This document shows, in pieces, positions 1-64,000 of a DNA stretch of 64,000 bases. The notes under the pieces are model-generated. The model was not told where the DNA came from. It made no database searches and saw only the letters and a list, made by a program, of their open reading frames with translations. A program made the position numbers and the translations under genes. Where the stretch lies: contig NZ_AP022616.1 of assembly GCF_010731115.1 (NCBI RefSeq), forward strand, positions 4,836,001-4,900,000, in the 5' to 3' direction. The DNA is from Mycolicibacterium phocaicum. GTDB taxonomy: Bacteria > Actinomycetota > Actinomycetes > Mycobacteriales > Mycobacteriaceae. The first letter of the stretch is position 1; each line of letters begins with the position of its first letter.

Positions 1-179
1 TGTCCGACGAGCTCGGATTCGTCCTGACGAGCACGGATGTCGATGTCCTGGCCGCGGCCGGGGACACCGCCCTGCGCGCGGAATTCGGCGATCGGCTGCC
101 CGTGGTGCTCCTCGATGACGTTGAGCACAGCTATTGGGAGGTCGACGAGGAGCAGCTGCGCGCCGACTTGGCAGGTTGA
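1..179 (+). CDS. Glutaredoxin-like protein, C-terminal part
   Basis: The reading frame is open from the window edge to a TGA at 177-179, giving the last 58 residues. They contain the LPVVLLDD strand and the SYWEVDE segment typical of the small mycobacterial glutaredoxin family encoded just upstream of hemA (Rv0508 in M. tuberculosis). The redox CxxC would lie upstream of the window, so activity cannot be judged. A thiol-disulfide role is inferred from family and position only. The 176 bases between this stop and hemA should hold the hemA promoter, but I could not define it. Confidence 0.75.
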   Translation, partial: SDELGFVLTSTDVDVLAAAGDTALRAEFGDRLPVVLLDDVEHSYWEVDEEQLRADLAG

Positions 180-355
180 CGCGGTGGGCCGACCTCTGGG
201 CCGGCCCGATCGGACCACGCACCCCGGGGTCCGGCGTGCGTATAGCAAATTTGGTCGGCGGGCTGGTGAGCGGCTAGCTTTGAAGGCGTTCCTGCGGCCA
301 GAAGAGGCCCGGGAAACCTTCTTGCCCAACGGAGGTGCTACGAGGTGATGAGGCC

Positions 356-1726
356 GTGAGCGTCCTGCTCTTCGGGGTTTCGCACCGCAGTGCGCCGGTT
401 TCTGTGCTCGAGCAGCTCAGCACCGACGAGGCCGAACAGGCCAAGATCATCGAGCTGCTGCTGCAGTCCTCTCTGGTCACCGAGGCGATGGTGCTCTCCA
501 CCTGTAACCGGGTCGAGGTGTACGCCGTCGTCGACGCCTTCCACGGCGGGCTCTCGGTGATCGGTTCGGTGCTCTCCGAGCGGTCCGGTATGTCGCTTCA
601 CGACCTCACGAAGTACGCCTACGTGCGCTACGCCGAGGCGGCCGTCGAGCATCTGTTCGCGGTGGCCAGCGGCCTGGACTCGGCCGTCATCGGCGAGGCG
701 CAGGTGCTGGGCCAGGTGCGCCGCGCCTACACCTCCGCAGAGGCGCACCAGACGGTCGGCCGCACCCTGCACGAGCTGTCGCAGCGGGCGCTGTCGGTCG
801 GTAAGCGCGTCCACTCCGAGACGGGGATCGACGCCGCGGGCGCTTCGGTGGTGTCGGTGGCGCTCGACATGGCCAAGAACAAGTTGACGTCGCTGACGGG
901 GCTGACGGCCGCCGTGATCGGCGCCGGCTCCATGGGTGCCCTGGCCGCCGCGCATCTGACGCGCGCCGGGATCGCCCGCGTCGAGGTGGTCAACCGCTCG
1001 CTGCCGAGGGCCGAGCGCATGGTCGAGAATCTGAAGGCCCAGGGGGTCGACGCCGCGGCGCACACCCTCGACGATGTCGCCGTCGCGCTGGGCAATGCCG
1101 ACGTCGTCGTCGCCTGTACCGGCGCGGTACGCCCGGTGGTGTCGTTGGCCGATGCGCACCGCGGACTGATGAACCGTCCCGAACATCGCCAGCTGGTCAT
1201 CTGCGACCTGGGTATGCCGCGCGACGTCGACGGCGCGATTGCCGGCCTGCCCGGCGTGCACGTGATCGACATGGACCGGATCCAGCGCGAACCGTCGGCC
1301 CGGGCCGCGGCCTCGGATGCCGAAGCGGCCCGCTCGATGGTCGCTGCGGAGGTCGCCAGTTACCTGGCCGGGCAGCGGATGGCCGAGGTCACGCCGACTG
1401 TCACGGCCTTGCGTCAGCGCGCTGCCGACGTCGTCGAAGCGGAGTTGTTGCGGCTCGACAACCGGGTTCCGACACTCGACGCCGCCCACCGCGATGAGGT
1501 CGCCAAGACCGTCCGCCGGGTGGTCGACAAGTTGCTGCACGCGCCGACGGTGCGGGTCAAGCAGTTGGCCAGCGCGCCCGGCGGTGACAGCTACGCCGAG
1601 GCGCTGCGCGAGCTGTTCGAGCTGGACCCGCAGGCCATCGACGCGGTGTCCGCCGGCGAATTGCCCTTGGTGGCACCAGATTTGGCGGCAGGCGAGCCGC
1701 ATTCCCACCACGACAAGGCTGAGTAA
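356..1726 (+). CDS. hemA: Glutamyl-tRNA reductase
   Basis: NADPH-dependent reduction of glutamyl-tRNA(Glu) to glutamate-1-semialdehyde, the first committed step of C5 tetrapyrrole synthesis in the cytosol. The protein begins [20 protein letters not shown] and has the nucleophile Cys50 in [16 protein letters not shown] nucleotide loop lies near residue 189, and a C-terminal dimerisation helix region contains [11 protein letters not shown]. The GTG at 356 is chosen because GAGGTGA at 342-348 is spaced 7 nt from it. An in-frame GTG at 335 overlaps its own purine-rich site and would add seven non-conserved residues. Length (456 aa) is normal for mycobacteria. It is first in a run with hemC, hemD and hemB, with 6 nt to hemC. 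Confidence 0.96.
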
Positions 1727-1732
1727 CCACAC

Positions 1733-2692
1733 TTGGTAACTACCCTCGAAAACGTTGTCCGGATCGGCACCAGGGGCAGCCTGCTGGCTACCACGCAGGC
1801 CGGCACCGTCCGTGACGCTCTGATAGCTCTGGGCCAACCCGCGGAGCTGGTCATCATCAGCACCGAAGGCGACCGGTCGCAGGCGCCCGTCGCAGACATC
1901 GGCATCGGCGTGTTCACCGCGGAGCTGCGGCACGCCATGGCCGACGGCCGCATCGACGTCGCGGTGCACTCGTACAAGGATTTGCCGACCGCACCCGACG
2001 AGCGCTTCGTCATCGCCGCTGTGCCGCCGCGGGAAGACCCGCGGGATGCCTTGGTGGCGCGTGACGGATTGGTGCTGGGGGAGTTGCCGGCGGGCTCCGT
2101 GATCGGCACGTCGAGCCCGCGACGGGCGGCACAGCTTAGAGCACTGGGTCTCGGTTTGGAAATCCGCCCCCTACGAGGCAACCTAGATACCAGGTTGAAC
2201 AGGGTAAGTAGTGGTGATCTCGACGCTGTTGTCGTCGCCCGAGCGGGTCTGGCCCGGATCGGACGACTCGACGCCGTCACCGAGAGCCTCGAGCCGGTGC
2301 AGATGTTGCCAGCGCCGGCGCAGGGCGCCCTCGCGGTCGAGTGCCGAGTGGGTGACACCGAGCTGGCGACGCTGCTGGGAAAGCTCGACGATCCCGACAC
2401 GCGCGCCGCGATCACTGCCGAACGAGTCCTGTTGGCCGAACTGGAGGCGGGTTGTTCCGCGCCGGTGGGTGCGATCGCTGAAGTGGTCGAGTCCATCGAC
2501 GAGGACGGCCGAGTCTTCGAAGAGCTGTCGTTGCGCGGTTGCGTGGCGGCGCTGGACGGATCCGACGTGATCCGGGCGTCCGGGATCGGGACCCCCGAAC
2601 GGGCACGGGAGCTGGGGCTCTCGTTGGCCGCGGAGTTGTTCGACCTGGGTGCGCGTGACGTGTTGGATCAGCGGACTGTAGAGCGGGAGTGA
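1733..2692 (+). CDS. hemC: Hydroxymethylbilane synthase (porphobilinogen deaminase)
   Basis: Polymerises four porphobilinogen units to hydroxymethylbilane. The signature [14 protein letters not shown] is near the N-terminus, followed by VHSYKDLPT, the [11 protein letters not shown] segment and [11 protein letters not shown]. The dipyrromethane cofactor attachment Cys is residue 241 in [11 protein letters not shown]. The only upstream in-frame start is TTG at 1733, which gives an extra leader of about ten residues before RIGTRGS compared with the M. tuberculosis protein as I recall it. A later non-canonical start cannot be excluded. The stop is 3 nt before hemD, so co-translation is likely. 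Confidence 0.95.
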
Positions 2693-2695
2693 GAG

Positions 2696-4381
2696 ATGAC
2701 GACCCGAGTGCGTAAGCAGCACAAGCCCGGCCGCATCACCTTTGTCGGTTCCGGCCCCGGTGACCCGGGCCTGTTGACGACGCGTGCGCGGAACGTTTTG
2801 GCGCATGCGGCATTGGTCTTCACCGATCCTGATGTGCCCGAGGCGGTGCTGGCGCTGATCGGCACCGACCTGCCGCCGACGTCCGGGCCGCACCCGGCCG
2901 ACGCCGAGCCGGCTGCCGACGCCAAGGCCGACGACGCTGCCGCGCCGGCTCCGGCCGCCGCGCCCACCATGACGTTCCCGCACGGTGTCGACGTCCGCCC
3001 CGCGCTGGGCGACCCCACCGAGGTGGCGAAGCTGCTCATCGCCGAGGCGAAGACCGGTGTCGACGTCGTGCGTCTGGTCGCCGGCGACCCGCTGTCGGTC
3101 GATTCGGTCATCACCGAGGTGAACGCCCTGGCCAAGACCGCGGCGCACTTCGAGCTGGTGCCGGGCCTGCCGTCGTCGACGGCGGTGCCCACCTACGCGG
3201 GCCTGCCCGTCGGCTCGTCGCACACCGTGGCCGACGTCCGCGGTGACGTCGACTGGGCCGCGCTGGCCGCCGCCCCCGGGCCGCTGATCCTGCACGCGAC
3301 GGTGTCGCACCTGCCGGACGCCGCCCGCACCCTGATCGAATACGGCCTCACCGACAACACCCCGTGTGTCGTGACGGCCAACGGCACCACCTGCCAGCAG
3401 CGGTCGATCGAGACCACGCTGGCCGGGCTGCTGGACAAGGCCGTGCTGGAGAAGCCGGTCGGCCCCGAGCCGGTCGGTCCGCTGGCGGGCCCGCTGGTCG
3501 TGACCATCGGCAAGACCGTGGCGCACCGGGCCAAGCTGAACTGGTGGGAGAGCCGCTCGCTGTACGGCTGGACCGTGCTGGTGCCGCGGACCAAGGACCA
3601 GGCCGGCGAGATGAGCGATCGTCTCGTGGGCCACGGCGCCCTGCCGATCGAGGTGCCGACCATCGCGGTCGAGCCGCCGCGCAGCCCCGCCCAGATGGAG
3701 CGCGCGGTCAAGGGTCTGGTCGACGGCCGCTTCCAGTGGGTCGTGTTCACCTCCACCAACGCGGTGCGTGCGGTGTGGGAGAAGTTCAACGAGTTCGGTC
3801 TGGACGCCCGCGCGTTCTCCGGTGTGAAGATCGCGTGCGTCGGTCAGGCCACCGCGGACAAGGTGCGCGCGTTCGGCATCAACCCCGAGCTGGTGCCTGC
3901 CGGTGAGCAGTCGTCGCTGGGCCTGCTGGACGAATTCCCGGACTACGACGAGATTTTCGACCCGGTGAACCGGGTGCTGCTGCCGCGCGCCGACATCGCC
4001 ACCGAGACGCTGGCCGAGGGCCTGCGCGAGCGTGGCTGGGAGATCGAGGACGTCACGGCCTACCGGACCGTCCGGGCGGCACCGCCGCCGGCGCACACCC
4101 GCGAGATGATCAAGACCGGTGGTTTCGACGCCGTCTGCTTCACCTCGAGCTCCACGGTGCGCAACCTGGTCGGCATCGCCGGCAAACCGCACGCCCGGAC
4201 CATCGTCGCCTGCATCGGCCCGAAAACCGCTGAAACCGCAGCCGAATTCGGCCTGCGCGTGGACGTGCAGCCGGAGACCGCCGCAGTCGGCCCGCTGGTC
4301 GAGGCGCTGGCCGAGCACGCCGCTCGGCTCCGGGCCGAGGGTGCGTTGCCACCGCCGCGTAAGAAGAGCCGGCGCCGCTAA
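2696..4381 (+). CDS. hemD: Fused uroporphyrinogen-III methyltransferase-like / uroporphyrinogen-III synthase
   Basis: A 561-residue two-domain protein. Residues about 15-260 are a SUMT/CobA-like tetrapyrrole methylase fold with VGSGPGDPGLLTTRA near the start and VRLVAGDP in the middle. Residues about 280-545 are a HemD fold (GWTVLVPRTKDQ, WVVFTSTNAVRAVW, VCFTSSSTVRNLVG). HemD cyclises hydroxymethylbilane to uroporphyrinogen III; the methylase half would lead towards sirohaem or cobalamin. An Ala/Pro/Asp-rich insert at about residues 58-88 interrupts the methylase domain between its first strands, so methylase activity is less certain than synthase activity. The C-terminus is basic (RKKSRRR). 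The fusion itself is normal for actinobacteria (Rv0511). Confidence 0.92.
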   Translation: MTTRVRKQHKPGRITFVGSGPGDPGLLTTRARNVLAHAALVFTDPDVPEAVLALIGTDLPPTSGPHPADAEPAADAKADDAAAPAPAAAPTMTFPHGVDVRPALGDPTEVAKLLIAEAKTGVDVVRLVAGDPLSVDSVITEVNALAKTAAHFELVPGLPSSTAVPTYAGLPVGSSHTVADVRGDVDWAALAAAPGPLILHATVSHLPDAARTLIEYGLTDNTPCVVTANGTTCQQRSIETTLAGLLDKAVLEKPVGPEPVGPLAGPLVVTIGKTVAHRAKLNWWESRSLYGWTVLVPRTKDQAGEMSDRLVGHGALPIEVPTIAVEPPRSPAQMERAVKGLVDGRFQWVVFTSTNAVRAVWEKFNEFGLDARAFSGVKIACVGQATADKVRAFGINPELVPAGEQSSLGLLDEFPDYDEIFDPVNRVLLPRADIATETLAEGLRERGWEIEDVTAYRTVRAAPPPAHTREMIKTGGFDAVCFTSSSTVRNLVGIAGKPHARTIVACIGPKTAETAAEFGLRVDVQPETAAVGPLVEALAEHAARLRAEGALPPPRKKSRRR

Positions 4382-4390
4382 ACTCGGCGT

Positions 4391-5371
4391 ATGGCTTTCC
4401 CACGACAGCGGCCGCGGCGTCTGCGTACCACCCCGGCGCTGCGGCGTCTGGTGTCCGAAACCTCGCTGGAGCCACGGCATCTGGTGCTGCCCATGTTCGT
4501 CGCGGATGGGCTCGCCGAGCCGCGTCCCATCAGCTCGATGCCCGGCGTCGTGCAGCACACCCGGGATTCGGCGCGCCGCGCGGCGGCGGAAGCCGTCGAG
4601 GCCGGTGTCGGCGGGCTGATGCTGTTCGGCGTCCCGTGCGACAGTGACAAGGACGGCACCGGGTCCGAGGGCGTCAACCCCGAGGGCATCCTGAATGTGG
4701 CACTGCGCGACCTGAATTCGGACCTCGGCGATTCGACCGTGCTGATGGCCGACACCTGCCTGGACGAATTCACCGATCACGGGCACTGTGGCGTCCTGGA
4801 CGCGCACGGCCGGGTCGACAACGATGCGACCAACGAGCAATACATCAAACTCGCTGTCGCGCAAGCGCATTCGGGTGCGCATGTGGTCAGCCCGAGCGGC
4901 ATGATGGACGGGCAGGTGGCGGCCATCCGCGACGGGCTGGACCACGCCGGGCACATCGACGTCGCGATCCTGGCCTACGCCGCCAAGTTCGCGTCGGCGT
5001 TCTACGGCCCGTTCCGCGAGGCCGTGGGCTCGAGCCTGCAGGGCGATCGCCGTACCTACCAGCAGGATCCGGGTAACGCCCGCGAAGCGGTGCGCGAGAT
5101 CGAACTCGACCTCGCCGAAGGTGCCGACATGGTGATGGTCAAGCCGGCGATGAGCTACCTGGACGTGGTCCGCGCCGCTGCCGAGATGTCACCGGTACCC
5201 GTTGCGGCGTACCAGATTTCGGGCGAGTACGCGATGATCAGCGCCGCCGCGGCCAACGGCTGGATCGACCTGCGGGCCTCGGTTCTGGAGTCGCTCCTCA
5301 GCATTCGGCGCGCCGGTGCCGACATCGTCCTCACGTACTGGGCGACGGACGTCGCGGGCTGGCTGCGGTGA
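4391..5371 (+). CDS. hemB: Delta-aminolevulinic acid dehydratase (porphobilinogen synthase)
   Basis: Condenses two 5-aminolevulinate molecules to porphobilinogen. The active-site lysines are Lys199 in YAAKFASAFYGP and Lys251 in MVKPAMSYLD, 52 residues apart as expected. The metal-site segment reads DTCLDEFTDHGHCG: the first and last cysteines of the zinc triad are kept and the middle one is Asp, the arrangement I also recall from M. tuberculosis HemB. An allosteric or active-site Mg/Zn preference therefore cannot be read off. ATG at 4391 follows hemD by 9 nt. The TGA overlaps the next gene's GTG (GTGA). 326 aa is a normal length. Confidence 0.96.
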   Translation: MAFPRQRPRRLRTTPALRRLVSETSLEPRHLVLPMFVADGLAEPRPISSMPGVVQHTRDSARRAAAEAVEAGVGGLMLFGVPCDSDKDGTGSEGVNPEGILNVALRDLNSDLGDSTVLMADTCLDEFTDHGHCGVLDAHGRVDNDATNEQYIKLAVAQAHSGAHVVSPSGMMDGQVAAIRDGLDHAGHIDVAILAYAAKFASAFYGPFREAVGSSLQGDRRTYQQDPGNAREAVREIELDLAEGADMVMVKPAMSYLDVVRAAAEMSPVPVAAYQISGEYAMISAAAANGWIDLRASVLESLLSIRRAGADIVLTYWATDVAGWLR

Positions 5372-5871
5372 ACCCACACAACCCGCACGACCCGCAACAC
5401 CCCTACAACCCGCAGTACCCGCCCTATCCGGGCCCGGGGCACGGTCAGGGGCCGGACGGACCCGCACCTGAGCCGCGCGAGATGCCGCAGGACGTCGTCA
5501 CCGGGTTCTGGCTGTGGACGGCCGCGCTGCCGCTGTCGCTGATCGGCTACGTCATCAACCTGCTGACGACGCCCGAGCGGGAGGTGTCGGGCTACGCGTA
5601 CGCGGTGTCCGGTCTGATGTTGTTCATCATCGCGGTCCTGGTGGCCACGTTCCTGGTGCTGCTGCGGCAGGGCTACCGCTGGGCCCGCAGCATCCTCACC
5701 GGCGGGTCCGCGGCCACGATCCTGTATCTGACCACCAATCTGTTCGCCAATTACCACGGCGCGGCCGCGGCCCTGGGCTACGCGGTGTGCGGCATCGGAG
5801 GCACCGTGCTGATCGGCGGCGGCGTGTATCTCCTGCACCGCCCGGATTCGAACGCCTACTTCGTCCGCTGA
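5368..5871 (+). CDS. Membrane protein with Pro-rich cytoplasmic N-terminus
   Basis: 167 residues, beginning at the GTG that overlaps the hemB stop (GTGA). The first 45 residues are rich in Pro, Tyr, Asn and His in short NPH/NPQYPPYPGP repeats and are probably disordered. Four hydrophobic segments follow (about residues 50-70, 78-105, 110-130 and 132-155), predicting a four-helix membrane protein. It occupies the position of Rv0513 after hemB. No catalytic motif is visible and the function is unknown. Coupling to hemB suggests co-expression, not necessarily a haem role. Confidence 0.8.
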   Translation: MNPHNPHDPQHPYNPQYPPYPGPGHGQGPDGPAPEPREMPQDVVTGFWLWTAALPLSLIGYVINLLTTPEREVSGYAYAVSGLMLFIIAVLVATFLVLLRQGYRWARSILTGGSAATILYLTTNLFANYHGAAAALGYAVCGIGGTVLIGGGVYLLHRPDSNAYFVR

Positions 5872-5918
5872 CCCTCCCTCGCGCCCACACCTCCCGCGGG
5901 CCCACACCTCCCGCACCT

Positions 5919-5995
5919 CCCGCGAGCGGCCGCGTCTGTACGCGACACGCCGCCACAAGCGTGCAGTTTGGGGGCGCTCGCCGCTGTTCGCGCGG
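5919..5995 (+). repeat. Dispersed intergenic repeat, copy A
   Basis: Begins CCCGCGAGCGGCCG, then GTCTG and CGACACGCCG, the same order of blocks seen in copies at 8432-8513 (reverse) and 63283-63414. It ends in a degenerate GCGCTCGCC / CGCGCGGGA tail. The right border is approximate. Just upstream, a 14-bp direct repeat CCCACACCTCCCGC occurs at 5884-5897 and 5901-5914. It lies in the 150-bp gap between two membrane protein genes. It is not coding in any convincing frame. Confidence 0.6.
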
Positions 5996-6021
5996 GACCG
6001 CACGGCTAGGCTGGCCCGGAT

Positions 6022-6426
6022 ATGACTGAGCCCACGCCCTCTTCGCCGGCCCGACCGCAGGCCGTGACCGTCGCTTTCTGGTGCTGGGTGGTGGCCGCCG
6101 TGCTGCTGATGGTCGGCGGCATGCTGACCGCCACCGCCGAGGTGCCCTCCGCCTACCGGAGCCTGGTCCTGGGCTTCGGCGCCATCACCGCCATCGCCGG
6201 CGCAGCCATGGCCTTTTCCGCGGGCCGGGCCCGGTCGGGGGACAACCGGTTTCGCCGGGCCGCGGTGGCGTTGTCGATGGCCATCGTGATCGTCGTCGGC
6301 CTCCTCGCACTGCTGGGGGTGGCGCAGCTGCTGTCGTTGGTGGCGCTGCTGCCGTTGATCGCCGGGACGGTCTCGATCACCCGACCGGCGGCGCAGACCT
6401 GGTTCGACGGAAAGGCCGATGCATGA
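6022..6426 (+). CDS. Small membrane protein, four predicted helices
   Basis: 134 residues starting at ATG 6022. After a short Pro/Ser-rich leader there are four hydrophobic stretches (about 17-38, 47-67, 80-102 and 104-122). No known motif is recognised. It occupies roughly the Rv0514 position downstream of hemB. It is the first of three genes that overlap by 4 bp each (ATGA at 6423-6426 and 6920-6923), so they probably form one small membrane-protein operon. Function unknown. Confidence 0.75.
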   Translation: MTEPTPSSPARPQAVTVAFWCWVVAAVLLMVGGMLTATAEVPSAYRSLVLGFGAITAIAGAAMAFSAGRARSGDNRFRRAAVALSMAIVIVVGLLALLGVAQLLSLVALLPLIAGTVSITRPAAQTWFDGKADA

Positions 6427-6923
6427 CGGACGCGCCCACGGACACCGACGCCGAGCAGATTCTGTTCCACGAGGTCGGTGCCAGCTGGTGGTGGCTGGTG
6501 CTCGGTCCGTTCTCCGGCGCCTCCATCGCGGCGATGCAGCTGTGGTCGGCGCACCGGTTGGACCCCCTGGTGCCGGTGGTGTTCCTCGTTCTCGTCACCG
6601 GGTTCCTGGGGCTGCAGGTGAAGGCGGCGCGGCTGCACACCTCGGTGGAGCTGACGCCCGAGTACCTGCGGCAGGGCACCGAGTCGGTCCGCGTCGCGGA
6701 CATGGTCGGGATGTTCCCGGAGGCGCGTGGCGCTGACGTGCCCCGCTGGCAGTCGTACCGGGCGTTCGGGGAGCTGACGGGCGTGCCGCGCGGCCGCACC
6801 GGGATCGGCGTCAAGCTGACCGGCGAGCGCAGTGGGCAAGCCTGGGCGCGTCGTCACCGCGGGTTGCGGGCCCAGTTGGAGGCCTTGGGCGTGCGCGAAC
6901 TCGGCGAGGACGACGACGAATGA
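6423..6923 (+). CDS. Membrane protein resembling DUF3093 family
   Basis: 166 residues from the ATG at 6423, which overlaps the preceding stop. It has an N-terminal WWWLVLGPFSGA membrane segment, a second helix near residues 45-65, then a soluble domain with VELTPEYLRQ and a C-terminal GIGVKLTGERSGQAW region. Two helices followed by a small soluble domain, with an aromatic WWW cluster, resemble actinobacterial DUF3093 proteins. This is a visual resemblance only. The function is unknown. Confidence 0.7.
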   Translation: MTDAPTDTDAEQILFHEVGASWWWLVLGPFSGASIAAMQLWSAHRLDPLVPVVFLVLVTGFLGLQVKAARLHTSVELTPEYLRQGTESVRVADMVGMFPEARGADVPRWQSYRAFGELTGVPRGRTGIGVKLTGERSGQAWARRHRGLRAQLEALGVRELGEDDDE

Positions 6924-7162
6924 GCCGCGACAAGGTCGTGGCCGCCGGTGCGCTCGTGGTCGCGGTGCTGGCGGCCGTCGGCGCCGTGGTGAGTTGGCTG
7001 GCCGCGTCGTCGATCGCCGACGTCGCGCCGGTGATTCCCGGCGAGCCGGTGAAGACGTCGGTGCTCTATGACCCGTCGCTCATCACGCTGTCCTTGTTGC
7101 TGGCGGCCTTGGCCGGGGTGCTCGCCGTAGTAGGTACCGCGAGGTGGCGGCGCGCCAAGTAG
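6920..7162 (+). CDS. Small two-helix membrane protein
   Basis: 80 residues, ATG overlapping the preceding TGA. Two hydrophobic helices (about 6-28 and 52-72) are separated by a short loop with VAPVIPGEPVKTSV. The C-terminus is basic (RWRRAK), which predicts both ends in the cytoplasm. It is the last gene of the overlapping membrane-protein trio. No family was recognised. Confidence 0.7.
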   Translation: MSRDKVVAAGALVVAVLAAVGAVVSWLAASSIADVAPVIPGEPVKTSVLYDPSLITLSLLLAALAGVLAVVGTARWRRAK

Positions 7163-7172
7163 TGTGTCGCCC

Positions 7173-8384
7173 ATGTCTTTTTCGCTGGAACTGTCTGCCG
7201 ACGTCTGCCAGGTCCGGGACTGGGTTCACGAGTTCGCTGCAGACGTGATCCGTCCCGCCGCCGAAGAGTGGGACGAGCGCGAAGAGACGCCCTGGCCGAT
7301 CCTCCAGGAGGCGGCCAAGGTCGGCCTGTACTCCATGGAGTTCTTTGCTGCTCAGACTGCCGAGGAGACCGGGCTCGGCATGCCCGTCGCCGTCGAAGAG
7401 CTGTTCTGGGGCGACGCCGGAATTTCGATGTCGATCATGGGCACCGGTCTGGCTGCCGCGTCACTGGCGGCCAACGGCACCATGGAACAGCTCGGCGAGT
7501 GGCTGCCCCAGATGTACGGCGACATCAACGAGCCCAAGCTGGCCGCGTTCTGTTCGTCGGAACCCGGTGCGGGATCGGATGTTTCGTCGATCATCACCAG
7601 GGCGCGGTACGACGAAGCCACCGACGAATGGGTGCTGGGCGGCACCAAGACCTGGGCCTCCAACGGTGGCATCGCCAACGTGCACATCGTCGTCGCCTCG
7701 GTGTACCCGGAACTCGGCTCGCGCGGGCAGGCGAGCTTCATCATCCCGCCGGGCACCAAGGGCTTCAGCCAGGGCCAGAAGTTCAAGAAGCACGGCATCC
7801 GGGCATCGCACACCGCCGAGGTCGTGCTCGACGACGTCCGGCTGCCGGGCCGCCTGATCGTCGGCGGCCGGGAGAAGTTCGAGGAGCGGGTGGCCCGCAC
7901 CCGTGAGGGCAAGAGCTCGGCGGGTCAGGTGGCGATGAAGACGTTCGAGCGGACCCGGCCGACCGTCGGGGCCATGGCGCTGGGCGTGTCCCGCGCGGCG
8001 TACGAGTACGCACTGGGTTACGCGCAGGAGCGCGAGCAGTTCGGGCGCAAGATCGGTGACTTCCAAGCCGTCGCGTTCAAGCTGGCCGCCATGAAGTGCC
8101 GGATCGACGCGGCGCGCCTGCTGGTATGGCGGGCCGGCTGGATGGCGCGCAACAACCAGCCGTTCGAGAACGCCGAGGGCTCCATGGCCAAGCTCGTCGC
8201 CAGCGAGACGGCGGTCTACGTGACCGACGAGGCCATCCAGATTCTGGGCGGCAACGGCTACACCCGCGACTACCCGGTGGAGCGGTGGCACCGCGACGCC
8301 AAGATCTTCACGATCTTCGAGGGCACCAGCGAGATTCAGCGGCTCGTGATGTCCCGCGCGATCACCGGGTTGCCGCTCAAATAG
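7173..8384 (+). CDS. Acyl-CoA dehydrogenase family protein
   Basis: FAD-dependent alpha,beta-dehydrogenation of an acyl-CoA. The 403-residue protein has the usual three parts: an N-terminal helical domain, a central beta domain with FCSSEPGAGSDVSS (FAD/substrate loop), and a C-terminal helical domain with REQFGRKIGDFQAVAFKLA and LGGNGYTRDYPVERWHRDAK. The catalytic base is Glu383 in IFEGTSEIQ. ATG 7173 is preferred over the GTG at 7164 because it begins the conserved MSFSLELSADV start. Substrate chain length cannot be told. The perfect hairpin and T-run at 8432-8467 lie downstream. Confidence 0.92.
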   Translation: MSFSLELSADVCQVRDWVHEFAADVIRPAAEEWDEREETPWPILQEAAKVGLYSMEFFAAQTAEETGLGMPVAVEELFWGDAGISMSIMGTGLAAASLAANGTMEQLGEWLPQMYGDINEPKLAAFCSSEPGAGSDVSSIITRARYDEATDEWVLGGTKTWASNGGIANVHIVVASVYPELGSRGQASFIIPPGTKGFSQGQKFKKHGIRASHTAEVVLDDVRLPGRLIVGGREKFEERVARTREGKSSAGQVAMKTFERTRPTVGAMALGVSRAAYEYALGYAQEREQFGRKIGDFQAVAFKLAAMKCRIDAARLLVWRAGWMARNNQPFENAEGSMAKLVASETAVYVTDEAIQILGGNGYTRDYPVERWHRDAKIFTIFEGTSEIQRLVMSRAITGLPLK

Positions 8385-8431
8385 ATTCCGCGAGCCGTGC
8401 CGGCTGCTGCATGGCGCATTCGATGTACAGG

Positions 8432-8467
8432 AACGTCCCGCTCGGCAGGTCCGAGCGGGACGTTTTT
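8432..8467 (+). terminator. Intrinsic terminator, 14-bp perfect stem and T5
   Basis: AACGTCCCGCTCGG at 8432-8445 pairs perfectly with 8451-8464 around a CAGGT loop, and five Ts run through 8463-8467. It lies 48 nt after the acyl-CoA dehydrogenase stop. It is one of few hairpins in the window with a real T-tract. The same sequence forms the centre of the dispersed repeat, copy B. Confidence 0.85.
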
Positions 8468-8513
8468 GTACGCAACTTGCGGCGTGTCGCCCGCAGACAC
8501 GGCCGCTCGCGGG
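8432..8513 (-). repeat. Dispersed intergenic repeat, copy B
   Basis: Read on the minus strand it runs CCCGCGAGCGGCCGTGTCTG, CGACACGCCG, GTACA, AACGTCCCGCTCGG and then the closing arm of the hairpin. The block order matches the left two thirds of the full copy at 63283-63414. Only the second outer arm is missing. In this position the element also supplies the terminator of the acyl-CoA dehydrogenase gene. Confidence 0.75.
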
Positions 8514-8553
8514 AAGTGGGGTTGTGGCGAGGGGCTGCAGCTCAAGTAAGGGT

Positions 8554-8579
8554 TGTTACAGAGTGCAAAATTTGTAACA
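8554..8579. promoter_or_regulatory. Candidate TetR-type operator upstream of MpaB-like gene
   Basis: TGTTACA at 8554-8560 and TGTAACA at 8573-8579 form a perfect 7-bp inverted repeat with a 12-nt spacer. It ends 9 nt before the ATG of the MpaB-like gene, so a bound protein would block transcription or translation. The TetR gene encoded next in the same transcript is the obvious candidate ligand. Sequence seen directly; regulator assignment inferred. Confidence 0.55.
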
Positions 8580-8588
8580 CTGTTCCGC

Positions 8589-9446
8589 ATGACCGAACTT
8601 GCGGAGCAGTCCGAGCTCGTTGACGCGCTGCCACTGGGGCCCGACTCGCTGGTGTGGAAGTACTTCGGCGACAACCGGATGTACCTGATCGGCCCGCGGC
8701 CGGCGGTCCTGCAGAACATGCTGGCCCAGCTCGGCCAGGGCGTGCTGGACCATTCGGTGTTCTTCGCGGACACCTCGGCGCGGATCAAGCGCTCGCTGCC
8801 GCCGATCTTCCGCACCGTGTACGGCAGCGATGACGCCAACACCGGCACCCAGGTCCGCGACTTCCACCGCGAGATCAAAGGCGACATGCCCGACGGCAGC
8901 CGCTACCACGCGCTCGACCCGGAGACCTACTACTGGGCGCACGCGACGTTCGTCGAGCAGGTGCTGTATTTCGCGGACACCTTCGTCAAGCGGCTGACCG
9001 AGGCCGAGAAGGAACAGATCTACCTCGAGTCCAAGTCCTGGTACCGCCGCTACGGCGTCAGCGACCGGCCGATGCCGGCCACCTACGCCGAATTCGAGGA
9101 GTACTGGGACCGGATGCTGAATGACGTTGCGGTGCCGCACAAGACGGCCCGGTACGGCGTCGGCTATGTGACCAAGGGTTTCCCGGCGCCCAAGGGCGTC
9201 AACCCGGCGGTGTGGCGCGTCATCGCGGTGGTGTTCAATCCCGTCGCGGCGTTCCTGACCACCGGCGGCCTCCCGCCGCGGGCGCGGGACCTGTTGGAGC
9301 TGCCCTGGTCCGACCGGCAGGAACGCGCCTACCAGCTTTTTGCCGCCGCCTGGCGCACCAAGCCGGTGAACTGGCTGTGGGACCGGTTGCCGATGTCTGT
9401 GCGGTACAACAGCTTTGCGCAGCAGGGCTACGCGCGTGCCCGCTGA
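8589..9446 (+). CDS. Oxygenase MpaB family protein (DUF2236)
   Basis: 285 residues from ATG 8589. The family signature is visible: [10 protein letters not shown] followed by [21 protein letters not shown], with conserved Arg and His residues thought to bind haem in related latex-clearing and MpaB-like proteins. A C-terminal segment contains [13 protein letters not shown]. The substrate is unknown. A longer ORF start at 8553 falls inside the operator region and was not used. The stop overlaps the downstream TetR gene by 11 bp, so the two are co-translated. Confidence 0.85.
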
Positions 9447-10047
9447 CGCGACGGCCGCGATCCTCGACGCCGCGCTCGTCGAGTTCGAGCAGCACGGCTT
9501 CCGCCGTGTCGCGCTCGACGATGTGGCGCGCCGGGCCGGCGTCAGCCGCACCACCATCTACCGGCGGTTCGCGAACCGTGACGAGCTGGTGGCGGCCGTC
9601 GTCGAGCGCGAGAACGTCGTGCTGTTCGACGACATCGCGCGCGAGCTGAAAACCGCTGGGCCACAGTCGAATCTGTATGTGGAGGCATTCACGCTGTCGA
9701 TCCTGCGGTTCCGGCGGCACCGCGTCCTGAACCGGATGATGACGGACGAACCCGCGCTCGTCATCGAACTCATGCAGCGCCACTACGGCGCGGCGGTCGG
9801 CCGGATGGCGGCGGCGTTGCGCGTCATCTTCCCGGACGGGTTCGCCGACCGGATCGGCGAGCAGGCGGTCAACGACCTGGCCGACACCATCCTGCGCTAC
9901 GCCGCGATGGTGCTGCTGTTGCCGAGCGTCGAGGCGCTCGACAGCGCCGAGGAGATCCGTGCTTTCGCCGCACGGCATTTCGTGCCGAGCCTGCCGCCCG
10001 CGCTGCAAGGGCAGGCGGGCAAGCCGGCCGCGGAGTCGATGCGCTGA
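9436..10047 (+). CDS. TetR/AcrR family transcriptional regulator
   Basis: 203 residues. The N-terminal helix-turn-helix (about residues 24-46) reads [21 protein letters not shown], the classical TetR DNA-binding helix pair. The C-terminal ligand domain is helical and unremarkable. GTG 9436 is chosen because it gives [19 protein letters not shown], the usual TetR N-terminus; TTG 9415 would add seven residues from within the upstream gene. Overlap with the MpaB-like gene and the inverted repeat at 8554-8579 point to local autoregulation. It converges with the symporter gene. Confidence 0.9.
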
Positions 10048-10054
10048 CCGCGGC

Positions 10055-11686
10055 CTAGTGCGCGACGGGCTTCTCGGCGCCCACGCCGGTCAGCGACCGC
10101 ACCTCCATCTCGGCACTCCGCTCGGGGTCCCCGGTGTCGGACGACGTCAGCGTGCCGATGATGCCGAGCGCGAACGCCAGCGGGATGGACACGATGCCCG
10201 GGTTGGCCAGCGGGAAGTACGCGAAGTCCGCACTCGGGATCATCGCCGTCTTGCTGCCCGACACGGCGGGGGAGAACACGATCAGCACGATGGTCGAAAT
10301 CAGGCCGCCGTACATGCTCCACAGCGCGCCGCGGGTGTTGAACCGCTTCCAGTACAGCGAGTACAGGATCGTGGGCAGGTTGGCCGCGGCCGCCACGGCG
10401 AACGCCAGGGCCACCAGGAACGCCACGTTCTGGCCGTTGGCCAGGATGCCGAGCCCGATCGCGAACACGCCGAGCACCACCGCCGTGATCCGGGAGACCC
10501 GCACCTGCTCTTCCTCGGTCACCTTGTGGGACTTGAGAACTGACGCGTAGATGTCGTGCGCGAACGACGCCGATGCGGTGATGGTCAGGCCCGCCACGAC
10601 GGCGAGGATCGTCGCGAACGCCACCGCCGAGATGACGCCGAGCAGGATCACCCCGCCGAGTTCGAACGCCAGCAGTGGCGCCGCGGAGTTCACGCCGCCG
10701 GCGGCCTTGAGGATCCGGTCCGGACCCACCAGGGCGGCCGCGCCGTACCCGAGCACCAGCGTGAACAGGTAGAAGGCGCCGATCAACGCGATTGCCCAAA
10801 CCACCGACCGCCGAGCCTCTTTCGCGGTCGGCACGGTGTAGAAGCGCATCAGCACGTGCGGCAGACCCGCGGTGCCCAGCACCAGCGCCAGGGCCAGCGA
10901 GACGAAGTTGATCTTCGAGGTGAGCGAACCGCCGTACTGCGCACCCGGCGCCAGGACGTCGCGGCTGGACACGCCCTTGGTGGTGGCGTGCGAGATCGCG
11001 GACTGGGCCGATCCGAGGATGTCGGAGAAGTTGAACCCGAACTTGCCGAGCACCATGACCGTCATCAGCGCGGCGCCCGTGATCAGCAGCACGGCCTTGA
11101 TGATCTGCACCCACGTAGTGCCCTTCATGCCGCCGACCAGCACGTAGACGATCATCAGGACGCCGACGACGGCGATGACGATCGACTGGCCGCCGCGGCT
11201 CTTCACGTCGAGCAGCAGGGCGACGAGGCCGCCCGCCCCGGCCATCTGGGCCAGCAGGTAGAACAACGACACCGTCAGCGTCGAGGTGGCCGCCGCCAGC
11301 CGGACCGGGCGCTGCTTGAGTCGGAAGCTCAGTACGTCGGCCATGGTGAATCTGCCTGTGTTGCGCAGCAATTCGGCCACGAGCAGCAGCGCCACCAGCC
11401 ACGCGACCAGGAAGCCGATGGAGTACAGGAAGCCGTCATAGCCGTAGACGGCGATGGCGCCGGCAATGCCGAGGAAGCTCGCGGCCGACAGGTAGTCGCC
11501 GGCGATGGCGATGCCGTTCTGCGGACCGGAGAAACCGCGGCCGCCGGTGAAGAACTCATCGGCGGTGGCGTTGCGCTTGCTGGCCTTGATGACCACGACC
11601 ATCGTCACGATGACGAACACACTGAAGATGCCGATGTTGGCGACGGGGTTGCCGACGGTCGCGGCGGCGAGAACGGTGGTGTGCAT
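10055..11686 (-). CDS. Cation/acetate-type monocarboxylate symporter (SSS family)
   Basis: 543 residues with about 13 hydrophobic helices. It has the ActP/MctC-type motifs DEFFTGGRGFSGPQNGIAIA, GDYLSAASFLGIAGAI and YDGFLYSIGFLVAWL, and DIYAS in the middle. Such proteins co-transport acetate, propionate or pyruvate with Na+ or H+. Its ATG overlaps the stop of the DUF485 gene by one base (TGATG), which is the classic YjcH-ActP arrangement. Substrate cannot be fixed from sequence. Confidence 0.88.
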   Translation of the reverse strand: MHTTVLAAATVGNPVANIGIFSVFVIVTMVVVIKASKRNATADEFFTGGRGFSGPQNGIAIAGDYLSAASFLGIAGAIAVYGYDGFLYSIGFLVAWLVALLLVAELLRNTGRFTMADVLSFRLKQRPVRLAAATSTLTVSLFYLLAQMAGAGGLVALLLDVKSRGGQSIVIAVVGVLMIVYVLVGGMKGTTWVQIIKAVLLITGAALMTVMVLGKFGFNFSDILGSAQSAISHATTKGVSSRDVLAPGAQYGGSLTSKINFVSLALALVLGTAGLPHVLMRFYTVPTAKEARRSVVWAIALIGAFYLFTLVLGYGAAALVGPDRILKAAGGVNSAAPLLAFELGGVILLGVISAVAFATILAVVAGLTITASASFAHDIYASVLKSHKVTEEEQVRVSRITAVVLGVFAIGLGILANGQNVAFLVALAFAVAAAANLPTILYSLYWKRFNTRGALWSMYGGLISTIVLIVFSPAVSGSKTAMIPSADFAYFPLANPGIVSIPLAFALGIIGTLTSSDTGDPERSAEMEVRSLTGVGAEKPVAH

Positions 11687-12027
11687 CAGGCGCCCTCGAG
11701 CTCGTCACGGATGGTGGCGGCCCGCGGGTCGAGCTCGCGGTTGGCGAAGCGCACGTACAGCCCGGTGATGACGAACGTCGTCAGGAACTGGCCCAACCCG
11801 ATCAACAGCCCGACGTTGATGTTGCCGAACACCCGGATGGCCATGAAGTCATGGGCGAAGGCCCCGAGCGCGACATAAAGGCCGTACCACACCAGGAAGA
11901 ACGCGGTCATCGGAAACACGAAGCGGCGCAGCCTGGTTCGCAATTCCTGGAACTCGGGGCTGGCCTGCATGGCGAGGAACTGCTCCCCGGTGGGGGCAAC
12001 CCTCTCGGGACGGTCGGTTTCGGGCAC
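11686..12027 (-). CDS. DUF485 small membrane protein (YjcH-like)
   Basis: 113 residues. It has the DUF485 pattern: SPEFQELRTRLRRFVFPMTAFFLVWY, a first helix, a loop, a second helix with INVGLLIGLGQFLTTFVITGLYV, then YVRFANRELDP. DUF485 proteins accompany SSS acetate symporters and are thought to assist them. It starts the symporter operon, divergent from the carboxymuconolactone decarboxylase gene across a 155-bp intergenic region. Confidence 0.88.
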   Translation of the reverse strand: MPETDRPERVAPTGEQFLAMQASPEFQELRTRLRRFVFPMTAFFLVWYGLYVALGAFAHDFMAIRVFGNINVGLLIGLGQFLTTFVITGLYVRFANRELDPRAATIRDELEGA

Positions 12028-12182
12028 CGATGGCTCCTGGCAGTTGGCTGTGAGGTGAATCGGGCATGAACCTAATTGAGAGCTGGGTCACCCGCGACCG
12101 GTATCGCGTTGTGTTCACCGAATTCGGCCTCGGAGTGCTGCGCTACGGTCGGCGGCAGCCACATCGAGAGAAGGACTCAGGG

Positions 12183-12569
12183 ATGACCAGCGAGCCAGGT
12201 TCGGCGTTCGACGCCGGGATCACCACCCGCCGCCAGGTGATGGGCGACGAGTTCGTCGACCGCGCGCTGGCCCGCACCAGCGGCACCGAGTCGGAGCCGA
12301 TCCAGCGCTTCGTCACCGAGCACGTCTGGGACGCGGTGTGGAACCGGCCGGGGCTGAGCCGCCGCGACCGCAGCCTGCTCAACCTCGGCATGCTGACCGC
12401 GCTGCGCGCCCACGAGGAACTCGCCGGCCACGTGCGGGGCGGCCTCAACAACGGCCTCACCCGCGAGGAGATCGTCGAGGCGATCATCCACGCCACGGGC
12501 TACTGCGGCGCGCCCGCGGCGCTGAGCGCGATGCGCGTGGTGCAGCAGGTACTGGACGAAACGCGCTAG
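12183..12569 (+). CDS. Carboxymuconolactone decarboxylase family protein
   Basis: 128 residues, ATG 12183 with GAGAAGGA at 12168-12175. It shows the CMD/AhpD fold pattern: RQVMGDEFVDRAL near the start, RRDRSLLNLGMLTALRAHEEL, and GLTREEIVEAIIHATGYCG. It most resembles the 4-carboxymuconolactone decarboxylase (PcaC) branch, with no CxxC peroxidase pair. No other protocatechuate pathway gene is nearby, so substrate is uncertain. Its TAG stop (12567-12569) is inside the CTAG that was duplicated by insertion of the IS1380-type element, which begins at the next base; the coding sequence stayed intact. Confidence 0.85.
   Translation: MTSEPGSAFDAGITTRRQVMGDEFVDRALARTSGTESEPIQRFVTEHVWDAVWNRPGLSRRDRSLLNLGMLTALRAHEELAGHVRGGLNNGLTREEIVEAIIHATGYCGAPAALSAMRVVQQVLDETR
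12566..12569. repeat. Target-site duplication CTAG (left; right copy at 14188-14191)
   Basis: CTAG directly precedes the left inverted repeat and CTAG directly follows the right inverted repeat, as expected for IS1380-family transposition with a 4-bp duplication. The left copy contains the TAG stop of the decarboxylase gene, and the right copy contains the reverse-strand TAG stop of the deazaflavin reductase gene. Confidence 0.9.
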
Positions 12570-14187
12570 CCTCGATGTTTCACGATTTGGTCGGTGACAC
12601 GGGCTGTTAATGCACGGAAGTGCCTGTCCTGCTTGGGAAACTTGGGATTGCGACGTCCAAAGTAACTCCGAGCGGAAAGGCACTCCGTAGGTGAAGCGTA
12701 GCCCAGGTGGTGCTGTGGTGGTCGATGGCACTCGCGAACAGTTGGTCTCCTCAGCCGGTGGTGTTCTGCTGCGGCAGACGGTGCACTGTTCGGGACTGGA
12801 TAAGGCCATGTCAGCGGCGTTGGCGCCGTGGCGGGCGCCGCGGTCGACCCACGATCCGGCCAAGGTTCTGATTGATCTGGCGACCGCGGTCGCGTTGGGC
12901 GGTGACTGCGCCGCCGACATCGCTGTGGCGCGGGCCCAGCCGCAGGTGTTCGGTCACGTGGCCTCCGATGCCACCGTGTCCCGATTGATCACCACCCTCG
13001 GTGGCGACGTCGATGCGGTGATCGCAGCGATCGGCACCGCGCGGGCCGCCGCCCGTGCTCGGGTCTGGGCCCGTCGACGGCCTGTTGGTGGCGCGGTGGG
13101 CGATCAGGTGATCATCGATCTCGATGCCACTTTGGTCACCGCTCACAGCGACAAACAGGGAGCCACCCCAACATTCAAGTACGGGTACGGGTTTCATCCG
13201 ATGCTCGCGTTCGTCGATCACGGCGACGCCGGATCTGGAGAAGCCCTCGCCGGGCTGCTGCGGCCGGGCTGCGCCGGCTCTAACAACGCAGCTGACCACA
13301 TCACCGTGCTCGATGCCGCGCTGGCCCAGTTGCCCGAACACGAACGACCGAACGTGGTGGTGCGCACCGATACCGGCGGTGGGGTCAAAGATTTCCTGCA
13401 CCACATCACCGACCTGAATCTGCAGTACACCGTCGGGTTCTACGGCATGCCCCCGATCGTGGAGGCCCTCTCGAAGGTGCCCCGCCAGGCCTGGCGCGCC
13501 GCCCTCGACGGCGATGGCGCACCGCGCAAGGGCGCCCAGGTTGCCGAGCTGACCCGCTACCTACCGACCACGTTGCGGGGCTGGCCGCCCGGCATGCGGG
13601 TCATCGCGCGCCGTGAACGGCCCCACCCCGGCGCCCAGCTGCGCCTCACCGACGACAACGGGTGGCGCATCACCTGCTTTGCCACCAACACCCGCGGTTG
13701 GTCGATCCCGGATCTGGAGGTGCGCCACCGCCAACGCGCCCGCGCCGAGGATCGCATCCGCAACCTCAAAGACACCGGCCTGACCAATCTGCCCTTTCAC
13801 CGGTTCGCTCAGAATCAGATCTGGTTGCAGATCGCCATGCTGGCCGCTGACCTGCTGGTCTGGACTCAAGTGCTGGCATTCGCCGGGCAACCCGCCAGAC
13901 GTTGGGAACCTAAACGACTACGCCTGCGCATACTGGCGGTCGCCGGGCGGATCGTGCGCTCGGGACGACGACGGTTCCTGCGTCTGCCCCGCGGCTGGCC
14001 ATGGAGTGACCTCATCGAAACTGGCTGGCACGCACTACAGACCACCTGAACACCCACCCACATCCCGACAACCAAGGACCAGGAGCGCCGGCGATAAGCA
14101 ACGCCGGAACCCCCTGCCGCCCAACGACTTATCCACCAACCCACGAGCAACCCTCGGCCCCGACACCACCCACATGAAAGATCGAGG
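12570..14187 (+). mobile_element. Complete IS1380-family insertion sequence, 1618 bp
   Basis: The left end reads CCTCGATGTTTCACG and the reverse complement of the right end reads CCTCGATCTTTCATG, so the terminal inverted repeats match at 13 of 15 positions. They are flanked by CTAG duplications. The single transposase gene (12691-14049) is intact, with about 120 bp of leader and 138 bp of trailer. Intact ends, duplication and transposase indicate a recent and possibly still mobile insertion. I cannot name the exact IS without a database. Confidence 0.92.
12691..14049 (+). CDS. IS1380-family DDE transposase
   Basis: 452 residues. The DDE residues can be placed at Asp145 (IDLDATL), Asp227 (VRTDTGGG) and Glu353 (RARAEDRIRNLKDTG), the last in the IS4-superfamily style signature followed by NLPFHRFAQNQIW. 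The N-terminal region (VLIDLATAVALGGDCAADIA, ATVSRLITTL) is the usual IS1380 DNA-binding part. GTG at 12691 follows a GGAAAGG site. No frameshift or stop is present, so the enzyme should be functional. Confidence 0.93.
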   Translation: MKRSPGGAVVVDGTREQLVSSAGGVLLRQTVHCSGLDKAMSAALAPWRAPRSTHDPAKVLIDLATAVALGGDCAADIAVARAQPQVFGHVASDATVSRLITTLGGDVDAVIAAIGTARAAARARVWARRRPVGGAVGDQVIIDLDATLVTAHSDKQGATPTFKYGYGFHPMLAFVDHGDAGSGEALAGLLRPGCAGSNNAADHITVLDAALAQLPEHERPNVVVRTDTGGGVKDFLHHITDLNLQYTVGFYGMPPIVEALSKVPRQAWRAALDGDGAPRKGAQVAELTRYLPTTLRGWPPGMRVIARRERPHPGAQLRLTDDNGWRITCFATNTRGWSIPDLEVRHRQRARAEDRIRNLKDTGLTNLPFHRFAQNQIWLQIAMLAADLLVWTQVLAFAGQPARRWEPKRLRLRILAVAGRIVRSGRRRFLRLPRGWPWSDLIETGWHALQTT

Positions 14188-14568
14188 CTAGGCCCGGCGC
14201 AACAGCACCGCCTGCTCGAAAGGCAAGCGCGGGAACACCTTACGTAGCGCTCCGGTGACGAGCGGGGCCGCTTCTTCCTTGCTCACCACCCGCGGGTCGA
14301 CGACGTCGTACGTCTGGCCGCGCCGGGTGAGCTTGCCGCCGCCGGACTTCGTGATGTTCTTGAGCCAGTCGCGGTCGGGGCCGTAGGTCAGCAGGATGGC
14401 GAAGCCGTCGGCGGTGGTGAACACCGTCAGCGGCGTGCGGAACGTCTTGCCGGACTTGCGCCCGACGTGCTCGAGGATGCCGAACGTCGGCGCGCGGCCG
14501 GCCCACAGCCGTTGGATGGGGTTGGTGACTCGACGGTTGAACCGGGCGACCGACTGCGGAATCTGCAT
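14188..14568 (-). CDS. Nitroreductase/deazaflavin (F420)-dependent oxidoreductase family protein
   Basis: 126 residues from MQIPQSVARFNRRVTNP; an ATG six codons upstream (14586) is an alternative. The split-barrel Ddn family is shown by GHVGRKSGK-type text (EHVGRKSGKTFRTPLTVF), then FAILLTYGPDRDWLKNI and the conserved KLTRRGQTYDV. Relatives bind F420H2 or act on quinones or lipids. The TAG stop is the reverse complement of 14188-14190, inside the right CTAG duplication of the IS element, so the gene end was preserved by the duplication. It is divergent from the aminotransferase gene. Confidence 0.85.
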   Translation of the reverse strand: MQIPQSVARFNRRVTNPIQRLWAGRAPTFGILEHVGRKSGKTFRTPLTVFTTADGFAILLTYGPDRDWLKNITKSGGGKLTRRGQTYDVVDPRVVSKEEAAPLVTGALRKVFPRLPFEQAVLLRRA

Positions 14569-14619
14569 GTCCCCATCGTGCGCCATCGTGGTTGGGGCGG
14601 CCAGGGGAGCGAGTAAAGT

Positions 14620-14631
14620 TACCGACCGGTA
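14620..14631. promoter_or_regulatory. Candidate regulator site, TACCG-AC-CGGTA
   Basis: A 12-bp dyad (TACCG, 2-nt spacer, CGGTA) sits in the 127-bp divergent region between the deazaflavin reductase and the aminotransferase. TetR-family operators in mycobacteria often take this form. No TetR gene is adjacent, so the regulator is unknown. Confidence 0.4.
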
Positions 14632-14695
14632 GCGGCGACGACGCTGTGTCGCACACCAGCCCGTAACCCGCTGATTCATCTCCGAGGAGGAATGC

Positions 14696-16024
14696 ATGCC
14701 TGCGCCCGCCAACGCTGACGCCCGCCGGATCTATGACCTGGAGCGCAGCCGCGTATTCCACTCGTGGTCGGCCCAGGGGAAGCTCGACCCGATGGTTTTC
14801 ACCGGCGCCGAGGGCAGCTACCTCATCGACGGTGACGGCAACCGTCTCCTCGACTTCTCGAGCCAACTCGTCTACACCAACATCGGCCACCAGCACCCCA
14901 AGGTCGTCGCCGCCATCGCCGAGCAGGCCGCCAAGCTGTGCACCATCGCGCCGCAGCATGCCAACGAGGCCCGCGCCACGGCCGCCGACCTGATCTGCCA
15001 GGTCGCCCCCGAGGGCTTCAACCGGGTGTTCTTCACCAACGGTGGCGCCGATGCCGTCGAGCACGCCATCCGTATGGCCCGCGTCTACACCGGCCGCTAC
15101 AAGACGCTGTCGACCTACCGCAGCTACCACGGCGGCACCGCGCTGACGGTCAACCTCACCGGCGACGTCCGCCGCTGGGGCAACGACTACGGCACCGAGG
15201 GCACCACGCACTTCTTCGGCCCGTTCCTGTACCGCAGCCAGTTCAATTCGCTGACGCAGGAGGAAGAGTCCGAGCGCGCCCTGGCGCACCTGCGGTCGGT
15301 CATCGAGTTCGAGGGCCCGAGCGCGTTCGCCGCGATCATCCTCGAGTCGGTGCCCGGCACCGTCGGCATCATGCCGCCGCCGCCCGGCTACCTGCAGGGC
15401 GTGCGCGAGCTGTGCGACCAGTACGGCATCGTGATGATCCTCGACGAGGTCATGGCCGGTTTCGGCCGCACCGGCAAGTGGTTCGCGCTCGACAACTACA
15501 ACGTCACCCCGGACCTCATCACGTTCGCCAAGGGCGTCAACTCCGGTTATGTCCCGCTCGGCGGCGTCATCGTCAGCGACAAGATCCTCGAGCGCTTTCT
15601 GGACCAGCCGTACGGCGGCGGCCTCACCTACTCGGGCCACCCGCTGGCGTGCGCGGCATCCGTCGCGACCATCACGGCGATGCACGACGAGAAGATCGTC
15701 GAGAACGCCGAGCTGATCGGCACCGACGTGTTCGGCCCGGGCCTCGCGGCGCTGGCCGACAAGCACGACATCATCGGTGACGTCCGCGGTCTGGGCGTGT
15801 TCTGGGCCGTCGAGCTGGTCAAGGACCGCGCCACCAAGGAGCCGCTGGCGCCGTACGGCGGGTCGTCGCCCGAGATGGGCGCCATCAACGCGCGGGCCAA
15901 GCAGAACGGCCTGCTGCTGTTCATGAACTACAACCGCTTTCACCTGGTGCCGCCGTGCAACATCAGCATCGACGACGCCAAGCGCGGGCTGGACATTCTG
16001 GACGATGCGCTGAGCGCCGTATAG
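14696..16024 (+). CDS. Class III pyridoxal-phosphate aminotransferase
   Basis: 442 residues, ATG 14696 preceded by GAGGAGG. The fold-type I aminotransferase motifs are clear: FFTNGGADAVEHAIRMAR, YRSYHGGT, MILDEVMAGFGRTGKW and the PLP lysine Lys279 in TFAKGVNSGYVPLGG. The pattern resembles taurine/beta-alanine/omega-amino acid:pyruvate transaminases in actinobacteria rather than HemL or ArgD. The exact amino donor is not determinable. The next gene follows after 16 nt and may be co-transcribed. Confidence 0.9.
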   Translation: MPAPANADARRIYDLERSRVFHSWSAQGKLDPMVFTGAEGSYLIDGDGNRLLDFSSQLVYTNIGHQHPKVVAAIAEQAAKLCTIAPQHANEARATAADLICQVAPEGFNRVFFTNGGADAVEHAIRMARVYTGRYKTLSTYRSYHGGTALTVNLTGDVRRWGNDYGTEGTTHFFGPFLYRSQFNSLTQEEESERALAHLRSVIEFEGPSAFAAIILESVPGTVGIMPPPPGYLQGVRELCDQYGIVMILDEVMAGFGRTGKWFALDNYNVTPDLITFAKGVNSGYVPLGGVIVSDKILERFLDQPYGGGLTYSGHPLACAASVATITAMHDEKIVENAELIGTDVFGPGLAALADKHDIIGDVRGLGVFWAVELVKDRATKEPLAPYGGSSPEMGAINARAKQNGLLLFMNYNRFHLVPPCNISIDDAKRGLDILDDALSAV

Positions 16025-16040
16025 CCATACGCTTTGGCGC

Positions 16041-16427
16041 ATGGCCTACCTCAAGCCGCCGTGGTTCGTCGTCCATGTCTTCAACCCGATCGCGCGGCTG
16101 ACCGGTATCGGTGGCAGCCAGACGCTGACGGTCACCCGCAGCTCCAACCATCTGCCGCAGCGCATCCCGGTCGTGGTGCCGACGGTCGACGGGGTGAAGT
16201 ACCTGGTGTCGACGCGTGGTGAATCGGCGTGGGTGAAGAACGTCCGGGAGAACCCGGTGGTGGCGCTCGGCAAGAAGAACTACCTGGCCAGTGAGGTACC
16301 GGTCGCGGACCGGGCGCCGATCATCGCGGCGTACCGGCCGCTGGCGGGCAAGGTCGTCGAGCAGTACTGGCGCGAGCTGCCCGACGACGCCGACCACCCG
16401 GTCTTCAAGCTGACGCCGCAGAACTAG
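16041..16427 (+). CDS. Deazaflavin-dependent nitroreductase family protein
   Basis: 128 residues from ATG 16041. The split-barrel pattern includes VHVFNPIARLTGIGGSQTLTV, RIPVVVPTVDGVKYLVS and GESAWVKNVRENP, typical of the Ddn/Rv1155-like group. The usual GRKSG element is replaced by RSSNHLPQR, so cofactor binding may differ from the paralogs at 14188 and 37130. It follows the aminotransferase by 16 nt. A redox role with F420 or FMN is inferred. Confidence 0.82.
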   Translation: MAYLKPPWFVVHVFNPIARLTGIGGSQTLTVTRSSNHLPQRIPVVVPTVDGVKYLVSTRGESAWVKNVRENPVVALGKKNYLASEVPVADRAPIIAAYRPLAGKVVEQYWRELPDDADHPVFKLTPQN

Positions 16428-16820
16428 CGGACGTACCGCGACGGTGCACACAGATCGCCTTCCCGGCTGTTCTGGCGCTCTGGCGGCACGTTGGGGGAGA
16501 CGTCGGCGTGTCGGCTCAGGCGTGTCGTATCTCTGATGACACGTGCGATCTCAGCCCGTCAACTTTCCTTGACGTCAAGGAAAGTTGACGGCTCCGGGCG
16601 AAAGGTGTCGGGGGAGAGCCTCACAGGAGTGGCCCGTGTGGCTGGTGGGGTAGCCCGTGGGTTGCCCGCTGTCGACATTGACCAATTGGCTGCTCGGGCG
16701 TCCTGTCGAGCGACCATTTCGCCCATCTCGGCTGTCACCGGCCCCGAACCCACGCCAACGTGAGCCAGCTCCTACACCCTGTAGTTGGTCCATTCGCGCG
16801 CGGCTGGGACACTGGTGGCC
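16428..16820. other. 393-bp intergenic region upstream of hemL
   Basis: No convincing gene was found on either strand. The main feature is a 36-bp perfect palindrome at 16556-16591. The rest presumably holds the promoter of the hemL-ccs operon, but I could not define its elements. ORFs that read through the region have no recognisable motif and overlap hemL out of frame. Confidence 0.6.
16556..16591. promoter_or_regulatory. 36-bp perfect palindrome without loop
   Basis: The sequence from 16556 to 16591 is its own reverse complement with no spacer: the inner part is CTTTCCTTGACGTCAAGGAAAG, given here as half-site CTTTCCTTGAC and its mirror. It lies 230 bp before the hemL ATG and 128 bp after the preceding stop. 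It could be an operator for a dimeric regulator (the core CTTGACGTCAAG resembles MerR-type dyads) or a cruciform/terminator. There is no T-run. Palindrome seen directly; role uncertain. Confidence 0.6.
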
Positions 16821-18125
16821 ATGCGCTCTACCGACGTCTCCGCGAAACTGTTCGCCGACGCGTCGACCGTGATCCCCGGCGGGGTCAACTCGCCTGTGCG
16901 GGCCTTCAGCTCGGTCGGCGGTACCCCTCGTTTCATCACCTCGGCGGGCGGCTACTGGCTGACCGACGCCGACGGCAACCGGTACGTCGACCTGGTGTGC
17001 TCGTGGGGGCCGATGATCCTGGGCCACGCCCACCCGGCCGTCGTCGAAGCGGTGCAGACCACGGCCGTCAACGGCCTGTCGTTCGGCGCCCCGACGCCCG
17101 CCGAGACCGAGCTGGCGCGCGAGATCATCGACCGGGTCGCGCCCGTCGAGCGCATCCGCTTCGTGAACTCGGGCACCGAGGCCACCATGAGTGCCATCCG
17201 GCTGGCCCGCGGCTTCACCGGCCGGCCCAAGATCATCAAGTTCTCCGGCTGCTACCACGGCCACAGCGACGCCCTGCTGGCCGACGCCGGCTCCGGCATC
17301 GCGACGCTGGGGCTGCCGTCGTCGCCGGGCGTCACCGGGGCGGCCGCCGCCGACACCATCGTGCTGCCGTACAACGACGTCGAGGCGGTGCGCCAGGCCT
17401 TCGCCGCGGCCGGTGACCAGATCGCCTGCGTCATCACCGAGGCCAGCCCCGGCAACATGGGCACCGTCCCGCCGGCCGCGGGCTACAACGCCGCGCTGCG
17501 GCAGATCACCGCCGAGCACGGCGCGCTGCTCATCATCGACGAGGTGATGACGGGCTTCCGCGTCAGCCGTGGCGGCTGGTACGGACTCGATCCCGTCGCC
17601 GCCGACCTGTTCACGTTCGGCAAGGTGATGAGCGGTGGCCTGCCGGCCGCCGCGTTCGGTGGCCGCGCCGAGGTGATGGAACGCCTCGCCCCGCTGGGCC
17701 CCGTTTACCAGGCCGGGACGCTGGCGGGGAACCCGGTCGCTATGGCCGCGGGCCTGGCCACGCTGCGCGCCGCCGACGACGCCGTCTACCGTGCCCTCGA
17801 TGCCAACGCCGACCGGCTGTCCGGGCTGCTGTCCGACGCGCTCACCGAAGCCTCTGTGGCGCACCGGATTTCGCGTGCCGGAAACTTCCTGACGGTGTTC
17901 TTCGGCGACGCGCCCGTCACCGACTTCGCATCCGCCAAGGCGACCGAGACCTGGCGCTACCCGGCGTTCTTCCACGCCCTGCTCGACGCCGGGATCTACC
18001 CGCCGTGCAGTGCCTTCGAAACCTGGTTCGTCTCGGCCGCACTCGACGACGCTGCGTTCGACCGGATCGCCGACGCGCTGCCCCCTGCCGCGCAGGCCGC
18101 CGCCCAAGCTCAGGAGCCCGCATGA
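16821..18125 (+). CDS. hemL: Glutamate-1-semialdehyde 2,1-aminomutase
   Basis: PLP enzyme that converts glutamate-1-semialdehyde to 5-aminolevulinate, the step after HemA. 434 residues from ATG 16821. Diagnostic features are [12 protein letters not shown] at the N-terminus, [43 protein letters not shown] and the PLP lysine Lys268 in [17 protein letters not shown]. An upstream GTG at 16785 would add 12 residues without conservation. It opens an operon of six or seven genes with 4-bp overlaps, starting with ATGA at its own stop. Confidence 0.96.
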
Positions 18126-18730
18126 CCGACAAGACGATCGTGCACGTGATGCGGCACGGCGAGGTCCACAACCCGGACAAGATCCTCTACGGCCGCAAGC
18201 CCAATTTTCACCTTTCGGAGCGTGGGCAGGCACAGGCCGCGGCCGTCGCCGGCTGGCTGGCCGAGCGCGACATCGTCTACGTCGTGGCCTCGCCGCTGGA
18301 ACGCGCGCAGGAGACCGCGACGCCCATCGCGGCCCGGCACGGCCTGCCCATCGACACCGATCCCGAGCTCATCGAGTCGACGAACGTATTTGAGGGACAA
18401 CGGGTCTCGCCGGGTGACGGCGCCCTGCGCGACCCGCGGAACTGGTGGCACCTGCGCGACCCCAAGACCCCGTCGTGGGGCGAGCCGTACAAGCACATCG
18501 CGGCGCGCATGACGGCCGCCGTGGACCGCGCCCGGATCAAGGGCATGGGGCACGAGGCGGTGTGCGTCAGCCATCAGCTGCCGGTCGAGACGCTGCGCCG
18601 CGCGATGCTCGGCAAGAACCTGCACCACTTCCCGACCAAGCGGATGTGCAACCTGGCGTCGGTGACGTCGTTCTACTTCCATGGCGACCAGATGGTCGGC
18701 TGGGGATATTCGGAGCTGGCCGGACAGTGA
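18122..18730 (+). CDS. Histidine phosphatase family protein (phosphoglycerate mutase-like)
   Basis: 202 residues. The catalytic phosphohistidine is His12 in the RHGE motif (VMRHGEV), with a second RHG-like region around [11 protein letters not shown] and the distal [13 protein letters not shown] histidine. It corresponds to Rv0525 in M. tuberculosis. The substrate is unknown; a place between hemL and the cytochrome c genes is conserved, but whether it acts on a haem-related phosphate ester is not known. Overlaps both neighbours by 4 bp. Confidence 0.88.
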
Positions 18731-19338
18731 CTTCGCTGGTGGCCCGTGCCGGGGCAGTGATGGCGGCCGTCCTGACGACGGCCGTGCTGCTCGTCGGCTG
18801 CTCCACCGGTGACGACGCCGTCGCGCAGGGCGGCACCTTCGAGTTCGTGGCGCCGGGCGGCAAGACCGACATCTTCTACGACCCGCCGGCGAGCCGCGGC
18901 AAGCCGGGTGCGGTGCGCGGTCCGTCGCTCACGGATCCGTCGAAAACCTTGTCCCTGGAAGACTTTTCCGGCCAGGTCGTGGTGATCAACGTGTGGGGTC
19001 AGTGGTGTGGCCCGTGCCGCTCGGAGATCGCCGAGCTGGAGAAGGTGTACGAGCAGACCAAGGCGCTGGGCGTCGCGTTCCTCGGCATCGACGTACGCGA
19101 CAACAACCGGCAGGCCGCCGTCGACTTCGTCGTCGACCACAAGGTGACCTTCCCGTCCATCTACGACCCGGCGATGCGCACCATGATCGCGTTCGGCGGC
19201 AAGTACCCGACGACGGTCATCCCGTCGACGCTGGTGCTCGACCGTCAGCACCGGGTGGCCGCGGTGTTCCTGCGGGAACTGCTGGCCGACGATCTCAAGC
19301 CCGTCGTCGAGCGGCTCGCCAAAGAGGCCAAGGCATGA
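18727..19338 (+). CDS. TlpA/ResA-like thioredoxin lipoprotein
   Basis: 203 residues, GTG start in a GTGA overlap. A signal peptide ends in a lipobox with Cys25 (LLVGC). The thioredoxin fold carries the redox pair Cys94/Cys97 in WCGPC, preceded by VVVINVWGQ, and the cis-proline region YPTTVIPST. It is exported and lipid-anchored, and should reduce apocytochrome c cysteines with electrons from the CcdA protein encoded next. It corresponds to Rv0526. Confidence 0.92.
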
Positions 19339-20105
19339 CCGGCTTCGCCGAAACCGCCGCCGCGGGACCGCTGTTGGTGGCCCTCGGGGTGAGCGTGCTG
19401 GCCGGACTGGTGTCGTTCGCCTCGCCGTGCGTGGTGCCGCTGGTGCCCGGGTACCTGTCGTATCTGGCTGCGGTGGTCGGTGTGGATGACGCTGAGGGGA
19501 CAACAAAAGTGCGTACCGCGCGCTGGCGCGTGGCAGGCGCGGCGGCGCTGTTCGTCGCGGGCTTCACCGCGGTGTTCCTCATGGGCGCCGTCGCCGTGCT
19601 CGGCCTGACCACGACGCTCATCGCCAATCAGCTTCTGCTGCAACGCATCGGCGGCGTCATCACGGTGCTGATGGGCCTGGTGTTCATCGGGCTGGTGCCG
19701 GCGTTGCAGCGTCAGGTGCGGTTCACGCCGCGCCAGGTGTCGACGGTCGTCGGCGCGCCCTTGCTGGGTGCGGTGTTCGGGCTGGGGTGGACGCCGTGCC
19801 TGGGGCCGACGCTCACCGGCGTCATCGCGGTGGCCTCGGCCAGTGACGGCGCCAGCGTCGCCCGCGGCGTCGCGCTGGTGATCGCGTACTGCCTGGGTCT
19901 CGGAATTCCGTTCGTGCTGTTGGCCTTCGGGTCGGCCCGCGCGGTGCAGGGTCTGGGCTGGCTGCGCCGGCACACCCGCGCCATCCAGATTTTCGGCGGT
20001 CTGCTGCTGATCGTCGTCGGCACCGCGCTCGTCACGGGCGTGTGGAACGACTTCACCTCGTGGGTGCGCGACGCCTTCGTCAGCAACGTGAGGCTCCCGA
20101 TCTGA
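19335..20105 (+). CDS. ccdA: CcdA-type cytochrome c biogenesis membrane protein
   Basis: 256 residues with six predicted helices. The two redox cysteines that pass electrons across the membrane are Cys32 ([16 protein letters not shown]) and Cys155 ([10 protein letters not shown]). It transfers reducing power from cytosolic thioredoxin to the TlpA-like lipoprotein. ATG overlaps the preceding stop by 4 bp, and its own TGA shares one base with the next ATG (TGATG). Confidence 0.94.
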
Positions 20106-21652
20106 TGGCACGGGTTTTCGCGCTGTTCCGCAACACCTGGCGGACGCTGACGTCGATGGGCACCGCGCTGGTGCTGCTGTTCCTGCTGGCGCTTGGCGCC
20201 ATCCCGGGCGCGCTGCTGCCGCAGCGTTCGCTCAACGCCGGCAAGGTCGACGAGTACCTGGCGCAGCATCCGACGATCGGGCCGTGGCTCGACAAGGTGC
20301 AGGCGTTCTCGGTGTTCTCGAGCTTCTGGTTCACCTCGATCTACGTGCTGCTGTTCATCTCGCTCGTGGGCTGTCTGACGCCGCGCATGATCGAGCACGT
20401 CCGCAGCCTGCGCGCCGTGCCGGTACCCGCGCCGCGGAACCTGGCACGGCTGCCCAAGCACGCCGAAGCCGCCGTCCCCGGCGAGCCCGACGCCGTCGCC
20501 GACCGGATGGCCGCCCGGCTCAAGGGCTGGCGCCAGACCACCCGCACACTGGACGACGGCGCGCGCGAGATTTCGGCAGAGAAGGGCTACCTGCGCGAGT
20601 TCGGCAACATCGTCTTCCACTTCTCGCTGCTGGGCCTGCTGGTGGCCATCGCGTTCGGCAAGATGTTCGGTTACGAGGGCAACGTCATCGTCATCGCCGA
20701 CGGCGGGCCCGGGTTCTGCTCGGCGTCGCCGGCCGCGTTCGACTCGTTCCGTGCCGGCAACGTCGTCGACGGCACGTCGCTGCACCCCAGCTGCCTGCGC
20801 GTACACGACTTCGACGCCCGGTACCTGCCCAGCGGGCAGGCCACGGCCTTCGCGGCGAATATCGACTACCAGGACGGCGCCGACCTCGTCAGCGGTACCT
20901 GGCGGCCGTACCGGCTGGAGGTCAACCACCCGCTGCGCATCGGCGGCGAGCGCATCTACCTGCAGGGCCACGGCTACGCGCCGACGTTCACCGTCACGTT
21001 CCCGAATGGGCAGACGCGTACGTCGACGGTGCAGTGGAAGCCCGAGAACGCGCTGACGTTGCTGTCCTCGGGCGTCGCGCGCATCGACCCGCCGGGCGGC
21101 AGCTATCCCGACGACCGCGAGCGGCGCAAGCACCAGATCGCCATCCAGGGGCTGTTCGCCCCGACCGCCGAACTCGATGGCAAGCTGCTGTCCTCGAGCT
21201 TCCCGGCGATGAACGCGCCCGCGGTGGCCATCGACATCTACCGCGGCGACACCGGGCTCGACAGCGGCCGCCCGCAGTCGCTGTTCTCGCTCGACCCCCG
21301 ATTGATCGAGCAGAAGCGGCTCACCAAGCAGGCGCGCGTCAACCTGAAGGCCGGCGAGCAGACCAAGCTGGACGACGGCACCGTCATCAAGTTCGACGGC
21401 GCGGTGCCGTTCATCAACGTGCAGGTGTCGCATGACCCGGCGCAGGTATGGGTGCTGGTGTTCGCGCTGACGATGATGGCCGGGCTGCTGGTGTCGTTGG
21501 TGGTGCGCCGTCGCCGGGTTTGGATTCGGATCGTGTCGGCCGGGCCGGGTACCGTCAACGTCGAGCTCGGCGGCCTGGCCCGCACGGACAACTCGGGGTG
21601 GGGCGACGAGTTCGAGAAGCTCACTGAGCGGTTGATTGAGGACAAGCGATGA
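20105..21652 (+). CDS. resB: ResB-type cytochrome c biogenesis protein
   Basis: 515 residues. ResB features are the N-terminal helices with LGAIPGALLPQRSLN, FWFTSIYVLLFISLVGCLTPR, EKGYLREFGNIVFHFSLLGLL, a large extracytoplasmic domain, and a final helix near residues 445-470 followed by RRRRVWIR. ResB forms the System II haem lyase with CcsB/ResC, delivering haem to apocytochromes on the outer face of the membrane. The start at 20105 is used instead of an ORF beginning at 20042, which lies inside ccdA. Confidence 0.93.
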   Translation: MARVFALFRNTWRTLTSMGTALVLLFLLALGAIPGALLPQRSLNAGKVDEYLAQHPTIGPWLDKVQAFSVFSSFWFTSIYVLLFISLVGCLTPRMIEHVRSLRAVPVPAPRNLARLPKHAEAAVPGEPDAVADRMAARLKGWRQTTRTLDDGAREISAEKGYLREFGNIVFHFSLLGLLVAIAFGKMFGYEGNVIVIADGGPGFCSASPAAFDSFRAGNVVDGTSLHPSCLRVHDFDARYLPSGQATAFAANIDYQDGADLVSGTWRPYRLEVNHPLRIGGERIYLQGHGYAPTFTVTFPNGQTRTSTVQWKPENALTLLSSGVARIDPPGGSYPDDRERRKHQIAIQGLFAPTAELDGKLLSSSFPAMNAPAVAIDIYRGDTGLDSGRPQSLFSLDPRLIEQKRLTKQARVNLKAGEQTKLDDGTVIKFDGAVPFINVQVSHDPAQVWVLVFALTMMAGLLVSLVVRRRRVWIRIVSAGPGTVNVELGGLARTDNSGWGDEFEKLTERLIEDKR

Positions 21653-22617
21653 ACACAGAGCACATCGACATCGATCTGGCCCGGTATTCGGACTGGGCGT
21701 TCTTCAGTTCCTGGACGGTGCTGTGCCTGGCTTTCGTTCTGCTGGCCGTCGAGCTGGCGTCGAGCCGCGGCCGCAAGGTCGAGACCCGGGAGCTGGTCGG
21801 CGCGGGCGTAGGTGCGAACAGCGCCACCCCCGGTGTGATCGTCGACGAACCCAATCGGACGGTTGACGAGCGGATCGGTCGGGTTGGCCTCGCGTTGGTG
21901 TATGTCGGCATCGCGATGCTGTTCGTGTGCATCGTGCTGCGCGGCCTCGCCACCATGCGGGTGCCGTGGGGCAACATGTACGAGTTCATCAACCTCACCA
22001 GTTTCTGTGGGTTGGTCGCCGCCTCGATCGTGCTGCGCAAGCCGCAATACCGGGCGCTGTGGGTCTTCGTCCTGGTGCCCGAACTGATCCTGCTGGCAGT
22101 GTCGGTCAAGTACCTGTACACCAACGCCGCACCGGTGATGCCCGCGCTGCAGTCGTACTGGCTGCCCATCCACGTCTCGGTCGTGAGCCTGGGTTCGGGC
22201 GTGTTCCTGGTCGCCGGGGTGGCCAGCATCCTGTTCCTGCTGAAGATGTCGCCGCTGGCCCTTCAGGACAATGGCTTCGGGCGGATGATCCAGCGCCTGC
22301 CCGACGCCCAGACCCTGGACCGCATCGCCTACCGCACCACCATCTTCGCGTTCCCGATCTTCGGGTTCGGCGTCATCTTCGGCGCCATCTGGGCCGAGGA
22401 GGCGTGGGGCCGCTACTGGGGCTGGGACCCCAAGGAGACGGTGTCGTTCGTCGCCTGGGTCGTCTACGCCGCGTACCTGCACGCCAGGTCGACCGCTGGC
22501 TGGCGGGACAAGAAGGCGGCGTGGATCAACGTCGTCGGTTTCGTCGCGATGGTGTTCAACCTGTTCTTCATCAACCTGGTGACCGTCGGCCTGCACTCGT
22601 ACGCAGGGGTCGGCTGA
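21649..22617 (+). CDS. ccsB: CcsB/ResC-type cytochrome c synthase subunit
   Basis: 322 residues with about eight helices. The haem-binding WWD-like motif is WGRYWGWDPKETVSF, with conserved histidines in WLPIHVSVVSLGSG and LHARSTAGW. It partners ResB in System II cytochrome c assembly. ATGA overlap with resB. An internal variable linker (residues about 40-75) separates the first helix from the rest. Confidence 0.94.
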   Translation: MNTEHIDIDLARYSDWAFFSSWTVLCLAFVLLAVELASSRGRKVETRELVGAGVGANSATPGVIVDEPNRTVDERIGRVGLALVYVGIAMLFVCIVLRGLATMRVPWGNMYEFINLTSFCGLVAASIVLRKPQYRALWVFVLVPELILLAVSVKYLYTNAAPVMPALQSYWLPIHVSVVSLGSGVFLVAGVASILFLLKMSPLALQDNGFGRMIQRLPDAQTLDRIAYRTTIFAFPIFGFGVIFGAIWAEEAWGRYWGWDPKETVSFVAWVVYAAYLHARSTAGWRDKKAAWINVVGFVAMVFNLFFINLVTVGLHSYAGVG

Positions 22618-22619
22618 GC

Positions 22620-23681
22620 TTGACCTCGTTCCGCGCCCAGGGCCGGTTCAAGGACCCGGCCGATCCCGTTGCCGCCGTCACGCCCACCGCGGCGCCGGAG
22701 GCCCGCATCGTCATCGCGCATGCGGTGACCCCTGTCGTGGCGCCGACGCCGACGAAGCCGCGGAGTCTGGACCCCGCCACGGTCGCACTGCTGAGCCGGC
22801 CGAGCCGTGCGCCGTCGTCCGGCTGGCGCAAGGCGCTGTACTTCGCGACGGGAACGCTGGTCAACCCCGGCGACAGCCCCAAGACCCTGCACCGCGCCCG
22901 GTTGACCGCACAGATCAACCGCCCGCTGCGGGACTGCTACCGGATCGCGGTGCTGTCCCTGAAGGGCGGCGTCGGTAAGACGACCATCACCGCGACGCTG
23001 GGTGCGACGTTCGCGTCGATCCGCGGCGACCGGGTCATCGCGGTGGACGCGAACCCGGACCGGGGCACGCTCAGCCAGAAGGTGCCGCTGGAGACGCCGG
23101 CGACTGTCCGCCATCTCCTGCGCGACGCCGAGGGCATCTCCAGCTACAGCGACGTCCGCAACTACACCTCGCGCGGCGAGAGCGAACTCGAGGTGCTGGC
23201 CTCGGAGAGCGACCCGGCGGTGTCGGAGGCGTTCAGTTCCGAGGACTACGCCCGCACCCTGGCGGTGCTGGAGCCGTACTACCGCCTGGTGCTCACGGAC
23301 TGCGGCACCGGCATGCTGCATTCGGCCATGGGTGCGGTGCTCGCGCATGCCGACGTGCTCGTCGTGATCAGCTCGGGCTCGGTCGACGGGGCCCGCAGCG
23401 CCGCCGCGACGCTCGACTGGCTCGATGCCCACGGTCATCAGGAGCTGGTGCGCAACGCCGTCGCGGTGGTCAACGCGGTGCGTCCGCGGTCCGGCAAGGT
23501 CGATCTGCGCAAGGTGGTCGACCATTTCGGTCGCCGGTGCCGGGCAGTTCAGGTGGTGCCGTTCGATCCGCATCTGGAGGAGGGGGCCGAGATCAGTCTG
23601 GGCCGGCTCCGGCCGGACACCAGGGATGCGTTGCTGGAATTGGCCGTGGCAGTCGCCGACGGATTTCCGCTGTCGCTGTAG
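22620..23681 (+). CDS. MinD/ParA-like P-loop ATPase (Rv0530-like)
   Basis: 353 residues from TTG 22620, two bases after the ccsB stop; no ATG/GTG lies nearer. A disordered Pro/Ala-rich N-terminus (about 80 residues) precedes the deviant Walker A KGGVGKTT at residues 115-122, DANPDRGTL, and a Walker-type LVLTDCGTG. This is the architecture of ESX-associated or mycobacterial MinD-like proteins. The role next to cytochrome c assembly is unknown. An ORF opening at 21927 is out-of-frame extension through ccsB and was trimmed. Confidence 0.85.
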   Translation: MTSFRAQGRFKDPADPVAAVTPTAAPEARIVIAHAVTPVVAPTPTKPRSLDPATVALLSRPSRAPSSGWRKALYFATGTLVNPGDSPKTLHRARLTAQINRPLRDCYRIAVLSLKGGVGKTTITATLGATFASIRGDRVIAVDANPDRGTLSQKVPLETPATVRHLLRDAEGISSYSDVRNYTSRGESELEVLASESDPAVSEAFSSEDYARTLAVLEPYYRLVLTDCGTGMLHSAMGAVLAHADVLVVISSGSVDGARSAAATLDWLDAHGHQELVRNAVAVVNAVRPRSGKVDLRKVVDHFGRRCRAVQVVPFDPHLEEGAEISLGRLRPDTRDALLELAVAVADGFPLSL

Positions 23682-23688
23682 CGCGTCG

Positions 23689-23832
23689 CTAGGAACCGAG
23701 CCGGCGCAGGAATTCCGGATCGTCGTCCGGGCCGATGACGCGCGTGGTCGGGCGCGCGGCGGTGGCGCGGGTGGCACGCCAGCCGACATAGGCCAACAGC
23801 GCCAGCAGCGTGATCAGGAGCAGGAACTGCAC
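23689..23832 (-). CDS. 47-residue single-helix membrane protein (Rv0530A-like)
   Basis: A small gene with a strong ribosome binding site, AGGAGG (reverse strand of 23839-23844), 6 nt before GTG. The product is MQFLLLITLLALLAYVGWRA followed by TRATAARP and a tail TRVIGPDDDPEFLRRLGS. It has one N-terminal helix and a charged C-terminal tail ending in a DDDPEFLRRL box. It converges on the MinD-like gene with 7 nt between stops. The tail motif recurs in small actinobacterial proteins at this locus. Function unknown. Confidence 0.75.
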   Translation of the reverse strand: MQFLLLITLLALLAYVGWRATRATAARPTTRVIGPDDDPEFLRRLGS

Positions 23833-23881
23833 GTAAAACCTCCTTTATTCGAATATACGCGTCCGTCGGTAAACTCGTGCG

Positions 23882-24199
23882 GTGTCTGATGCGCCCGCCA
23901 CCCCGTCCATGCCACGTTTGCTGCTCGACGTTTTTCTCTACGCGCTCGCTCGCCTGCTGCTGGTAGCGGCGATTGCCGGCGCGATCTTCGGTGTCGTCGC
24001 GTTGCTGGGTATCCGTGATTTCCCCGCCATGGTGGCGCTGCTGTTCGCGCTGGTTCTCGGCATGCCGCTGGGTATCTGGCTGTTCGCGCCGCTGCGCCGC
24101 CGGGCCACCGCCGGGATCGCCGCCGTGGACGAGCGCCGTCGTGCCGAGCGCGAGCAGTTGCAGGCCCGGCTGCACGGCGAGGACTCCGCCGGCGACTGA
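23882..24199 (+). CDS. DUF4229 domain membrane protein (Rv0531-like)
   Basis: 105 residues from GTG 23882. Two helices (about 18-40 and 46-66) carry the family pattern DVFLYALARLLLV and VALLFALVLGMPLG, followed by a charged cytoplasmic helix rich in Arg/Glu (DERRRAEREQLQARL). It corresponds to Rv0531. Divergent from the 47-residue membrane protein. Function unknown. Confidence 0.82.
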   Translation: MSDAPATPSMPRLLLDVFLYALARLLLVAAIAGAIFGVVALLGIRDFPAMVALLFALVLGMPLGIWLFAPLRRRATAGIAAVDERRRAEREQLQARLHGEDSAGD

Positions 24200-24210
24200 C
24201 GCCGATCGCG

Positions 24211-25086
24211 CTAGGGCTTGATCACCACGAGCACGGCAGTGATCAGGGCGGCCCACACCAGCATCGTCAGTCCGGTGTCCTTGAGCACGGGGATCAGCTC
24301 GCGCCCGCCGAGCCCGGAGCGCACCGGCTTGGCCGCGCGGACCGCCAGCGGCGCCGCCGCGAAGCCGACCAGGCACCACGGGGTCGCGAGCGTCAGGACC
24401 GCGGTCAGCACGAACGGCAGCAGCGTCAGCACCTGGAACAACTGCCGGGTGCGGGCATCGCCGAGCCGCACCGCGAGCGTGATCTTGCCGGACACCTGAT
24501 CGGTCGGGATATCGCGCAGGTTGTTGGCCACCAACACCGCCGACGACAACGACCCGACCGCGAGGGCGAGCACGAGTCCCACCCAGTCGACCCGCAGGGC
24601 CTGCGTGTACTGCGTGCCCAGCACGGCAACCAGCCCGAAGAACACGAACACCGCAACCTCGCCGAGTCCGCGATAGCCGTAGGGGTTGGTGCCACCGGTG
24701 TACAGCCAGGCGCCGGCGATACACGCCGCGCCCACGGCGATCAGCCACGGCTGACTCACCAGGGCCAGCGCCAGGCCGGCACCGGCGCCGATCGACAGGC
24801 TGATCACGGCCGCCGCCAGCACCGCCTGCGGTGACGCCAGCTTGGCGCCGACCAGCCGGACCGGCCCGGACCGGTCGTCATCGGTGCCGCGGATGCCGTC
24901 GGAGTAGTCGTTGGCGTAGTTGACGCCGATGATCAGCGAAATCGAAACCACAAGGGCCAGAGCCGCTTTCCACCACACCTCACCGCCGACCCAGGCGGCG
25001 GCACCGGTACCTGCCAGCACGGGAGCGACGGCATTCGGGAGGGTCCGCGGTCGGGCGCCCTCTATCCACTGCGAAAGACTGGCCAC
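24211..25086 (-). CDS. menA: 1,4-dihydroxy-2-naphthoate polyprenyltransferase
   Basis: Integral membrane UbiA-family enzyme that joins the polyprenyl chain to 1,4-dihydroxy-2-naphthoate to make demethylmenaquinone. 291 residues, GTG start. The first Asp-rich motif is [16 protein letters not shown] at residues 56-71, and the second is [14 protein letters not shown] at about residues 190-203. The nine helices expected for the family are visible. It converges on the DUF4229 gene with 11 nt between stops. Other men genes are dispersed downstream (29561, 35778, 45355, 59202). Confidence 0.95.
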
Positions 25087-25121
25087 GCGCGCAATCGTCC
25101 CACGCCCCTACACTTATCGGC

Positions 25122-25436
25122 ATGAAGGATCGGCTCAGCAAGAACGAGATTCGCAAAGACGTCGTGCAGGAATCCGTCGAAGCCGTCGCGGGCACGGTCG
25201 GCGAGGTCATGAACATCGTCGTCACCGCCGTCAAGGACGTCGCGAGCTCCATCGGCGCCCTGGCCACCGACGCATTCGAGATCCGTGACGGCGCCCGGCG
25301 CGCCCGCGCGGAACTGGAACTCGACCAGGACGACATCGAGGACACCGACGAGGCGGCCGCGGACGTGCCCGCGCCGACGTCCGTCACGGCGGTGACGCCG
25401 GAGGCAGCGGAAGCTCCCAAGACCGACGCCGAGTAG
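25122..25436 (+). CDS. Hypothetical acidic helical protein
   Basis: 104 residues. The first 75 residues are charged and likely helical (MKDRLSKNEIRKDVVQESVE, then VKDVASSIGALATDAFEIRDGARRARAEL). The last 25 are Ala/Pro/Glu-rich and probably disordered. Upstream spacing to menA (divergent) is 35 nt, so promoters overlap. No family recognised; the gene is supported by its compact position, 7 nt before the next gene. Confidence 0.7.
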   Translation: MKDRLSKNEIRKDVVQESVEAVAGTVGEVMNIVVTAVKDVASSIGALATDAFEIRDGARRARAELELDQDDIEDTDEAAADVPAPTSVTAVTPEAAEAPKTDAE

Positions 25437-25443
25437 TCGTTGG

Positions 25444-26220
25444 ATGCTGGGAGTCATCGGCGGTAGCGGTTTCTACACGTTCTTCGGGGACGATGCGCGC
25501 ACCGTCAGCGTCGACACGCCCTACGGCGCGCCGAGTGCGCCGATCACCATCGGGGCCGTCGGCGGGCACGAGGTGGCGTTCCTGCCGCGGCACGGGCTGA
25601 AGCACGAGTACTCGCCGCACACGGTGCCCTACCGGGCCAACATGTGGGCGCTGCGCAAGCTCGGGGTGCGGCGGATTTTCGCCCCGTGTGCCGTCGGCAG
25701 CCTGACCGCCGACCTCGGCCCCGGTGCCGTGGTCGTGCCGGATCAACTGGTGGACCGCACCCGCGGCCGCGAGGACACCTACTTCGACGCCGGCGGCATC
25801 CACGTCGGCTTCGCCGATCCGTACTGTCCGACGCTGCGCGCCGTGGCGGCCGAGCAACCGGGCGTCATCGACGGCGGCACCATGGTGGTCATCCAGGGGC
25901 CGCGCTTCTCCACCCGCGCCGAGAGCCAGTGGTTCGCGACCCAGGGGTTCACGTTGGTGAACATGACCGGCTACCCCGAGGCGGTGCTGGCCCGTGAACT
26001 CGAAATATGTTATGCGGCAATCGCTTTGGTGACCGATCTGGACGCGGGCATCGAGGCCGGGGCCGGCGTCACCACTGTCGACGTGTTCGCGGAGTTCGAG
26101 CGGAACATCCCGATGTTCAAGGCGCTGGTGCAACAGGCCCTTTCGACCGTCCCCGCCGACCGGACCTGCACCCACTGCCTGGCCCATGCCGGGGTGACGC
26201 TGCCGTTTGAACTGCCCTGA
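25444..26220 (+). CDS. mtnP: S-methyl-5'-thioadenosine phosphorylase (MTAP family)
   Basis: 258 residues. Phosphorolysis of methylthioadenosine to adenine and methylthioribose-1-phosphate in purine/methionine salvage. Motifs are IGGSGFY at the N-terminus, LPRHGLKHEYSPHTVPYRAN, FAPCAVGSL, QGPRFSTRAES and the base-binding VNMTGYPEAVLARELEICYA. The Rv0535 gene in M. tuberculosis occupies the same place after menA. A purine nucleoside phosphorylase specificity is less likely given HTVPYRAN. Confidence 0.92.
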   Translation: MLGVIGGSGFYTFFGDDARTVSVDTPYGAPSAPITIGAVGGHEVAFLPRHGLKHEYSPHTVPYRANMWALRKLGVRRIFAPCAVGSLTADLGPGAVVVPDQLVDRTRGREDTYFDAGGIHVGFADPYCPTLRAVAAEQPGVIDGGTMVVIQGPRFSTRAESQWFATQGFTLVNMTGYPEAVLARELEICYAAIALVTDLDAGIEAGAGVTTVDVFAEFERNIPMFKALVQQALSTVPADRTCTHCLAHAGVTLPFELP

Positions 26221-26231
26221 TCGGACCAGCT

Positions 26232-26247
26232 CTTGACACCCGTCAAG
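26232..26247. promoter_or_regulatory. Inverted repeat CTTGAC-N4-GTCAAG
   Basis: A perfect 6-bp dyad, 22 nt before the GTG of the flavin oxidoreductase gene. The left arm includes TTGACA, a possible -35 element, so a bound dimer could control that promoter. The half-site is the same as the core of the 36-bp palindrome at 16556-16591, but the spacing differs (4 vs 0). Confidence 0.4.
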
Positions 26248-26269
26248 TCGGGGTGGCAAAACTGACGGG

Positions 26270-27385
26270 GTGACTTCCCGCATCTGCGAACAGCTCGGCA
26301 TCGACTTCCCGCTCTTCGCCTTCAGTCATTGCCGCGACGTGGTCGCCGCGGTCACCAACGCCGGCGGTTTCGGTGTGCTCGGCGCGACGGCGTACACGCC
26401 CGAGCAGCTCGACCGGGAACTTGCCTGGATCGACGACCACGTCGGCGGCCGGCCCTACGGCGCGGACATCATCGTGCCGGCGAAATTCGAGGGCAAGGGC
26501 GAGAATCTGTCCGACGGCCAGCTGGCCGACCGAATCCCTTCGGAATACCGGGAATTCGTCACCCAGCTGCTCATCGACCACGGCATCGAGCCCGAGGAAC
26601 GCGTCCGCACCGGCGGCTCGGTGCTGTCCGGCAACACCGGGCATGACCTGCTCGACGTGGCGTTGAGTCATCCCATCAAACTGATCGCCAACGCCCTTGG
26701 GGTACCGCCGGATTACATGATCGAGGCCGGCCGCGAGCGGGGGATTCCGGTCGCCGCGCTCGTCGGCGCCAAGGAGCACGCGATCAAGCAGGTGGCGGCC
26801 GGGGTGGACGTCATCGTCGCGCAGGGCACCGAGGCCGGCGGGCACTGCGGCGAGGTGTCGACGCTCGTCGTCGTGCCGGAAGTGATTGAGGCCATTGATG
26901 ATTCGGTTCCGGTGCTGGCGGCGGGCGGCATCGTCACCGGCCGGCAGATGGCCGCGGCGGTCGCGCTGGGCGCGGCCGGGGCCTGGACCGGTTCGGTGTG
27001 GCTGACCACCGAGGAGGCCGAGACCGCGCCGGCCACCAAGCAGAAGATGCTGGCCGCCACGTCGCGGGACACCGTGCGGTCTGCGGGTCGTACCGGAAAG
27101 CCTGCGCGTCAACTCGTTTCGGACTGGACGGATGCCTGGGCACCGAATGCCGGTGGCCGCAAGCCGCTTCCGTTGCCGCTGCAGAACATGCTGAGCGAAC
27201 CGGTGATCCGGCGCATCGACAGGCTGGCCGAGCAGGGGCATCCGGGCGCCCAGCAGCTGGCGACCTACTTCGTCGGCCAGGGCGTCGGCCTGATGAACAA
27301 GGTCAAGCCCGCCCGCGAGGTCGTCCGCGAGTTCATCGAGGACTATCTCGCCGCCACGGACCGCCTGAACCGCTCGTTGCCCTAG
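26270..27385 (+). CDS. NAD(P)H-dependent flavin oxidoreductase / nitronate monooxygenase family
   Basis: 371 residues, GTG start. A TIM-barrel flavoprotein of the 2-nitropropane dioxygenase family. FMN-binding segments are NAGGFGVLGA, VIVAQGTEAGGHCG (with the catalytic-type His) and VLAAGGIVTGRQMAAAVALGA. The C-terminal extension (about residues 290-371) contains PLPLQNML and VGQGVGLMNKVKPAREVV, seen in mycobacterial homologs. Substrate may be nitronates or an enoyl-type compound; not resolved. Confidence 0.88.
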   Translation: MTSRICEQLGIDFPLFAFSHCRDVVAAVTNAGGFGVLGATAYTPEQLDRELAWIDDHVGGRPYGADIIVPAKFEGKGENLSDGQLADRIPSEYREFVTQLLIDHGIEPEERVRTGGSVLSGNTGHDLLDVALSHPIKLIANALGVPPDYMIEAGRERGIPVAALVGAKEHAIKQVAAGVDVIVAQGTEAGGHCGEVSTLVVVPEVIEAIDDSVPVLAAGGIVTGRQMAAAVALGAAGAWTGSVWLTTEEAETAPATKQKMLAATSRDTVRSAGRTGKPARQLVSDWTDAWAPNAGGRKPLPLPLQNMLSEPVIRRIDRLAEQGHPGAQQLATYFVGQGVGLMNKVKPAREVVREFIEDYLAATDRLNRSLP

Positions 27386-27729
27386 GGGCTGGGGCGCGGC
27401 GACGGCCATTGGTGGGGAAATTAGTCGCCCGCACAAGACGTGGCCGACAGTGCCTGGGTTCAATCGTGATGGCGATCTACCGTTGGAGATTGACCCCAGG
27501 GACCTCCGGCGTCCTGAGAACGTCCCTGCTTTCAATGAGGACGACTGTCAGTGCCCGTGATTGAAGTGACGTACTTCCGGGCAGCCTACCGATGTGCGAT
27601 CAGGGCGTGGAGCGGACGTGTGGGCTCTCTCCGCGGCACTTGCGATCTGAAACTGTCAGCATCGGCTGACAATGTCGCGTTTCGCGACAGCTCCGGATCG
27701 ACGGTGCCGCACAGAGCGGTTCTCCGCGG
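27386..27729. other. 344-bp gap with no firm gene
   Basis: Between two converging genes. It is visibly less GC-rich than its surroundings. The only coding hint is a 36-codon frame at 27450-27560. No hairpin, tRNA or repeat copy was found. It may be the remains of a decayed gene or an insertion scar. Confidence 0.5.
27450..27560 (+). CDS. Possible small ORF, 36 residues (uncertain)
   Basis: Frame GTG 27450 to TGA 27560 encodes MPGFNRDGDLPLEIDPRDLR followed by RPENVPAFNEDDCQCP. The composition is hydrophilic and protein-like rather than the Arg/Ala/Pro-rich text of shadow frames, and the frame stays open upstream to at least 27384. It ends in a CxC. There is no clear ribosome binding site. It could be a real small protein or the tail of a decayed gene. 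Confidence 0.22.
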   Translation: MPGFNRDGDLPLEIDPRDLRRPENVPAFNEDDCQCP

Positions 27730-29463
27730 CTACGGCTCGATGGCGCGGCGGCCTTCCTTGAGCTGACGACGCTCGTCGGCGGCGTCGATGATCGTGGTGT
27801 CGGCACCGCTGAGCGCGGTGTGGTGGTCGACGCCCCGCAGCGGTGTGGTCGGTGCGAACGTCGCGTTCATCTGCGGTGCGGCCCACTGGGGTTCGACGCG
27901 CGGATGCACGCCCTGACTCGGCCCCGGCGCCGGCCCCTGGTCCGCGGCGCGTGGACCCGACGACTGCTCGTGCTCGTTCTCGGTCACCGTCGTCCGGGAC
28001 GTCCGGCGCAGCGTGAAGGTGATCTCCTCGAACTCCTCGATGACCTTCTGCGCCGAGCGCAGCTGCTGCACCGAGGTGTCGATGACGCGGTCCACCACCG
28101 GTGCCACGGGAGCCACCAGCGGACGCAGCAGGCGGGCCGCCACCTTGGTGAGGTCGGGCAGCTGCGGCAGCGTCAGGCCACCGGCGGGCTGCGACGTCGC
28201 GGGCACCGGCAGGTTCTCGGCGGGTTTGTCGCCGACCGGGACGAGTTCGGCCGTGGCGATCGGTTCGGCCGGCGCGCCGGCGGGTTCGGGCTCCGGTGCG
28301 GGCGGCGCGGCGCTCAATGAACGGCGTTGCGGGTCCGGGAATGCCATGAGTTCGTCCCAGTCCGAGTACATGGGCTGCGGCTGCGCATCTGTGGGCCGCA
28401 GCACCTCGGCCGTCGGACCCGCGAGCGCGGGCTGTGCCGGCTCACCGGTCAGGGCCTCGGCGACCCGCTGGCGGTGGTATTCGCGGTTGATCTCGGCGTC
28501 GGTTTCCAGGGCCAGGCGCATGGCGGCCAGCTGGTGTTCGGCCTTCAGGATCTCGGCTTCGGCCCGCACCTCGGCCTGCTTGACGGCGATGGCGGTCTCG
28601 GCGCGCAGCTCGGCCCGCAGCCGGGACTCGTCGTGGCGCTCGCGCAGGGTCCGGTCCTGCCGGGCGTGCAGCAGCATCGGCAGCAGGTACAGCAGGACGC
28701 AGACGCCGATCACGGCGATGCGCGCCACCAGAGCGGCGGGCGTCTCGACGGTGTAGCCGTTCATCGCGACCCACCGGGCGCCGAAGCCGCGGTCCGCGCC
28801 GGCGCCGGCCGCGTCGCGCGCGGCCGTGACGGCGTGCTCGGCACCGGCGATCCGCGCGTCGAGGCTCGGGGCCTGCTCGTTGCGCGTCGCCAGCGCGGCA
28901 TCGAGCTCACGCTGGTCGTGTTCGAGGATGTCCTGGGTGTTCTGGGTGATCTGACCGTCACCGGGCACCCCGGTGACCGGCTGCTGGGCGCAGGCCGGCG
29001 TCGGGTGGTACTCGCAGCGGGCCACGACCTGGGCATCGTCACGGCGCTGGCGGGCGGAGTCGACGGCCGCGTCCAGTGTGCCGCGGTTGGCGCGCAGCGC
29101 ATTCAGCTGACCCTGCGCAGCGGCCACCGCCGGCGTGCTCGCGGCGCGGGCCGCGGCCTCGGCGTCCATGCGCTGGGTGATGGCATTGCTGAACAGGGTC
29201 ATCGCGGCCAGTTCCCCGACCAGGAGGCCGATCGCAACGGCCAGGGCCACCCGGCCGGCAGTGCCGCGGGCGCTGGCGACGGTGCTGCGGATGGCCACGA
29301 CCACCAGCGCACCGAAAATCAGGGTCACGGGCAGCACGACGGCCAGTGGCAGACCGGTGGACGGGGTCGCGACGGCGGCGGCGACGAGCCAGGCCAGCAC
29401 GCCTCCCGACCAGGTCAGGGCGGTCACCGCAGGGTGGTTGTCAGGCTGTCTGTGGGCAGGCAT
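27730..29463 (-). CDS. DUF4407 domain membrane protein
   Basis: 577 residues from ATG 29463, which has GGAG about 8 nt upstream; an ORF beginning at 29553 adds 30 residues without support. Four N-terminal helices (WSGGVLAWLVAAAVAT, VLPVTLIFGALVVVAI, VALAVAIGLLVGELAAM and one near residue 245) bracket an extracytoplasmic domain with a predicted coiled coil and a Cys pair in ARCEYHPTPACAQ. A long cytoplasmic coiled coil (about 270-340, AETAIAVKQAEVRAEAEIL) and a Pro-rich disordered tail follow. This is the DUF4407 pattern. Function unknown; partner binding by the tail is plausible. Confidence 0.8.
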   Translation of the reverse strand: MPAHRQPDNHPAVTALTWSGGVLAWLVAAAVATPSTGLPLAVVLPVTLIFGALVVVAIRSTVASARGTAGRVALAVAIGLLVGELAAMTLFSNAITQRMDAEAAARAASTPAVAAAQGQLNALRANRGTLDAAVDSARQRRDDAQVVARCEYHPTPACAQQPVTGVPGDGQITQNTQDILEHDQRELDAALATRNEQAPSLDARIAGAEHAVTAARDAAGAGADRGFGARWVAMNGYTVETPAALVARIAVIGVCVLLYLLPMLLHARQDRTLRERHDESRLRAELRAETAIAVKQAEVRAEAEILKAEHQLAAMRLALETDAEINREYHRQRVAEALTGEPAQPALAGPTAEVLRPTDAQPQPMYSDWDELMAFPDPQRRSLSAAPPAPEPEPAGAPAEPIATAELVPVGDKPAENLPVPATSQPAGGLTLPQLPDLTKVAARLLRPLVAPVAPVVDRVIDTSVQQLRSAQKVIEEFEEITFTLRRTSRTTVTENEHEQSSGPRAADQGPAPGPSQGVHPRVEPQWAAPQMNATFAPTTPLRGVDHHTALSGADTTIIDAADERRQLKEGRRAIEP

Positions 29464-29560
29464 GGAAACTCCAACTCTTCCGGTCCGCGTTCCAGGGTCC
29501 CAGAGAGCCGGGCCCGCCACCGAATCAAGCGCCGGTGCTGTGACCGGCATCACGGGCCGA

Positions 29561-30655
29561 TCAGGGCTTTTTCTGGTACCGCAGCGTCAATGCCCGCCGG
29601 TCCAGCTTGCCGATCCCGCGGCGGGGGAGTTCGGCCACCACGTGCACCTCACGTGGCGCGGCGGTGGCGGCCAGCGTGGTGCTGACGTGTTCCCGCAGGT
29701 CAGCGACGGTGGGGGCGGCCGCGCCCGGCTGGAGAACGACGGCGACGGCCACCCGCTGGCCCAGCCGGTCATCGGGTACGCCGAACACCGCGCATTCGGC
29801 GATGGCCGGATGGCCGGCCAGCGCCGACTCGACGAGCGCGGGCAGCACTTTCAGCCCACCCGTCGCGATGGCGTCGTCGACCCGGCCCAGCACCCGCAGG
29901 ACGCCCGAATCATCCACGGCGCCAATGTCATCGGTGACGAACCAGCCGTCCACGAACGGCGACGGGTCGACGGGATTGCGGTAACCCGAGGCCAGTGTGG
30001 GGCCGCCCAGGGCGACGCGGCCGGTGTCGTCGACCCGCAGCCGGACGCCGGCCAGCGGTGTTCCGTCATAGACGCAGCCGCCGCAGGTTTCGCTCATCCC
30101 GTAGGTGCGGACCACGGAAATGCCTGCGGCCGCGGCCTTTTCGCCGAGGCCCGCGGGCATGGGGCCACCTCCGATCAGGACAGCGTCCAGTTCGGCGAGG
30201 GCCGCGGTCGCGGCGGCATCGGCCAGGATCTTGGCCAGCTGCACCGAAACCAGGGACGTGTAACGCCGTCCCGGGCCCAAAGCGCTGACGGCGGAAGGTA
30301 ATTCGCTGACGTCGAAACCCGGGTCCAGGGCGACGGGCGTGGTCCCGGCCCGCAGGCTCCGCACCAGCACCTGCACGCCGGCTACGTGGTAGGCGGGCAG
30401 CGCCAGCAGCCAGCGGCCCGGGCCGCCGAGCCGGTCGTGCGTGGCGTCGGCGCTGGCGTGCAACGCGGAGGCGGAAAGCAAGGCGCCCTTGGGGATTCCG
30501 GTGGAACCAGACGTCGAGACCACCAGTGCCACGTCGTCGTCGACGGGCTCGCCGCTGCGCAACGTCTCGGTGAGCAGTGCGGCCTGACGGTCGTCGTCGG
30601 CCGGTACCGGCAACAGTGCGCCGGCGCCGTCGAGGGCGCGCGCCAACTCGGGCAT
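29561..30655 (-). CDS. menE: o-Succinylbenzoate-CoA ligase
   Basis: Adenylate-forming enzyme that activates o-succinylbenzoate for MenB. 364 residues from ATG 30655. Motifs are VVSTSGSTGIPKGALLSASAL (P-loop), LPAYHVAGVQVLVRSL, VVRTYGMSETCGGCVYDG, VTDDIGAVDDSGVLRVLGR and the C-terminal Lys in RRGIGKLDRRAL. The domain that precedes the P-loop is short, as in M. tuberculosis MenE. Upstream, an in-frame ATA overlapping the previous TAG (ATAG) lies 6 nt after a GGAGG. If used, it would add 18 residues. An ORF extending to 31000 runs antisense-like through the DUF3349 gene and was rejected. Confidence 0.92.
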   Translation of the reverse strand: MPELARALDGAGALLPVPADDDRQAALLTETLRSGEPVDDDVALVVSTSGSTGIPKGALLSASALHASADATHDRLGGPGRWLLALPAYHVAGVQVLVRSLRAGTTPVALDPGFDVSELPSAVSALGPGRRYTSLVSVQLAKILADAAATAALAELDAVLIGGGPMPAGLGEKAAAAGISVVRTYGMSETCGGCVYDGTPLAGVRLRVDDTGRVALGGPTLASGYRNPVDPSPFVDGWFVTDDIGAVDDSGVLRVLGRVDDAIATGGLKVLPALVESALAGHPAIAECAVFGVPDDRLGQRVAVAVVLQPGAAAPTVADLREHVSTTLAATAAPREVHVVAELPRRGIGKLDRRALTLRYQKKP

Positions 30656-30705
30656 GAGGGCGAGGGCCGCCGCGCCGGACCCGACGGCGACCGGACGTAG
30701 AACGC

Positions 30706-31029
30706 CTATGGCGTGCCTCCGTCGGCAGGCCCGCCGTCGGCCGGATCGCGGGGGTCGTCGAGTGGCCAGCCCTTGGCCGCCAACCGCGCTCGCACGCGCT
30801 CGACGTCCTCGGCGCGGGGCAGCTCGTCGGTGATGCGGGTGATCAGGACGCCGATGTCGATGTGGTCGAATTCGCCGCGGTTCATCAAACCGCGCGCGAC
30901 CGACTTCACCTCGTCGTTGGTCAGGCGCCGGGACAGCAGGGCGAGGAGCGGCACCCGGTCGGTGGCGGGGATGCCGTCGGGATACCCGGCTTGCAGCCAC
31001 GCCACGATCTTGGTGAGAAACGAGTTCAT
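30706..31029 (-). CDS. DUF3349 protein (Rv0543c-like), copy 1
   Basis: 107 residues from ATG 31029 with a near-perfect AGGAGGTGA site. The DUF3349 core reads VAWLQAGYPDGIPATDRVPLLALLSRRLTNDEV, then VERVRARLAAKGWPL. It is a small helical protein of unknown function, structurally characterised for Rv0543c. Its stop lies in ATAG before menE, so it leads a menE transcript. A paralog is encoded at 32878-33186 on the opposite strand. Confidence 0.88.
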   Translation of the reverse strand: MNSFLTKIVAWLQAGYPDGIPATDRVPLLALLSRRLTNDEVKSVARGLMNRGEFDHIDIGVLITRITDELPRAEDVERVRARLAAKGWPLDDPRDPADGGPADGGTP

Positions 31030-31193
31030 GGCGTCACCTCCTGATCTCGGGAAGAGGGGCGGCCCAGCTGTGCGCTGCGTGCCCCGAAATTGCGCACCGA
31101 ATCCTATGCCCATGCTGTGACGTGGGCATATCGCCACCGTAGCCCCCGGCGCCGCGCGCAGCACTTTGCCAGACTAATTAGACGAAGCTAACA

Positions 31194-31211
31194 GGTGAAC
31201 ACTCCATGAAC
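31194..31211. promoter_or_regulatory. PHO-box-like direct repeat before pitA
   Basis: GGTGAAC at 31194-31200 and CATGAAC at 31205-31211 form two 7-bp direct repeats 4 bp apart. This is the layout of actinobacterial PhoP/RegX3 boxes read on the complementary strand (GTTCAYS-N4-GTTCACC). It lies about 90 bp before the pitA ATG. Binding by RegX3 is inferred. Confidence 0.5.
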
Positions 31212-31296
31212 ACCTCTGCGAGAGTCGAAAACACCCAGGTCGCGGTCAAGATCGGGGACTTCTGTAACTGGTCAAAAACGCTGCCGTTACACCAGA

Positions 31297-32553
31297 ATGA
31301 GCGCCATGAGCGCAGAGTTGGTCATCCTGGTGCTGTTGATCGCAACAGCACTGGCTTTTGACTTCACGAATGGATTTCACGATACCGGTAATGCCATGGC
31401 GACCTCGATCGCCACAGGCGCGCTGAAGCCCAAGACCGCCGTGCTGCTGGCCGGCGTCCTCAACTTGGTCGGCGCGTTCCTGTCAGTCGAGGTCGCCGTC
31501 ACCGTCACCACCTCGGTGCTGAAGATTCAGGACAGTAAGTCCGGGCACCTGCTGAAGTCCATCGACGCGTCGACCGGACTCACCATCATCTTCGCCGGCC
31601 TCATCGGCGGCATCCTGTGGAACCTCCTCACCTGGCTGTTCGGCATCCCTTCCAGCTCGTCGCACGCGCTCTTCGGCGGACTGATCGGGGCCGGCCTGGC
31701 CGCGCTCGGCACCGCCGGCATCAACTGGACCGGTGTCATCCAGAAGGTCCTGATCCCGGCCGTCGCCGCGCCGTTCATCGCGGGCCTCGTCGCCGCTGTC
31801 GGCACCTGGCTGGTGTACCGGATCACGCGCAACGTCATCAAGAAGCGCCGCGAGGAAGGCTTCCGCTGGGGCCAGATCGCCACCGCGTCGCTCGTCGCGC
31901 TGTCGCACGGCACCAACGACGCGCAGAAGACCATGGGCGTCATCGCGCTGGCCCTCATCACCACCGGCCACCTGACCGGCGACGTGAAGAAGGACGGCCT
32001 GCCGTTCTGGATCATCGCCTCCTGCGCCCTGGCCATCGGCCTGGGCACCTACATCGGCGGCTGGCGCGTCATCCGTACCCTGGGCAAGGGCCTCGTCGAG
32101 ATCGAGTCCCCGCAGGGCCTGGCCGCCGAGGCCTCGTCGGCCGCGATCATCCTGAGCTCCAGCGCCGCCGGTATGGCGCTGTCGACCACCCACGTCGCCA
32201 CCGGTTCGATCCTGGGCAGCGGCGTCGGCAAGCCGGGCGCCTCGGTCCGCTGGGCCGTCGCCGGCCGCATGGCCATGGCCTGGCTGATCACGCTGCCGGC
32301 CGCCGCTCTGGTCGGTGCCCTGTCGTACTGGCTGTCCTACGGCCTGAAGTCCGCCACCGGTTCCGCGCTGGTCGGCGACGGCACGATCTTCGTCATCCTG
32401 GTCGCGCTGTCGGGCTTCATGTACTGGCGTGCGCAGCAGCAGAAGGTCGACCACAACAACGTCAACGCCGATTGGGACGCGTCGACCAACTCCGTGGTGC
32501 CCGCCGATGTCCGTGAGGCTGCCGCCAAGTCGCCCGAATCCGCCGGCGTCTGA
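31297..32553 (+). CDS. pitA: PitA-type low-affinity inorganic phosphate transporter
   Basis: 418 residues with about ten helices and the duplicated PiT family signature: FDFTNGFHDTGNAMATSIAT at the N-terminus and ATASLVALSHGTNDAQKTMG in the second half. It moves metal-phosphate complexes with H+. ATG 31297 is used; ATG 31306 three codons on is equally possible. It heads a plus-strand unit with the small membrane protein and a DUF3349 paralog. In M. tuberculosis the homologous unit runs on the same strand as menE. Confidence 0.93.
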   Translation: MSAMSAELVILVLLIATALAFDFTNGFHDTGNAMATSIATGALKPKTAVLLAGVLNLVGAFLSVEVAVTVTTSVLKIQDSKSGHLLKSIDASTGLTIIFAGLIGGILWNLLTWLFGIPSSSSHALFGGLIGAGLAALGTAGINWTGVIQKVLIPAVAAPFIAGLVAAVGTWLVYRITRNVIKKRREEGFRWGQIATASLVALSHGTNDAQKTMGVIALALITTGHLTGDVKKDGLPFWIIASCALAIGLGTYIGGWRVIRTLGKGLVEIESPQGLAAEASSAAIILSSSAAGMALSTTHVATGSILGSGVGKPGASVRWAVAGRMAMAWLITLPAAALVGALSYWLSYGLKSATGSALVGDGTIFVILVALSGFMYWRAQQQKVDHNNVNADWDASTNSVVPADVREAAAKSPESAGV

Positions 32554-32584
32554 TTCCCCGAGAACCAAGCAGAAGGACTCACAG

Positions 32585-32866
32585 ATGAATTACGTGGAAG
32601 CCATCCTCAAGGTCCTCGTCGTGGGCCTGGTCCTCGGTGCCGGACTCCCCGCGGTGTTCGCGGGCGGCCTGGTCGCCTACTCCAACGGCGCCGGCGGCGA
32701 GCACTCCGACGGGACGGTCGCGGCCCCCAACCCGATCCTCAAGTTCCTGGGTCTCGCGCTGTTCGTGCTGGTCGGAGCGGTGGTCCTGCTCGCGATCCTG
32801 TGGATCACCCGGTCCACGATCATCCACCACACCGGCGTCGACCTGTTCCCCTTTCTGAAGAAGTGA
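32585..32866 (+). CDS. Small two-helix membrane protein (Rv0544c-like)
   Basis: 93 residues, ATG 32585 preceded by AGAAGGA. Helix 1 (about 5-30) reads ILKVLVVGLVLGAGLPAVFA, then a loop with YSNGAGGEHSDGTVA, and helix 2 (about 52-74). The ORF that opens at 32429 overlaps pitA out of frame and was trimmed. It lies 31 nt after pitA and 11 nt before the DUF3349 gene, suggesting one transcript and a possible accessory role in phosphate uptake. Confidence 0.82.
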   Translation: MNYVEAILKVLVVGLVLGAGLPAVFAGGLVAYSNGAGGEHSDGTVAAPNPILKFLGLALFVLVGAVVLLAILWITRSTIIHHTGVDLFPFLKK

Positions 32867-32877
32867 GCTGACGGACA

Positions 32878-33186
32878 ATGACTGAATCCAACGGATTGTT
32901 CGAGAATGTCCTGCGCTGGCTGCGGGCGGGATACCCCGACGGCGTGCCGCCCAAGGACTACTACCCGGTGCTGGCGCTGCTGAAGCGGTCGCTCACGGAG
33001 GACGAGGTCGTCGAGGCGGCGCGGTCCATCCTGCGCACCAACGACGGTGAGAGCCCGGTCACCGAGGCCGAGATTCAAGCCGCGATCGCAGCCGTCACCA
33101 ACCAGGAGCCCAGCGCAGACGACATCCACCAGGTGTCCGCGCGGCTGGCCTCGGTCGGCTGGCCGCTGGCGACGCCGGCGCGCTGA
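32878..33186 (+). CDS. DUF3349 protein, copy 2
   Basis: 102 residues. The family core reads VLRWLRAGYPDGVPPKDYYPVLALLKRSLTEDEV and ends in HQVSARLASVGWPL. It is clearly homologous to copy 1 at 30706-31029 but well diverged (about 40 percent identical by eye), with an insert in the middle. Last gene of the pitA unit; followed by the hairpin at 33207-33240. Confidence 0.88.
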   Translation: MTESNGLFENVLRWLRAGYPDGVPPKDYYPVLALLKRSLTEDEVVEAARSILRTNDGESPVTEAEIQAAIAAVTNQEPSADDIHQVSARLASVGWPLATPAR

Positions 33187-33206
33187 CGCGCTACAGATTC
33201 ACCACC

Positions 33207-33240
33207 CGCGACACCCGGAGTGCTAACTCCGGGTGTCGCG
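33207..33240. terminator. 15-bp perfect hairpin between converging genes
   Basis: CGCGACACCCGGAGT at 33207-33221 pairs perfectly with 33226-33240 around a GCTA loop. There is no T-run on either side. It lies after the plus-strand DUF3349 gene. The loop contains the TAG stop (complement of CTA 33223-33225) of the minus-strand VOC gene, so the hairpin overlaps that gene's last codons. A bidirectional I-shaped terminator is likely. Confidence 0.75.
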
Positions 33241-33612
33241 TCGTAGGGGGTGGGTGTCGGGCACCTGGACGAAGATCAGGGTGACCTGATCGGGATCGGT
33301 GACGTGCATCTCGTGCAGGCCCCACGGTTCCTGTTGTGCGGCACGGGCAATCGGCACCCCGCGGGACTCCAGTTCGGCCTGGGTCTGATAGACGTCCCGC
33401 ACCTGCAGCCACAGCGCGCCAGGGAACGGGACCGTCGGGCCGTCGTCGGCACGGCCGTGGCCCGCGAGCTCAATGAGCGACTGCCCGGCGTAAAACACTG
33501 TGCCGGCGCCGTATTCGCGTGCGATGGCCAGGCCGACGGCGTCGCGGTAGAAGGCCACGGACTTCGCGTAGTCGACGGGCCGGATCAGGATGCGGCTGGC
33601 CAGGATCTCCAT
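33223..33612 (-). CDS. Glyoxalase/bleomycin resistance (VOC) family protein
   Basis: 129 residues with two beta-alpha-beta-beta-beta units. The segments are ILIRPVDYAKSVAFYRDAVG, LIELAGHGR, ALWLQVRDVYQTQAELESRGV and WGLHEMHVTDPDQVTLIFVQV. The pattern resembles a single VOC module and corresponds to Rv0546c. Metal and substrate are unknown. It follows the SDR gene by 4 nt on the same strand and is probably co-transcribed. Confidence 0.85.
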   Translation of the reverse strand: MEILASRILIRPVDYAKSVAFYRDAVGLAIAREYGAGTVFYAGQSLIELAGHGRADDGPTVPFPGALWLQVRDVYQTQAELESRGVPIARAAQQEPWGLHEMHVTDPDQVTLIFVQVPDTHPLRRDTRS

Positions 33613-33616
33613 CGCG

Positions 33617-34489
33617 TCACCCGGCCGGTTGTGCGCGTCGACGTTTCATCATCTGGTCGACCAAGCCGGGGACGAAACTGTTGAGCGCGTGCGACGTCAC
33701 CGCGATCCGGGGCGCGATCCGCACCGGGCGGGTCTTGGCCGCGGTGATCATCCAGTCGGCGGCTTCGTCGGCCGACAGGCCGGGCACCCCGTCGAAGGCG
33801 CGGGTCGGCGCGATCATCGGCGTCTTCACCAGCGGGTAGAACAGCGTCGACGAGTGCACTCCGCTTGCGCCCCACTCGGTTTCGATGACACGGCTCACCG
33901 CCGTCAGGGCCGACTTGGAGGCGTTGTACACCGCGAACAGTGGCGACGACTCGTTCATCACACCCCACGTGGACACGTTGATGATGTGCCCGTCGCCGCG
34001 CGCGAGCATGCCGGGGGCGAAGCCGCGGACCAGGCGCAGCGGCGAGTAGTAGTTCAGCGTCATGGTGCGTTCGACGTCGTGCCAGCGGTCCAGGGACTCG
34101 GCCAGCGGGCGGCGGATCGACCGGCCGGCGTTGTTGATCAGGATGTCCACGCCGCCCAGCTCGGCTTCCACGTCGGTGACCAGCTTGTCGATGGCATCCA
34201 TGTCGGACAGGTCGCACGGCCGCGCGATGGCGTCGCCGCCGCTGTGGGTGATCCGCGCGGCCACCTTGTCCAGCAGGTCGGCCCGGCGGGCGACGATGAC
34301 GACCGTCGCGCCGAGGCGCGCGAACTTGGCGGCGGCCGCCTCCCCGATGCCCGACGACGCCCCCGTCAGCACGATGCGTTTCCCGGCCAGGTCCACCTCG
34401 CCGTGGCCCGACAACCGTTCGATCAGGGGCGGTCGCATGCCGGCGAGCAGCAGGCTCTCGCTGACGCGCCGTAGTGGACTCTTGCTCAC
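33617..34489 (-). CDS. Short-chain dehydrogenase/reductase
   Basis: 290 residues, GTG start. NAD(P) motif TGASSGIG at residues 42-49, NNAG at 119-122, catalytic Tyr188 and Lys192 in YNASK, preceded by INVSTWG. It matches the Rv0547c position and has the 30-residue N-terminal extension and basic C-terminus (MMKRRRAQ) seen in lipid-metabolism SDRs. Substrate unknown. Confidence 0.88.
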   Translation of the reverse strand: MSKSPLRRVSESLLLAGMRPPLIERLSGHGEVDLAGKRIVLTGASSGIGEAAAAKFARLGATVVIVARRADLLDKVAARITHSGGDAIARPCDLSDMDAIDKLVTDVEAELGGVDILINNAGRSIRRPLAESLDRWHDVERTMTLNYYSPLRLVRGFAPGMLARGDGHIINVSTWGVMNESSPLFAVYNASKSALTAVSRVIETEWGASGVHSSTLFYPLVKTPMIAPTRAFDGVPGLSADEAADWMITAAKTRPVRIAPRIAVTSHALNSFVPGLVDQMMKRRRAQPAG

Positions 34490-34512
34490 CCCCTGAGCTT
34501 AGGGCCGGGCCG

Positions 34513-35172
34513 TCAGCTCGTTCCGGTGACAGGCCAGACGTCGGTGTACACGAGTTCGTCGAGCGGGCGCGCCGTCGTCCAGCCCACGATCTCGAGTTCG
34601 GGGCGGTCCGGGAACTCCGGCACCGGGCCGACGCACAGCACCGCGATCGGATCCGCCCCGTCGGGCATCCTCAGCAGTGCGGCCAGTTCCGTCGGCTCGA
34701 ACAGCGAAACCCAGCCCAGCCCAAGGCCTTCCGCGCGGGCCGCCAGCCACATGTTCTGGATGGCGCAGGACACCGACGCCAGGTCCATGTGCGGCATGGT
34801 GCGCCGGCCGAAGATGTGGCGCTCCCGATCGTCACCGAGCGCCACCACGAACAGCTCCGCGCAGTCACCGATGCCCTCGACCTTGAGTGCCAGGAACTCG
34901 GCTTCGCGCGGTCCGAGGGCCTCGCCCGTCTGGATCCGCTCGGCGTCGACGAGCTCCTTGATCGCGGTCCGCGTGGCCGGGTCGGTGATGCGCAGGAAGC
35001 GCCACGGCTGCATCAGCCCGACGCTCGGCGCCATGTGCGCGGCCTCCAGGATGCGGCGCAGAACATCTTCGGGCACTTGGGAATTCGGTGTGAAGTGCCG
35101 CATGTCCCGGCGCTCGGACATGACGCGGTAGACGGCTGCGCGTTCGGCGTCGGAGTAACTCGGCTCGCTCAC
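34513..35172 (-). CDS. bluB: BluB-type 5,6-dimethylbenzimidazole synthase / nitroreductase family
   Basis: 219 residues, GTG start. The nitroreductase FMN fold is visible in RRDMRHFTPNSQVPEDVLRR, AAHMAPSVGLMQPWRFLRI and GLGLGWVSLFEP. The SVGLMQPW segment and the preceding MRHF are the BluB signatures: BluB splits FMNH2 with O2 to make the lower ligand of cobalamin. No cobalamin riboswitch or other cob gene is nearby. I take BluB as likely but a generic nitroreductase is possible. Confidence 0.8.
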   Translation of the reverse strand: MSEPSYSDAERAAVYRVMSERRDMRHFTPNSQVPEDVLRRILEAAHMAPSVGLMQPWRFLRITDPATRTAIKELVDAERIQTGEALGPREAEFLALKVEGIGDCAELFVVALGDDRERHIFGRRTMPHMDLASVSCAIQNMWLAARAEGLGLGWVSLFEPTELAALLRMPDGADPIAVLCVGPVPEFPDRPELEIVGWTTARPLDELVYTDVWPVTGTS

Positions 35173-35191
35173 CCCGGGAGGCTAACAGGGG

Positions 35192-35659
35192 TCAGCGGGA
35201 TCCGATCACGTCGGAGTGCCGCCGGTGGGACCGGCGGGACGGGCGCGCTGCCGGCGTGGTTCGGTTGGGGAAGGCGAACCACGCCGCCAGCGCCACGTTG
35301 TAGCCGGTGAGGATCGTGTAGAGCACGGAGTCGCGCGCGTCGAAACCCAGCGGTCCCGGGCTGTGGCTCGAGGTGGCCGCGATGCACACCACCGTCACGA
35401 TGAACCAGCCGACGGCCGCGATGCGGTTGAACAGTGCCGCGCTGCGGCCGAAAGCGGCGAAGACGGTCAGCACGCCGACCACGAGCAGCAGCGAGCAGTG
35501 CAGCGGCGTCACCCGCAGCCACATGATCGGTGCCCCGGCGGCGCCGAAATGCGGGTTCGCCATGGACCAGGCCAGGCCGGTGCCGCCGAAGACGCCCAGG
35601 GCGAAGCCCTGGGCCCCCAGCGCCCAGCGGCCGATCCGCGCCTGTGCCCCGACGTTCAC
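35192..35659 (-). CDS. Membrane protein, DUF4383-like
   Basis: 155 residues from GTG 35659 (an ATG at 35689 would add 10). Four helices are predicted, with VTPLHCSLLLVVGVLTVFAAFGR, a GWFIVTVVCIAA helix and DSVLYTILTGYNVALAAWF. The layout and the PLH and Asp-Tyr-Asn positions resemble DUF4383 proteins. The basic Arg-rich C-terminus (SRRSHRRHSDV) is cytoplasmic. It lies 19 nt upstream of bluB on the same strand. Function unknown. Confidence 0.65.
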   Translation of the reverse strand: MNVGAQARIGRWALGAQGFALGVFGGTGLAWSMANPHFGAAGAPIMWLRVTPLHCSLLLVVGVLTVFAAFGRSAALFNRIAAVGWFIVTVVCIAATSSHSPGPLGFDARDSVLYTILTGYNVALAAWFAFPNRTTPAARPSRRSHRRHSDVIGSR

Positions 35660-35777
35660 GTGCCCAGTGTGACGCGAGGCATCCCGCATCGACACGCGCC
35701 CAAGCGGATACACAGCGCACTCATGAAAAGCGCACAGCGTCCCGTCGTCCGCCCGACCGACAGGACGCCGGCGGAAC

Positions 35778-36695
<918 letters not shown>

Positions 36696-36796
36696 GCCTC
36701 GACCTTAGAGCCGACTGTGTTTGGTCCGCGCCACCCAGGGGTACTAGATCGACACAAACAGCGGCCGTTCGCGGCCCGAATACAGGGAGGTCCTTG

Positions 36797-37072
36797 ATGA
36801 AGCGGTCAGCAGGCGTGGTGGTGTCGGGTGTCATTGCCGGACTGATGCTGGTCGGATGCTCGCCGGCCGTGCAGGGTGGCGACACCAAGTGCAAGGACTT
36901 CGTCGGTGCCGACGAGAAGACGCAGAACGAGGCGGTCAACAAGATGATCAAGGACCGCAAGGGCGCCGATCCGTCGTCGCTGGAGGTGTCGGGGACGCGC
37001 GCGTCGGCGCTGGCGTGGTGCCAGACGGTCGGCCAGCAGGACGCCCCGATCAAGAACGCGCCGCACATCTAG
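36797..37072 (+). CDS. Small lipoprotein, HdeA-like
   Basis: 91 residues from ATG 36797, with GGGAGG 6 nt upstream. The signal peptide ends in LMLVGC, making Cys21 the lipidated residue. The mature part, KCKDFVGADEKTQNEAVNKM to ALAWCQTVG, has two cysteines about 50 residues apart around helices, as in HdeA-type acid-stress chaperones. The HdeA fold is inferred from this pattern only. It is divergent from menB and followed by the hairpin at 37082-37126. Confidence 0.7.
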   Translation: MKRSAGVVVSGVIAGLMLVGCSPAVQGGDTKCKDFVGADEKTQNEAVNKMIKDRKGADPSSLEVSGTRASALAWCQTVGQQDAPIKNAPHI

Positions 37073-37081
37073 ACGGCTGCC

Positions 37082-37126
37082 CGAGCGTGGGGGTTGACGA
37101 GAATTTCTCGTCAACCCCCACACTCG
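37082..37126. terminator. Long hairpin between converging genes
   Basis: The core GTGGGGGTTGACGAGAA at 37087-37103 pairs perfectly with 37105-37121. Outer bases 37082-37085 pair with 37123-37126 after one mismatch. It lies 10 nt after the lipoprotein stop and 4 nt before the deazaflavin reductase stop on the other strand. There is no long T-run. Likely a bidirectional terminator. Confidence 0.75.
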
Positions 37127-37129
37127 TCT

Positions 37130-37582
37130 CTAGACGGGGTCGAACCGGAACACCGCGCAGCGGCCGGCGAGCGCTTCGAATTCGTCGGGGTTGGGTCCGG
37201 TCACCAGGCCGGCGTTCTTCATGAAGCCGACGCCCGTCGGCACCAGGATGGGGAACTGCCGCAACAGCGGTCGGGCCTCTTCGGCGGGTACCTCGAACAG
37301 CCGGACCTCTTCACGGTGCCGGCCCTGCGTGACGGTGGCGGTCGCCGCGGCGCGCGCGTTGCGCACCCAGTCGGCATTGGGGAACCCGCCCACCACGTAG
37401 CGCGCGCCGTCGACCTCGAACGGGGTGATGGGCGTCGACCGCGGTTCACCGGACTTGCGGCCGGGCACGGTCAGCACCACGGGACCCTTGATCGGGACCA
37501 CCCGCATGACCGCCATCATCACCTTGTTCATGGGCTTGAGCCACCACGGTGGCTTGAGATTCGCGTCGCTGTCCCGGGTCAT
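37130..37582 (-). CDS. Deazaflavin (F420)-dependent nitroreductase family protein
   Basis: 150 residues, ATG start. Ddn-family split barrel with VVLTVPGRKSGEPRSTPITPFEVDG, YVVGGFPNADWVRNARAA and EVRLFEVPAEEARPLLRQF. The PGRKSGEPR segment is the F420 phosphate-binding element and is intact, unlike in the copy at 16041. It should bind F420H2 or a related deazaflavin; physiological substrate unknown. Confidence 0.88.
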   Translation of the reverse strand: MTRDSDANLKPPWWLKPMNKVMMAVMRVVPIKGPVVLTVPGRKSGEPRSTPITPFEVDGARYVVGGFPNADWVRNARAAATATVTQGRHREEVRLFEVPAEEARPLLRQFPILVPTGVGFMKNAGLVTGPNPDEFEALAGRCAVFRFDPV

Positions 37583-37653
37583 GATTCGAGGCTAGACGAG
37601 GCGCCGAAACGGCGGTGGCGTGCTATGTTCGCCCAGCTGAAGGAGGGGTTTCG

Positions 37654-38388
37654 ATGTCGAATCAGTGGCCCCCCGGGCAATTCGGGCCTGGGCAGTTCGG
37701 ACCCGGTCAACCACCGGGTCAACCGTATGGGCCCAACCCCTACGGGGCTCCCGGCGTGCCGCCGAGCGTGCCCTACCCGCAGTATCCCCAGCCGCAGCCG
37801 CAGTACCCCCAGCCGATGGGTTACGGCGCGCCGGTGCCCGCCGGGCCGTCGGGACCGTCAGGCGTGACGGCGATCATCGCCGCGGTGCTCAGCATGCTCG
37901 GCGCCCTGTCGACGGCGTTCCAGGCGTTCTCCAGCTGGTACGCGGTCGCGACGCTGGGCGCGCTGATCGGCTCCTACGCGAGTGACACCCGGTCCGAGCT
38001 GATGGGCCTGACCACCGGCATGGCCATCGTGCAGACGATTGTGGCGATCGTGCTGCTCACCGGTGGCGTGCTGCTGGTCCTGGGTCGTGCGGTGGGCCGC
38101 TGGATCGTCATCGGCGGTTGCACGGCCGTGGTGCTCGCGAATGTGGTCGGCCTGTTCGCCTCGCTGACCATCCTCAAGAGCATTGACTCCACCCTCGGCG
38201 GCAGCTACGACGGCATGCAGGCGATGGCGGGGCTGTCGGTGATGAGTGCCGCGATACCGATCGTGTTCGCGCTCGCCACCGGCGTGCTGGCCGCCCTGAA
38301 TTCGACGCAGGCGTGGTGCCGGTGGAAGAGCGGGCAGTCGGCGCCCGTCGCTCCCGTCGGTTACCCGGGCTATCCGCCGCAGTTCTAG
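37654..38388 (+). CDS. Membrane protein with Pro/Gly/Tyr-rich N-terminus
   Basis: 244 residues from ATG 37654, with AAGGAGGGG upstream; an ORF from 37615 adds unsupported residues. The first 75 residues are low-complexity repeats (QFGPGQ, PQYPQPQPQYPQP). Four helices follow (about 82-105, 125-150, 155-175 and 200-222), and a short YPGYPPQF tail. The composition suggests a membrane-anchored intrinsically disordered protein common in mycobacteria. Function unknown. Its TAG is directly adjacent to the stop of the converging MFS gene. Confidence 0.78.
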   Translation: MSNQWPPGQFGPGQFGPGQPPGQPYGPNPYGAPGVPPSVPYPQYPQPQPQYPQPMGYGAPVPAGPSGPSGVTAIIAAVLSMLGALSTAFQAFSSWYAVATLGALIGSYASDTRSELMGLTTGMAIVQTIVAIVLLTGGVLLVLGRAVGRWIVIGGCTAVVLANVVGLFASLTILKSIDSTLGGSYDGMQAMAGLSVMSAAIPIVFALATGVLAALNSTQAWCRWKSGQSAPVAPVGYPGYPPQF

Positions 38389-39657
38389 CTAGACGTAGCG
38401 GTTGCGCCCGGCGAACCAGCCTGCCGTCAGCTGCACCGCGTACACACTGAAGAACAACACGAACGGGACGTGCCAGTTGCCGGACACGTCATGCAGCAGC
38501 CCGAACAGGAACGGGCCGGTGCTGGCGAACAGGTAGCCGAAGCCCTGCGCCATACCCGAGAGCTGTGCGGTGTCCTCGGCGTTGCGGGCGCGCAGCGCGA
38601 TGATGGTCAGCGCCAGTGAGAACGCGCTCAACCCGATGCCGATCATCGTGCTCCACAGCACCGGCGCCGCCATCGGTGCGATCAGCAGGCCGATGGTGCC
38701 GGACACACCCAGCACGCCGAGGCCGACGTTCCACAGGCTCTGGTGCGTGCTGCGCGCGGCCAGCGGCGACAGCAGGAGCGCGATCGGGACGCCGATGAGG
38801 GACATCACCCCGGACATCACGCCGGCGCTGGTCTTGTCCATGCCGTTGTCGATGAAAATCTGTGGGAGCCAGCCCATCATGACGTAGGCCAGGAACGACT
38901 GGCTGCCCATGTAGACCGTCACGGTCCACGCGAGCGGGTTCCGCAAAAGTGAGCGGCGCTTGGTGGTCTGTGCCGCGGTGGCGGCCCAATCGGCGCGATG
39001 GCGCCGGGCGGCGGGGACCCACAGGAGCAGGGCCGCCAGCGCGACGGCCGCCCAGATGGCCAGCGATGGGCGCCAGCCGCCGACGCTGTGTTCGACGGCC
39101 GGCGTGACGGCGGCGCCGAAGGCCCCGCCCGCCTGCAAGGCGCTGGTGTAGATGCCGGTCATCAGACCGACGCGCGCGGGGAACGAACTCTTGATGACCA
39201 CCGGGATCAGCACGTTCGCGAGCGCGACGCCCGACGAGGCGAGCAGCGTGGCACCGAGCATCAGGCCGCCGTCGCCGAACGGCCGCACCGCCAGCCCCAC
39301 GGCCAGGGCGAGCAATGCGAGCGTGACGGTCCGGCCCAGGCCGAGTCGTTTGGACAGCAGCGGCGCGGTGGCGCCGGCGGCGGAGAAGCACAGCACGGGC
39401 AGGGTGGTCAGGATGCCGGCCCAGACCGACGACACCCCGAGTGCGGCGCGCATCTCGCCGAGCAGGGGAGCGACGCTCGTGACCGACGGCCGTAGGTTCA
39501 GCGCGGTGACGACGACGGCGACCGCCAGCAGGACGCTACTGGCCAGACGGGTGTTCGGGCTCGCCGGGACGTCCGTGATCTCGATGGCGCCGTCGAGCTC
39601 GAGTGCCAATTCATCCTCGTAACGGGCGTGTTTGGTTCCGTTCACGGCAGCACTCAT
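38389..39657 (-). CDS. MFS transporter, CynX/NimT family
   Basis: 422 residues with 12 predicted helices and a cytoplasmic N-terminus of about 35 residues. The motifs LNLRPSVTSVAPLLGEMRAALG and FLAYVMMGWLPQIFID are typical for the CynX/NimT (2-nitroimidazole/cyanate) branch. It is divergent from the GntR regulator gene 45 bp away, which probably controls it. Confidence 0.88.
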   Translation of the reverse strand: MSAAVNGTKHARYEDELALELDGAIEITDVPASPNTRLASSVLLAVAVVVTALNLRPSVTSVAPLLGEMRAALGVSSVWAGILTTLPVLCFSAAGATAPLLSKRLGLGRTVTLALLALAVGLAVRPFGDGGLMLGATLLASSGVALANVLIPVVIKSSFPARVGLMTGIYTSALQAGGAFGAAVTPAVEHSVGGWRPSLAIWAAVALAALLLWVPAARRHRADWAATAAQTTKRRSLLRNPLAWTVTVYMGSQSFLAYVMMGWLPQIFIDNGMDKTSAGVMSGVMSLIGVPIALLLSPLAARSTHQSLWNVGLGVLGVSGTIGLLIAPMAAPVLWSTMIGIGLSAFSLALTIIALRARNAEDTAQLSGMAQGFGYLFASTGPFLFGLLHDVSGNWHVPFVLFFSVYAVQLTAGWFAGRNRYV

Positions 39658-39704
39658 CTTGCTATGATGACATACATCCTATGATTGGTTGAAAGGATGA
39701 TTTG

Positions 39705-40415
39705 GTGGCGCTGAACACAGCTCGTCGTACCGGCTTGGTCGAGCAGGTCATCGAACAGCTCCGGGGTTCTGTCTCGGACGGGGAATGGCCTGTCGGGCAT
39801 CGCATCCCCAATGAGACCGATCTCGTCGAGGCACTCGGGGTCGGCCGCAACACCGTGCGCGAGGCCGTGCGGGCACTGGCCCATGCTGGGCTGTTCGAGG
39901 TACGGCAGGGCGACGGCACGTACGTCCGCGCCACCAGTGAGGTGTCAGGCGCGCTGCGCCGGCTCTGCAGCGACGAGCTGCGTGACGTGCTGCAGGTCCG
40001 CCGCGGACTGGAAGTGGAAGGCGCCCGGCTGGCCGCCGCCCACCGGACCGACGACGACATCGTCACCCTGCGGCGGCTGCTGGACGGCCGCGACGACGAG
40101 CAGCGCGCCGGACATCACGACGAATTCGTCCACGCCGACACCGAATTCCACTGCGCCGTCATGCGGGCGTCGGGCAATGCGATGTTGATCGACCTGTACC
40201 TCGGGCTCATCGAGGTCATCACCGCGAGCGTGTCCGTCATGAACGAGACGCCCGTCGAGACCGAGTTCGAGGACCACCACCGGCTGCTCGATCACATCGT
40301 CGCCGGGGATCCCGACGGCGCGGCCGCTGCGGCAGCCGAGCTCTTTGACCGCCTCCTCGCCGGGTTGAGATCCACTCGCGAACCGGGGGTACCTACCACT
40401 CGCGAGCAGACGTAA
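39705..40415 (+). CDS. GntR family regulator, FadR/FCD subfamily
   Basis: 236 residues from GTG 39705; TTG 39702 is one codon upstream. AAAGGA at about 39693 is at normal spacing. N-terminal winged helix: LVEQVIEQLRGSVSDGEWPV, then RIPNETDLVEALGVGRNTVREAVRALAHAGLFEVRQGDGTYV. C-terminal FCD ligand domain has the metal-binding pattern EFHCAVMRASGN and FEDHHRLLDHIV. The ligand is unknown; it is likely to control the divergent MFS gene. The stop codon is inside the left arm of the hairpin at 40401-40461. Confidence 0.9.
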   Translation: MALNTARRTGLVEQVIEQLRGSVSDGEWPVGHRIPNETDLVEALGVGRNTVREAVRALAHAGLFEVRQGDGTYVRATSEVSGALRRLCSDELRDVLQVRRGLEVEGARLAAAHRTDDDIVTLRRLLDGRDDEQRAGHHDEFVHADTEFHCAVMRASGNAMLIDLYLGLIEVITASVSVMNETPVETEFEDHHRLLDHIVAGDPDGAAAAAAELFDRLLAGLRSTREPGVPTTREQT

Positions 40416-40461
40416 AACTGTCGATTTCGGGCGGAAATTGACAGTTTTGCGTCTGCTCGCG
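40401..40461. terminator. 61-nt near-perfect hairpin overlapping the GntR gene end
   Basis: Left arm 40401-40422 (CGCGAGCAGACGTAAAACTG...) pairs with 40440-40461 with one T.G wobble, and the inner bases ATTTC and GAAAT extend the stem to about 28 bp. The regulator's TAA (40413-40415) is inside the left arm. It ends 10 nt before the converging fadD8 stop. Probably a bidirectional terminator; part of the GntR C-terminus is encoded within it. Confidence 0.75.
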
Positions 40462-40471
40462 GAACTGACTG

Positions 40472-42073
40472 CTAGCCGACGGAGCGCTCCGAGCCGGCCC
40501 AGAACTGGGCGCGGACGGCCTTCTTGTCGGGCTTGCCGAGTGCCGTCACCGGCACGGCGTCGGCGATGACGACCTGCTTCGGCGACTGCACCGAGCCCTT
40601 GCGTTCCTTGACCGCCGCCTGAATCTCGGCCGTCATCTTCGCGATGGCCTCCTCGGAGCGGTCGGCGTCCGGGCGCAGCACCACGACGGCCGTGACGGCC
40701 TCGCCCCACTTCTCGTCGGGGGTGCCGACCACACACACCTGCGCGATCGAAGGATGTTCGGCGACAACGTCTTCCACCTCGCGGGGGAACACGTTGAAGC
40801 CGCCGGTGACGATCATGTCCTTGGTGCGGTCGACGATGAACCAGAAGCCGTCCTCGTCCTCGCGGGCCAGGTCGCCGGTGTGCATCCAGCCGCCGGAGAA
40901 CGTGTCTGCGGTGGCCTCGGGCAGGTTCCAGTAGCCACCCGACAGCAGCGGGCCGGACACGCAGATCTCGCCGACCTCGCCCTGCTTGACAGGCCGGCCG
41001 TCGTCGCCGAGCAGCGCGGTGCGCGCGAACAGCGTCGGCCGCCCGCAGGAGGTCAGCCGCTTCTCGTCGTGCTCGCCCTTGGCCAGGTAGGTGATGACCA
41101 TCGGCGCCTCGGACTGGCCGTAGTACTGCGCGAAGATCGGGCCGAACCGGCGGATCGCCTCGGCCAGGCGCACCGGGTTCATGGCCGAGGCGCCGTAGTA
41201 GACGGTCTCGAGCGACGACAGATCGCGCGTGTGCGAGTCGGGGTGGTCCATCAGGGCGTAGATCATCGACGGCACCAGCATGGTCGCGGTGATCTTCTGT
41301 TCTTCGATGACCCGCAGCACCTCGGCGGGGTCGAACTTCTTGAGCACGATCAGCTCGCCGCCCTTGACGATGGTCGGCGTGAAGAACGCGGCGCCGGCGT
41401 GCGACAGCGGCGTGCACATCAGGAACCGCGGGTGCTCGGGCCATTCCCATTCGGCCAGCTGAATGGTCGTCATCGTGCTGATGGACTGCGTCGTGCCGAT
41501 GACGCCCTTGGGCTTGCCGGTGGTGCCACCGGTGTAGGTGAGCCCGCCGACGTGATCGGGCGCCAGGTCGGCGGCCTGCAGCGGCTGCGGCTCGTATTTC
41601 GCGGCTTCGGCGGCCAGGTCGATCGCCGAACCGATCAGCGCGTCCGGCACCGGGCCGATCGTCAGGATCTGCTTGAGCGAGGGCACCTTCTCCAGCAGGC
41701 CGATGGCCCGCTCCACGAAGGCCTCGGTGGGGTCGATGATCAGCGTCGTCACGCCGGCATCGGTCAGGACGTACGCGTGGTCGTCCAGCGAACCGAGAGG
41801 GTGTAGTGCCGTGCGGCGGTAGCCCTGCGTCTGGCTGGCGCCGATGATCATCAGCACCTCGGGCCGGTTCAGCGACAGCAGGCCGCTGCTGGCACCGGAG
41901 CCGGCACCGAGCGCCTCGAAGGCCTGAATGTACTGGCTGATGCGGTCGGCGAGCTGGCCGCCGGTCAGCGTGGTGTCGCCGAGAAACAGGACCGGCTTGT
42001 CCTTGTTGCGCTTGAGGGCGCCGACGGTCAAGTGCCCGGAATGCAGGGGATGGCGCAGCAGGTCGTCACTCAT
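40472..42073 (-). CDS. fadD8: Acyl-CoA synthetase FadD8
   Basis: 533 residues. Adenylation of a carboxylic acid and transfer to CoA. Motifs: LTYTGGTTGKPKGVIGTT (P-loop), YGASAMNPVRLAEAI, YYGQSEAPMVITYL, GGWMHTGDLAREDEDGF and KDMIVTGGFNVFPREVED with the C-terminal Lys in TALGKPDKKAV. It matches the Rv0551c position. A KstR-like operator at 42081-42100 directly precedes its start, which links it to sterol-type catabolism. The native substrate is not known from sequence. Confidence 0.9.
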   Translation of the reverse strand: MSDDLLRHPLHSGHLTVGALKRNKDKPVLFLGDTTLTGGQLADRISQYIQAFEALGAGSGASSGLLSLNRPEVLMIIGASQTQGYRRTALHPLGSLDDHAYVLTDAGVTTLIIDPTEAFVERAIGLLEKVPSLKQILTIGPVPDALIGSAIDLAAEAAKYEPQPLQAADLAPDHVGGLTYTGGTTGKPKGVIGTTQSISTMTTIQLAEWEWPEHPRFLMCTPLSHAGAAFFTPTIVKGGELIVLKKFDPAEVLRVIEEQKITATMLVPSMIYALMDHPDSHTRDLSSLETVYYGASAMNPVRLAEAIRRFGPIFAQYYGQSEAPMVITYLAKGEHDEKRLTSCGRPTLFARTALLGDDGRPVKQGEVGEICVSGPLLSGGYWNLPEATADTFSGGWMHTGDLAREDEDGFWFIVDRTKDMIVTGGFNVFPREVEDVVAEHPSIAQVCVVGTPDEKWGEAVTAVVVLRPDADRSEEAIAKMTAEIQAAVKERKGSVQSPKQVVIADAVPVTALGKPDKKAVRAQFWAGSERSVG

Positions 42074-42080
42074 AGCCTAA

Positions 42081-42100
42081 GACTAGAACGTGTTCTAGTC
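42081..42100. promoter_or_regulatory. KstR-like operator, TAGAACGTGTTCTA
   Basis: Two 9-bp perfect arms (GACTAGAAC and GTTCTAGTC) around GT. The inner 14 bases fit the KstR consensus TNNAACNNGTTNNA exactly. It lies 7 bp upstream of fadD8 (minus strand) and 34 bp upstream of the amidohydrolase (plus strand), so it can repress both. KstR is the TetR-family regulator of cholesterol catabolism in mycobacteria; binding here is inferred. Confidence 0.75.
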
Positions 42101-42134
42101 CGTAGGTCAAGCCCTGCGGTCTAGCATCCACCTC

Positions 42135-43745
42135 ATGGCCAGCGCAGCGGACCTCGTCATCGTCGGAAACATCCTGACCGTCGACCCCGACCGGCCCACC
42201 GCCGAGGCGCTCGCCGTCACCGACGGCCGGATCGTCGCCGTCGGAACGCGTGCCGACGTGCAGCCGTGGATCGGTGCCGACACCGAGGTGCGTGAGGTCG
42301 ACGGTTGCGTCCTGCCCGGGTTCATCGAGGCGCACGGCCACCCGCTGATGGAGGCCGTGGTCCTGGGCGGCCGCATGGTCGACATCCGGCCCGTCACGAT
42401 GCCCGATGCCGCGGACGTCGTGGCCGCGATCCACGCCGAGGTCGCCGCCCGCGGCGCCGACGGTGCCTACCTGAACGGCTGGGACCCGCTACTGCAACAC
42501 GGGCTGCCCGAGCTGACGCAGGCCTGGCTGAACGAAGCGGCGCCCGACACCCCGCTGGTGATCGTGCACAACTCGGGGCACAAGGCGTACTTCAACGCGG
42601 CCGCCGCGGCCAACGCCGGCCTGACCCGCGACACCCCGGACCCGCACGGCGCCAAGTACGGCCGCGACGCCGACGGCGAGCTCGACGGCACCGCGATCGA
42701 GACCGGCGCGGTGCTTCCCCTGGTGACGGGAGTGCTGACGCCCAGCGACTATCCGGCGCTGCTGCTCGCCGAATGCGCGCGGCTGAACCAGGCCGGGTTG
42801 ACGACGTGTTCGGAGATGGCGTTCGACCCGATGTTCCGGCCGGTCCTGGAGCAGATGCGCGACAAGCTCACGGTGCGGCTGCGCACCTACGAGATGTCCA
42901 CCGCGGCGCTGCACACCGATGCGTCGCCCGACAACGGCGACGACATGGTCCGTCAGGCCGGCATCAAGATCTGGGTCGACGGGTCCCCGTGGGTCGGCAA
43001 CATCGACCTCACCTTCCCGTACCTGGACACCGAGGCCACCCGCACCATCGGGGTGGTGCCCGGGTCGTGCGGACACGCCAACTACACGCGCGAGCAGCTC
43101 GCCGAGATCGTCCACACCTTCTTCCCGCAGGGCTGGCAGATGGCCTGTCACGTGCACGGCGATCACGGCGTCGACACCATCCTGGACGTCTACGAGGAAG
43201 CGCTGCAGCGCTGGCCCCGCGACGATCACCGGCTGCGGCTCGAGCACGTCGGCGCCATCACACCGGCGCAACTGCAGCGGGCGCACGATCTCGGAGTCAC
43301 GTGCAGCGTGTTCGTCGACCAGATCCATTACTGGGGCGACGTCATCGTCGACGGCCTGTTCGGCCCGGAAAAGGGCGACGTGTGGATGCCGGCCGGGTCC
43401 GCGGTCGCGACCGGCATGCGGATCTCGCTGCACAACGACCCGCCCGTGACGCCCGAGGAGCCGCTGCGCAACATCAGCGTCGCGGCCACCCGGACCGCAC
43501 CCAGCGGCCGCGTGCTGGCGCCGCAGGAACGGCTCACCGTCGACCAGGCGATCCGGGCCCAGACCATCGACGCGGCCTGGCAGCTGTTCTCCGACGACGT
43601 CATCGGTTCGCTGGAAGTCGGCAAGTACGCAGATCTGGTGGTGCTGTCCGCCGATCCGCGCACGGTGCCGCCGGAAGACGTCGCTGACCTGGAAGTCCTC
43701 GCGACTTACCTGGCAGGGCAACAGGTTCACGCCAAAGCCGACTGA
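42135..43745 (+). CDS. Amidohydrolase family protein (YtcJ-like)
   Basis: 536 residues from ATG 42135. Metal-dependent hydrolase fold: LPGFIEAHGHPL (first metal HxH), KIWVDGSPWVGNIDL, QMACHVHGDHGVDTILD, LRLEHVGAI and a C-terminal YADLVVLSADPRTV. It belongs to the Rv0552/YtcJ group (amidohydrolase_3). The substrate is unknown. The shared divergent operator with fadD8 suggests that both act in one catabolic programme. Confidence 0.88.
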   Translation: MASAADLVIVGNILTVDPDRPTAEALAVTDGRIVAVGTRADVQPWIGADTEVREVDGCVLPGFIEAHGHPLMEAVVLGGRMVDIRPVTMPDAADVVAAIHAEVAARGADGAYLNGWDPLLQHGLPELTQAWLNEAAPDTPLVIVHNSGHKAYFNAAAAANAGLTRDTPDPHGAKYGRDADGELDGTAIETGAVLPLVTGVLTPSDYPALLLAECARLNQAGLTTCSEMAFDPMFRPVLEQMRDKLTVRLRTYEMSTAALHTDASPDNGDDMVRQAGIKIWVDGSPWVGNIDLTFPYLDTEATRTIGVVPGSCGHANYTREQLAEIVHTFFPQGWQMACHVHGDHGVDTILDVYEEALQRWPRDDHRLRLEHVGAITPAQLQRAHDLGVTCSVFVDQIHYWGDVIVDGLFGPEKGDVWMPAGSAVATGMRISLHNDPPVTPEEPLRNISVAATRTAPSGRVLAPQERLTVDQAIRAQTIDAAWQLFSDDVIGSLEVGKYADLVVLSADPRTVPPEDVADLEVLATYLAGQQVHAKAD

Positions 43746-43774
43746 GCGCGCGGCAGACGTGGCAGGCTCAGCAC

Positions 43775-45340
43775 ATGACTGAACTGTCGGCACCCCGATT
43801 CCTCGATGAACGTGTTGCCCACTGGGCCGCGACCAAGCCAGACGAAGAGGCGATCACCTATCTGGGCCGGACCTGGACGTGGTCGCAGTGGAACGACCGG
43901 GTCCGCCGCCTGGCCGGTGCGCTGGCGGCCTGGGGCGTCAAACGCGGGGACGTCGTGGCGTTCCTGGACAAGAACCACCCGGCCTGCGTGGAGCTGACGC
44001 TGGCCGCGGCGTCGCTGGGCGCCGCCAACGCGATCATCAACTTCCGGCTCGCCGCCGACGAGCTGGACTTCGTGCTGAACGACTGTGGCGCAAAGGTTCT
44101 CATCGTCGGCGCCGAACTGCGGCCGGCGGTCGACGCCATCGCGGACAAGCTGACGGCCGTCGAGCACGTCGTCAGCGTGACGCCCGAGGGCGGGGACGGC
44201 GACGAGTACGAGGTACTCCTGGCCGGTGCGTCCCCGGTGGACCGCTCGCCCGACGTCCAGCCCGACGACGTCAGCATCATCATGTACTCCTCGGGCACGA
44301 CGGGCCGCCCGAAGGGCGTCGCGCTCACGCAGGCCAACATGATCGCGCACACCATCAACGCCTTCGAGGGCTGGACGGCGGAAGCCGGTGACAAGAACCT
44401 GGTGGCGATGCCGCTGTTCCACGTCGGCGGTTCGTCCTACGTGCAGTACGGGTTGCACAACGGCGTGCCGAGCTACATGACGCGCGACGCCGACGGCGCG
44501 TCGCTGGCCGGCGGCATCTTGAACGGTGCCAACCGCACGTTCCTCGTGCCGGCGGTACTGGCCAAGGTGCTCGAGTCCGGTCCGGACGCGGTGAAGTTGT
44601 TCAGCGCGCTGAAGACGTACGCCTACGGCGCCTCGCCGATGCCGCTGCCGCTGCTGCGCCAGGCCCTGGCTGCGTGGCCCGAGACCGAGTTCATCCAGGT
44701 GTACGGCCTGACCGAGGTCTGCGGCGTCGTCAGCCGGCTGATGCCCGAGGACCATCGCGCCGACAACGAGGAGCGACTGGTCAGCGCCGGCGTGCTGATT
44801 CCCCAAGCCGAGGTCCGCGTGGTGAACCCGGAGACCCTGGAAGACGCGCCCGCCGGCGAACAGGGCGAATTGTGGTTCCGCACACCGACATTGATGAAGG
44901 AATACCTGAACCGGCCGGACGCGACCGCCGAGGCCATCACCGCCGACGGCTGGTTCCGCACCGGCGACATCGGCCGCGTCGACGCCGACGGCTACATCTT
45001 CGTCGAGGACCGGCTCAAGGACATGATCATCTCCGGCGGCGAGAACATCTATTCCATCGAGGTGGAGCGCGTGCTCGCCGAACACCCGGCAGTGTCCGAG
45101 GTCGCGATCATCGGTGTGCCCGACGAGAAGTGGGGCGAATCGGTGAAAGCCGTTGTGACGCTTGAGGGGGAGGTGTCGGACGCCGACCTCATCGCGTTCG
45201 CCCGCGAACGCCTGGCCGCCTACAAGTGTCCGAAGACCATCGACTTCGTCGACGACATGCCGCGCAACCCCACCGGCAAGATCCTCAAGAAGGAGCTCCG
45301 CAAGCCATACTGGGAGGGTCGGGACCGCGCCACCGTGTGA
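43775..45340 (+). CDS. Class I adenylate-forming acyl-CoA ligase
   Basis: 521 residues. Motifs are IIMYSSGTTGRPKGVALTQANM (P-loop), MPLFHVGGSSYVQYG, YGASPMPLPLLRQAL, VYGLTEVCGVVSRL, GWFRTGDIGRVDADGYI and the C-terminal catalytic Lys in NPTGKILKKELR. It is similar to mycobacterial FadD-type acyl-CoA ligases. It starts 29 nt after the amidohydrolase and ends 14 nt before menC; the three may be one transcript, although menC has a different pathway. Confidence 0.9.
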   Translation: MTELSAPRFLDERVAHWAATKPDEEAITYLGRTWTWSQWNDRVRRLAGALAAWGVKRGDVVAFLDKNHPACVELTLAAASLGAANAIINFRLAADELDFVLNDCGAKVLIVGAELRPAVDAIADKLTAVEHVVSVTPEGGDGDEYEVLLAGASPVDRSPDVQPDDVSIIMYSSGTTGRPKGVALTQANMIAHTINAFEGWTAEAGDKNLVAMPLFHVGGSSYVQYGLHNGVPSYMTRDADGASLAGGILNGANRTFLVPAVLAKVLESGPDAVKLFSALKTYAYGASPMPLPLLRQALAAWPETEFIQVYGLTEVCGVVSRLMPEDHRADNEERLVSAGVLIPQAEVRVVNPETLEDAPAGEQGELWFRTPTLMKEYLNRPDATAEAITADGWFRTGDIGRVDADGYIFVEDRLKDMIISGGENIYSIEVERVLAEHPAVSEVAIIGVPDEKWGESVKAVVTLEGEVSDADLIAFARERLAAYKCPKTIDFVDDMPRNPTGKILKKELRKPYWEGRDRATV

Positions 45341-45354
45341 GGCACGATAGAGGG

Positions 45355-46338
45355 GTGCCACCCGCTCTGCCTGCGCTCGACGAACTGCTCGAGCGCCTGT
45401 ACGTCGTCTCGCTGCCCATGCGGGTCCGGTTCCGCGGCATCGACGTTCGTGAAGTCACGCTGATCGAAGGACCGTGCGGCTGGGGTGAATTCGGCGCATT
45501 CGTCGAGTACGGCGCGGCCGAGGCAGCGCACTGGCTCGTCTCCGGCATCGAGGCGGCGTACTCGCCGTCGCCCGCGCCGGTGCGCGACAGCATCCCGATC
45601 AACGCCACGGTGCCCGCCGTCGACGCGGCACGGGTGCCCGAGGTGCTGGCCCGGTTCCCAGGCGCCCGCACCGCCAAGGTGAAGGTGGCCGAGCCGGGCC
45701 AGACGCTGGCCGACGACGTGGCCCGCGTCGAAGCCGTCCGTGCCCTGGTGCCGGTGGTGCGGGTGGACGCCAACGGCGGCTGGACCGTAGCGGAAGCGGC
45801 GGCCGCGGCGCGGGCCCTGACGGCCTCGGGTCCCCTCGAATACCTGGAGCAGCCGTGCGCGACGGTGCCGGAACTGGCCGAACTCCGGCGCCTGGTCGAC
45901 GTGCCGGTGGCGGCCGACGAGTCCATCCGCAAGGCCTCCGACCCGCTGCGTGTCGTCCGCGAGCGCGCGGCCGATGTCGCGGTGGTGAAGGTCGCGCCGC
46001 TGGGTGGGGTGGGGCGGTTGTTGGAGGTGGCCCGTCAGATCGACATCCCGGTCGTGGTGTCGAGCGCGCTGGACTCCGCGGTCGGGATGACGCGCGGGCT
46101 CCTGGCCGCCGGGTGTCTGCCGACGCTGCAGCACGCCTGCGGGCTGGGCACCGGCGGGTTGTTCGTGGAAGATGTTGCGGACGTGGCAACTTCGGTCGAC
46201 GGGTTCCTGCCCGTCGGCCCGGTGGCGCCGGACCCGGCGCGATTGGCCGGTCTGGCGGCGGCGCCCGCGCGTCGGGACTGGTGGATCGGGCGTGTCCGGG
46301 AGTGCTATCCGGTGCTGGAAGCTTTGTCCATCAAGTGA
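45355..46338 (+). CDS. menC: o-Succinylbenzoate synthase
   Basis: Enolase-superfamily enzyme that dehydrates SHCHC to o-succinylbenzoate. 327 residues from GTG 45355 (GAGGGGTG context). Catalytic elements are the KxK lysines in TAKVKVAEPG, metal ligands in RVDANGGW, EYLEQPC and ADESIRK, and the second catalytic Lys in VVKVAPLGGVG. ORF extension to 45226 is out of the real start and overlaps the ligase gene. It converges with the methyltransferase by 8 bp. Confidence 0.93.
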   Translation: MPPALPALDELLERLYVVSLPMRVRFRGIDVREVTLIEGPCGWGEFGAFVEYGAAEAAHWLVSGIEAAYSPSPAPVRDSIPINATVPAVDAARVPEVLARFPGARTAKVKVAEPGQTLADDVARVEAVRALVPVVRVDANGGWTVAEAAAAARALTASGPLEYLEQPCATVPELAELRRLVDVPVAADESIRKASDPLRVVRERAADVAVVKVAPLGGVGRLLEVARQIDIPVVVSSALDSAVGMTRGLLAAGCLPTLQHACGLGTGGLFVEDVADVATSVDGFLPVGPVAPDPARLAGLAAAPARRDWWIGRVRECYPVLEALSIK

Positions 46339-47140
46339 ATTCGACGAGCGTGACCGGCGCCCGGAAGCGGGCCAACGCGGACAATCGGTAGGACTGCCGG
46401 GTGGCCCAGGGCACGAGCTTGCCGCGGCCGGCCGGATAGCGCAGTTCGCGCACGGTGCGGACACCGGGGATGGATTGCAAACGCGGGTATTGATCTGCGG
46501 TGAACCAGAACGGCATCGGGGGCACGGTGTAGTGCTCGCTGAGCCGGAAGCCGCGGCGCTGCGAATACGCGCTCAGCAACCGCGGCACACTGTCAAAGAC
46601 CAACTGTCCGTTGGGAAACCGCGCGGCGCATGCGGCGATGAGGTCGAACACGACATCCGCCGTCAGATACTGGAACAGGCCTTCGGCGGTGATCACCACG
46701 CCATCGGAATCGTCGACGGCGTCCATCCAGGAGTGGTCCAGCGCGGACTGCGCGCAGTACCCGAGCCGATCAGGCGTCGGGAGTACCTGCTGCCGGAGCT
46801 CGATGATCGGCGCCAAATCCACTGATAACCAAGTCATTTCGCCGTTGTCCACGCGCCAGAAGCTGGTCTGCAGCCCCTCCGCCAGCGCCACGACGGTCGC
46901 GCGCGGATGGCCGGCCAGATAGTCGCGGGTGACCGCGTCGAACACCAGGGCCCGCAGTGCGGTGGCCTGATGCGTGCGGCCGAAATCCTGGTAGTCGTAA
47001 TCGAGGCGGTCCCGCAGCGCGATCGCCATCGGGTCGTCGATGATGCCGTCGGGGCGGGCGGCCTCGGTGGCGCGTTGGTGCAACGTGAGGAGCGCGGTTT
47101 CGGATACGCCGTCGAGATGGCGGGCGTCGATGACTGGCAT
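46331..47140 (-). CDS. Class I SAM-dependent methyltransferase (leucine carboxyl methyltransferase-like)
   Basis: 269 residues. The pattern of the LCM/TIGR00027-like group is visible: IDDPMAIALRDRLDYDY, RTHQATALRALVFDAVTRDYL, TVVALAEGLQTSFWRVDNG (SAM-binding in place of GxGxG) and GVVITAEGLFQYLT. Substrate unknown. It is the first gene after menC and is divergent from the PPE gene, so it marks the left edge of the segment not found between menC and bpoC in M. tuberculosis. Confidence 0.82.
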   Translation of the reverse strand: MPVIDARHLDGVSETALLTLHQRATEAARPDGIIDDPMAIALRDRLDYDYQDFGRTHQATALRALVFDAVTRDYLAGHPRATVVALAEGLQTSFWRVDNGEMTWLSVDLAPIIELRQQVLPTPDRLGYCAQSALDHSWMDAVDDSDGVVITAEGLFQYLTADVVFDLIAACAARFPNGQLVFDSVPRLLSAYSQRRGFRLSEHYTVPPMPFWFTADQYPRLQSIPGVRTVRELRYPAGRGKLVPWATRQSYRLSALARFRAPVTLVEFT

Positions 47141-47259
47141 GGCGCCACCGTACGTCCACCGATCGGGTGGCTGTCAAAACCGGTCGCGAAAATCACCCGC
47201 CGCGCGGTGCCGCGATAACCGGCTGTCGCATAGGCGATTTCGCCCGGGCCACCGGGCCG

Positions 47260-47287
47260 GGAACTTTCTCGATGCATCCACCGACTA
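47260..47287 (+). promoter_or_regulatory. ECF-type promoter before PPE gene, GGAAC-N17-CGACTA
   Basis: GGAAC at 47260-47264 and CGACTA at 47282-47287 with 17 nt between. The same pair with the same spacing occurs at 48853-48880, and TTTCTCGA after the -35 is nearly shared. A start site near 47294 would give an 80-nt leader to the PPE gene. GGAAC is a common ECF -35 in mycobacteria. SigM is the best candidate because it has been reported to activate NRPS genes in M. tuberculosis; inference. Confidence 0.6.
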
Positions 47288-47374
47288 GCTAGACGTACGG
47301 GTGCCGTGGGGGTATCCAGGGCGGTCGCGCCACGACGGTGCGCGGCCTGCTGTGCCGTGCGAGGAGACCGCGAC

Positions 47375-48844
47375 GTGACTGTGCCGATCTGGATGGCCAT
47401 GCCACCTGAGGTGCATTCGGCGTTGCTGACGGCCGGCCCGGGGCCCGGTTCACTGCTCGCTGCCGCCGCGCAATGGCAACAGCTGAGCCTGCAGTACGGC
47501 CAGGCGGCCGCCGAGCTGTCGACCGTCCTGGCCGACGTGCAGGGGAGCAGTTGGGAGGGGCTGAGCGCGGTCCAGTATGTCGCCGCGCACGTGCCCTACC
47601 TGGCCTGGCTGGAGGAGTCCGCGCTGACGACGGCCGCGACGGCGGCACAGCATGAAACGGTGGCCGCCGCCTACGGCACCGCCGTCGCGACCATGCCGAC
47701 GCTGGTGGAACTGGCCGCCAATCATGTGACGAACGCCGCACTGTTGGCGACAAACTTCTTCGGTATCAACACGATTCCCATCGCGGTCAACGAGGCCGAC
47801 TACGCGCGCATGTGGATACAGGCGGCCGACACCATGATCGTCTACCAAGCGGTCGCCGAGGTGGCCACGGCGGCGGTACCGCCCGCGCAGCCGGCGCCGT
47901 CGATCGTCGCGCCCGGTGGTGAAGCCCGGCAGTCGCTGTCGAACGCGCCCACCTCGCCGGGCCAACCACTGAGCGACCTCTGGCAGTTCCTCTCGCAACT
48001 GGGCACCACCGGCCAGGTCGACCAGCTGCTCGAGAACTTCACGCGCTTCTTCGAGCAATTGGGCTTCAATCCCGCCACGTCCGCGGTGCTGGCCCTGGTG
48101 GCGTTGACGCTCTACGACATGCTCTGGTACCCCTACTACGCCTCCTACCTACTGCCGCTGGCATCGTTCTTCGCGCCGGCACTCAGCGCGCTCGCGGCGC
48201 TGGCGCTGGTGAAATCGCCAGTGCTGCCGGCCGCGGACGCGGCGCCGGTGCCCGCCGAACCCGCTGTGGTCCAGCCTGCGGGAGCTGCGCCGCGCGCCCA
48301 GGGTGTCCCTCTCGTCCCCGGTGTTCAGGTCGGTATGACACCGGCCTCCGGGCTCTCCGCGCCGGCGCCGACCACTCCCGGGGCCGGCGGCGCCGCGCCC
48401 GCAGCCAACCTGGTCTACGCCGTACCCGGGCTGTCGCGACATGGAGCGGGACCAGGGCCGGAATCGGGCAGTGAATCGCCCGATATCAGCACCGACAGCA
48501 TCGATGCCGCAGCCTCCGCTCGTGCCGTCGCCGGCGTCCGTGACCGGGCCAAACGTGTGCGTCGAGCCCGGCGCGGAGCCCGGGGTTATCGCGATGAGCT
48601 TCCTGAGATGAAGGCCGATCTGACTGGCGCCGGCGACAATTCGCCGAGCGCACCCGTCGTCACGGCCGGCGCGCGCGGCGCGGAACCGGTCGGGTTCACC
48701 GGTGCGGTGACCACGGCGAGCACCGCACCGAACGGCATGGTGGAGCGGCTGCCGGCGGGTGCGAGCCCGTCGGCGCCACTGCTTCCGGCCACCTGGCTGT
48801 CCGGCGTGGAGCACGGGCGCAACCAGCAAGAGCACGAATTGTGA
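47375..48844 (+). CDS. PPE family protein (PPE1-like)
   Basis: 489 residues from GTG 47375 with GAGGAG upstream. The conserved N-terminal 180-residue PPE domain has MPPEVHSALLTAGPGPGSLL, the WxG turn in SSWEGLSAVQYVAAHVPYLAWL, and ALLATNFFGINTIPIAVNEADYARMW. The C-terminal half is Ala/Pro-rich and variable, with one hydrophobic segment near residues 235-285. PPE proteins are exported by ESX systems; no PE partner is next to it. In M. tuberculosis PPE1 (Rv0096) starts the isonitrile lipopeptide locus in the same order. An ORF from 47306 adds a non-PPE leader. Confidence 0.9.
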   Translation: MTVPIWMAMPPEVHSALLTAGPGPGSLLAAAAQWQQLSLQYGQAAAELSTVLADVQGSSWEGLSAVQYVAAHVPYLAWLEESALTTAATAAQHETVAAAYGTAVATMPTLVELAANHVTNAALLATNFFGINTIPIAVNEADYARMWIQAADTMIVYQAVAEVATAAVPPAQPAPSIVAPGGEARQSLSNAPTSPGQPLSDLWQFLSQLGTTGQVDQLLENFTRFFEQLGFNPATSAVLALVALTLYDMLWYPYYASYLLPLASFFAPALSALAALALVKSPVLPAADAAPVPAEPAVVQPAGAAPRAQGVPLVPGVQVGMTPASGLSAPAPTTPGAGGAAPAANLVYAVPGLSRHGAGPGPESGSESPDISTDSIDAAASARAVAGVRDRAKRVRRARRGARGYRDELPEMKADLTGAGDNSPSAPVVTAGARGAEPVGFTGAVTTASTAPNGMVERLPAGASPSAPLLPATWLSGVEHGRNQQEHEL

Positions 48845-48852
48845 AGGGGCGC

Positions 48853-48880
48853 GGAACTTTTCTCGAGGTCCCGACGACTA
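48853..48880 (+). promoter_or_regulatory. ECF-type promoter before the oxidase gene, GGAAC-N17-CGACTA
   Basis: GGAAC at 48853-48857 and CGACTA at 48875-48880, 17 nt apart, identical in both elements and spacing to the site at 47260-47287. A start near 48887 gives a leader of about 92 nt to the oxidase gene. It allows the biosynthetic genes to be transcribed apart from the PPE gene while responding to the same sigma factor. Inference from sequence match. Confidence 0.6.
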
Positions 48881-48978
48881 CATCAATTGAAGACAACAAC
48901 TGAACGACTTTCTGCGTTGTGGGGCAACGAATTTCGATGCACACCGGCGTGGTGCAGCAAACTTGGGGAGGCGCGTCG

Positions 48979-49848
48979 ATGACGCTCAATGTGCAGGGAC
49001 GAGGGCTCGGAGCGCAGGTCGTCGGAATCGATCCGAACAATCTGGGCAACATCTCGACCGACGAGCTCCGCGAAATCGTCTACGAGAACAAGCTTGTCGT
49101 CCTCAAGGGAGTCAAGCCGTCGCCCGCGCAGTTCATCGAGCTCGGCCGCATCCTCGGTGAGATCGTCACGTACTACGAGCCCGTGTACCACCACAACGAG
49201 CACCCGGAGATCTTCGTCTCATCCACTGAGGAAGGGCAGGGCGTGCCGCGCACGGGTGCGTTCTGGCACATCGACTACATGTTCATGCCCGAGCCGTTCG
49301 CGTTCTCCATGGTGATGCCGCTGACGGTCCCGGGCGCCGACCGCGGCACGTACTTCATCGACCTCAACAAGGTCTGGGAATCCCTGCCGCCGGCGCAGCA
49401 GGAGCCGGTGCGAGGCACCTTCAGCACGCATGATCCTCGGCGCCACATCAAGATTCGGCCCAGCGATGTGTACAAGCCGATCGGCGAGGTGTGGGACGAG
49501 ATCAACCGTGCCACGCCACCGATCAAGTGGCCCACGGTGATCCGGCACCCACACACCGGCCAGGAGATCCTCTATATCTGCTCCACCGGCACCAGCAAGA
49601 TCGAAGACGGCGACGGCGAGGTCCTGGACCCCGCGGTCCTGCATGAACTCCTCACTGCCACCGGCCAGCTCGACGCCGACTTCGCGTCACCGTTCATCCA
49701 TACGCAGCACTACGAAGTCGGTGACATCATCCTGTGGGACAACCGGGCGCTGATTCACCGGGCCAAACACGGAACCGCGACGGGCACACTGACGACGTAT
49801 CGGCTGACCATGCTCGACGGCCTCGCGACGCCGGGGTACGCGGCATGA
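48979..49848 (+). CDS. Non-haem Fe(II)/2-oxoglutarate oxidase, isonitrile-forming (ScoE/Rv0097-like)
   Basis: 289 residues from ATG 48979 (GGGGAGG upstream; ORF start at 48919 adds 20 non-conserved residues). TauD-fold with iron ligands His97 and Asp99 in FWHIDYM and distal His260 in ALIHRAKHG, and the 2-oxoglutarate Arg275 in TYRLTML. The text is highly similar to Rv0097. ScoE-type enzymes convert an N-carboxymethyl-3-aminoacyl intermediate to the isonitrile by oxidative decarboxylation. Stop overlaps fcoT by 4 bp. Isonitrile function is inferred from family and context. Confidence 0.88.
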   Translation: MTLNVQGRGLGAQVVGIDPNNLGNISTDELREIVYENKLVVLKGVKPSPAQFIELGRILGEIVTYYEPVYHHNEHPEIFVSSTEEGQGVPRTGAFWHIDYMFMPEPFAFSMVMPLTVPGADRGTYFIDLNKVWESLPPAQQEPVRGTFSTHDPRRHIKIRPSDVYKPIGEVWDEINRATPPIKWPTVIRHPHTGQEILYICSTGTSKIEDGDGEVLDPAVLHELLTATGQLDADFASPFIHTQHYEVGDIILWDNRALIHRAKHGTATGTLTTYRLTMLDGLATPGYAA

Positions 49849-50390
49849 GCGCCACCGAACTGACCGCACCCGTCACCGAATGCGTTGACACCGAGCAGAT
49901 TCCGGAAGAACTCCTGGCCCGCGTGCTGGAACCCTACTCCTACAAAGGCTGCCGCTATCTCACGGACGCGACATACCGGGCCAGCGGTGATTCGATGTTC
50001 GCGACGGGAAATTTCAGCATTCCCGAGTCGGTGTACATCCGCAGCACCGGGCATTTCAACGCCGTCGAACTGGTGCTGTGCTTCAACCAGCTCGCTTACT
50101 CGGCGTTCGCGCCGGCGGTCCGCCACGGCGAGATCGACGGGTTCCGGGGCTGGACGCTCGATGACTATTTCGAGAATCAGTTGGCCAGCATGCTGATCCG
50201 GTCCACCGCGTCGCGCTACAAACGGCAGATCGATGCGCGCAGGTTCTCCGCCCGACTGACATGCGAAGGCATCGAAGTCGTCGAGCGAAGCTGGCGGTAC
50301 CTGAAAGTGCCGTGCGCCATCGAGTTCCACGACGACGACGGCGGATCCGCGTCCGGCGAGTTCGAACTCGCGATCCTCAACATTCCGTGA
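49845..50390 (+). CDS. fcoT: FcoT/ScoD-type enzyme (Rv0098-like)
   Basis: 181 residues. Hot-dog-fold protein. PEELLARVLEPYSYKGCRYL, YIRSTGHFNAVELVLCFNQL and RSWRYLKVPCAIEF are almost word for word as I recall Rv0098. Rv0098 was first described as a fatty acyl-CoA thioesterase; in the isonitrile pathway the ScoD-type protein is assigned the addition of glycine to an alpha,beta-unsaturated acyl carrier thioester. ATGA overlap with the oxidase and GTGA overlap with fadD10 indicate one operon. Confidence 0.88.
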   Translation: MSATELTAPVTECVDTEQIPEELLARVLEPYSYKGCRYLTDATYRASGDSMFATGNFSIPESVYIRSTGHFNAVELVLCFNQLAYSAFAPAVRHGEIDGFRGWTLDDYFENQLASMLIRSTASRYKRQIDARRFSARLTCEGIEVVERSWRYLKVPCAIEFHDDDGGSASGEFELAILNIP

Positions 50391-51892
50391 GCACCGTATT
50401 GGGGCGGCTGCTCGCGCAGGCGCAGCAGCACCCGCAGGCAATCGCGTTGCGGCGCTGTGACGGAACCAGCGCCGTCACGTACGGCCGGCTCCCTGCGGTG
50501 GTGCATCGGCTGGCCGGCGAGTTGCACAAGCACGGGGTCGCTCGCGGTGGCCGGGTATTCGTGATGTCCGACAACGGTCCCGAGACCTATGTCGCGGTGC
50601 TGGCATGTGCGCACCTCGGTGCCATCGCGGTGCTGGTGGATCATGGTGTCCCGACCGCGACCGTCGCGCGCTTCGGCGAGATCACCAGCCCCAGTGCGGT
50701 TCTCCTGACGCCGGGCGCGGACCCGACGGCACTGCCGGGCGCTCTGAGCGCGATCCCGGCGATCGTCGTCGACGTCGACGACGACGCGGAGCACAGCGAC
50801 GACGCGCCCGTCGTCGCGCCGGCGGAACTGGGCGCCGACGATCCGCTGGCGATGATCTTCACGAGCGGCACCACCGGTGAGCCGAAAGCCGTACTGCTGG
50901 CCAATCGCACGTTCTTCGCCGTGGCCGACATCCTGGCGCGCGAGAACCTCACCTGGATCAGCTGGGTGGTGGGAGAAGCCACGTACTCGCCGCTGCCGGC
51001 CAGCCACATCGGCGGCCTGTGGTGGATCCTGAACTGCCTGATGCACGGCAGCGAATGTGTCACCGGCGGTGAGAATTCCACGTCGCTGGCGGAGATTCTC
51101 ACCGCGAACCAGATTGCCTCGACGTGTCTGGTGCCCACGCTGCTGACGCGACTGGTGTCGGAGGTCAAGGCGGGCGCCCCGCTGCCGCCGCTGCGGATGA
51201 TCGGCTACGGAGGCTCGCGCGCCATCGCGGCCGACGTGCAATTCGTCGAAGCGGCCGGCGTGCACACGGCTCAGGTCTTCGGCCTGAGCGAAACAGGTTG
51301 TACCGCATTGTGTCTGCCGACGTCAGACGGATCGATCAGCCGGATCGAGGCCGGCGCCGTGGGGCGGCCCTACCCCGGGGTCGAGGTCCGTCTGACCGGC
51401 GGAGACAGCGCTGACTCGGGCACGTTGTGGATCAAGTCACCGGCAAACATGTTGGGGTACTGGAATAATCCCGAGCACACCGGTGAAGTCCTGGTCGACG
51501 GCTGGGTGAACACCGGCGACATCTTCGAGCGCGGTGCCGACGGGTACTTCTACATCAAGGGCCGGTCCGCGGAGATGATCATCTCCGGCGGCGTCAATGT
51601 CGCACCCGACGAGGTGGACCGCATCGCCGAGAGCGTCCCTGGTGTCGGCGCGGCGGCCTGCTTCGAAATCCCCGATGCCGAGTTCGGCGCGTTGATCGGC
51701 CTGGCGGTGATCCCGTCCGGCGAGCTCGACGAAGGCCAGGCCCGCAAGCTCAAGCAGGCCATCGCGGCGCGCTATCGGGCGGAGTCGGAGTCGATGGCCA
51801 GGCCATCGACCATCACGCTGGTGACCGAGATACCGCGGACGCAGTCCGGCAAGGTCATTCGCGCCGCACTGGCAGCGGCGGTTCATGGCTGA
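50387..51892 (+). CDS. fadD10: Acyl-AMP ligase FadD10-like
   Basis: 501 residues from GTG 50387. Adenylation motifs: FTSGTTGEPKAVLLANRTF with the P-loop at residues 159-167, LPASHIGGLWWILN, YGGSRAIAADVQ, VFGLSETGCTAL, NTGDIFERGADGYFYIKGR and Lys489 in TQSGKVIRAAL. FadD10/ScoC loads a fatty acid as acyl-AMP on to the stand-alone carrier protein encoded next, with which it overlaps by 8 bp. Confidence 0.88.
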   Translation: MSTVLGRLLAQAQQHPQAIALRRCDGTSAVTYGRLPAVVHRLAGELHKHGVARGGRVFVMSDNGPETYVAVLACAHLGAIAVLVDHGVPTATVARFGEITSPSAVLLTPGADPTALPGALSAIPAIVVDVDDDAEHSDDAPVVAPAELGADDPLAMIFTSGTTGEPKAVLLANRTFFAVADILARENLTWISWVVGEATYSPLPASHIGGLWWILNCLMHGSECVTGGENSTSLAEILTANQIASTCLVPTLLTRLVSEVKAGAPLPPLRMIGYGGSRAIAADVQFVEAAGVHTAQVFGLSETGCTALCLPTSDGSISRIEAGAVGRPYPGVEVRLTGGDSADSGTLWIKSPANMLGYWNNPEHTGEVLVDGWVNTGDIFERGADGYFYIKGRSAEMIISGGVNVAPDEVDRIAESVPGVGAAACFEIPDAEFGALIGLAVIPSGELDEGQARKLKQAIAARYRAESESMARPSTITLVTEIPRTQSGKVIRAALAAAVHG

Positions 51893-52130
51893 CGGCCTCC
51901 GCGAACGCGTCCTGGCCGCCGTCGCCGACGTGCTCTACATCGACGAATCCGATCTGTTCGACGGCGACGCCACCGATCTGCGCGAACTCGGGTTGGACTC
52001 GGTGCGGTTCGTCCTGCTGATGAAACGCCTCGGCGTGGAACGGGAATCGGACCTGCTGAAACGTCTGGCACAGGAGCTGACGATCGCCGGCTGGGCCCGG
52101 GAGCTGAAGGGTGTCCGTGGCGGTGTCTGA
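51885..52130 (+). CDS. Stand-alone acyl carrier protein (Rv0100/ScoB-like)
   Basis: 81 residues. The phosphopantetheine attachment site is Ser39 in LRELGLDSVRFVLLM. Short four-helix carrier protein with the usual acidic helix II. It overlaps fadD10 by 8 bp and the NRPS by up to 20 bp, so stoichiometric co-translation is likely. It would carry the acyl chain through unsaturation, glycine addition and isonitrile formation before condensation by the NRPS. Confidence 0.88.
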   Translation: MADGLRERVLAAVADVLYIDESDLFDGDATDLRELGLDSVRFVLLMKRLGVERESDLLKRLAQELTIAGWARELKGVRGGV

Positions 52131-55100
52131 CGACAGCCGGATTCCGCTGAGCATCTCGCAGCAGAACATCTATCACGGGGTGCTGCAGGACCCTGATCCC
52201 GCGCTGTACCTGATCGGCAAGAGCTACCGGTTCCGCCCACTGGCGCCGGCGGCATTCCTGTCGGCGCTGGAAGCAATGGTGCTGGACAACCCGATTCAGC
52301 TGTGCGTGCTTGAGCCGCCGGCGACCGGTGACGGCCATCCGGAGCTGGTGGCCCGGCTGCGGTTCGAGGACATCGCCTGCGTGCAGCCCGGGTCAACTCG
52401 GACGTCGCCGGAGCTGTGGACCGACGGCATACTCGGTACCCCCCTGGTGCGCTATATCGTGCACACCGACGCCGACGGCCGGGTGGTGGGCATGGACGCG
52501 CAGAGCCACCACATCCTGCTCGACGGTGCGTCGACCGCGATCATCGAAGCCGACCTGGCCCGGCATCTGGTCGGGGCCGAGCAGAAGGCCGGCGCCGCTG
52601 CGGGTTTGGCGCTGGTCGCGGCGGCACACCGCAGTGAGCACGCGAAAGTGGCGGAATCGACCGAACGGCACGTCGCCGCGGTGCGTCGGGAACTGACCGA
52701 CGAAGCGCAGCGCGGCAATTCGATGACGGGCGCCACCGATGCGGCGCTCGGGACCGCGGGCCGCGGCGTGCTGCGGGAATCATGTCGAGTCGCCGGCCGG
52801 GCCTATGACGAGATCGTTGCGCTCGCCGAGACCCGGCAGGTTCCGCTGAACATTCTGGTCGCGACCGCGGCGACGGCGGTGCACGCGAGCCTGCACCAGA
52901 ACACCGAGGCTCTCCTGGTACACCCGGTGGACAACCGTTTCGGTGCGCCGGAGTTGAATGTTGCTACCTGCCTGGTGAATTCGGTTGCACACCCGGTTCG
53001 GTTCGCGCCCTTCGCCGCGGTCCGGGACGTGGTCACCCTGATCGACCGGGGCTACGTCAAAGCGCTGCGGCGCCGGTGGTTCCGTGAAGAGCGGTACCGC
53101 CGTATGCATCTGGCGATCACGCGCGGCGCGCCCGTCGAAGCACTGACGGTCAACTACATGCGCGGCCGGTCCGCGGCGGAGCTGAGCCCGTACCTGTCCG
53201 AACCCCCGGTGGTCACCGATATCGGTCCGGTGGAAGGGATGACGGTGGCCTGCGTCCACGATGAAGCTCGGCGCACCATCGACTTCGCCATCTGGACCCG
53301 GCACGATCAACCCGACGGTGCCGGCCCAGCCGGCGTCGTCGAGCGCATTGTCGTGGCACTGCGAGCGATGGACGCGCACTGGGACCTGCCGATCGCGCTG
53401 ACCGTCGGCGAGTGGTCCGGGCTCGCCGCCGACGGCCGGCTCGAATCCGGTACCGGGATACCGGTGCAACCACCGGCCGGTGTGGGCGCCTGGTTCCTCG
53501 ACGTCGATGTCGGCCAGTGCCGCGGGCCCGGCGTCGACCAGTGGATCGCCGAGATCATCCGCCGTGGTGTCCATCCCGGCGACGTACTGGTGTTCGTCGA
53601 CGACGATTCCCAGCGCGCGGTCGAGCTGCTCATCGCATGCCACCTGGCAGGCTGCGGTTACAGCGTGTGCGCGACACCCGGCGACGTGGTGGCACGCGTC
53701 GAGGCCATCGCCGGGCAGTGCGCCACCGGTGCGCACGCGGTCGAGCTTGCCGGCCCTCGTACCGAGTTGGACGGCGCGACAAGACAACTCGTCGACGAAC
53801 GTATCGGCCAGGTCGGCCGGGACCACCTGCTGGGCACCCGTCTCGCGTACGTGATGCCGACGTCCGGCTCGACGGGGAATCCCAAACTCGTTCCCGTGAC
53901 GCACGGTTCGCTGGCGATCTTCTGTGCCGCGGCGCGCGAGTCCTACGGCTGGGGGCCGGCGGACACCATCCTGCAGTGCGCCCCGCTGACGTCGGACATC
54001 AGCGTCGAGGAGATTTTCGGCGCCCTGTCGGGTGGCGCACGCGTGGTGCGGTCCGCGGCGATGCGCGCCGGTGACGTACCCGCGTTAACGCGCGATGTCG
54101 CGGCGCACATCGCAACCGTGCTCGACCTGCCCACCGCGGTCTGGCATCTCCTCTGTGAGGACGACGAGGCGTTGGCGGCACTGGGTGGCTCGGCGCTGCG
54201 CCAGGTGATCATCGGCGGGGAGGCCGTCCGTCCTTCCGCTGTCGACAAATGGCTGAATTCGGCTGCGGGCCAAGGTATCTCCCTGGTCTCGACGTACGGC
54301 CCGACCGAGACGACGGTGGTCGTCACGCACTTGCCGATCGGTGCCGATGAACCCGCGCAGACCAGGGCGCGGCTGGGGCACCCGCTGGTACCCGGCTCGG
54401 TGTTCGTCGCGTTCGGCGAGATCGTTGTCGTCGGGGAGCTGGTGTCGGCCGGTTACCTCGGGCTGGACAGCGCGAGCTTCGGCATCGTGCAGGCGCCGGA
54501 CGGCTCCCGGCAGCGGGTGTTCGCCACGGGCGACCGTGTGACGCGAGACGGGGCGGGTCATCCCGTGCTGGCCGGGCGCCGGGACGCCGTGGTCAAGATC
54601 GCCGGCAAGCGGTTCGATACCGCCGCGCTCCTGCGCCGGTTGGCGGCGGCCCCCGAGATATCCGACGTGGCAGTCGAACTGGCGGGCAATGGCCTGGGTA
54701 TCTGGTTCCAAACCCCACAGACCCGCACCGGGAACGACGATCCGGCTGCCCGCGCCAGGATTCGGCGCCTGGCGAGAGACCAGGGTGCACCGGCGTTCTC
54801 CGTCTTCGGCGTCCCGGGCATCCCACGACAGCCCAACGGAAAAGTCGACCGCGCGAAACTGGCTGCGGACATGGAGGCTCCGTGCGACGACGCCGATCAG
54901 GATCCGCGGGCCGTCGCGCTTGCCGAACTGTGGAGCCGGCTGCTGGAACGTCCCATCGGGCCCAGCGCCTCGCTGTTGGACGAGGGCATCGGTTCACTGG
55001 ACCTGATTCGGATCCTGCCGGAGACGCGACGGTTCCTCGAGTGGCAGCTGTCCATTCTCGATCTGATCGGTGCGGACTCCGCCGCCGGCATCGTCGACCG

Positions 55101-56232
55101 CCGGCCCGACGTCGACAGCTGGATGGACGAGGAGACTGCGGCCCACATCGCCGCCGACCTGGCGGCGGTGGGGCAGCCGGGACCGGTCTTTGCACGGGCC
55201 ACCCGCGGGCGCAGTGCGCAGACCGTCGTGATCCTGGGTGCCTCGGGCATTCTGGGCACCGGCTTCGCGCAGGCGATCCTCGACCGCAAGCATGCCGGCC
55301 TCGACTGTCCCGACGTCGTGTTCGCCGCCAGATCACCACTGCCCGAACATGACCCGTGGTCCGGCCTGCACTCGGCCGACGGCGTGGACATCGTGCGGAT
55401 ACCTGCCGACCCCACCGCCGCGGAGCTGGGCGACCTTCTCGACGGCGCCCGCACCGTCGTGAACTGCATCGGTAACACGAATGTGTTGGTGCCCTACCGC
55501 CGGCTCCGGGCGGCCAACGTTTCGGCGCTGGCGTCGGTCGCGGATGCGTGTGCGCGGCGCGGGGCCGGGCTGGTGCAGCTGTCGACCTTCGTGGTGAACG
55601 CCGACGTGGCGGCGCCCCGCGTCACCGACCCCCGCCACGCGCCGTACCCCTACGCCGCGTCGAAGTCTTTGGCGGAGATCGTCGTGTCCCGCGCCGCGGG
55701 TGGCCTGGACTTCTCGGTGGTGCGGCTGCCCCGGGTGCTGGGCGACGCCCACCGGCTCGCGCAGTCGTCGGACATCCTGGTCGCGATGGTCGATGCGTGC
55801 ACCGCGCTGGGCGTATGTCCCGTGGTGCCGGTGACCGAAGAGGTCACCACCGGCGTGGCCGCCGCCCACAGCATTCTCGGGCTGCTTCCGCAGCTGTCAC
55901 CGGCGGTCGAGCTGGGCCGCGGCATGGCGGTACTACGCGGCGAGAAAGTCTCCTACACAGCGTTTCTCGGCGGCCTCGGATTCGAGGCCATCGCCCTCGC
56001 GGAGTGGAAGGACCGGCTGGACCGCAGCGGGTGGGCCGCCCGGAATCCGCAGCGCTGGGCGGTACTCGATGCATGGGTCGGGTTGGGTGCCAGATTGCGG
56101 GGCCGCACGTATGCCGACTATCTGGCCGAATATCCCACTGTCGACGTCGATTTCGCGGCTGTCGCGGAATACACCAGTGCGCCTGAGCCACTTCGCGGTG
56201 TCTTCGGCGCTGATCAGATTGTGAGGAAATGA
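52111..56232 (+). CDS. nrp: Single-module NRPS: condensation-adenylation-carrier-reductase
   Basis: 1373 residues. Condensation domain (about 10-430) with an intact HHILLDG at 133-139. Adenylation domain (about 560-915) with TSGSTGNPK at 584-592, YGPTET at 729-734, ATGDRVTRD, GRRDAVVKIAGKRFD and Lys911 in NGKVDRAK; its first 130 residues are divergent. Carrier site Ser962 in DEGIGSLDLI. Reductase domain (about 1035-1373) with LGASGILG from 1042, Tyr1181 and Lys1185 in YAASK. It would condense the isonitrile acyl chain to one amino acid (perhaps on both amines) and release it reductively as aldehyde or alcohol. M. tuberculosis Nrp has two modules (about 2500 residues). GTGs at 52117 and 52123 are alternative starts. 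Confidence 0.9.
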   Translation: MSVAVSDDSRIPLSISQQNIYHGVLQDPDPALYLIGKSYRFRPLAPAAFLSALEAMVLDNPIQLCVLEPPATGDGHPELVARLRFEDIACVQPGSTRTSPELWTDGILGTPLVRYIVHTDADGRVVGMDAQSHHILLDGASTAIIEADLARHLVGAEQKAGAAAGLALVAAAHRSEHAKVAESTERHVAAVRRELTDEAQRGNSMTGATDAALGTAGRGVLRESCRVAGRAYDEIVALAETRQVPLNILVATAATAVHASLHQNTEALLVHPVDNRFGAPELNVATCLVNSVAHPVRFAPFAAVRDVVTLIDRGYVKALRRRWFREERYRRMHLAITRGAPVEALTVNYMRGRSAAELSPYLSEPPVVTDIGPVEGMTVACVHDEARRTIDFAIWTRHDQPDGAGPAGVVERIVVALRAMDAHWDLPIALTVGEWSGLAADGRLESGTGIPVQPPAGVGAWFLDVDVGQCRGPGVDQWIAEIIRRGVHPGDVLVFVDDDSQRAVELLIACHLAGCGYSVCATPGDVVARVEAIAGQCATGAHAVELAGPRTELDGATRQLVDERIGQVGRDHLLGTRLAYVMPTSGSTGNPKLVPVTHGSLAIFCAAARESYGWGPADTILQCAPLTSDISVEEIFGALSGGARVVRSAAMRAGDVPALTRDVAAHIATVLDLPTAVWHLLCEDDEALAALGGSALRQVIIGGEAVRPSAVDKWLNSAAGQGISLVSTYGPTETTVVVTHLPIGADEPAQTRARLGHPLVPGSVFVAFGEIVVVGELVSAGYLGLDSASFGIVQAPDGSRQRVFATGDRVTRDGAGHPVLAGRRDAVVKIAGKRFDTAALLRRLAAAPEISDVAVELAGNGLGIWFQTPQTRTGNDDPAARARIRRLARDQGAPAFSVFGVPGIPRQPNGKVDRAKLAADMEAPCDDADQDPRAVALAELWSRLLERPIGPSASLLDEGIGSLDLIRILPETRRFLEWQLSILDLIGADSAAGIVDRRPDVDSWMDEETAAHIAADLAAVGQPGPVFARATRGRSAQTVVILGASGILGTGFAQAILDRKHAGLDCPDVVFAARSPLPEHDPWSGLHSADGVDIVRIPADPTAAELGDLLDGARTVVNCIGNTNVLVPYRRLRAANVSALASVADACARRGAGLVQLSTFVVNADVAAPRVTDPRHAPYPYAASKSLAEIVVSRAAGGLDFSVVRLPRVLGDAHRLAQSSDILVAMVDACTALGVCPVVPVTEEVTTGVAAAHSILGLLPQLSPAVELGRGMAVLRGEKVSYTAFLGGLGFEAIALAEWKDRLDRSGWAARNPQRWAVLDAWVGLGARLRGRTYADYLAEYPTVDVDFAAVAEYTSAPEPLRGVFGADQIVRK

Positions 56233-56561
56233 CATTGACGGATGTGACTGAACCCCGGCACGAGGCGCCGAGCGCCGGCGCCAGCCATCTCGACATCACC
56301 GGAATGTCGTGCGTCATGTGTGCCCGCCGCGTGCAGAAGACACTCAACAAGATCGACGGTGTGCACGCGTCGGTCAGTTTCGCCACCAAGACCGCCTCCA
56401 TCGAGACCGACGGTGACGTCAGCCCGGCCGAACTGTGCGACGCCGTCGTGGCGGCGGGCTACGGCGCCGCACCGCGCGCCGAGGCGCCCGTGGTGGACAG
56501 CGCGGCGCGCGGACCACTGCAGCGGTTCGTCGGCGGCCTGCTCGGGCGCGTCTCGCCCTGA
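56229..56561 (+). CDS. Heavy-metal-associated (HMA) domain protein
   Basis: 110 residues. After a 20-residue leader comes the HMA fold with GMSCVMC (Cys28 and Cys31) and the ferredoxin-like pattern KIDGVHASVSFATKTASIE and AAGYGAAP. It looks like the N-terminal metal-binding domain of a copper P-type ATPase cut off before the first membrane helix, with a short tail GPLQRFVGGLLGRV. Its ATG overlaps the NRPS stop (ATGA), so it is made with the NRPS. A Cu/Zn chaperone or sensor role for the isonitrile product is inferred. Confidence 0.85.
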   Translation: MTLTDVTEPRHEAPSAGASHLDITGMSCVMCARRVQKTLNKIDGVHASVSFATKTASIETDGDVSPAELCDAVVAAGYGAAPRAEAPVVDSAARGPLQRFVGGLLGRVSP

Positions 56562-56582
56562 CCGGCTTGTCCTAATTTGTGG

Positions 56583-56608
56583 GCCCCTTGGCGTAGACGC
56601 CATGGGGC
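56583..56608 (+). terminator. Hairpin after the isonitrile operon
   Basis: GCCCCTTGGCGT at 56583-56594 pairs with 56597-56608 with one T-T mismatch and a 2-nt loop. It lies 21 nt after the HMA gene and 21 nt before the GlxA-like gene. No T-run follows. It would separate the operon from the regulator gene, although read-through is possible. Confidence 0.5.
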
Positions 56609-56629
56609 TGGACGTCGCACGATAGAGGC

Positions 56630-57598
56630 GTGACGCGATCTGTGGTGCTGCTCGGCTTTCGCGGGGTGCAGGCCCTCGACGTCGTCGGCCCGTTCGAGGT
56701 GTTCACGGGCGCGACGCTGCAACTGGCCGCGATGGGACGGAGCGACGAGGGCTACGCGCCGGTCTTGGCCGCGGCCGACGGTGGTCCCGTCACCACCTTG
56801 ACCGGGCTCGAATTCGTCACCAAGCCGCCGCCCGACCCGAACGAACCCGTCGACACCATCGTGCTGCCCGGCGGCATGGGTGTCGATGAGGCTCGGGCCG
56901 ACCCCGCCGTCATCGACTGGATTCGCACCGCGGCACCGCACGCGCGCCGCATCGTCAGCGTCTGCAACGGCGCGTTCCTGGCCGCGGAGGCCGGCCTGCT
57001 CGACGGCTGCCCGGCCACCACGCACTGGGCCTCGGCCGACAAGCTTGCCAGTGAATTCCCTTGCATCGCAGTCGATGCCGACCCGATCTTCATCCGCAGC
57101 TCGGAGCAGGTGTGGACGGCGGCGGGCGTCACCGCGGGCATCGATCTGGCCCTGGCGCTCGTCGAAGACGACTACGGCACCGACGTCGCCCAGAACGTCG
57201 CCCGCTGGCTCGTGCTCTACCTGCGCCGGCCCGGCGGGCAGACGCAGTTCGCGCCGCCGGTCTGGATGCCGCGCGCCAAGCGCGAACCTATTCGCGACGT
57301 GCAGGAGCTCATCGAGGCCGAACCCGGCGGGGCACACAGTGTTCCGGAGCTGGCGCGCGCCGCCGCGATGAGCCCGCGGCACTTCACCCGGACGTTCACC
57401 GCCGAGGTGGGGGAGCCGCCGGCGGCCTACGTCGAGCGGGTCCGCACCGATGCGGCTCGCCGGCAGCTCACCGAGACCGACGACACCGTCACCGCCATCG
57501 CGGCGCGGTGCGGCTTCGGTAGCGCCGAGACGCTGCGTCGCAGTTTTGTTCGGCGCGTTGGGGTTTCGCCAGATCAGTACCGCAAGACGTTCGCTTAG
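56630..57598 (+). CDS. GlxA-type regulator: DJ-1/PfpI domain plus AraC HTH
   Basis: 322 residues, GTG start. N-terminal DJ-1/PfpI-like sensor domain (about 1-190) with GFRGVQALDVVGPFEVF and the nucleophile-elbow segment IVSVCNGAFLAAEAGLLDG, Cys in VCNGA. C-terminal AraC DNA-binding domain (about 220-320) with MSPRHFTRTFTAEVGEPPAAYVERVR and IAARCGFGSAETLRRSFVRRVGVSPDQYR. It is placed 9 nt before a stand-alone DJ-1 gene with the same fold. The ligand is unknown. Confidence 0.9.
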   Translation: MTRSVVLLGFRGVQALDVVGPFEVFTGATLQLAAMGRSDEGYAPVLAAADGGPVTTLTGLEFVTKPPPDPNEPVDTIVLPGGMGVDEARADPAVIDWIRTAAPHARRIVSVCNGAFLAAEAGLLDGCPATTHWASADKLASEFPCIAVDADPIFIRSSEQVWTAAGVTAGIDLALALVEDDYGTDVAQNVARWLVLYLRRPGGQTQFAPPVWMPRAKREPIRDVQELIEAEPGGAHSVPELARAAAMSPRHFTRTFTAEVGEPPAAYVERVRTDAARRQLTETDDTVTAIAARCGFGSAETLRRSFVRRVGVSPDQYRKTFA

Positions 57599-57607
57599 GG
57601 AGAGATC

Positions 57608-58321
57608 ATGCAAGTTGCCATCGTCCTGTACCCGGGGTTCACGGCCCTCGACTTCATCGGGCCGTATGAGTCGTTGCGCTGGCTGCCGGACACCGAGGTC
57701 CGGTTCGTCTGGCACGAGCCGGGTCCGATCGTCGCCGATTCCGGCGTGCTGTTGGTGGGCGCCACCCACTCGTTCGACGAGACGCCGACGCCCGACATCA
57801 TCCTGATCCCGGGCGGCTTCAGTACCCTGGAGCACGCCCGCGACGAGAAGCTGCTGGACTGGCTGCGGCGGGCCCACGAGACCACCACGTGGACGGCGTC
57901 GGTGTGCTCGGGTTCGGTGATCCTGGGCGCGTCCGGACTGCTGAAAGGCAAGCGCGCGACGTCGCATTGGGCGGCCGTGCAGCTGCTGCGCACGTTCGGC
58001 GTCGAACCCGTCACCGATGAGCGCATCGTGCAGTCCGCCGACCGCGTCGTCACCTGCGCGGGTGTCTCGGCCGGCATCGACCTCGGCCTGTGGCTGGCCG
58101 CGCAGATCGGCGGCGAGGACAAGGCCAAGGCCATTCAGCTGTCCATGGAATACGACCCGCAGCCCCCGTTCGACTCCGGGCACATGTCGAAGGCCTCGGC
58201 CGCCACCAAGGCCAGTGCAACGGCGCTGATGTCCCGTGAGCTCCTCAAGCCGACGGCACTCAAGCACACCACGGCACTGCTGTGGGAACAGGCCGTCAAG
58301 AAGGTCCGTTCCCGCCGTTGA
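57608..58321 (+). CDS. DJ-1/PfpI family protein resembling isonitrile hydratase
   Basis: 237 residues. N-terminal YPGFTALDFIGPYESLRWLP, then IILIPGGFSTLEHARDEKLL, SVCSGSVILGASGLLKGKRATSHWAAV and VSAGIDLGLWLAAQIGG, ending with SMEYDPQPPFDSG. These segments closely resemble isocyanide (isonitrile) hydratase of Pseudomonas, which adds water to R-NC to give an N-substituted formamide. The expected catalytic Cys is Cys100, the conserved Asp is Asp15, and the residue after Cys is Ser in place of Thr. It lies in the isonitrile island, 1.0 kb after the HMA gene. Function inferred; other DJ-1 roles are possible. Confidence 0.72.
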   Translation: MQVAIVLYPGFTALDFIGPYESLRWLPDTEVRFVWHEPGPIVADSGVLLVGATHSFDETPTPDIILIPGGFSTLEHARDEKLLDWLRRAHETTTWTASVCSGSVILGASGLLKGKRATSHWAAVQLLRTFGVEPVTDERIVQSADRVVTCAGVSAGIDLGLWLAAQIGGEDKAKAIQLSMEYDPQPPFDSGHMSKASAATKASATALMSRELLKPTALKHTTALLWEQAVKKVRSRR

Positions 58322-58326
58322 CCTCA

Positions 58327-58379
58327 GGGATTTGTGCACGATTTTCCGCGCCAGCCGCGGAAAATCGTGCACAAATCCC
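58327..58379. terminator. 24-bp perfect hairpin after the DJ-1 gene
   Basis: GGGATTTGTGCACGATTTTC to 58350 pairs perfectly with 58356-58379 around a CCAGC loop, giving a 24-bp stem without mismatch. It starts 6 nt after the DJ-1 stop and ends 21 nt before the bpoC GTG. There is no T-run. It marks the right end of the inserted segment. Terminator function likely; extreme length suggests another role as well. Confidence 0.75.
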
Positions 58380-58400
58380 GGGTCCAGTAACCTCGGCCGG

Positions 58401-59189
58401 GTGAATCTGGCATTCGACGACCGTGGCGGATCCGGCGAGCCGGTGCTGTTCATCGCGGGACGGGGCGGCGCGGGCCGCACCTGGCACCTGCATCAGGTAC
58501 CGGCGTTCCAGCGGGCCGGCTTCCGCTGCATCACGTTCGACAACCGCGGCATCGGCGCCACCGAGAACGCCATCGGCTTCTCCACCGACCAGGCGGTCGC
58601 GGACACCGCATCGTTGATCAACAAGGTCGTCGGCGGCCCGGTGCGCGTCGTCGGCGTGTCGATGGGGTCGTTCATCGCGCAGGAACTCATGGTTGCCCGG
58701 CCCGAGCTGGTGTCCTCGGCGGTGCTGATGGCCACGCGCGGCCGGGAGGACCGGGCCCGCACTTTCTTCCGCGAGGCCGAGCGGGCGCTGCTGGCCGCCG
58801 GTATCGAGCTGCCGCCTGAGGTGGACGCGAAAAACCGGCTGCTGGAGAACTTCTCACCCAAGACCCTGAATGACGACCGTGCCGTCCAGGACTGGATCGA
58901 GATGTTCACCATGTGGCCCACGAAGCCCACCCCGGGCCTGCGGGCGCAGCTTGCCGTTGCGCCGGAGACCAACCGGCTGCCGGCCTACCGCCAGATCGCG
59001 GTGCCGGTGCAGGTGATCGGCTTCGCCGACGACGTCGTGCTGCCGCCGCACCTGTCCAAGGAGGTGGCCGACGCGATCCCGCTGGGCCGCTACCTGGAAA
59101 TCCCCGACGCCGGGCACCTCGGCTTCATCGAGCGTCCCGATGCGGTGAACGCCGCGATGTTGGAATTCTTCGCCGCCAACCCGGTGTGA
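58401..59189 (+). CDS. bpoC: Alpha/beta hydrolase BpoC
   Basis: 262 residues from GTG 58401. The catalytic Ser87 is in VVGVSMGSF, Asp in VIGFADDVV, and His in DAGHLGF. FIAGRGGAGRTWHLHQVPAF and TFDNRGIGATE are close to Rv0554. It is annotated as a non-haem peroxidase-like hydrolase in M. tuberculosis, but it is more likely a hydrolase acting near menaquinone synthesis; being next to menD it could be the MenH-type SHCHC synthase, although this is only inference. Confidence 0.9.
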   Translation: MNLAFDDRGGSGEPVLFIAGRGGAGRTWHLHQVPAFQRAGFRCITFDNRGIGATENAIGFSTDQAVADTASLINKVVGGPVRVVGVSMGSFIAQELMVARPELVSSAVLMATRGREDRARTFFREAERALLAAGIELPPEVDAKNRLLENFSPKTLNDDRAVQDWIEMFTMWPTKPTPGLRAQLAVAPETNRLPAYRQIAVPVQVIGFADDVVLPPHLSKEVADAIPLGRYLEIPDAGHLGFIERPDAVNAAMLEFFAANPV

Positions 59190-59201
59190 CACGCTGTAGC
59201 A

Positions 59202-60839
59202 ATGAACCCGTCGACGATTCAGGCGCGGGTCGTCGTCGACGAACTGATTCGCGGCGGCGTCCGCGATGTGGTGCTGTGCCCCGGTTCGCGTAACGCTCCG
59301 CTGGCGTTCGCGCTGGCCGACGCCGACCGGGCCGGCCGCTTGCGGCTGCATGTCCGTATCGACGAGCGCACCGCCGGTTACCTGGCGGTCGGCCTCGCGG
59401 TGTCCGCCGGCTCACCGGTGTGCATCGCGATGACGTCGGGCACCGCGGTGGCCAATCTCGGTCCGGCGGTGATCGAGGCCAACTACGCCCGCGTGCCGCT
59501 GATCGTGCTGAGTGCCAACCGGCCGTACGAGCTGCTGGGCACCGGTGCCAACCAGACCATGGAGCAGCTCGGCTATTTCGGCAACCAGGTGCGGGCCACC
59601 ATCAGCCTGGGCCTGGCCGAGCCGACGGCCGACGTCGCCGCCTCCAATGCCCAGTGGCGGTCGGCCACGTGCCGGGTCCTGGTGGCCGCCAAGGGTTCTC
59701 GCACCGCCAATGCCGGGCCCGTGCAGTTCGACATCCCGCTGCGGGAGCCGCTGGTCCCGGACACCGCCGAAGATGGCCTCTACGCGCCGGAAGGCCGCCC
59801 TGGCGGCAAGCCGTGGACCTATACGCCGCCCGTCACGTTCGACCAGCCCCTCGAGATCGACCTGACGGCCGACACCGTCGTCATCGCCGGCCACGGCGCG
59901 GGCCGCCACGAGAACCTCGCGCACCTGCCGACCGTCGCCGAACCGACCGCGCCGCCGGCCGACAACCCGCTGCACCCGCTGGCACTGTCGCTGGTCAGGC
60001 CGCAGCAGGTGATCATGCTGGGTCGGCCGACGTTGCACCGGCCGGTCTCCACCTTGCTGGCCGACCCGCACACGCCCGTCTACGCGCTGACCACCGGCCC
60101 GCGCTGGCCCGACGTGTCGGGCAATTCGCAGGCCACCGGCACCCGCGCCATCACGTCAGGGACGCCGGCTCCCTCCTGGCTCGAGAAGTGTGCCGAAGCC
60201 AACACCCGTGCCGAGCACGCCGTGCGTGCCCAGCTCGCAGCCTATGAGCTGACCACCGGCCTGCACGTGGCGGCCGCCGTCGCCGACGGCCTGCAGCCCG
60301 GCGACCAGCTGGTGCTCGGCGCCTCCAACCCGGTGCGTGACGCCGCGCTCGTCGGGCTCAACTCGCACGGCATCTCGGTGCGGTCCAACCGTGGCGTCGC
60401 CGGTATCGACGGCACGGTGTCGACGGCCATCGGCGCCGCGCTCGCCCACACCTCGGGCCGGACCGTCGCGCTCATCGGTGACCTGACCTTCGTCCACGAC
60501 AGCTCGGGGCTGCTGATCGGCCCCACCGAGCCGACACCGAAGGCGCTGACCATCGTGGTCTCCAACGACAACGGCGGCGGCATCTTCGAGCTGCTGGAGC
60601 AGGGTGATCCCCGGTTCTCCGACGTGTCGTCGCGCATCTTCGGCACCCCGCACGACGTCGACGTCGCCGCCCTGTGCCGGGCGTACCACGTCGAGTGCCG
60701 GCAGGTGGAGGCCGACGGACTGGCCGCCGCGCTGCGCGAACCCTTCGAGGGGATGCGAGTGCTGGAGGTCAAGGCCGACAGGTCCACGCTACGGTCGTTG
60801 CACGCTTCGATACGGGCGGCGATCAAGGCCGCGCCGTGA
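59202..60839 (+). CDS. menD: SEPHCHC synthase
   Basis: ThDP-dependent first committed enzyme of menaquinone synthesis: joins 2-oxoglutarate and isochorismate. 545 residues. ThDP fold motifs: [20 protein letters not shown] N-terminal text ([12 protein letters not shown]), [29 protein letters not shown], and the GD-N ThDP/Mg motif [11 protein letters not shown] to [13 protein letters not shown]. It starts 12 nt after bpoC and overlaps the next gene by GTGA. Confidence 0.95.
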
Positions 60840-61339
60840 TCCCCGAACACCTGCGCTGCAGGTTGAACACGTTGTGGGACAACGTGATCCTGCGGGTGTT
60901 CGGCAACGGCGAGGAGACCAGGTCACAGCGCGTCATCCGCCGGATCCGGATCGGGATCGTCATCATGGCCTGCCTGGTGACGTTGCAATCGGTGCTGCTG
61001 GTGCTGGGGGCGTGGCGCAACGATCAGCAGATCGAGCACAACATGGGGACCGCGGCCGCCGAGGTGCTCTCGGCCGGTCCCCGGCGGTCCACCATCGAGT
61101 TCGTGACGCCCGACCGTGTCACCTACCGGCCCGAGCTGGGCGTGCTGTACCCGTCCGAGCTGGAGACCGGGATGCGCATCTACGTCGAATACGACCGCAG
61201 CAACCCGGACCTGGTGCGGGTGCAGAACCGCAACGCGTCGCTGGCCGTCATCCCGGCCGGCTCGATCGCCGTCGTGGGCTGGTTGGTCGCCGGTCTGCTG
61301 CTCGGCATCGTCACTCTCGTGCAGCGCCGGCTGGGTTAG
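60836..61339 (+). CDS. DUF3592 membrane protein (Rv0556-like)
   Basis: 167 residues from the GTG that overlaps the menD stop. Helix 1 (about 37-58) and helix 2 (about 140-160) bracket an outer domain with [24 protein letters not shown] and [17 protein letters not shown], the DUF3592 pattern. It matches the Rv0556 position after menD. It overlaps the converging lipoprotein gene by 4 bp. Function unknown. Confidence 0.85.
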
Positions 61340-62019
61340 GTCTGCCGCCCCGCCGTCAGCTTCGCCAGCCACCCGGTTTCCTGGATGTCGACAACGGCGT
61401 TGCCGGTGAGGTCGTACACCGTCGGCGTGCCGGCGTCGCCGTCGCGGATCTCCTGCAGCCGGGTCTCGTTGGTCATGGTCATCTCGTCGGTGTCGACGGC
61501 GTGTTCACCGGACTGGATGGTGGCCACGGCTTCGGCGCTGACGCCCGCGTCGGCGGCCCAGCCCGCGAGCTGACCGTCCGACGGTGCCGACCCGCCCGGA
61601 TTCTGATGGCCCCACAGCGTCGCGACGTACGCCTGCAGCGCCGGCGCCGAGGTGCCGTGCGCGGCGGCCAGGAACATCGCGCCCGCGACCTTGGCCGAAT
61701 AGCCGTACGCGGTGTCTAGGAAGGTCACCGGGCGGTAGGTGACGGTGAGCAGGCCGAGGGTGATCAGGCTCTTCATCTCCGGCCCGTCGGTGTCCTGCAG
61801 GTGCGCGCAGTGGGTGCACTGCGGCTCGGTGTACACCTCGATCTGCGCGGGGGCGTCGGGCCGGCCCGCGATGATGCCGAAGCCGTCCGCGGTGAGGGTG
61901 ACGCCGGGCAGATCCGGGTCGCGTAGTGCCGATCCGGTGACGGTGCGGCCACAGCCGGTTGATGCGGTGAGAAGCGCCAGCGCGGTGGCCAGAACAAGGA
62001 TCAGCCGAGGTAGACGCAT
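61336..62019 (-). CDS. DsbA-like thioredoxin-fold lipoprotein
   Basis: 227 residues. A signal peptide ends with Cys23 in TASTGC (lipobox). The thioredoxin-fold active site is CTHC, Cys68 and Cys71 in [13 protein letters not shown] cis-proline loop GTPTVYDL is near residue 205. The topology resembles DsbA/thioredoxin_4 proteins. It should be anchored on the outer face of the membrane and act on protein thiols. Divergent from mgtA. Confidence 0.85.
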
Positions 62020-62141
62020 GCCGGCCCCTTTCTCACCCCGGTCCGCAAGACGATACCGGTGGTACCCGAGTTGTGCGTGTCTTCGCGTCGCGTACCCCTG
62101 TCGGTCACCTGACGGTCAGGCTGCGCTGCCAGCCTGCAGGT

Positions 62142-63269
62142 GTGCGAGTTGCGATCGTGGCGGAGTCCTTTCTCCCGAATGTCAACGGCGTCACCAATTC
62201 GGTGCTCCGGGTGCTCGAGCACCTCCACCGGAACGGCCATGAGGCGCTGGTCATCGCGCCCGACACCCCGCGGGGCGAAACGCCCGCAGCCACTTTCCAC
62301 GGCGATGTGCCCGTGCACCGCATCCCATCCCGGATGTTCCCCAAGGTGACGTCGCTGCCGCTGGGTGTGCCGCGACCGCGAATGGTGCGGGTACTGCGCG
62401 ATTTTCGTCCTGACGTGGTGCACCTGGCCTCGCCCGCGCTGTTGGGTTACGGCGGCCTGCACGCCGCGCGCTTCCTCGGCATCCCGACCGTCGCGGTGTT
62501 CCAGACCGACATCGCCGGTTTCGCGCAGAGCTACGGCGTCGGCATGATGACGAAAACCGCATGGGCCTGGAATCGGCACCTGCACTCGCGCGCCGACCGG
62601 ACCCTTGCACCGTCCAGCGCGACGATGGAAGACCTTGTCACCCATCGCATCCCGCGGGTGCACAAGTGGGGTCGCGGCGTCGACATCACCGGTTTCGCGC
62701 CGTCGGCCCGCAGTTCCGCGCTGCGGGCGCAGTGGTCGCCCGAGGGCAAGCCGGTGGTGGGTTTCGTCGGCCGACTGGCCCCCGAGAAGCATGTGGAGCG
62801 GCTGGCCGCGCTGGCGGGCCGCGACGATCTGCAGCTCGTGGTGGTCGGTGAAGGCATCGATCAACCCAAGCTTGAAAAGCTGCTGCCCACAGCGGTTTTC
62901 ACCGGCGCACTGTACGGCCGGGAACTGGCCACGGCCTACGCCAGCATGGACGTTTTCGTGCACCCGGGGGAGCACGAGACGTTCTGTCAGGCCGTCCAGG
63001 AGGCCATGGCGTCGGGCCTGCCGGTCATCGCGCCGAATGCCGGCGGCCCGCGTGACCTGGTGACGCCCATGCACACCGGATTGCTCTTGCCGGTAGCGGA
63101 TTTCGAGGGGTCGCTGCCGGCCGCGGTCGATCACCTGCTCGCCGAGCGGTCGCGCTACTCGCTCGCCGCCCGCCGCAGCGTGCTGGGCCGCACCTGGCCC
63201 GCCGTCTGCGACGAACTGCTCGGCCACTACGCCGCCGTCCTCGGCGAGCGCCGCGCCCTCGCTGCCTAG
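62142..63269 (+). CDS. mgtA: GDP-mannose-dependent alpha-mannosyltransferase
   Basis: 375 residues from GTG 62142. GT4/GT-B glycosyltransferase: [21 protein letters not shown] at the N-terminus, [64 protein letters not shown] and the E-x7-E motif in [25 protein letters not shown]. It matches Rv0557 (MgtA, formerly PimB), which mannosylates a glycolipid with a glucuronosyl or related acceptor. Cytosolic face of the membrane. Confidence 0.92.
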
Positions 63270-63282
63270 TCACTGCCTTCTT

Positions 63283-63414
63283 CCCGCGAGCGGCCGTGTC
63301 TGTACGGCGACACACCGTATTTGGTGTACACAAACGTCCCGCTCGCGGCCGCCGAGCGCGACGTATTTGCACACACCGGCCAGCGTGTCGGGGTACAAAC
63401 ACGGCCGCTCGCGG
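63283..63414. repeat. Dispersed intergenic repeat, full-length copy C
   Basis: 132 bp with 16-bp perfect terminal inverted repeats, CCGCGAGCGGCCGTGT at 63284-63299 and ACACGGCCGCTCGCGG at 63399-63414. The two halves are imperfect inverted copies across their full length: each has the terminal block, GTAC, CGACAC, a TTTGGTGTAC/TTGCACAC block and then the ACGTCCCGCTCG-like centre. It sits between mgtA and the converging small gene. Copies A (5919) and B (8432) are partial versions. Confidence 0.85.
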
Positions 63415-63428
63415 TGCGTGTGGGTTCG

Positions 63429-63707
63429 CTATGAGCGCACGTGGACCAGGTCGTACACGTACGAGCGGTCGTCCTTGCGACTCACCCACGCACCCTCGGG
63501 TGGCAGGTAACCGAACCCCGCGTGGTCGAACGGGCGACTCGACACCGCGCCCCGATCCGTGCACACCACCCACCCGAAGTGCGGCAGCCGCCGGCACCAG
63601 ATGTCCAGATCGACCCGCTTGTACGACGGAAACCCGTGCGCCTCGCCGTCTTCGGCGAACTCATGGGTCAACCCGTCGTCCCGTCGGACGAATTTCAATC
63701 CCGCCAT
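63429..63707 (-). CDS. Hypothetical small soluble protein
   Basis: 92 residues from ATG 63707, with AAGGA upstream; a longer ORF to 63755 overlaps the next gene. It is Asp/His/Arg- and aromatic-rich: FVRRDDGLTHEF, YKRVDLDIWCRRLPHFGWVV, FDHAGFGYLPPEGAWVSRKD. No family was recognised. It has 14 nt between its start and the upstream dehydrogenase stop, so they may be co-transcribed. It ends 14 nt from repeat C. Confidence 0.65.
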   Translation of the reverse strand: MAGLKFVRRDDGLTHEFAEDGEAHGFPSYKRVDLDIWCRRLPHFGWVVCTDRGAVSSRPFDHAGFGYLPPEGAWVSRKDDRSYVYDLVHVRS

Positions 63708-63721
63708 CGGAGTTCCTTCGT

Positions 63722-64000
63722 TCAGCCTTGCGCCAGCTCGGACACCGGCTGCCACTCTTCCCAGGTGCGCAACCGGTTTTCGTAATCGGCCTTCGCGATC
63801 TGCAGCGGTGCGCTGCCGAAAAATACTCGCAGCGGCGGCTTTTCGGCGTCGACGATCTTGAGCACCGCGGCCGCTGAGGCCTCCGGGTTGCCCGGTACCG
63901 CATTGCGCTCGCCGCGCCAGCGCGCGACGTCCGCCCGAAGTCCGTCGTACTCCGGCAGTTCCGTGGTCCGCTTCGCCGACGCGCCGCCCCAGTCGGTCGC
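63722..64000 (-). CDS. Short-chain dehydrogenase-type protein, C-terminal part
   Basis: Frame open from the window end to TGA (complement of 63722-63724), giving the last 92 residues. The text ASAAAVLKIVDAEKPPLRVFFGSAPLQIAKADYENRLRTWEEWQPVSE, shown here in part only, is the substrate-binding and C-terminal region of classical SDR oxidoreductases (PLR.FGS.P pattern). Cofactor and catalytic motifs would be beyond the window. Confidence 0.7.
   Translation of the reverse strand, partial: ATDWGGASAKRTTELPEYDGLRADVARWRGERNAVPGNPEASAAAVLKIVDAEKPPLRVFFGSAPLQIAKADYENRLRTWEEWQPVSELAQG

Follow-up and report, generated by a model that had tools for sequence, protein, structure and literature searches.

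The 64,000-nucleotide stretch of Mycolicibacterium phocaicum DNA analyzed here (the window) carries, at 46331-56561, a complete ppe1-nrp-type operon for an isonitrile lipopeptide (chalkophore), with a one-module NRPS; the host is an environmental mycobacterium, probably fast-growing. A methyltransferase gene on the reverse strand is followed by forward-strand genes for a PPE protein, a ScoE-type oxidase, an FcoT protein, a FadD10-type ligase, a carrier protein, the NRPS and an HMA protein. Successive genes overlap by 7 bp (ScoE/FcoT), 4 bp (FcoT/FadD10), 8 bp (FadD10/ACP), 20 bp (ACP/NRPS) and 4 bp (NRPS/HMA), lengths that depend on the start codons chosen for the comparison of loci. Among 62 loci taken from other records, 59 show ScoE-FcoT-FadD10-ACP-NRPS in identical order and on one strand (the exceptions being two short contigs, L027 and L035, and L028, which gave no NRPS match), and the gene set is therefore not a chance assembly. 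The original prediction had placed a gene cluster of the Rv0096-Rv0101 kind inside the menaquinone locus, listing PPE, oxidase, FcoT, FadD10, carrier protein and NRPS genes with overlaps of 4 to 20 bp; positions, families, gene order and overlap range are all reproduced. Its gene list was, however, incomplete, since it overlooked the HMA gene, as well as the methyltransferase as a frequent partner and two promoter-like elements.

The methyltransferase (46331-47140, reverse strand), which diverges from the PPE gene and shares the final 8 bp of its 3' end with menC, is of the LCM/TIGR00027 kind (Pfam LCM, 33 bits; TIGR00027, 35.8 against a cut-off of 93.6), and a match to it occurs in 53 of the 62 loci, mostly directly upstream of PPE or ScoE. 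The PPE1-like protein with a PPW C-terminus (47378-48844, +; Pfam PPE 198.4; PPE-PPW 27.9, cut-off 27) is encoded directly upstream of the biosynthetic genes, the position that marks a ppe1-nrp cluster. Next in order is the Fe(II)/2-oxoglutarate-type isonitrile-forming oxidase/decarboxylase (48979-49848, +, with a possible alternative GTG start upstream at 48919), which exceeds the cut-off of the NCBIfam ScoE equivalog (483.7 against 400), is 74-99% identical to its counterparts in the 62 loci, and matches PDB entries 8kif and 9p9n with 557 and 552 bits, with HID and HRAKHG aligned. The FcoT/ScoD-type enzyme (49842-50390, +; Pfam FcoT 197), predicted to add glycine to an enoyl thioester, has Rv0098 as its best structure match (2pfc, 251 bits), and its only NCBIfam match is the ScoD glycyltransferase equivalog, at 135.4 under a cut-off of 250. 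Membership of the ScoE and ScoD families, on which the original prediction had hinged, thus holds for the oxidase but falls short of the threshold for FcoT. The acyl ligase (50387-51892, +) belongs to the FadD10 equivalog (844, cut-off 726; PDB 4ir7, 749 bits) and precedes a stand-alone acyl carrier protein (51885-52130, +; Pfam PP-binding 31.5).

The NRPS (52111-56232, +; 1373 residues) has the arrangement C-A-T-R, with matches to AMP-binding, PP-binding and NAD_binding_4; the C domain was assigned from an HHILLDG motif and a weakly matching stretch, there being no Pfam condensation match. The motifs EGIGSLD, GASGILG and YAASK are kept, and the adenylation pocket reads DIEDIGTVVK, in line with a pattern (DIED[IV]G[ST]VVK) found in 55 of 59 NRPSs. 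A carrier protein together with an NRPS whose predicted reductase domain serves for release is the combination of chalkophore clusters. The best NCBIfam match of the NRPS is MxcG, the myxochelin NRPS, at 201.6 bits and far under the cut-off of 2300. MxcG places two acyl chains on lysine and releases its product reductively, and the resemblance is one of logic only.

The last gene of the operon (56229-56561, +; Pfam HMA 45.9) encodes a stand-alone, CopZ-like HMA protein with a CVMC motif, and its start overlaps the NRPS stop in an ATGA. A stand-alone HMA gene lies just after the NRPS in 30 of 59 related loci, the matched domain being placed at -61 to +88 nt relative to that gene's stop and a CxxC being present in all 30; none was seen in the other 29, and the pathway can therefore do without it. 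In a tree, these small HMAs form a branch separate from the HMAs of ATPases. Like CopZ-type copper chaperones, the window protein combines an HMA domain with CxxC, and the CopZ equivalog (NF047957) is its best NCBIfam match, at 53.8 under a cut-off of 85; unlike them, it has extra tails and is encoded in an NRPS operon. It may nevertheless act like CopZ.

The limits of the island are given by a blastn comparison with a close relative, G149 (locus L095), in which homology extends to 46316 and resumes at 56568. The island is accordingly 46317-56567, and G149 has 751 unrelated bp at this site. It is flanked on the left by menC (45370-46338, +; NCBIfam o-succinylbenzoate synthase 476, cut-off 288) and farther to the right by bpoC (58401-59189, +; so named in the original prediction, placed before menD and matched by alpha/beta hydrolase models, none above cut-off) and menD (59202-60839, +; TIGR00173, 347.9 against 244.2). 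The predicted separation of 12 kb between menC and bpoC was measured as about 12.06 kb (46338 to near 58401), whereas the predicted right end of the island, 58321, has to be moved to about 56567, with two genes left outside: a GlxA-like DJ-1/AraC regulator (56630-57598, +; Pfam DJ-1_PfpI and HTH_18) and a DJ-1/PfpI protein (57608-58321, +). These are older residents of the site, GlxA adjoining menC without the island in four genomes (G159, G034, G096 and G160).

The DJ-1 protein nonetheless invites a different reading, in which it would be an isonitrile hydratase serving the cluster, converting isonitrile to formamide for copper release or to end a signal, with GlxA as the sensor. Its closest solved relatives are the isonitrile hydratase InhA (PDB 6ni5, 165.8 bits), with whose catalytic Asp and Cys D15 and C100 align, and in G018, G172 and G143, too, gene sets with ScoE have GlxA- and DJ-1-like neighbors. 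Against this, the DJ-1 family occurs in 187 of 198 genus genomes versus 46 with ScoE, both genes occupy the site without the island in the window's own clade (G149, outgroups), and DJ-1 proteins near a second ScoE are only 34-38% like the window protein, save one 69% copy in G018. Tempting as fold and place are, the hydratase was therefore excluded from the island, GlxA and DJ-1 being found beside bpoC without any cluster, and a service to the cluster is rather improbable.

The position within the men locus is unusual. Between menC and menD the gap is below 1.2 kb in 42 of 125 linked pairs from the genus sample, which fits bpoC alone between them, the arrangement that the original prediction gives for M. 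tuberculosis; the interval is variable in any case, at 0.8-35 kb. Among the 46 of 198 genus genomes with ScoE, the gene sits in the menC-menD interval of a single contig in three and beside menD in a fourth; in ten others, more than 0.6 Mb separates it from a menC or menD of its own contig, and the remaining 32 gave no distance value. Similarly, bpoC and menD are nearby in 6 of the 62 loci, with menC as well in 4 of these. The cluster thus does not occupy the same place in all mycobacteria. As for the suggestion that the place is specific to this lineage, it is indeed common to the clade, with the cluster between menC and bpoC in the window, L003-L006 and G157, and beside bpoC in L053, where the contig piece stops before menC. 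It is not unique to it: the cluster also lies within the menC-menD interval in M. pinniadriaticum (G018) and beside bpoC-menD in sp. CH28 (G156/L016), and the clusters of these two fall on another branch of the cluster tree. A single origin for all men-locus clusters is unsupported by this tree of 62 sequences, which left out L027, L028, L035 and L046 and for which node supports were not printed. In island-free outgroups, menC is mostly about 60-90 bp from GlxA, and the gap in G149 is best read as a loss of the island. G149 is unlikely to represent the state before insertion, as the flank genes place it, weakly, inside the island-bearing clade (support 0.73; next nodes 0.15 and 0.50), and a GlxA+DJ-1 tree places it beside lyk4 (0.83; next nodes 0.97 and 0.93). 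No cluster remnants were seen in the G149 gap by tblastn to an E value of 10, matches below 0.01 being confined to the menC and GlxA ends.

Two ECF-type (SigC-type) promoter-like elements of the form GGAACTTT-N14-CGACTA lie on the forward strand upstream of PPE (47260-47287) and of ScoE (48853-48880). The element was found through 9-mers shared by upstream regions and tested afterwards; the strict pattern has only 3 matches in the 5.85 Mb genome, 2 of them in the island (controls, 0) and the third upstream of a gene without a Pfam match. A relaxed pattern, derived from the same loci in which it was counted, occurs upstream of PPE in 48/54 sequences and of ScoE in 29/63, with 89 forward versus 6 reverse matches in 1.26 Mb. 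A separate SigC consensus did not stand out from background, matching 3 of 56 upstream regions (L009 and L034 among them being mis-cut stretches) against 6.9% of shuffles. Across the 198 genus genomes the motif tracks SigC (76/125 with SigC, 4/73 without), and SigC is present in 46/46 ScoE genomes versus 79/152 lacking ScoE, and in 23 of the 46 the two genes are no more than 15 kb apart, all counts being uncorrected for relatedness; the strict element had no match within 12 kb in 19 of the 46 ScoE genomes. The SigC gene of the same genome passes its equivalog (249, cut-off 219) and, near 1.77 Mb, adjoins a P-type ATPase (copper model, 503 against 397), CtaG, DUF1775 and CopC-CopD. Predicted elements and co-occurrence together suggest that the island may be under SigC-type control. 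In M. tuberculosis, SigC transcribes ppe1-nrp and ctpB according to PMC7924339; counting against such control are the Rip1/PdtaS/PdtaR control reported there (PMC9600254), termed sigma-factor independent in PMC10449499, and the finding that no element, even in relaxed form, occurs in the 12 kb searched of the genome's own sigC-ATPase region, though ctpB is a SigC target in M. tuberculosis.

Taken together, the island most probably makes a diisonitrile lipopeptide chalkophore and would be switched on by SigC at copper shortage. Families, kept motifs, overlaps, the two promoter-like elements and SigC co-occurrence are read directly from the DNA; the product class, its copper binding and a role in copper starvation would carry over from published studies of M. 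tuberculosis and M. marinum, together with the known pathway. FadD10 would attach a fatty acid to the carrier protein, the FcoT/ScoD-type enzyme would add glycine to the enoyl thioester, and ScoE would convert the nitrogen of that glycine to an isonitrile; the NRPS module may then join two such chains to one diamino acid, with Lys a likely substrate, before reductase-mediated release. PPE could help the chalkophore, free or copper-bound, to cross the outer membrane, and the HMA protein could receive Cu(I) in the cell and pass it on to HMA-bearing P-type ATPases, one candidate acceptor being that encoded beside sigC and ctaG. According to PMC9600254, nrp, fadD10 and ppe1 are required in low copper, and a synthetic diisonitrile rescues.

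Compared with published descriptions of Rv0096-Rv0101 and its M. marinum counterpart, with which the island shares PPE-to-NRPS order and enzyme families (PMC9600254, PMC7924339) and for which SigC control and a copper role have been published, the island has one NRPS module, whereas PMC9600254 describes an additional one in M. tuberculosis. It also differs in the HMA gene that overlaps the operon, in the second promoter-like element ahead of ScoE, and in its men-locus site, apart from sigC, the ATPase and ctaG. With the Streptomyces Sco/Sfa clusters it shares ScoE/ScoD-type chemistry and a one-module NRPS (PMC9600254, PMC7949033), but its FcoT is below the ScoD cut-off, PPE is described as mycobacterial (PMC9600254), and the published passages used for comparison do not mention an HMA gene.

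That the product serves zinc, as in the kupyaphore view, with the HMA protein binding Zn(II), is unlikely: PMC9600254 reports that a different group assigned a zinc function to the M. tuberculosis product, a zinc role is cited in PMC9147137, and Zn/Cd-type HMA models match the HMA protein, but its best matches are copper proteins, copper genes are among the genomic neighbors of relatives (CtpB-like ATPases, CtaG and PepSY_TM genes around related clusters) and of sigC, and it is to copper that SigC has been linked in print (PMC7924339). A decayed or silent copy, for which the patchy distribution of ScoE and the absence from G149 might speak, is very improbable given the open reading frames, the kept NRPS motifs and the recurrence of the two promoter-like elements in L003-L006 and L053.

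The copper chalkophore reading makes the HMA protein a candidate receiver for chalkophore copper inside the mycobacterial cell, and the biology of such molecules could be studied in relatives outside the tuberculosis group. The operon also contradicts a printed statement that it is not conserved in fast growers. Relatives suggest, in addition, a candidate exporter (ESX-3 type) for PPE, and it is possible, though doubtful, that the island is a module of SigC-governed copper import in which the chalkophore and its own cytosolic metallochaperone are joined by ESX-3-type secretion delivering PPE as a transporter, a role on which PMC9600254 offers speculation only. The genome's own ESX-3 region had no match in the strict whole-genome search, and its stretch in the relaxed search (L179) ends short of the region upstream of eccA. 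In G018, G156, G172 and G184, four genomes from a single branch, ScoE has an ESX-3-like EccB at a distance of about 15 kb; the cluster-side copies of the last three are 74-84% like that of G018, to which a second EccB copy in G018, G172 and G184 is only 61-64% alike. In Segniliparus and the Mycobacteroides branch, too, the cluster has ESX-3-type genes next to it, and the promoter element stands ahead of PPE3-like and eccA3 genes in other genomes of the genus, with and without ScoE.

On the plus strand of 46331-56561 lie, in order, genes for a PPE protein, ScoE, FcoT, FadD10, a carrier protein, a one-module NRPS and an HMA protein; the minus strand carries an LCM-type methyltransferase gene. 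The overlaps of 4-20 bp between biosynthetic genes described in the original prediction are borne out, for the chosen gene starts, from ScoE through HMA. The operon is complete, belongs to a known kind and comes from what is probably a fast grower; its features beyond the type case, the ppe1-nrp operon of M. tuberculosis, are the HMA gene within the operon, two SigC-type elements and separation from the copper locus. It is probably a diisonitrile chalkophore operon under SigC, switched on at copper shortage. The host genome (5.85 Mb, single contig) has one ScoE gene, a second match being a distant relative only (31 bits, 25% identity). The closest named relatives by ScoE are Mycobacterium sp. 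ST-F2 (99%), Mycolicibacterium sp. lyk4 (96%) and M. llatzerense (94%), from which the organism is read as probably a fast grower. The printed claim that the operon is not conserved in fast growers is contradicted by the clusters of M. septicum, M. peregrinum, M. setense, M. senegalense, M. llatzerense and Mycobacteroides chelonae.

ScoE and FadD10 score above the NCBIfam equivalog cut-offs, and FcoT, which has 197 bits to Pfam FcoT and 251 bits to the Rv0098 structure, falls below the NCBIfam ScoD cut-off (135 versus 250). The alignment of ScoE with structures 8kif and 9p9n runs end to end, and the protein retains the HID pair starting at residue 97, HRAKHG as the region of the distal His, the Lys in HIKIRP and the Arg in TYRLTM; the facial triad, Arg310 and Lys193, whose roles are described in PMC7949033, were located by motif. 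The NRPS retains HHILLDG, EGIGSLD, GASGILG and YAASK, with no Pfam match to a condensation domain. Its pocket, at the presumed specificity positions, reads DIEDIGTVVK, a form found in 7 of 59 NRPSs (a total that includes the window's); 47 have DIEDVG[ST]VVK and five depart from these forms at one place. The two acid residues of the pocket would fit a basic amino acid substrate, which we take to be Lys. Frames of 1357-1455 aa in 58 of the 59 loci with an NRPS match imply one module in each of these; in M. montefiorense the gene is broken, its first frame being 968 aa.

The 9-mer GGGAACTTT is shared before PPE in 38 of 56 regions, and from such shared 9-mers the pattern GGGAACTTT-N13..15-CGACTA was derived. 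A strict form, GGAACTTT-N12..16-CGACTA, has three matches in the whole genome, all forward (window 47260, window 48853 and genome position 3786455), and controls gave none; the third (L129 6456) stands upstream of a gene without Pfam match, whose product looks secreted by eye. Of the 54 sequences that include the stretch before PPE, 48 carry the relaxed element there (it is absent in L014, L027, L035, L037, L040 and L045); ahead of ScoE the count is 29 of 63, and matches to the relaxed form in 1.26 Mb number 89 forward versus 6 reverse, most of the 89 being the 77 PPE/ScoE placements, counts that are description and no independent test, as the form was derived from the same loci. In the genus sample the strict form matched 80 of 198 genomes (116 matches altogether, versus 14 in control columns). 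SigC, at a threshold of E <= 1e-45, is present in 125 of the 198; the strict motif is found in 76/125 SigC-bearing versus 4/73 SigC-free genomes (Fisher 4e-16, kinship ignored), and ScoE in 46/125 versus 0/73 (Fisher 2e-11, kinship ignored). A strict match lies within 12 kb of ScoE in 27 of the 46 ScoE genomes and none does in 19; in 23 of the 46 the distance between SigC and ScoE is no more than 15 kb. SigC of M. tuberculosis transcribes ppe1-nrp and ctpB, according to PMC7924339. However, control by Rip1/PdtaS/PdtaR, reported in that species in PMC9600254 and PMC10449499, speaks against SigC as sole control, and our confidence in the SigC-run chalkophore is slightly lowered for this reason. 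The motif also stands before near-identical lipoprotein genes in three Mycobacteroides-kind genomes (L166 5217-5681, L167 and L170); the one gene checked, that of L166, encodes a PCu(A)C copper chaperone. A DyP peroxidase gene, its identity likewise taken from L166, is preceded by the motif too.

Among the 62 related loci, SigC matches occur in 26, CtaG in 12, PepSY_TM in 11 and CtpB in 46, the last count including HMA matches. M. gordonae has the order SigC, CtpB-like ATPase, methyltransferase, PPE, cluster, CtaG, CtpB-like, and the M. fortuitum group HMA, PepSY_TM in some, SigC, CtpB-like. In the window's genome the genes for SigC, the ATPase and CtaG are grouped near 1.77 Mb, along with DUF1775 and CopC-CopD genes, so that the island operon, unlike the type case, is separate from the copper locus. 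A stand-alone HMA frame, with CxxC within every domain, is found near the NRPS stop in 30 of 59 loci (Mycolicibacterium, Mycolicibacter and several further records), the domain match beginning -61 to +88 nt relative to that stop. No HMA frame was seen by the NRPS in the other 29, which include named slow growers, the Mycobacteroides branch, Segniliparus, M. komossense and L009, a contig ending ~240 nt past the NRPS. At the opposite side, adjoining the methyltransferase, a small HMA gene is present in L014, L052 and G143 (L113). The small HMAs separate from ATPase HMAs in a midpoint-rooted tree of 71 domains, some genomes being in it twice and the window's own HMA left out. The remaining HMA matches in the window's genome fall in just two frames, both long (one 46%, the other 49% alike), the first being a P-type ATPase adjoining sigC.

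Homology with the flanks of the close relative G149, which has no ScoE match, stops at window 46316 and resumes at 56568; the island is therefore 46317-56567, with GlxA and DJ-1 outside, and does not reach 58321 as first proposed. The G149 site holds 751 other bp with a HicB-family gene (L095 5268-5609). As G149 falls, with weak support, inside the island-bearing clade of a flank tree with five island-free outgroups (G159, G034, G096, G067 and G154), the island most likely arrived before its own clade split and was then lost in G149. The menC-GlxA match spacing is ~60-90 bp in G159, G034 and G096, ~1.3 kb in G067 and ~70 bp in G160 (not in the tree); G154 has no GlxA match by menC. In the 125 linked pairs among the best 149 menC and 150 menD matches listed, menC and menD are 0.8-35 kb apart. 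A place in the men locus, which looked lineage-specific in the original prediction, recurs in M. pinniadriaticum (G018), with the cluster within a 35 kb menC-menD interval, and in sp. CH28 (G156), where it adjoins bpoC-menD and menC is on a separate contig; in the cluster tree both group with M. sphagni and G172, apart from the window clade.

The DJ-1/PfpI protein at 57608-58321 has isonitrile hydratase InhA as its closest solved relatives, and 187 of the 198 genomes sampled from the genus have this family. G157, G018, G172 and G143 carry another gene set of isonitrile type, made up of a ScoE ~50% alike, an FcoT-like protein and an acyl ligase (L096 18158-19901; L098 4845-10066; L111 865-4508; L114 8470-13568), in the latter three genomes near a DJ-1 gene and a ~460 aa gene (no Pfam match for the G018 copy).

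In one branch of Mycolicibacterium the chalkophore cluster has an ESX-3-like locus ~15 kb away (L099 9693-17900; G156, G172, G184). EccA, EccB, EccC, PE, EsxG and EsxH stand between cluster and menC in G018, and EccB is 14.7-14.9 kb from ScoE in G018, G156, G172 and G184. Among 13 genomes chosen by hand, the ScoE-near EccB of the latter three is 74-84% like the G018 copy, and a second copy elsewhere, 61-64% like it, occurs in G018, G172 and G184, with none of this type in G156. All 7 loci of the Mycobacteroides branch have a PE match after the NRPS; three of them also show matches like EsxG and EsxH and a fourth shows one of these two, the remaining three contigs stopping within 470 nt past the NRPS; EccA and EccB matches follow the Segniliparus cluster, and those to EccA in L024 are broken (42-43%). 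Three EccB matches, at 61, 36 and 35%, occur in the window's genome, all of them away from the island; the first 198 residues of the island PPE have a 63% match ~4.4 kb from the 61% EccB, and its best full-length paralogue (46%) is located elsewhere. For the window, the ESX-3 link is a lead and no result. It is conceivable, though we would sooner doubt it, that the island is a module of SigC-governed copper import joining the chalkophore, its own metallochaperone and ESX-3-type secretion delivering PPE; our estimate was slightly lowered by the single ESX-3-like copy of G156. A limited literature search turned up no link between an isonitrile cluster and either ESX-3 or a gene for a metallochaperone, which is not a claim of absence from print. 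Of 30 motif loci, 9 face the chalkophore-cluster PPE, 10 PPE3-like genes or eccA3, and 11 are unassigned. The EccB of L163 best fits EccB3 (711 versus 321 bits for EccB5). The element before ESX-3 genes hints that ESX-3 may be under copper control; it stands before PPE3-like genes and eccA3 in genomes of the genus, some of which have ScoE and some of which lack it (L161, L162, L163, L168 and ten of L131-L160).
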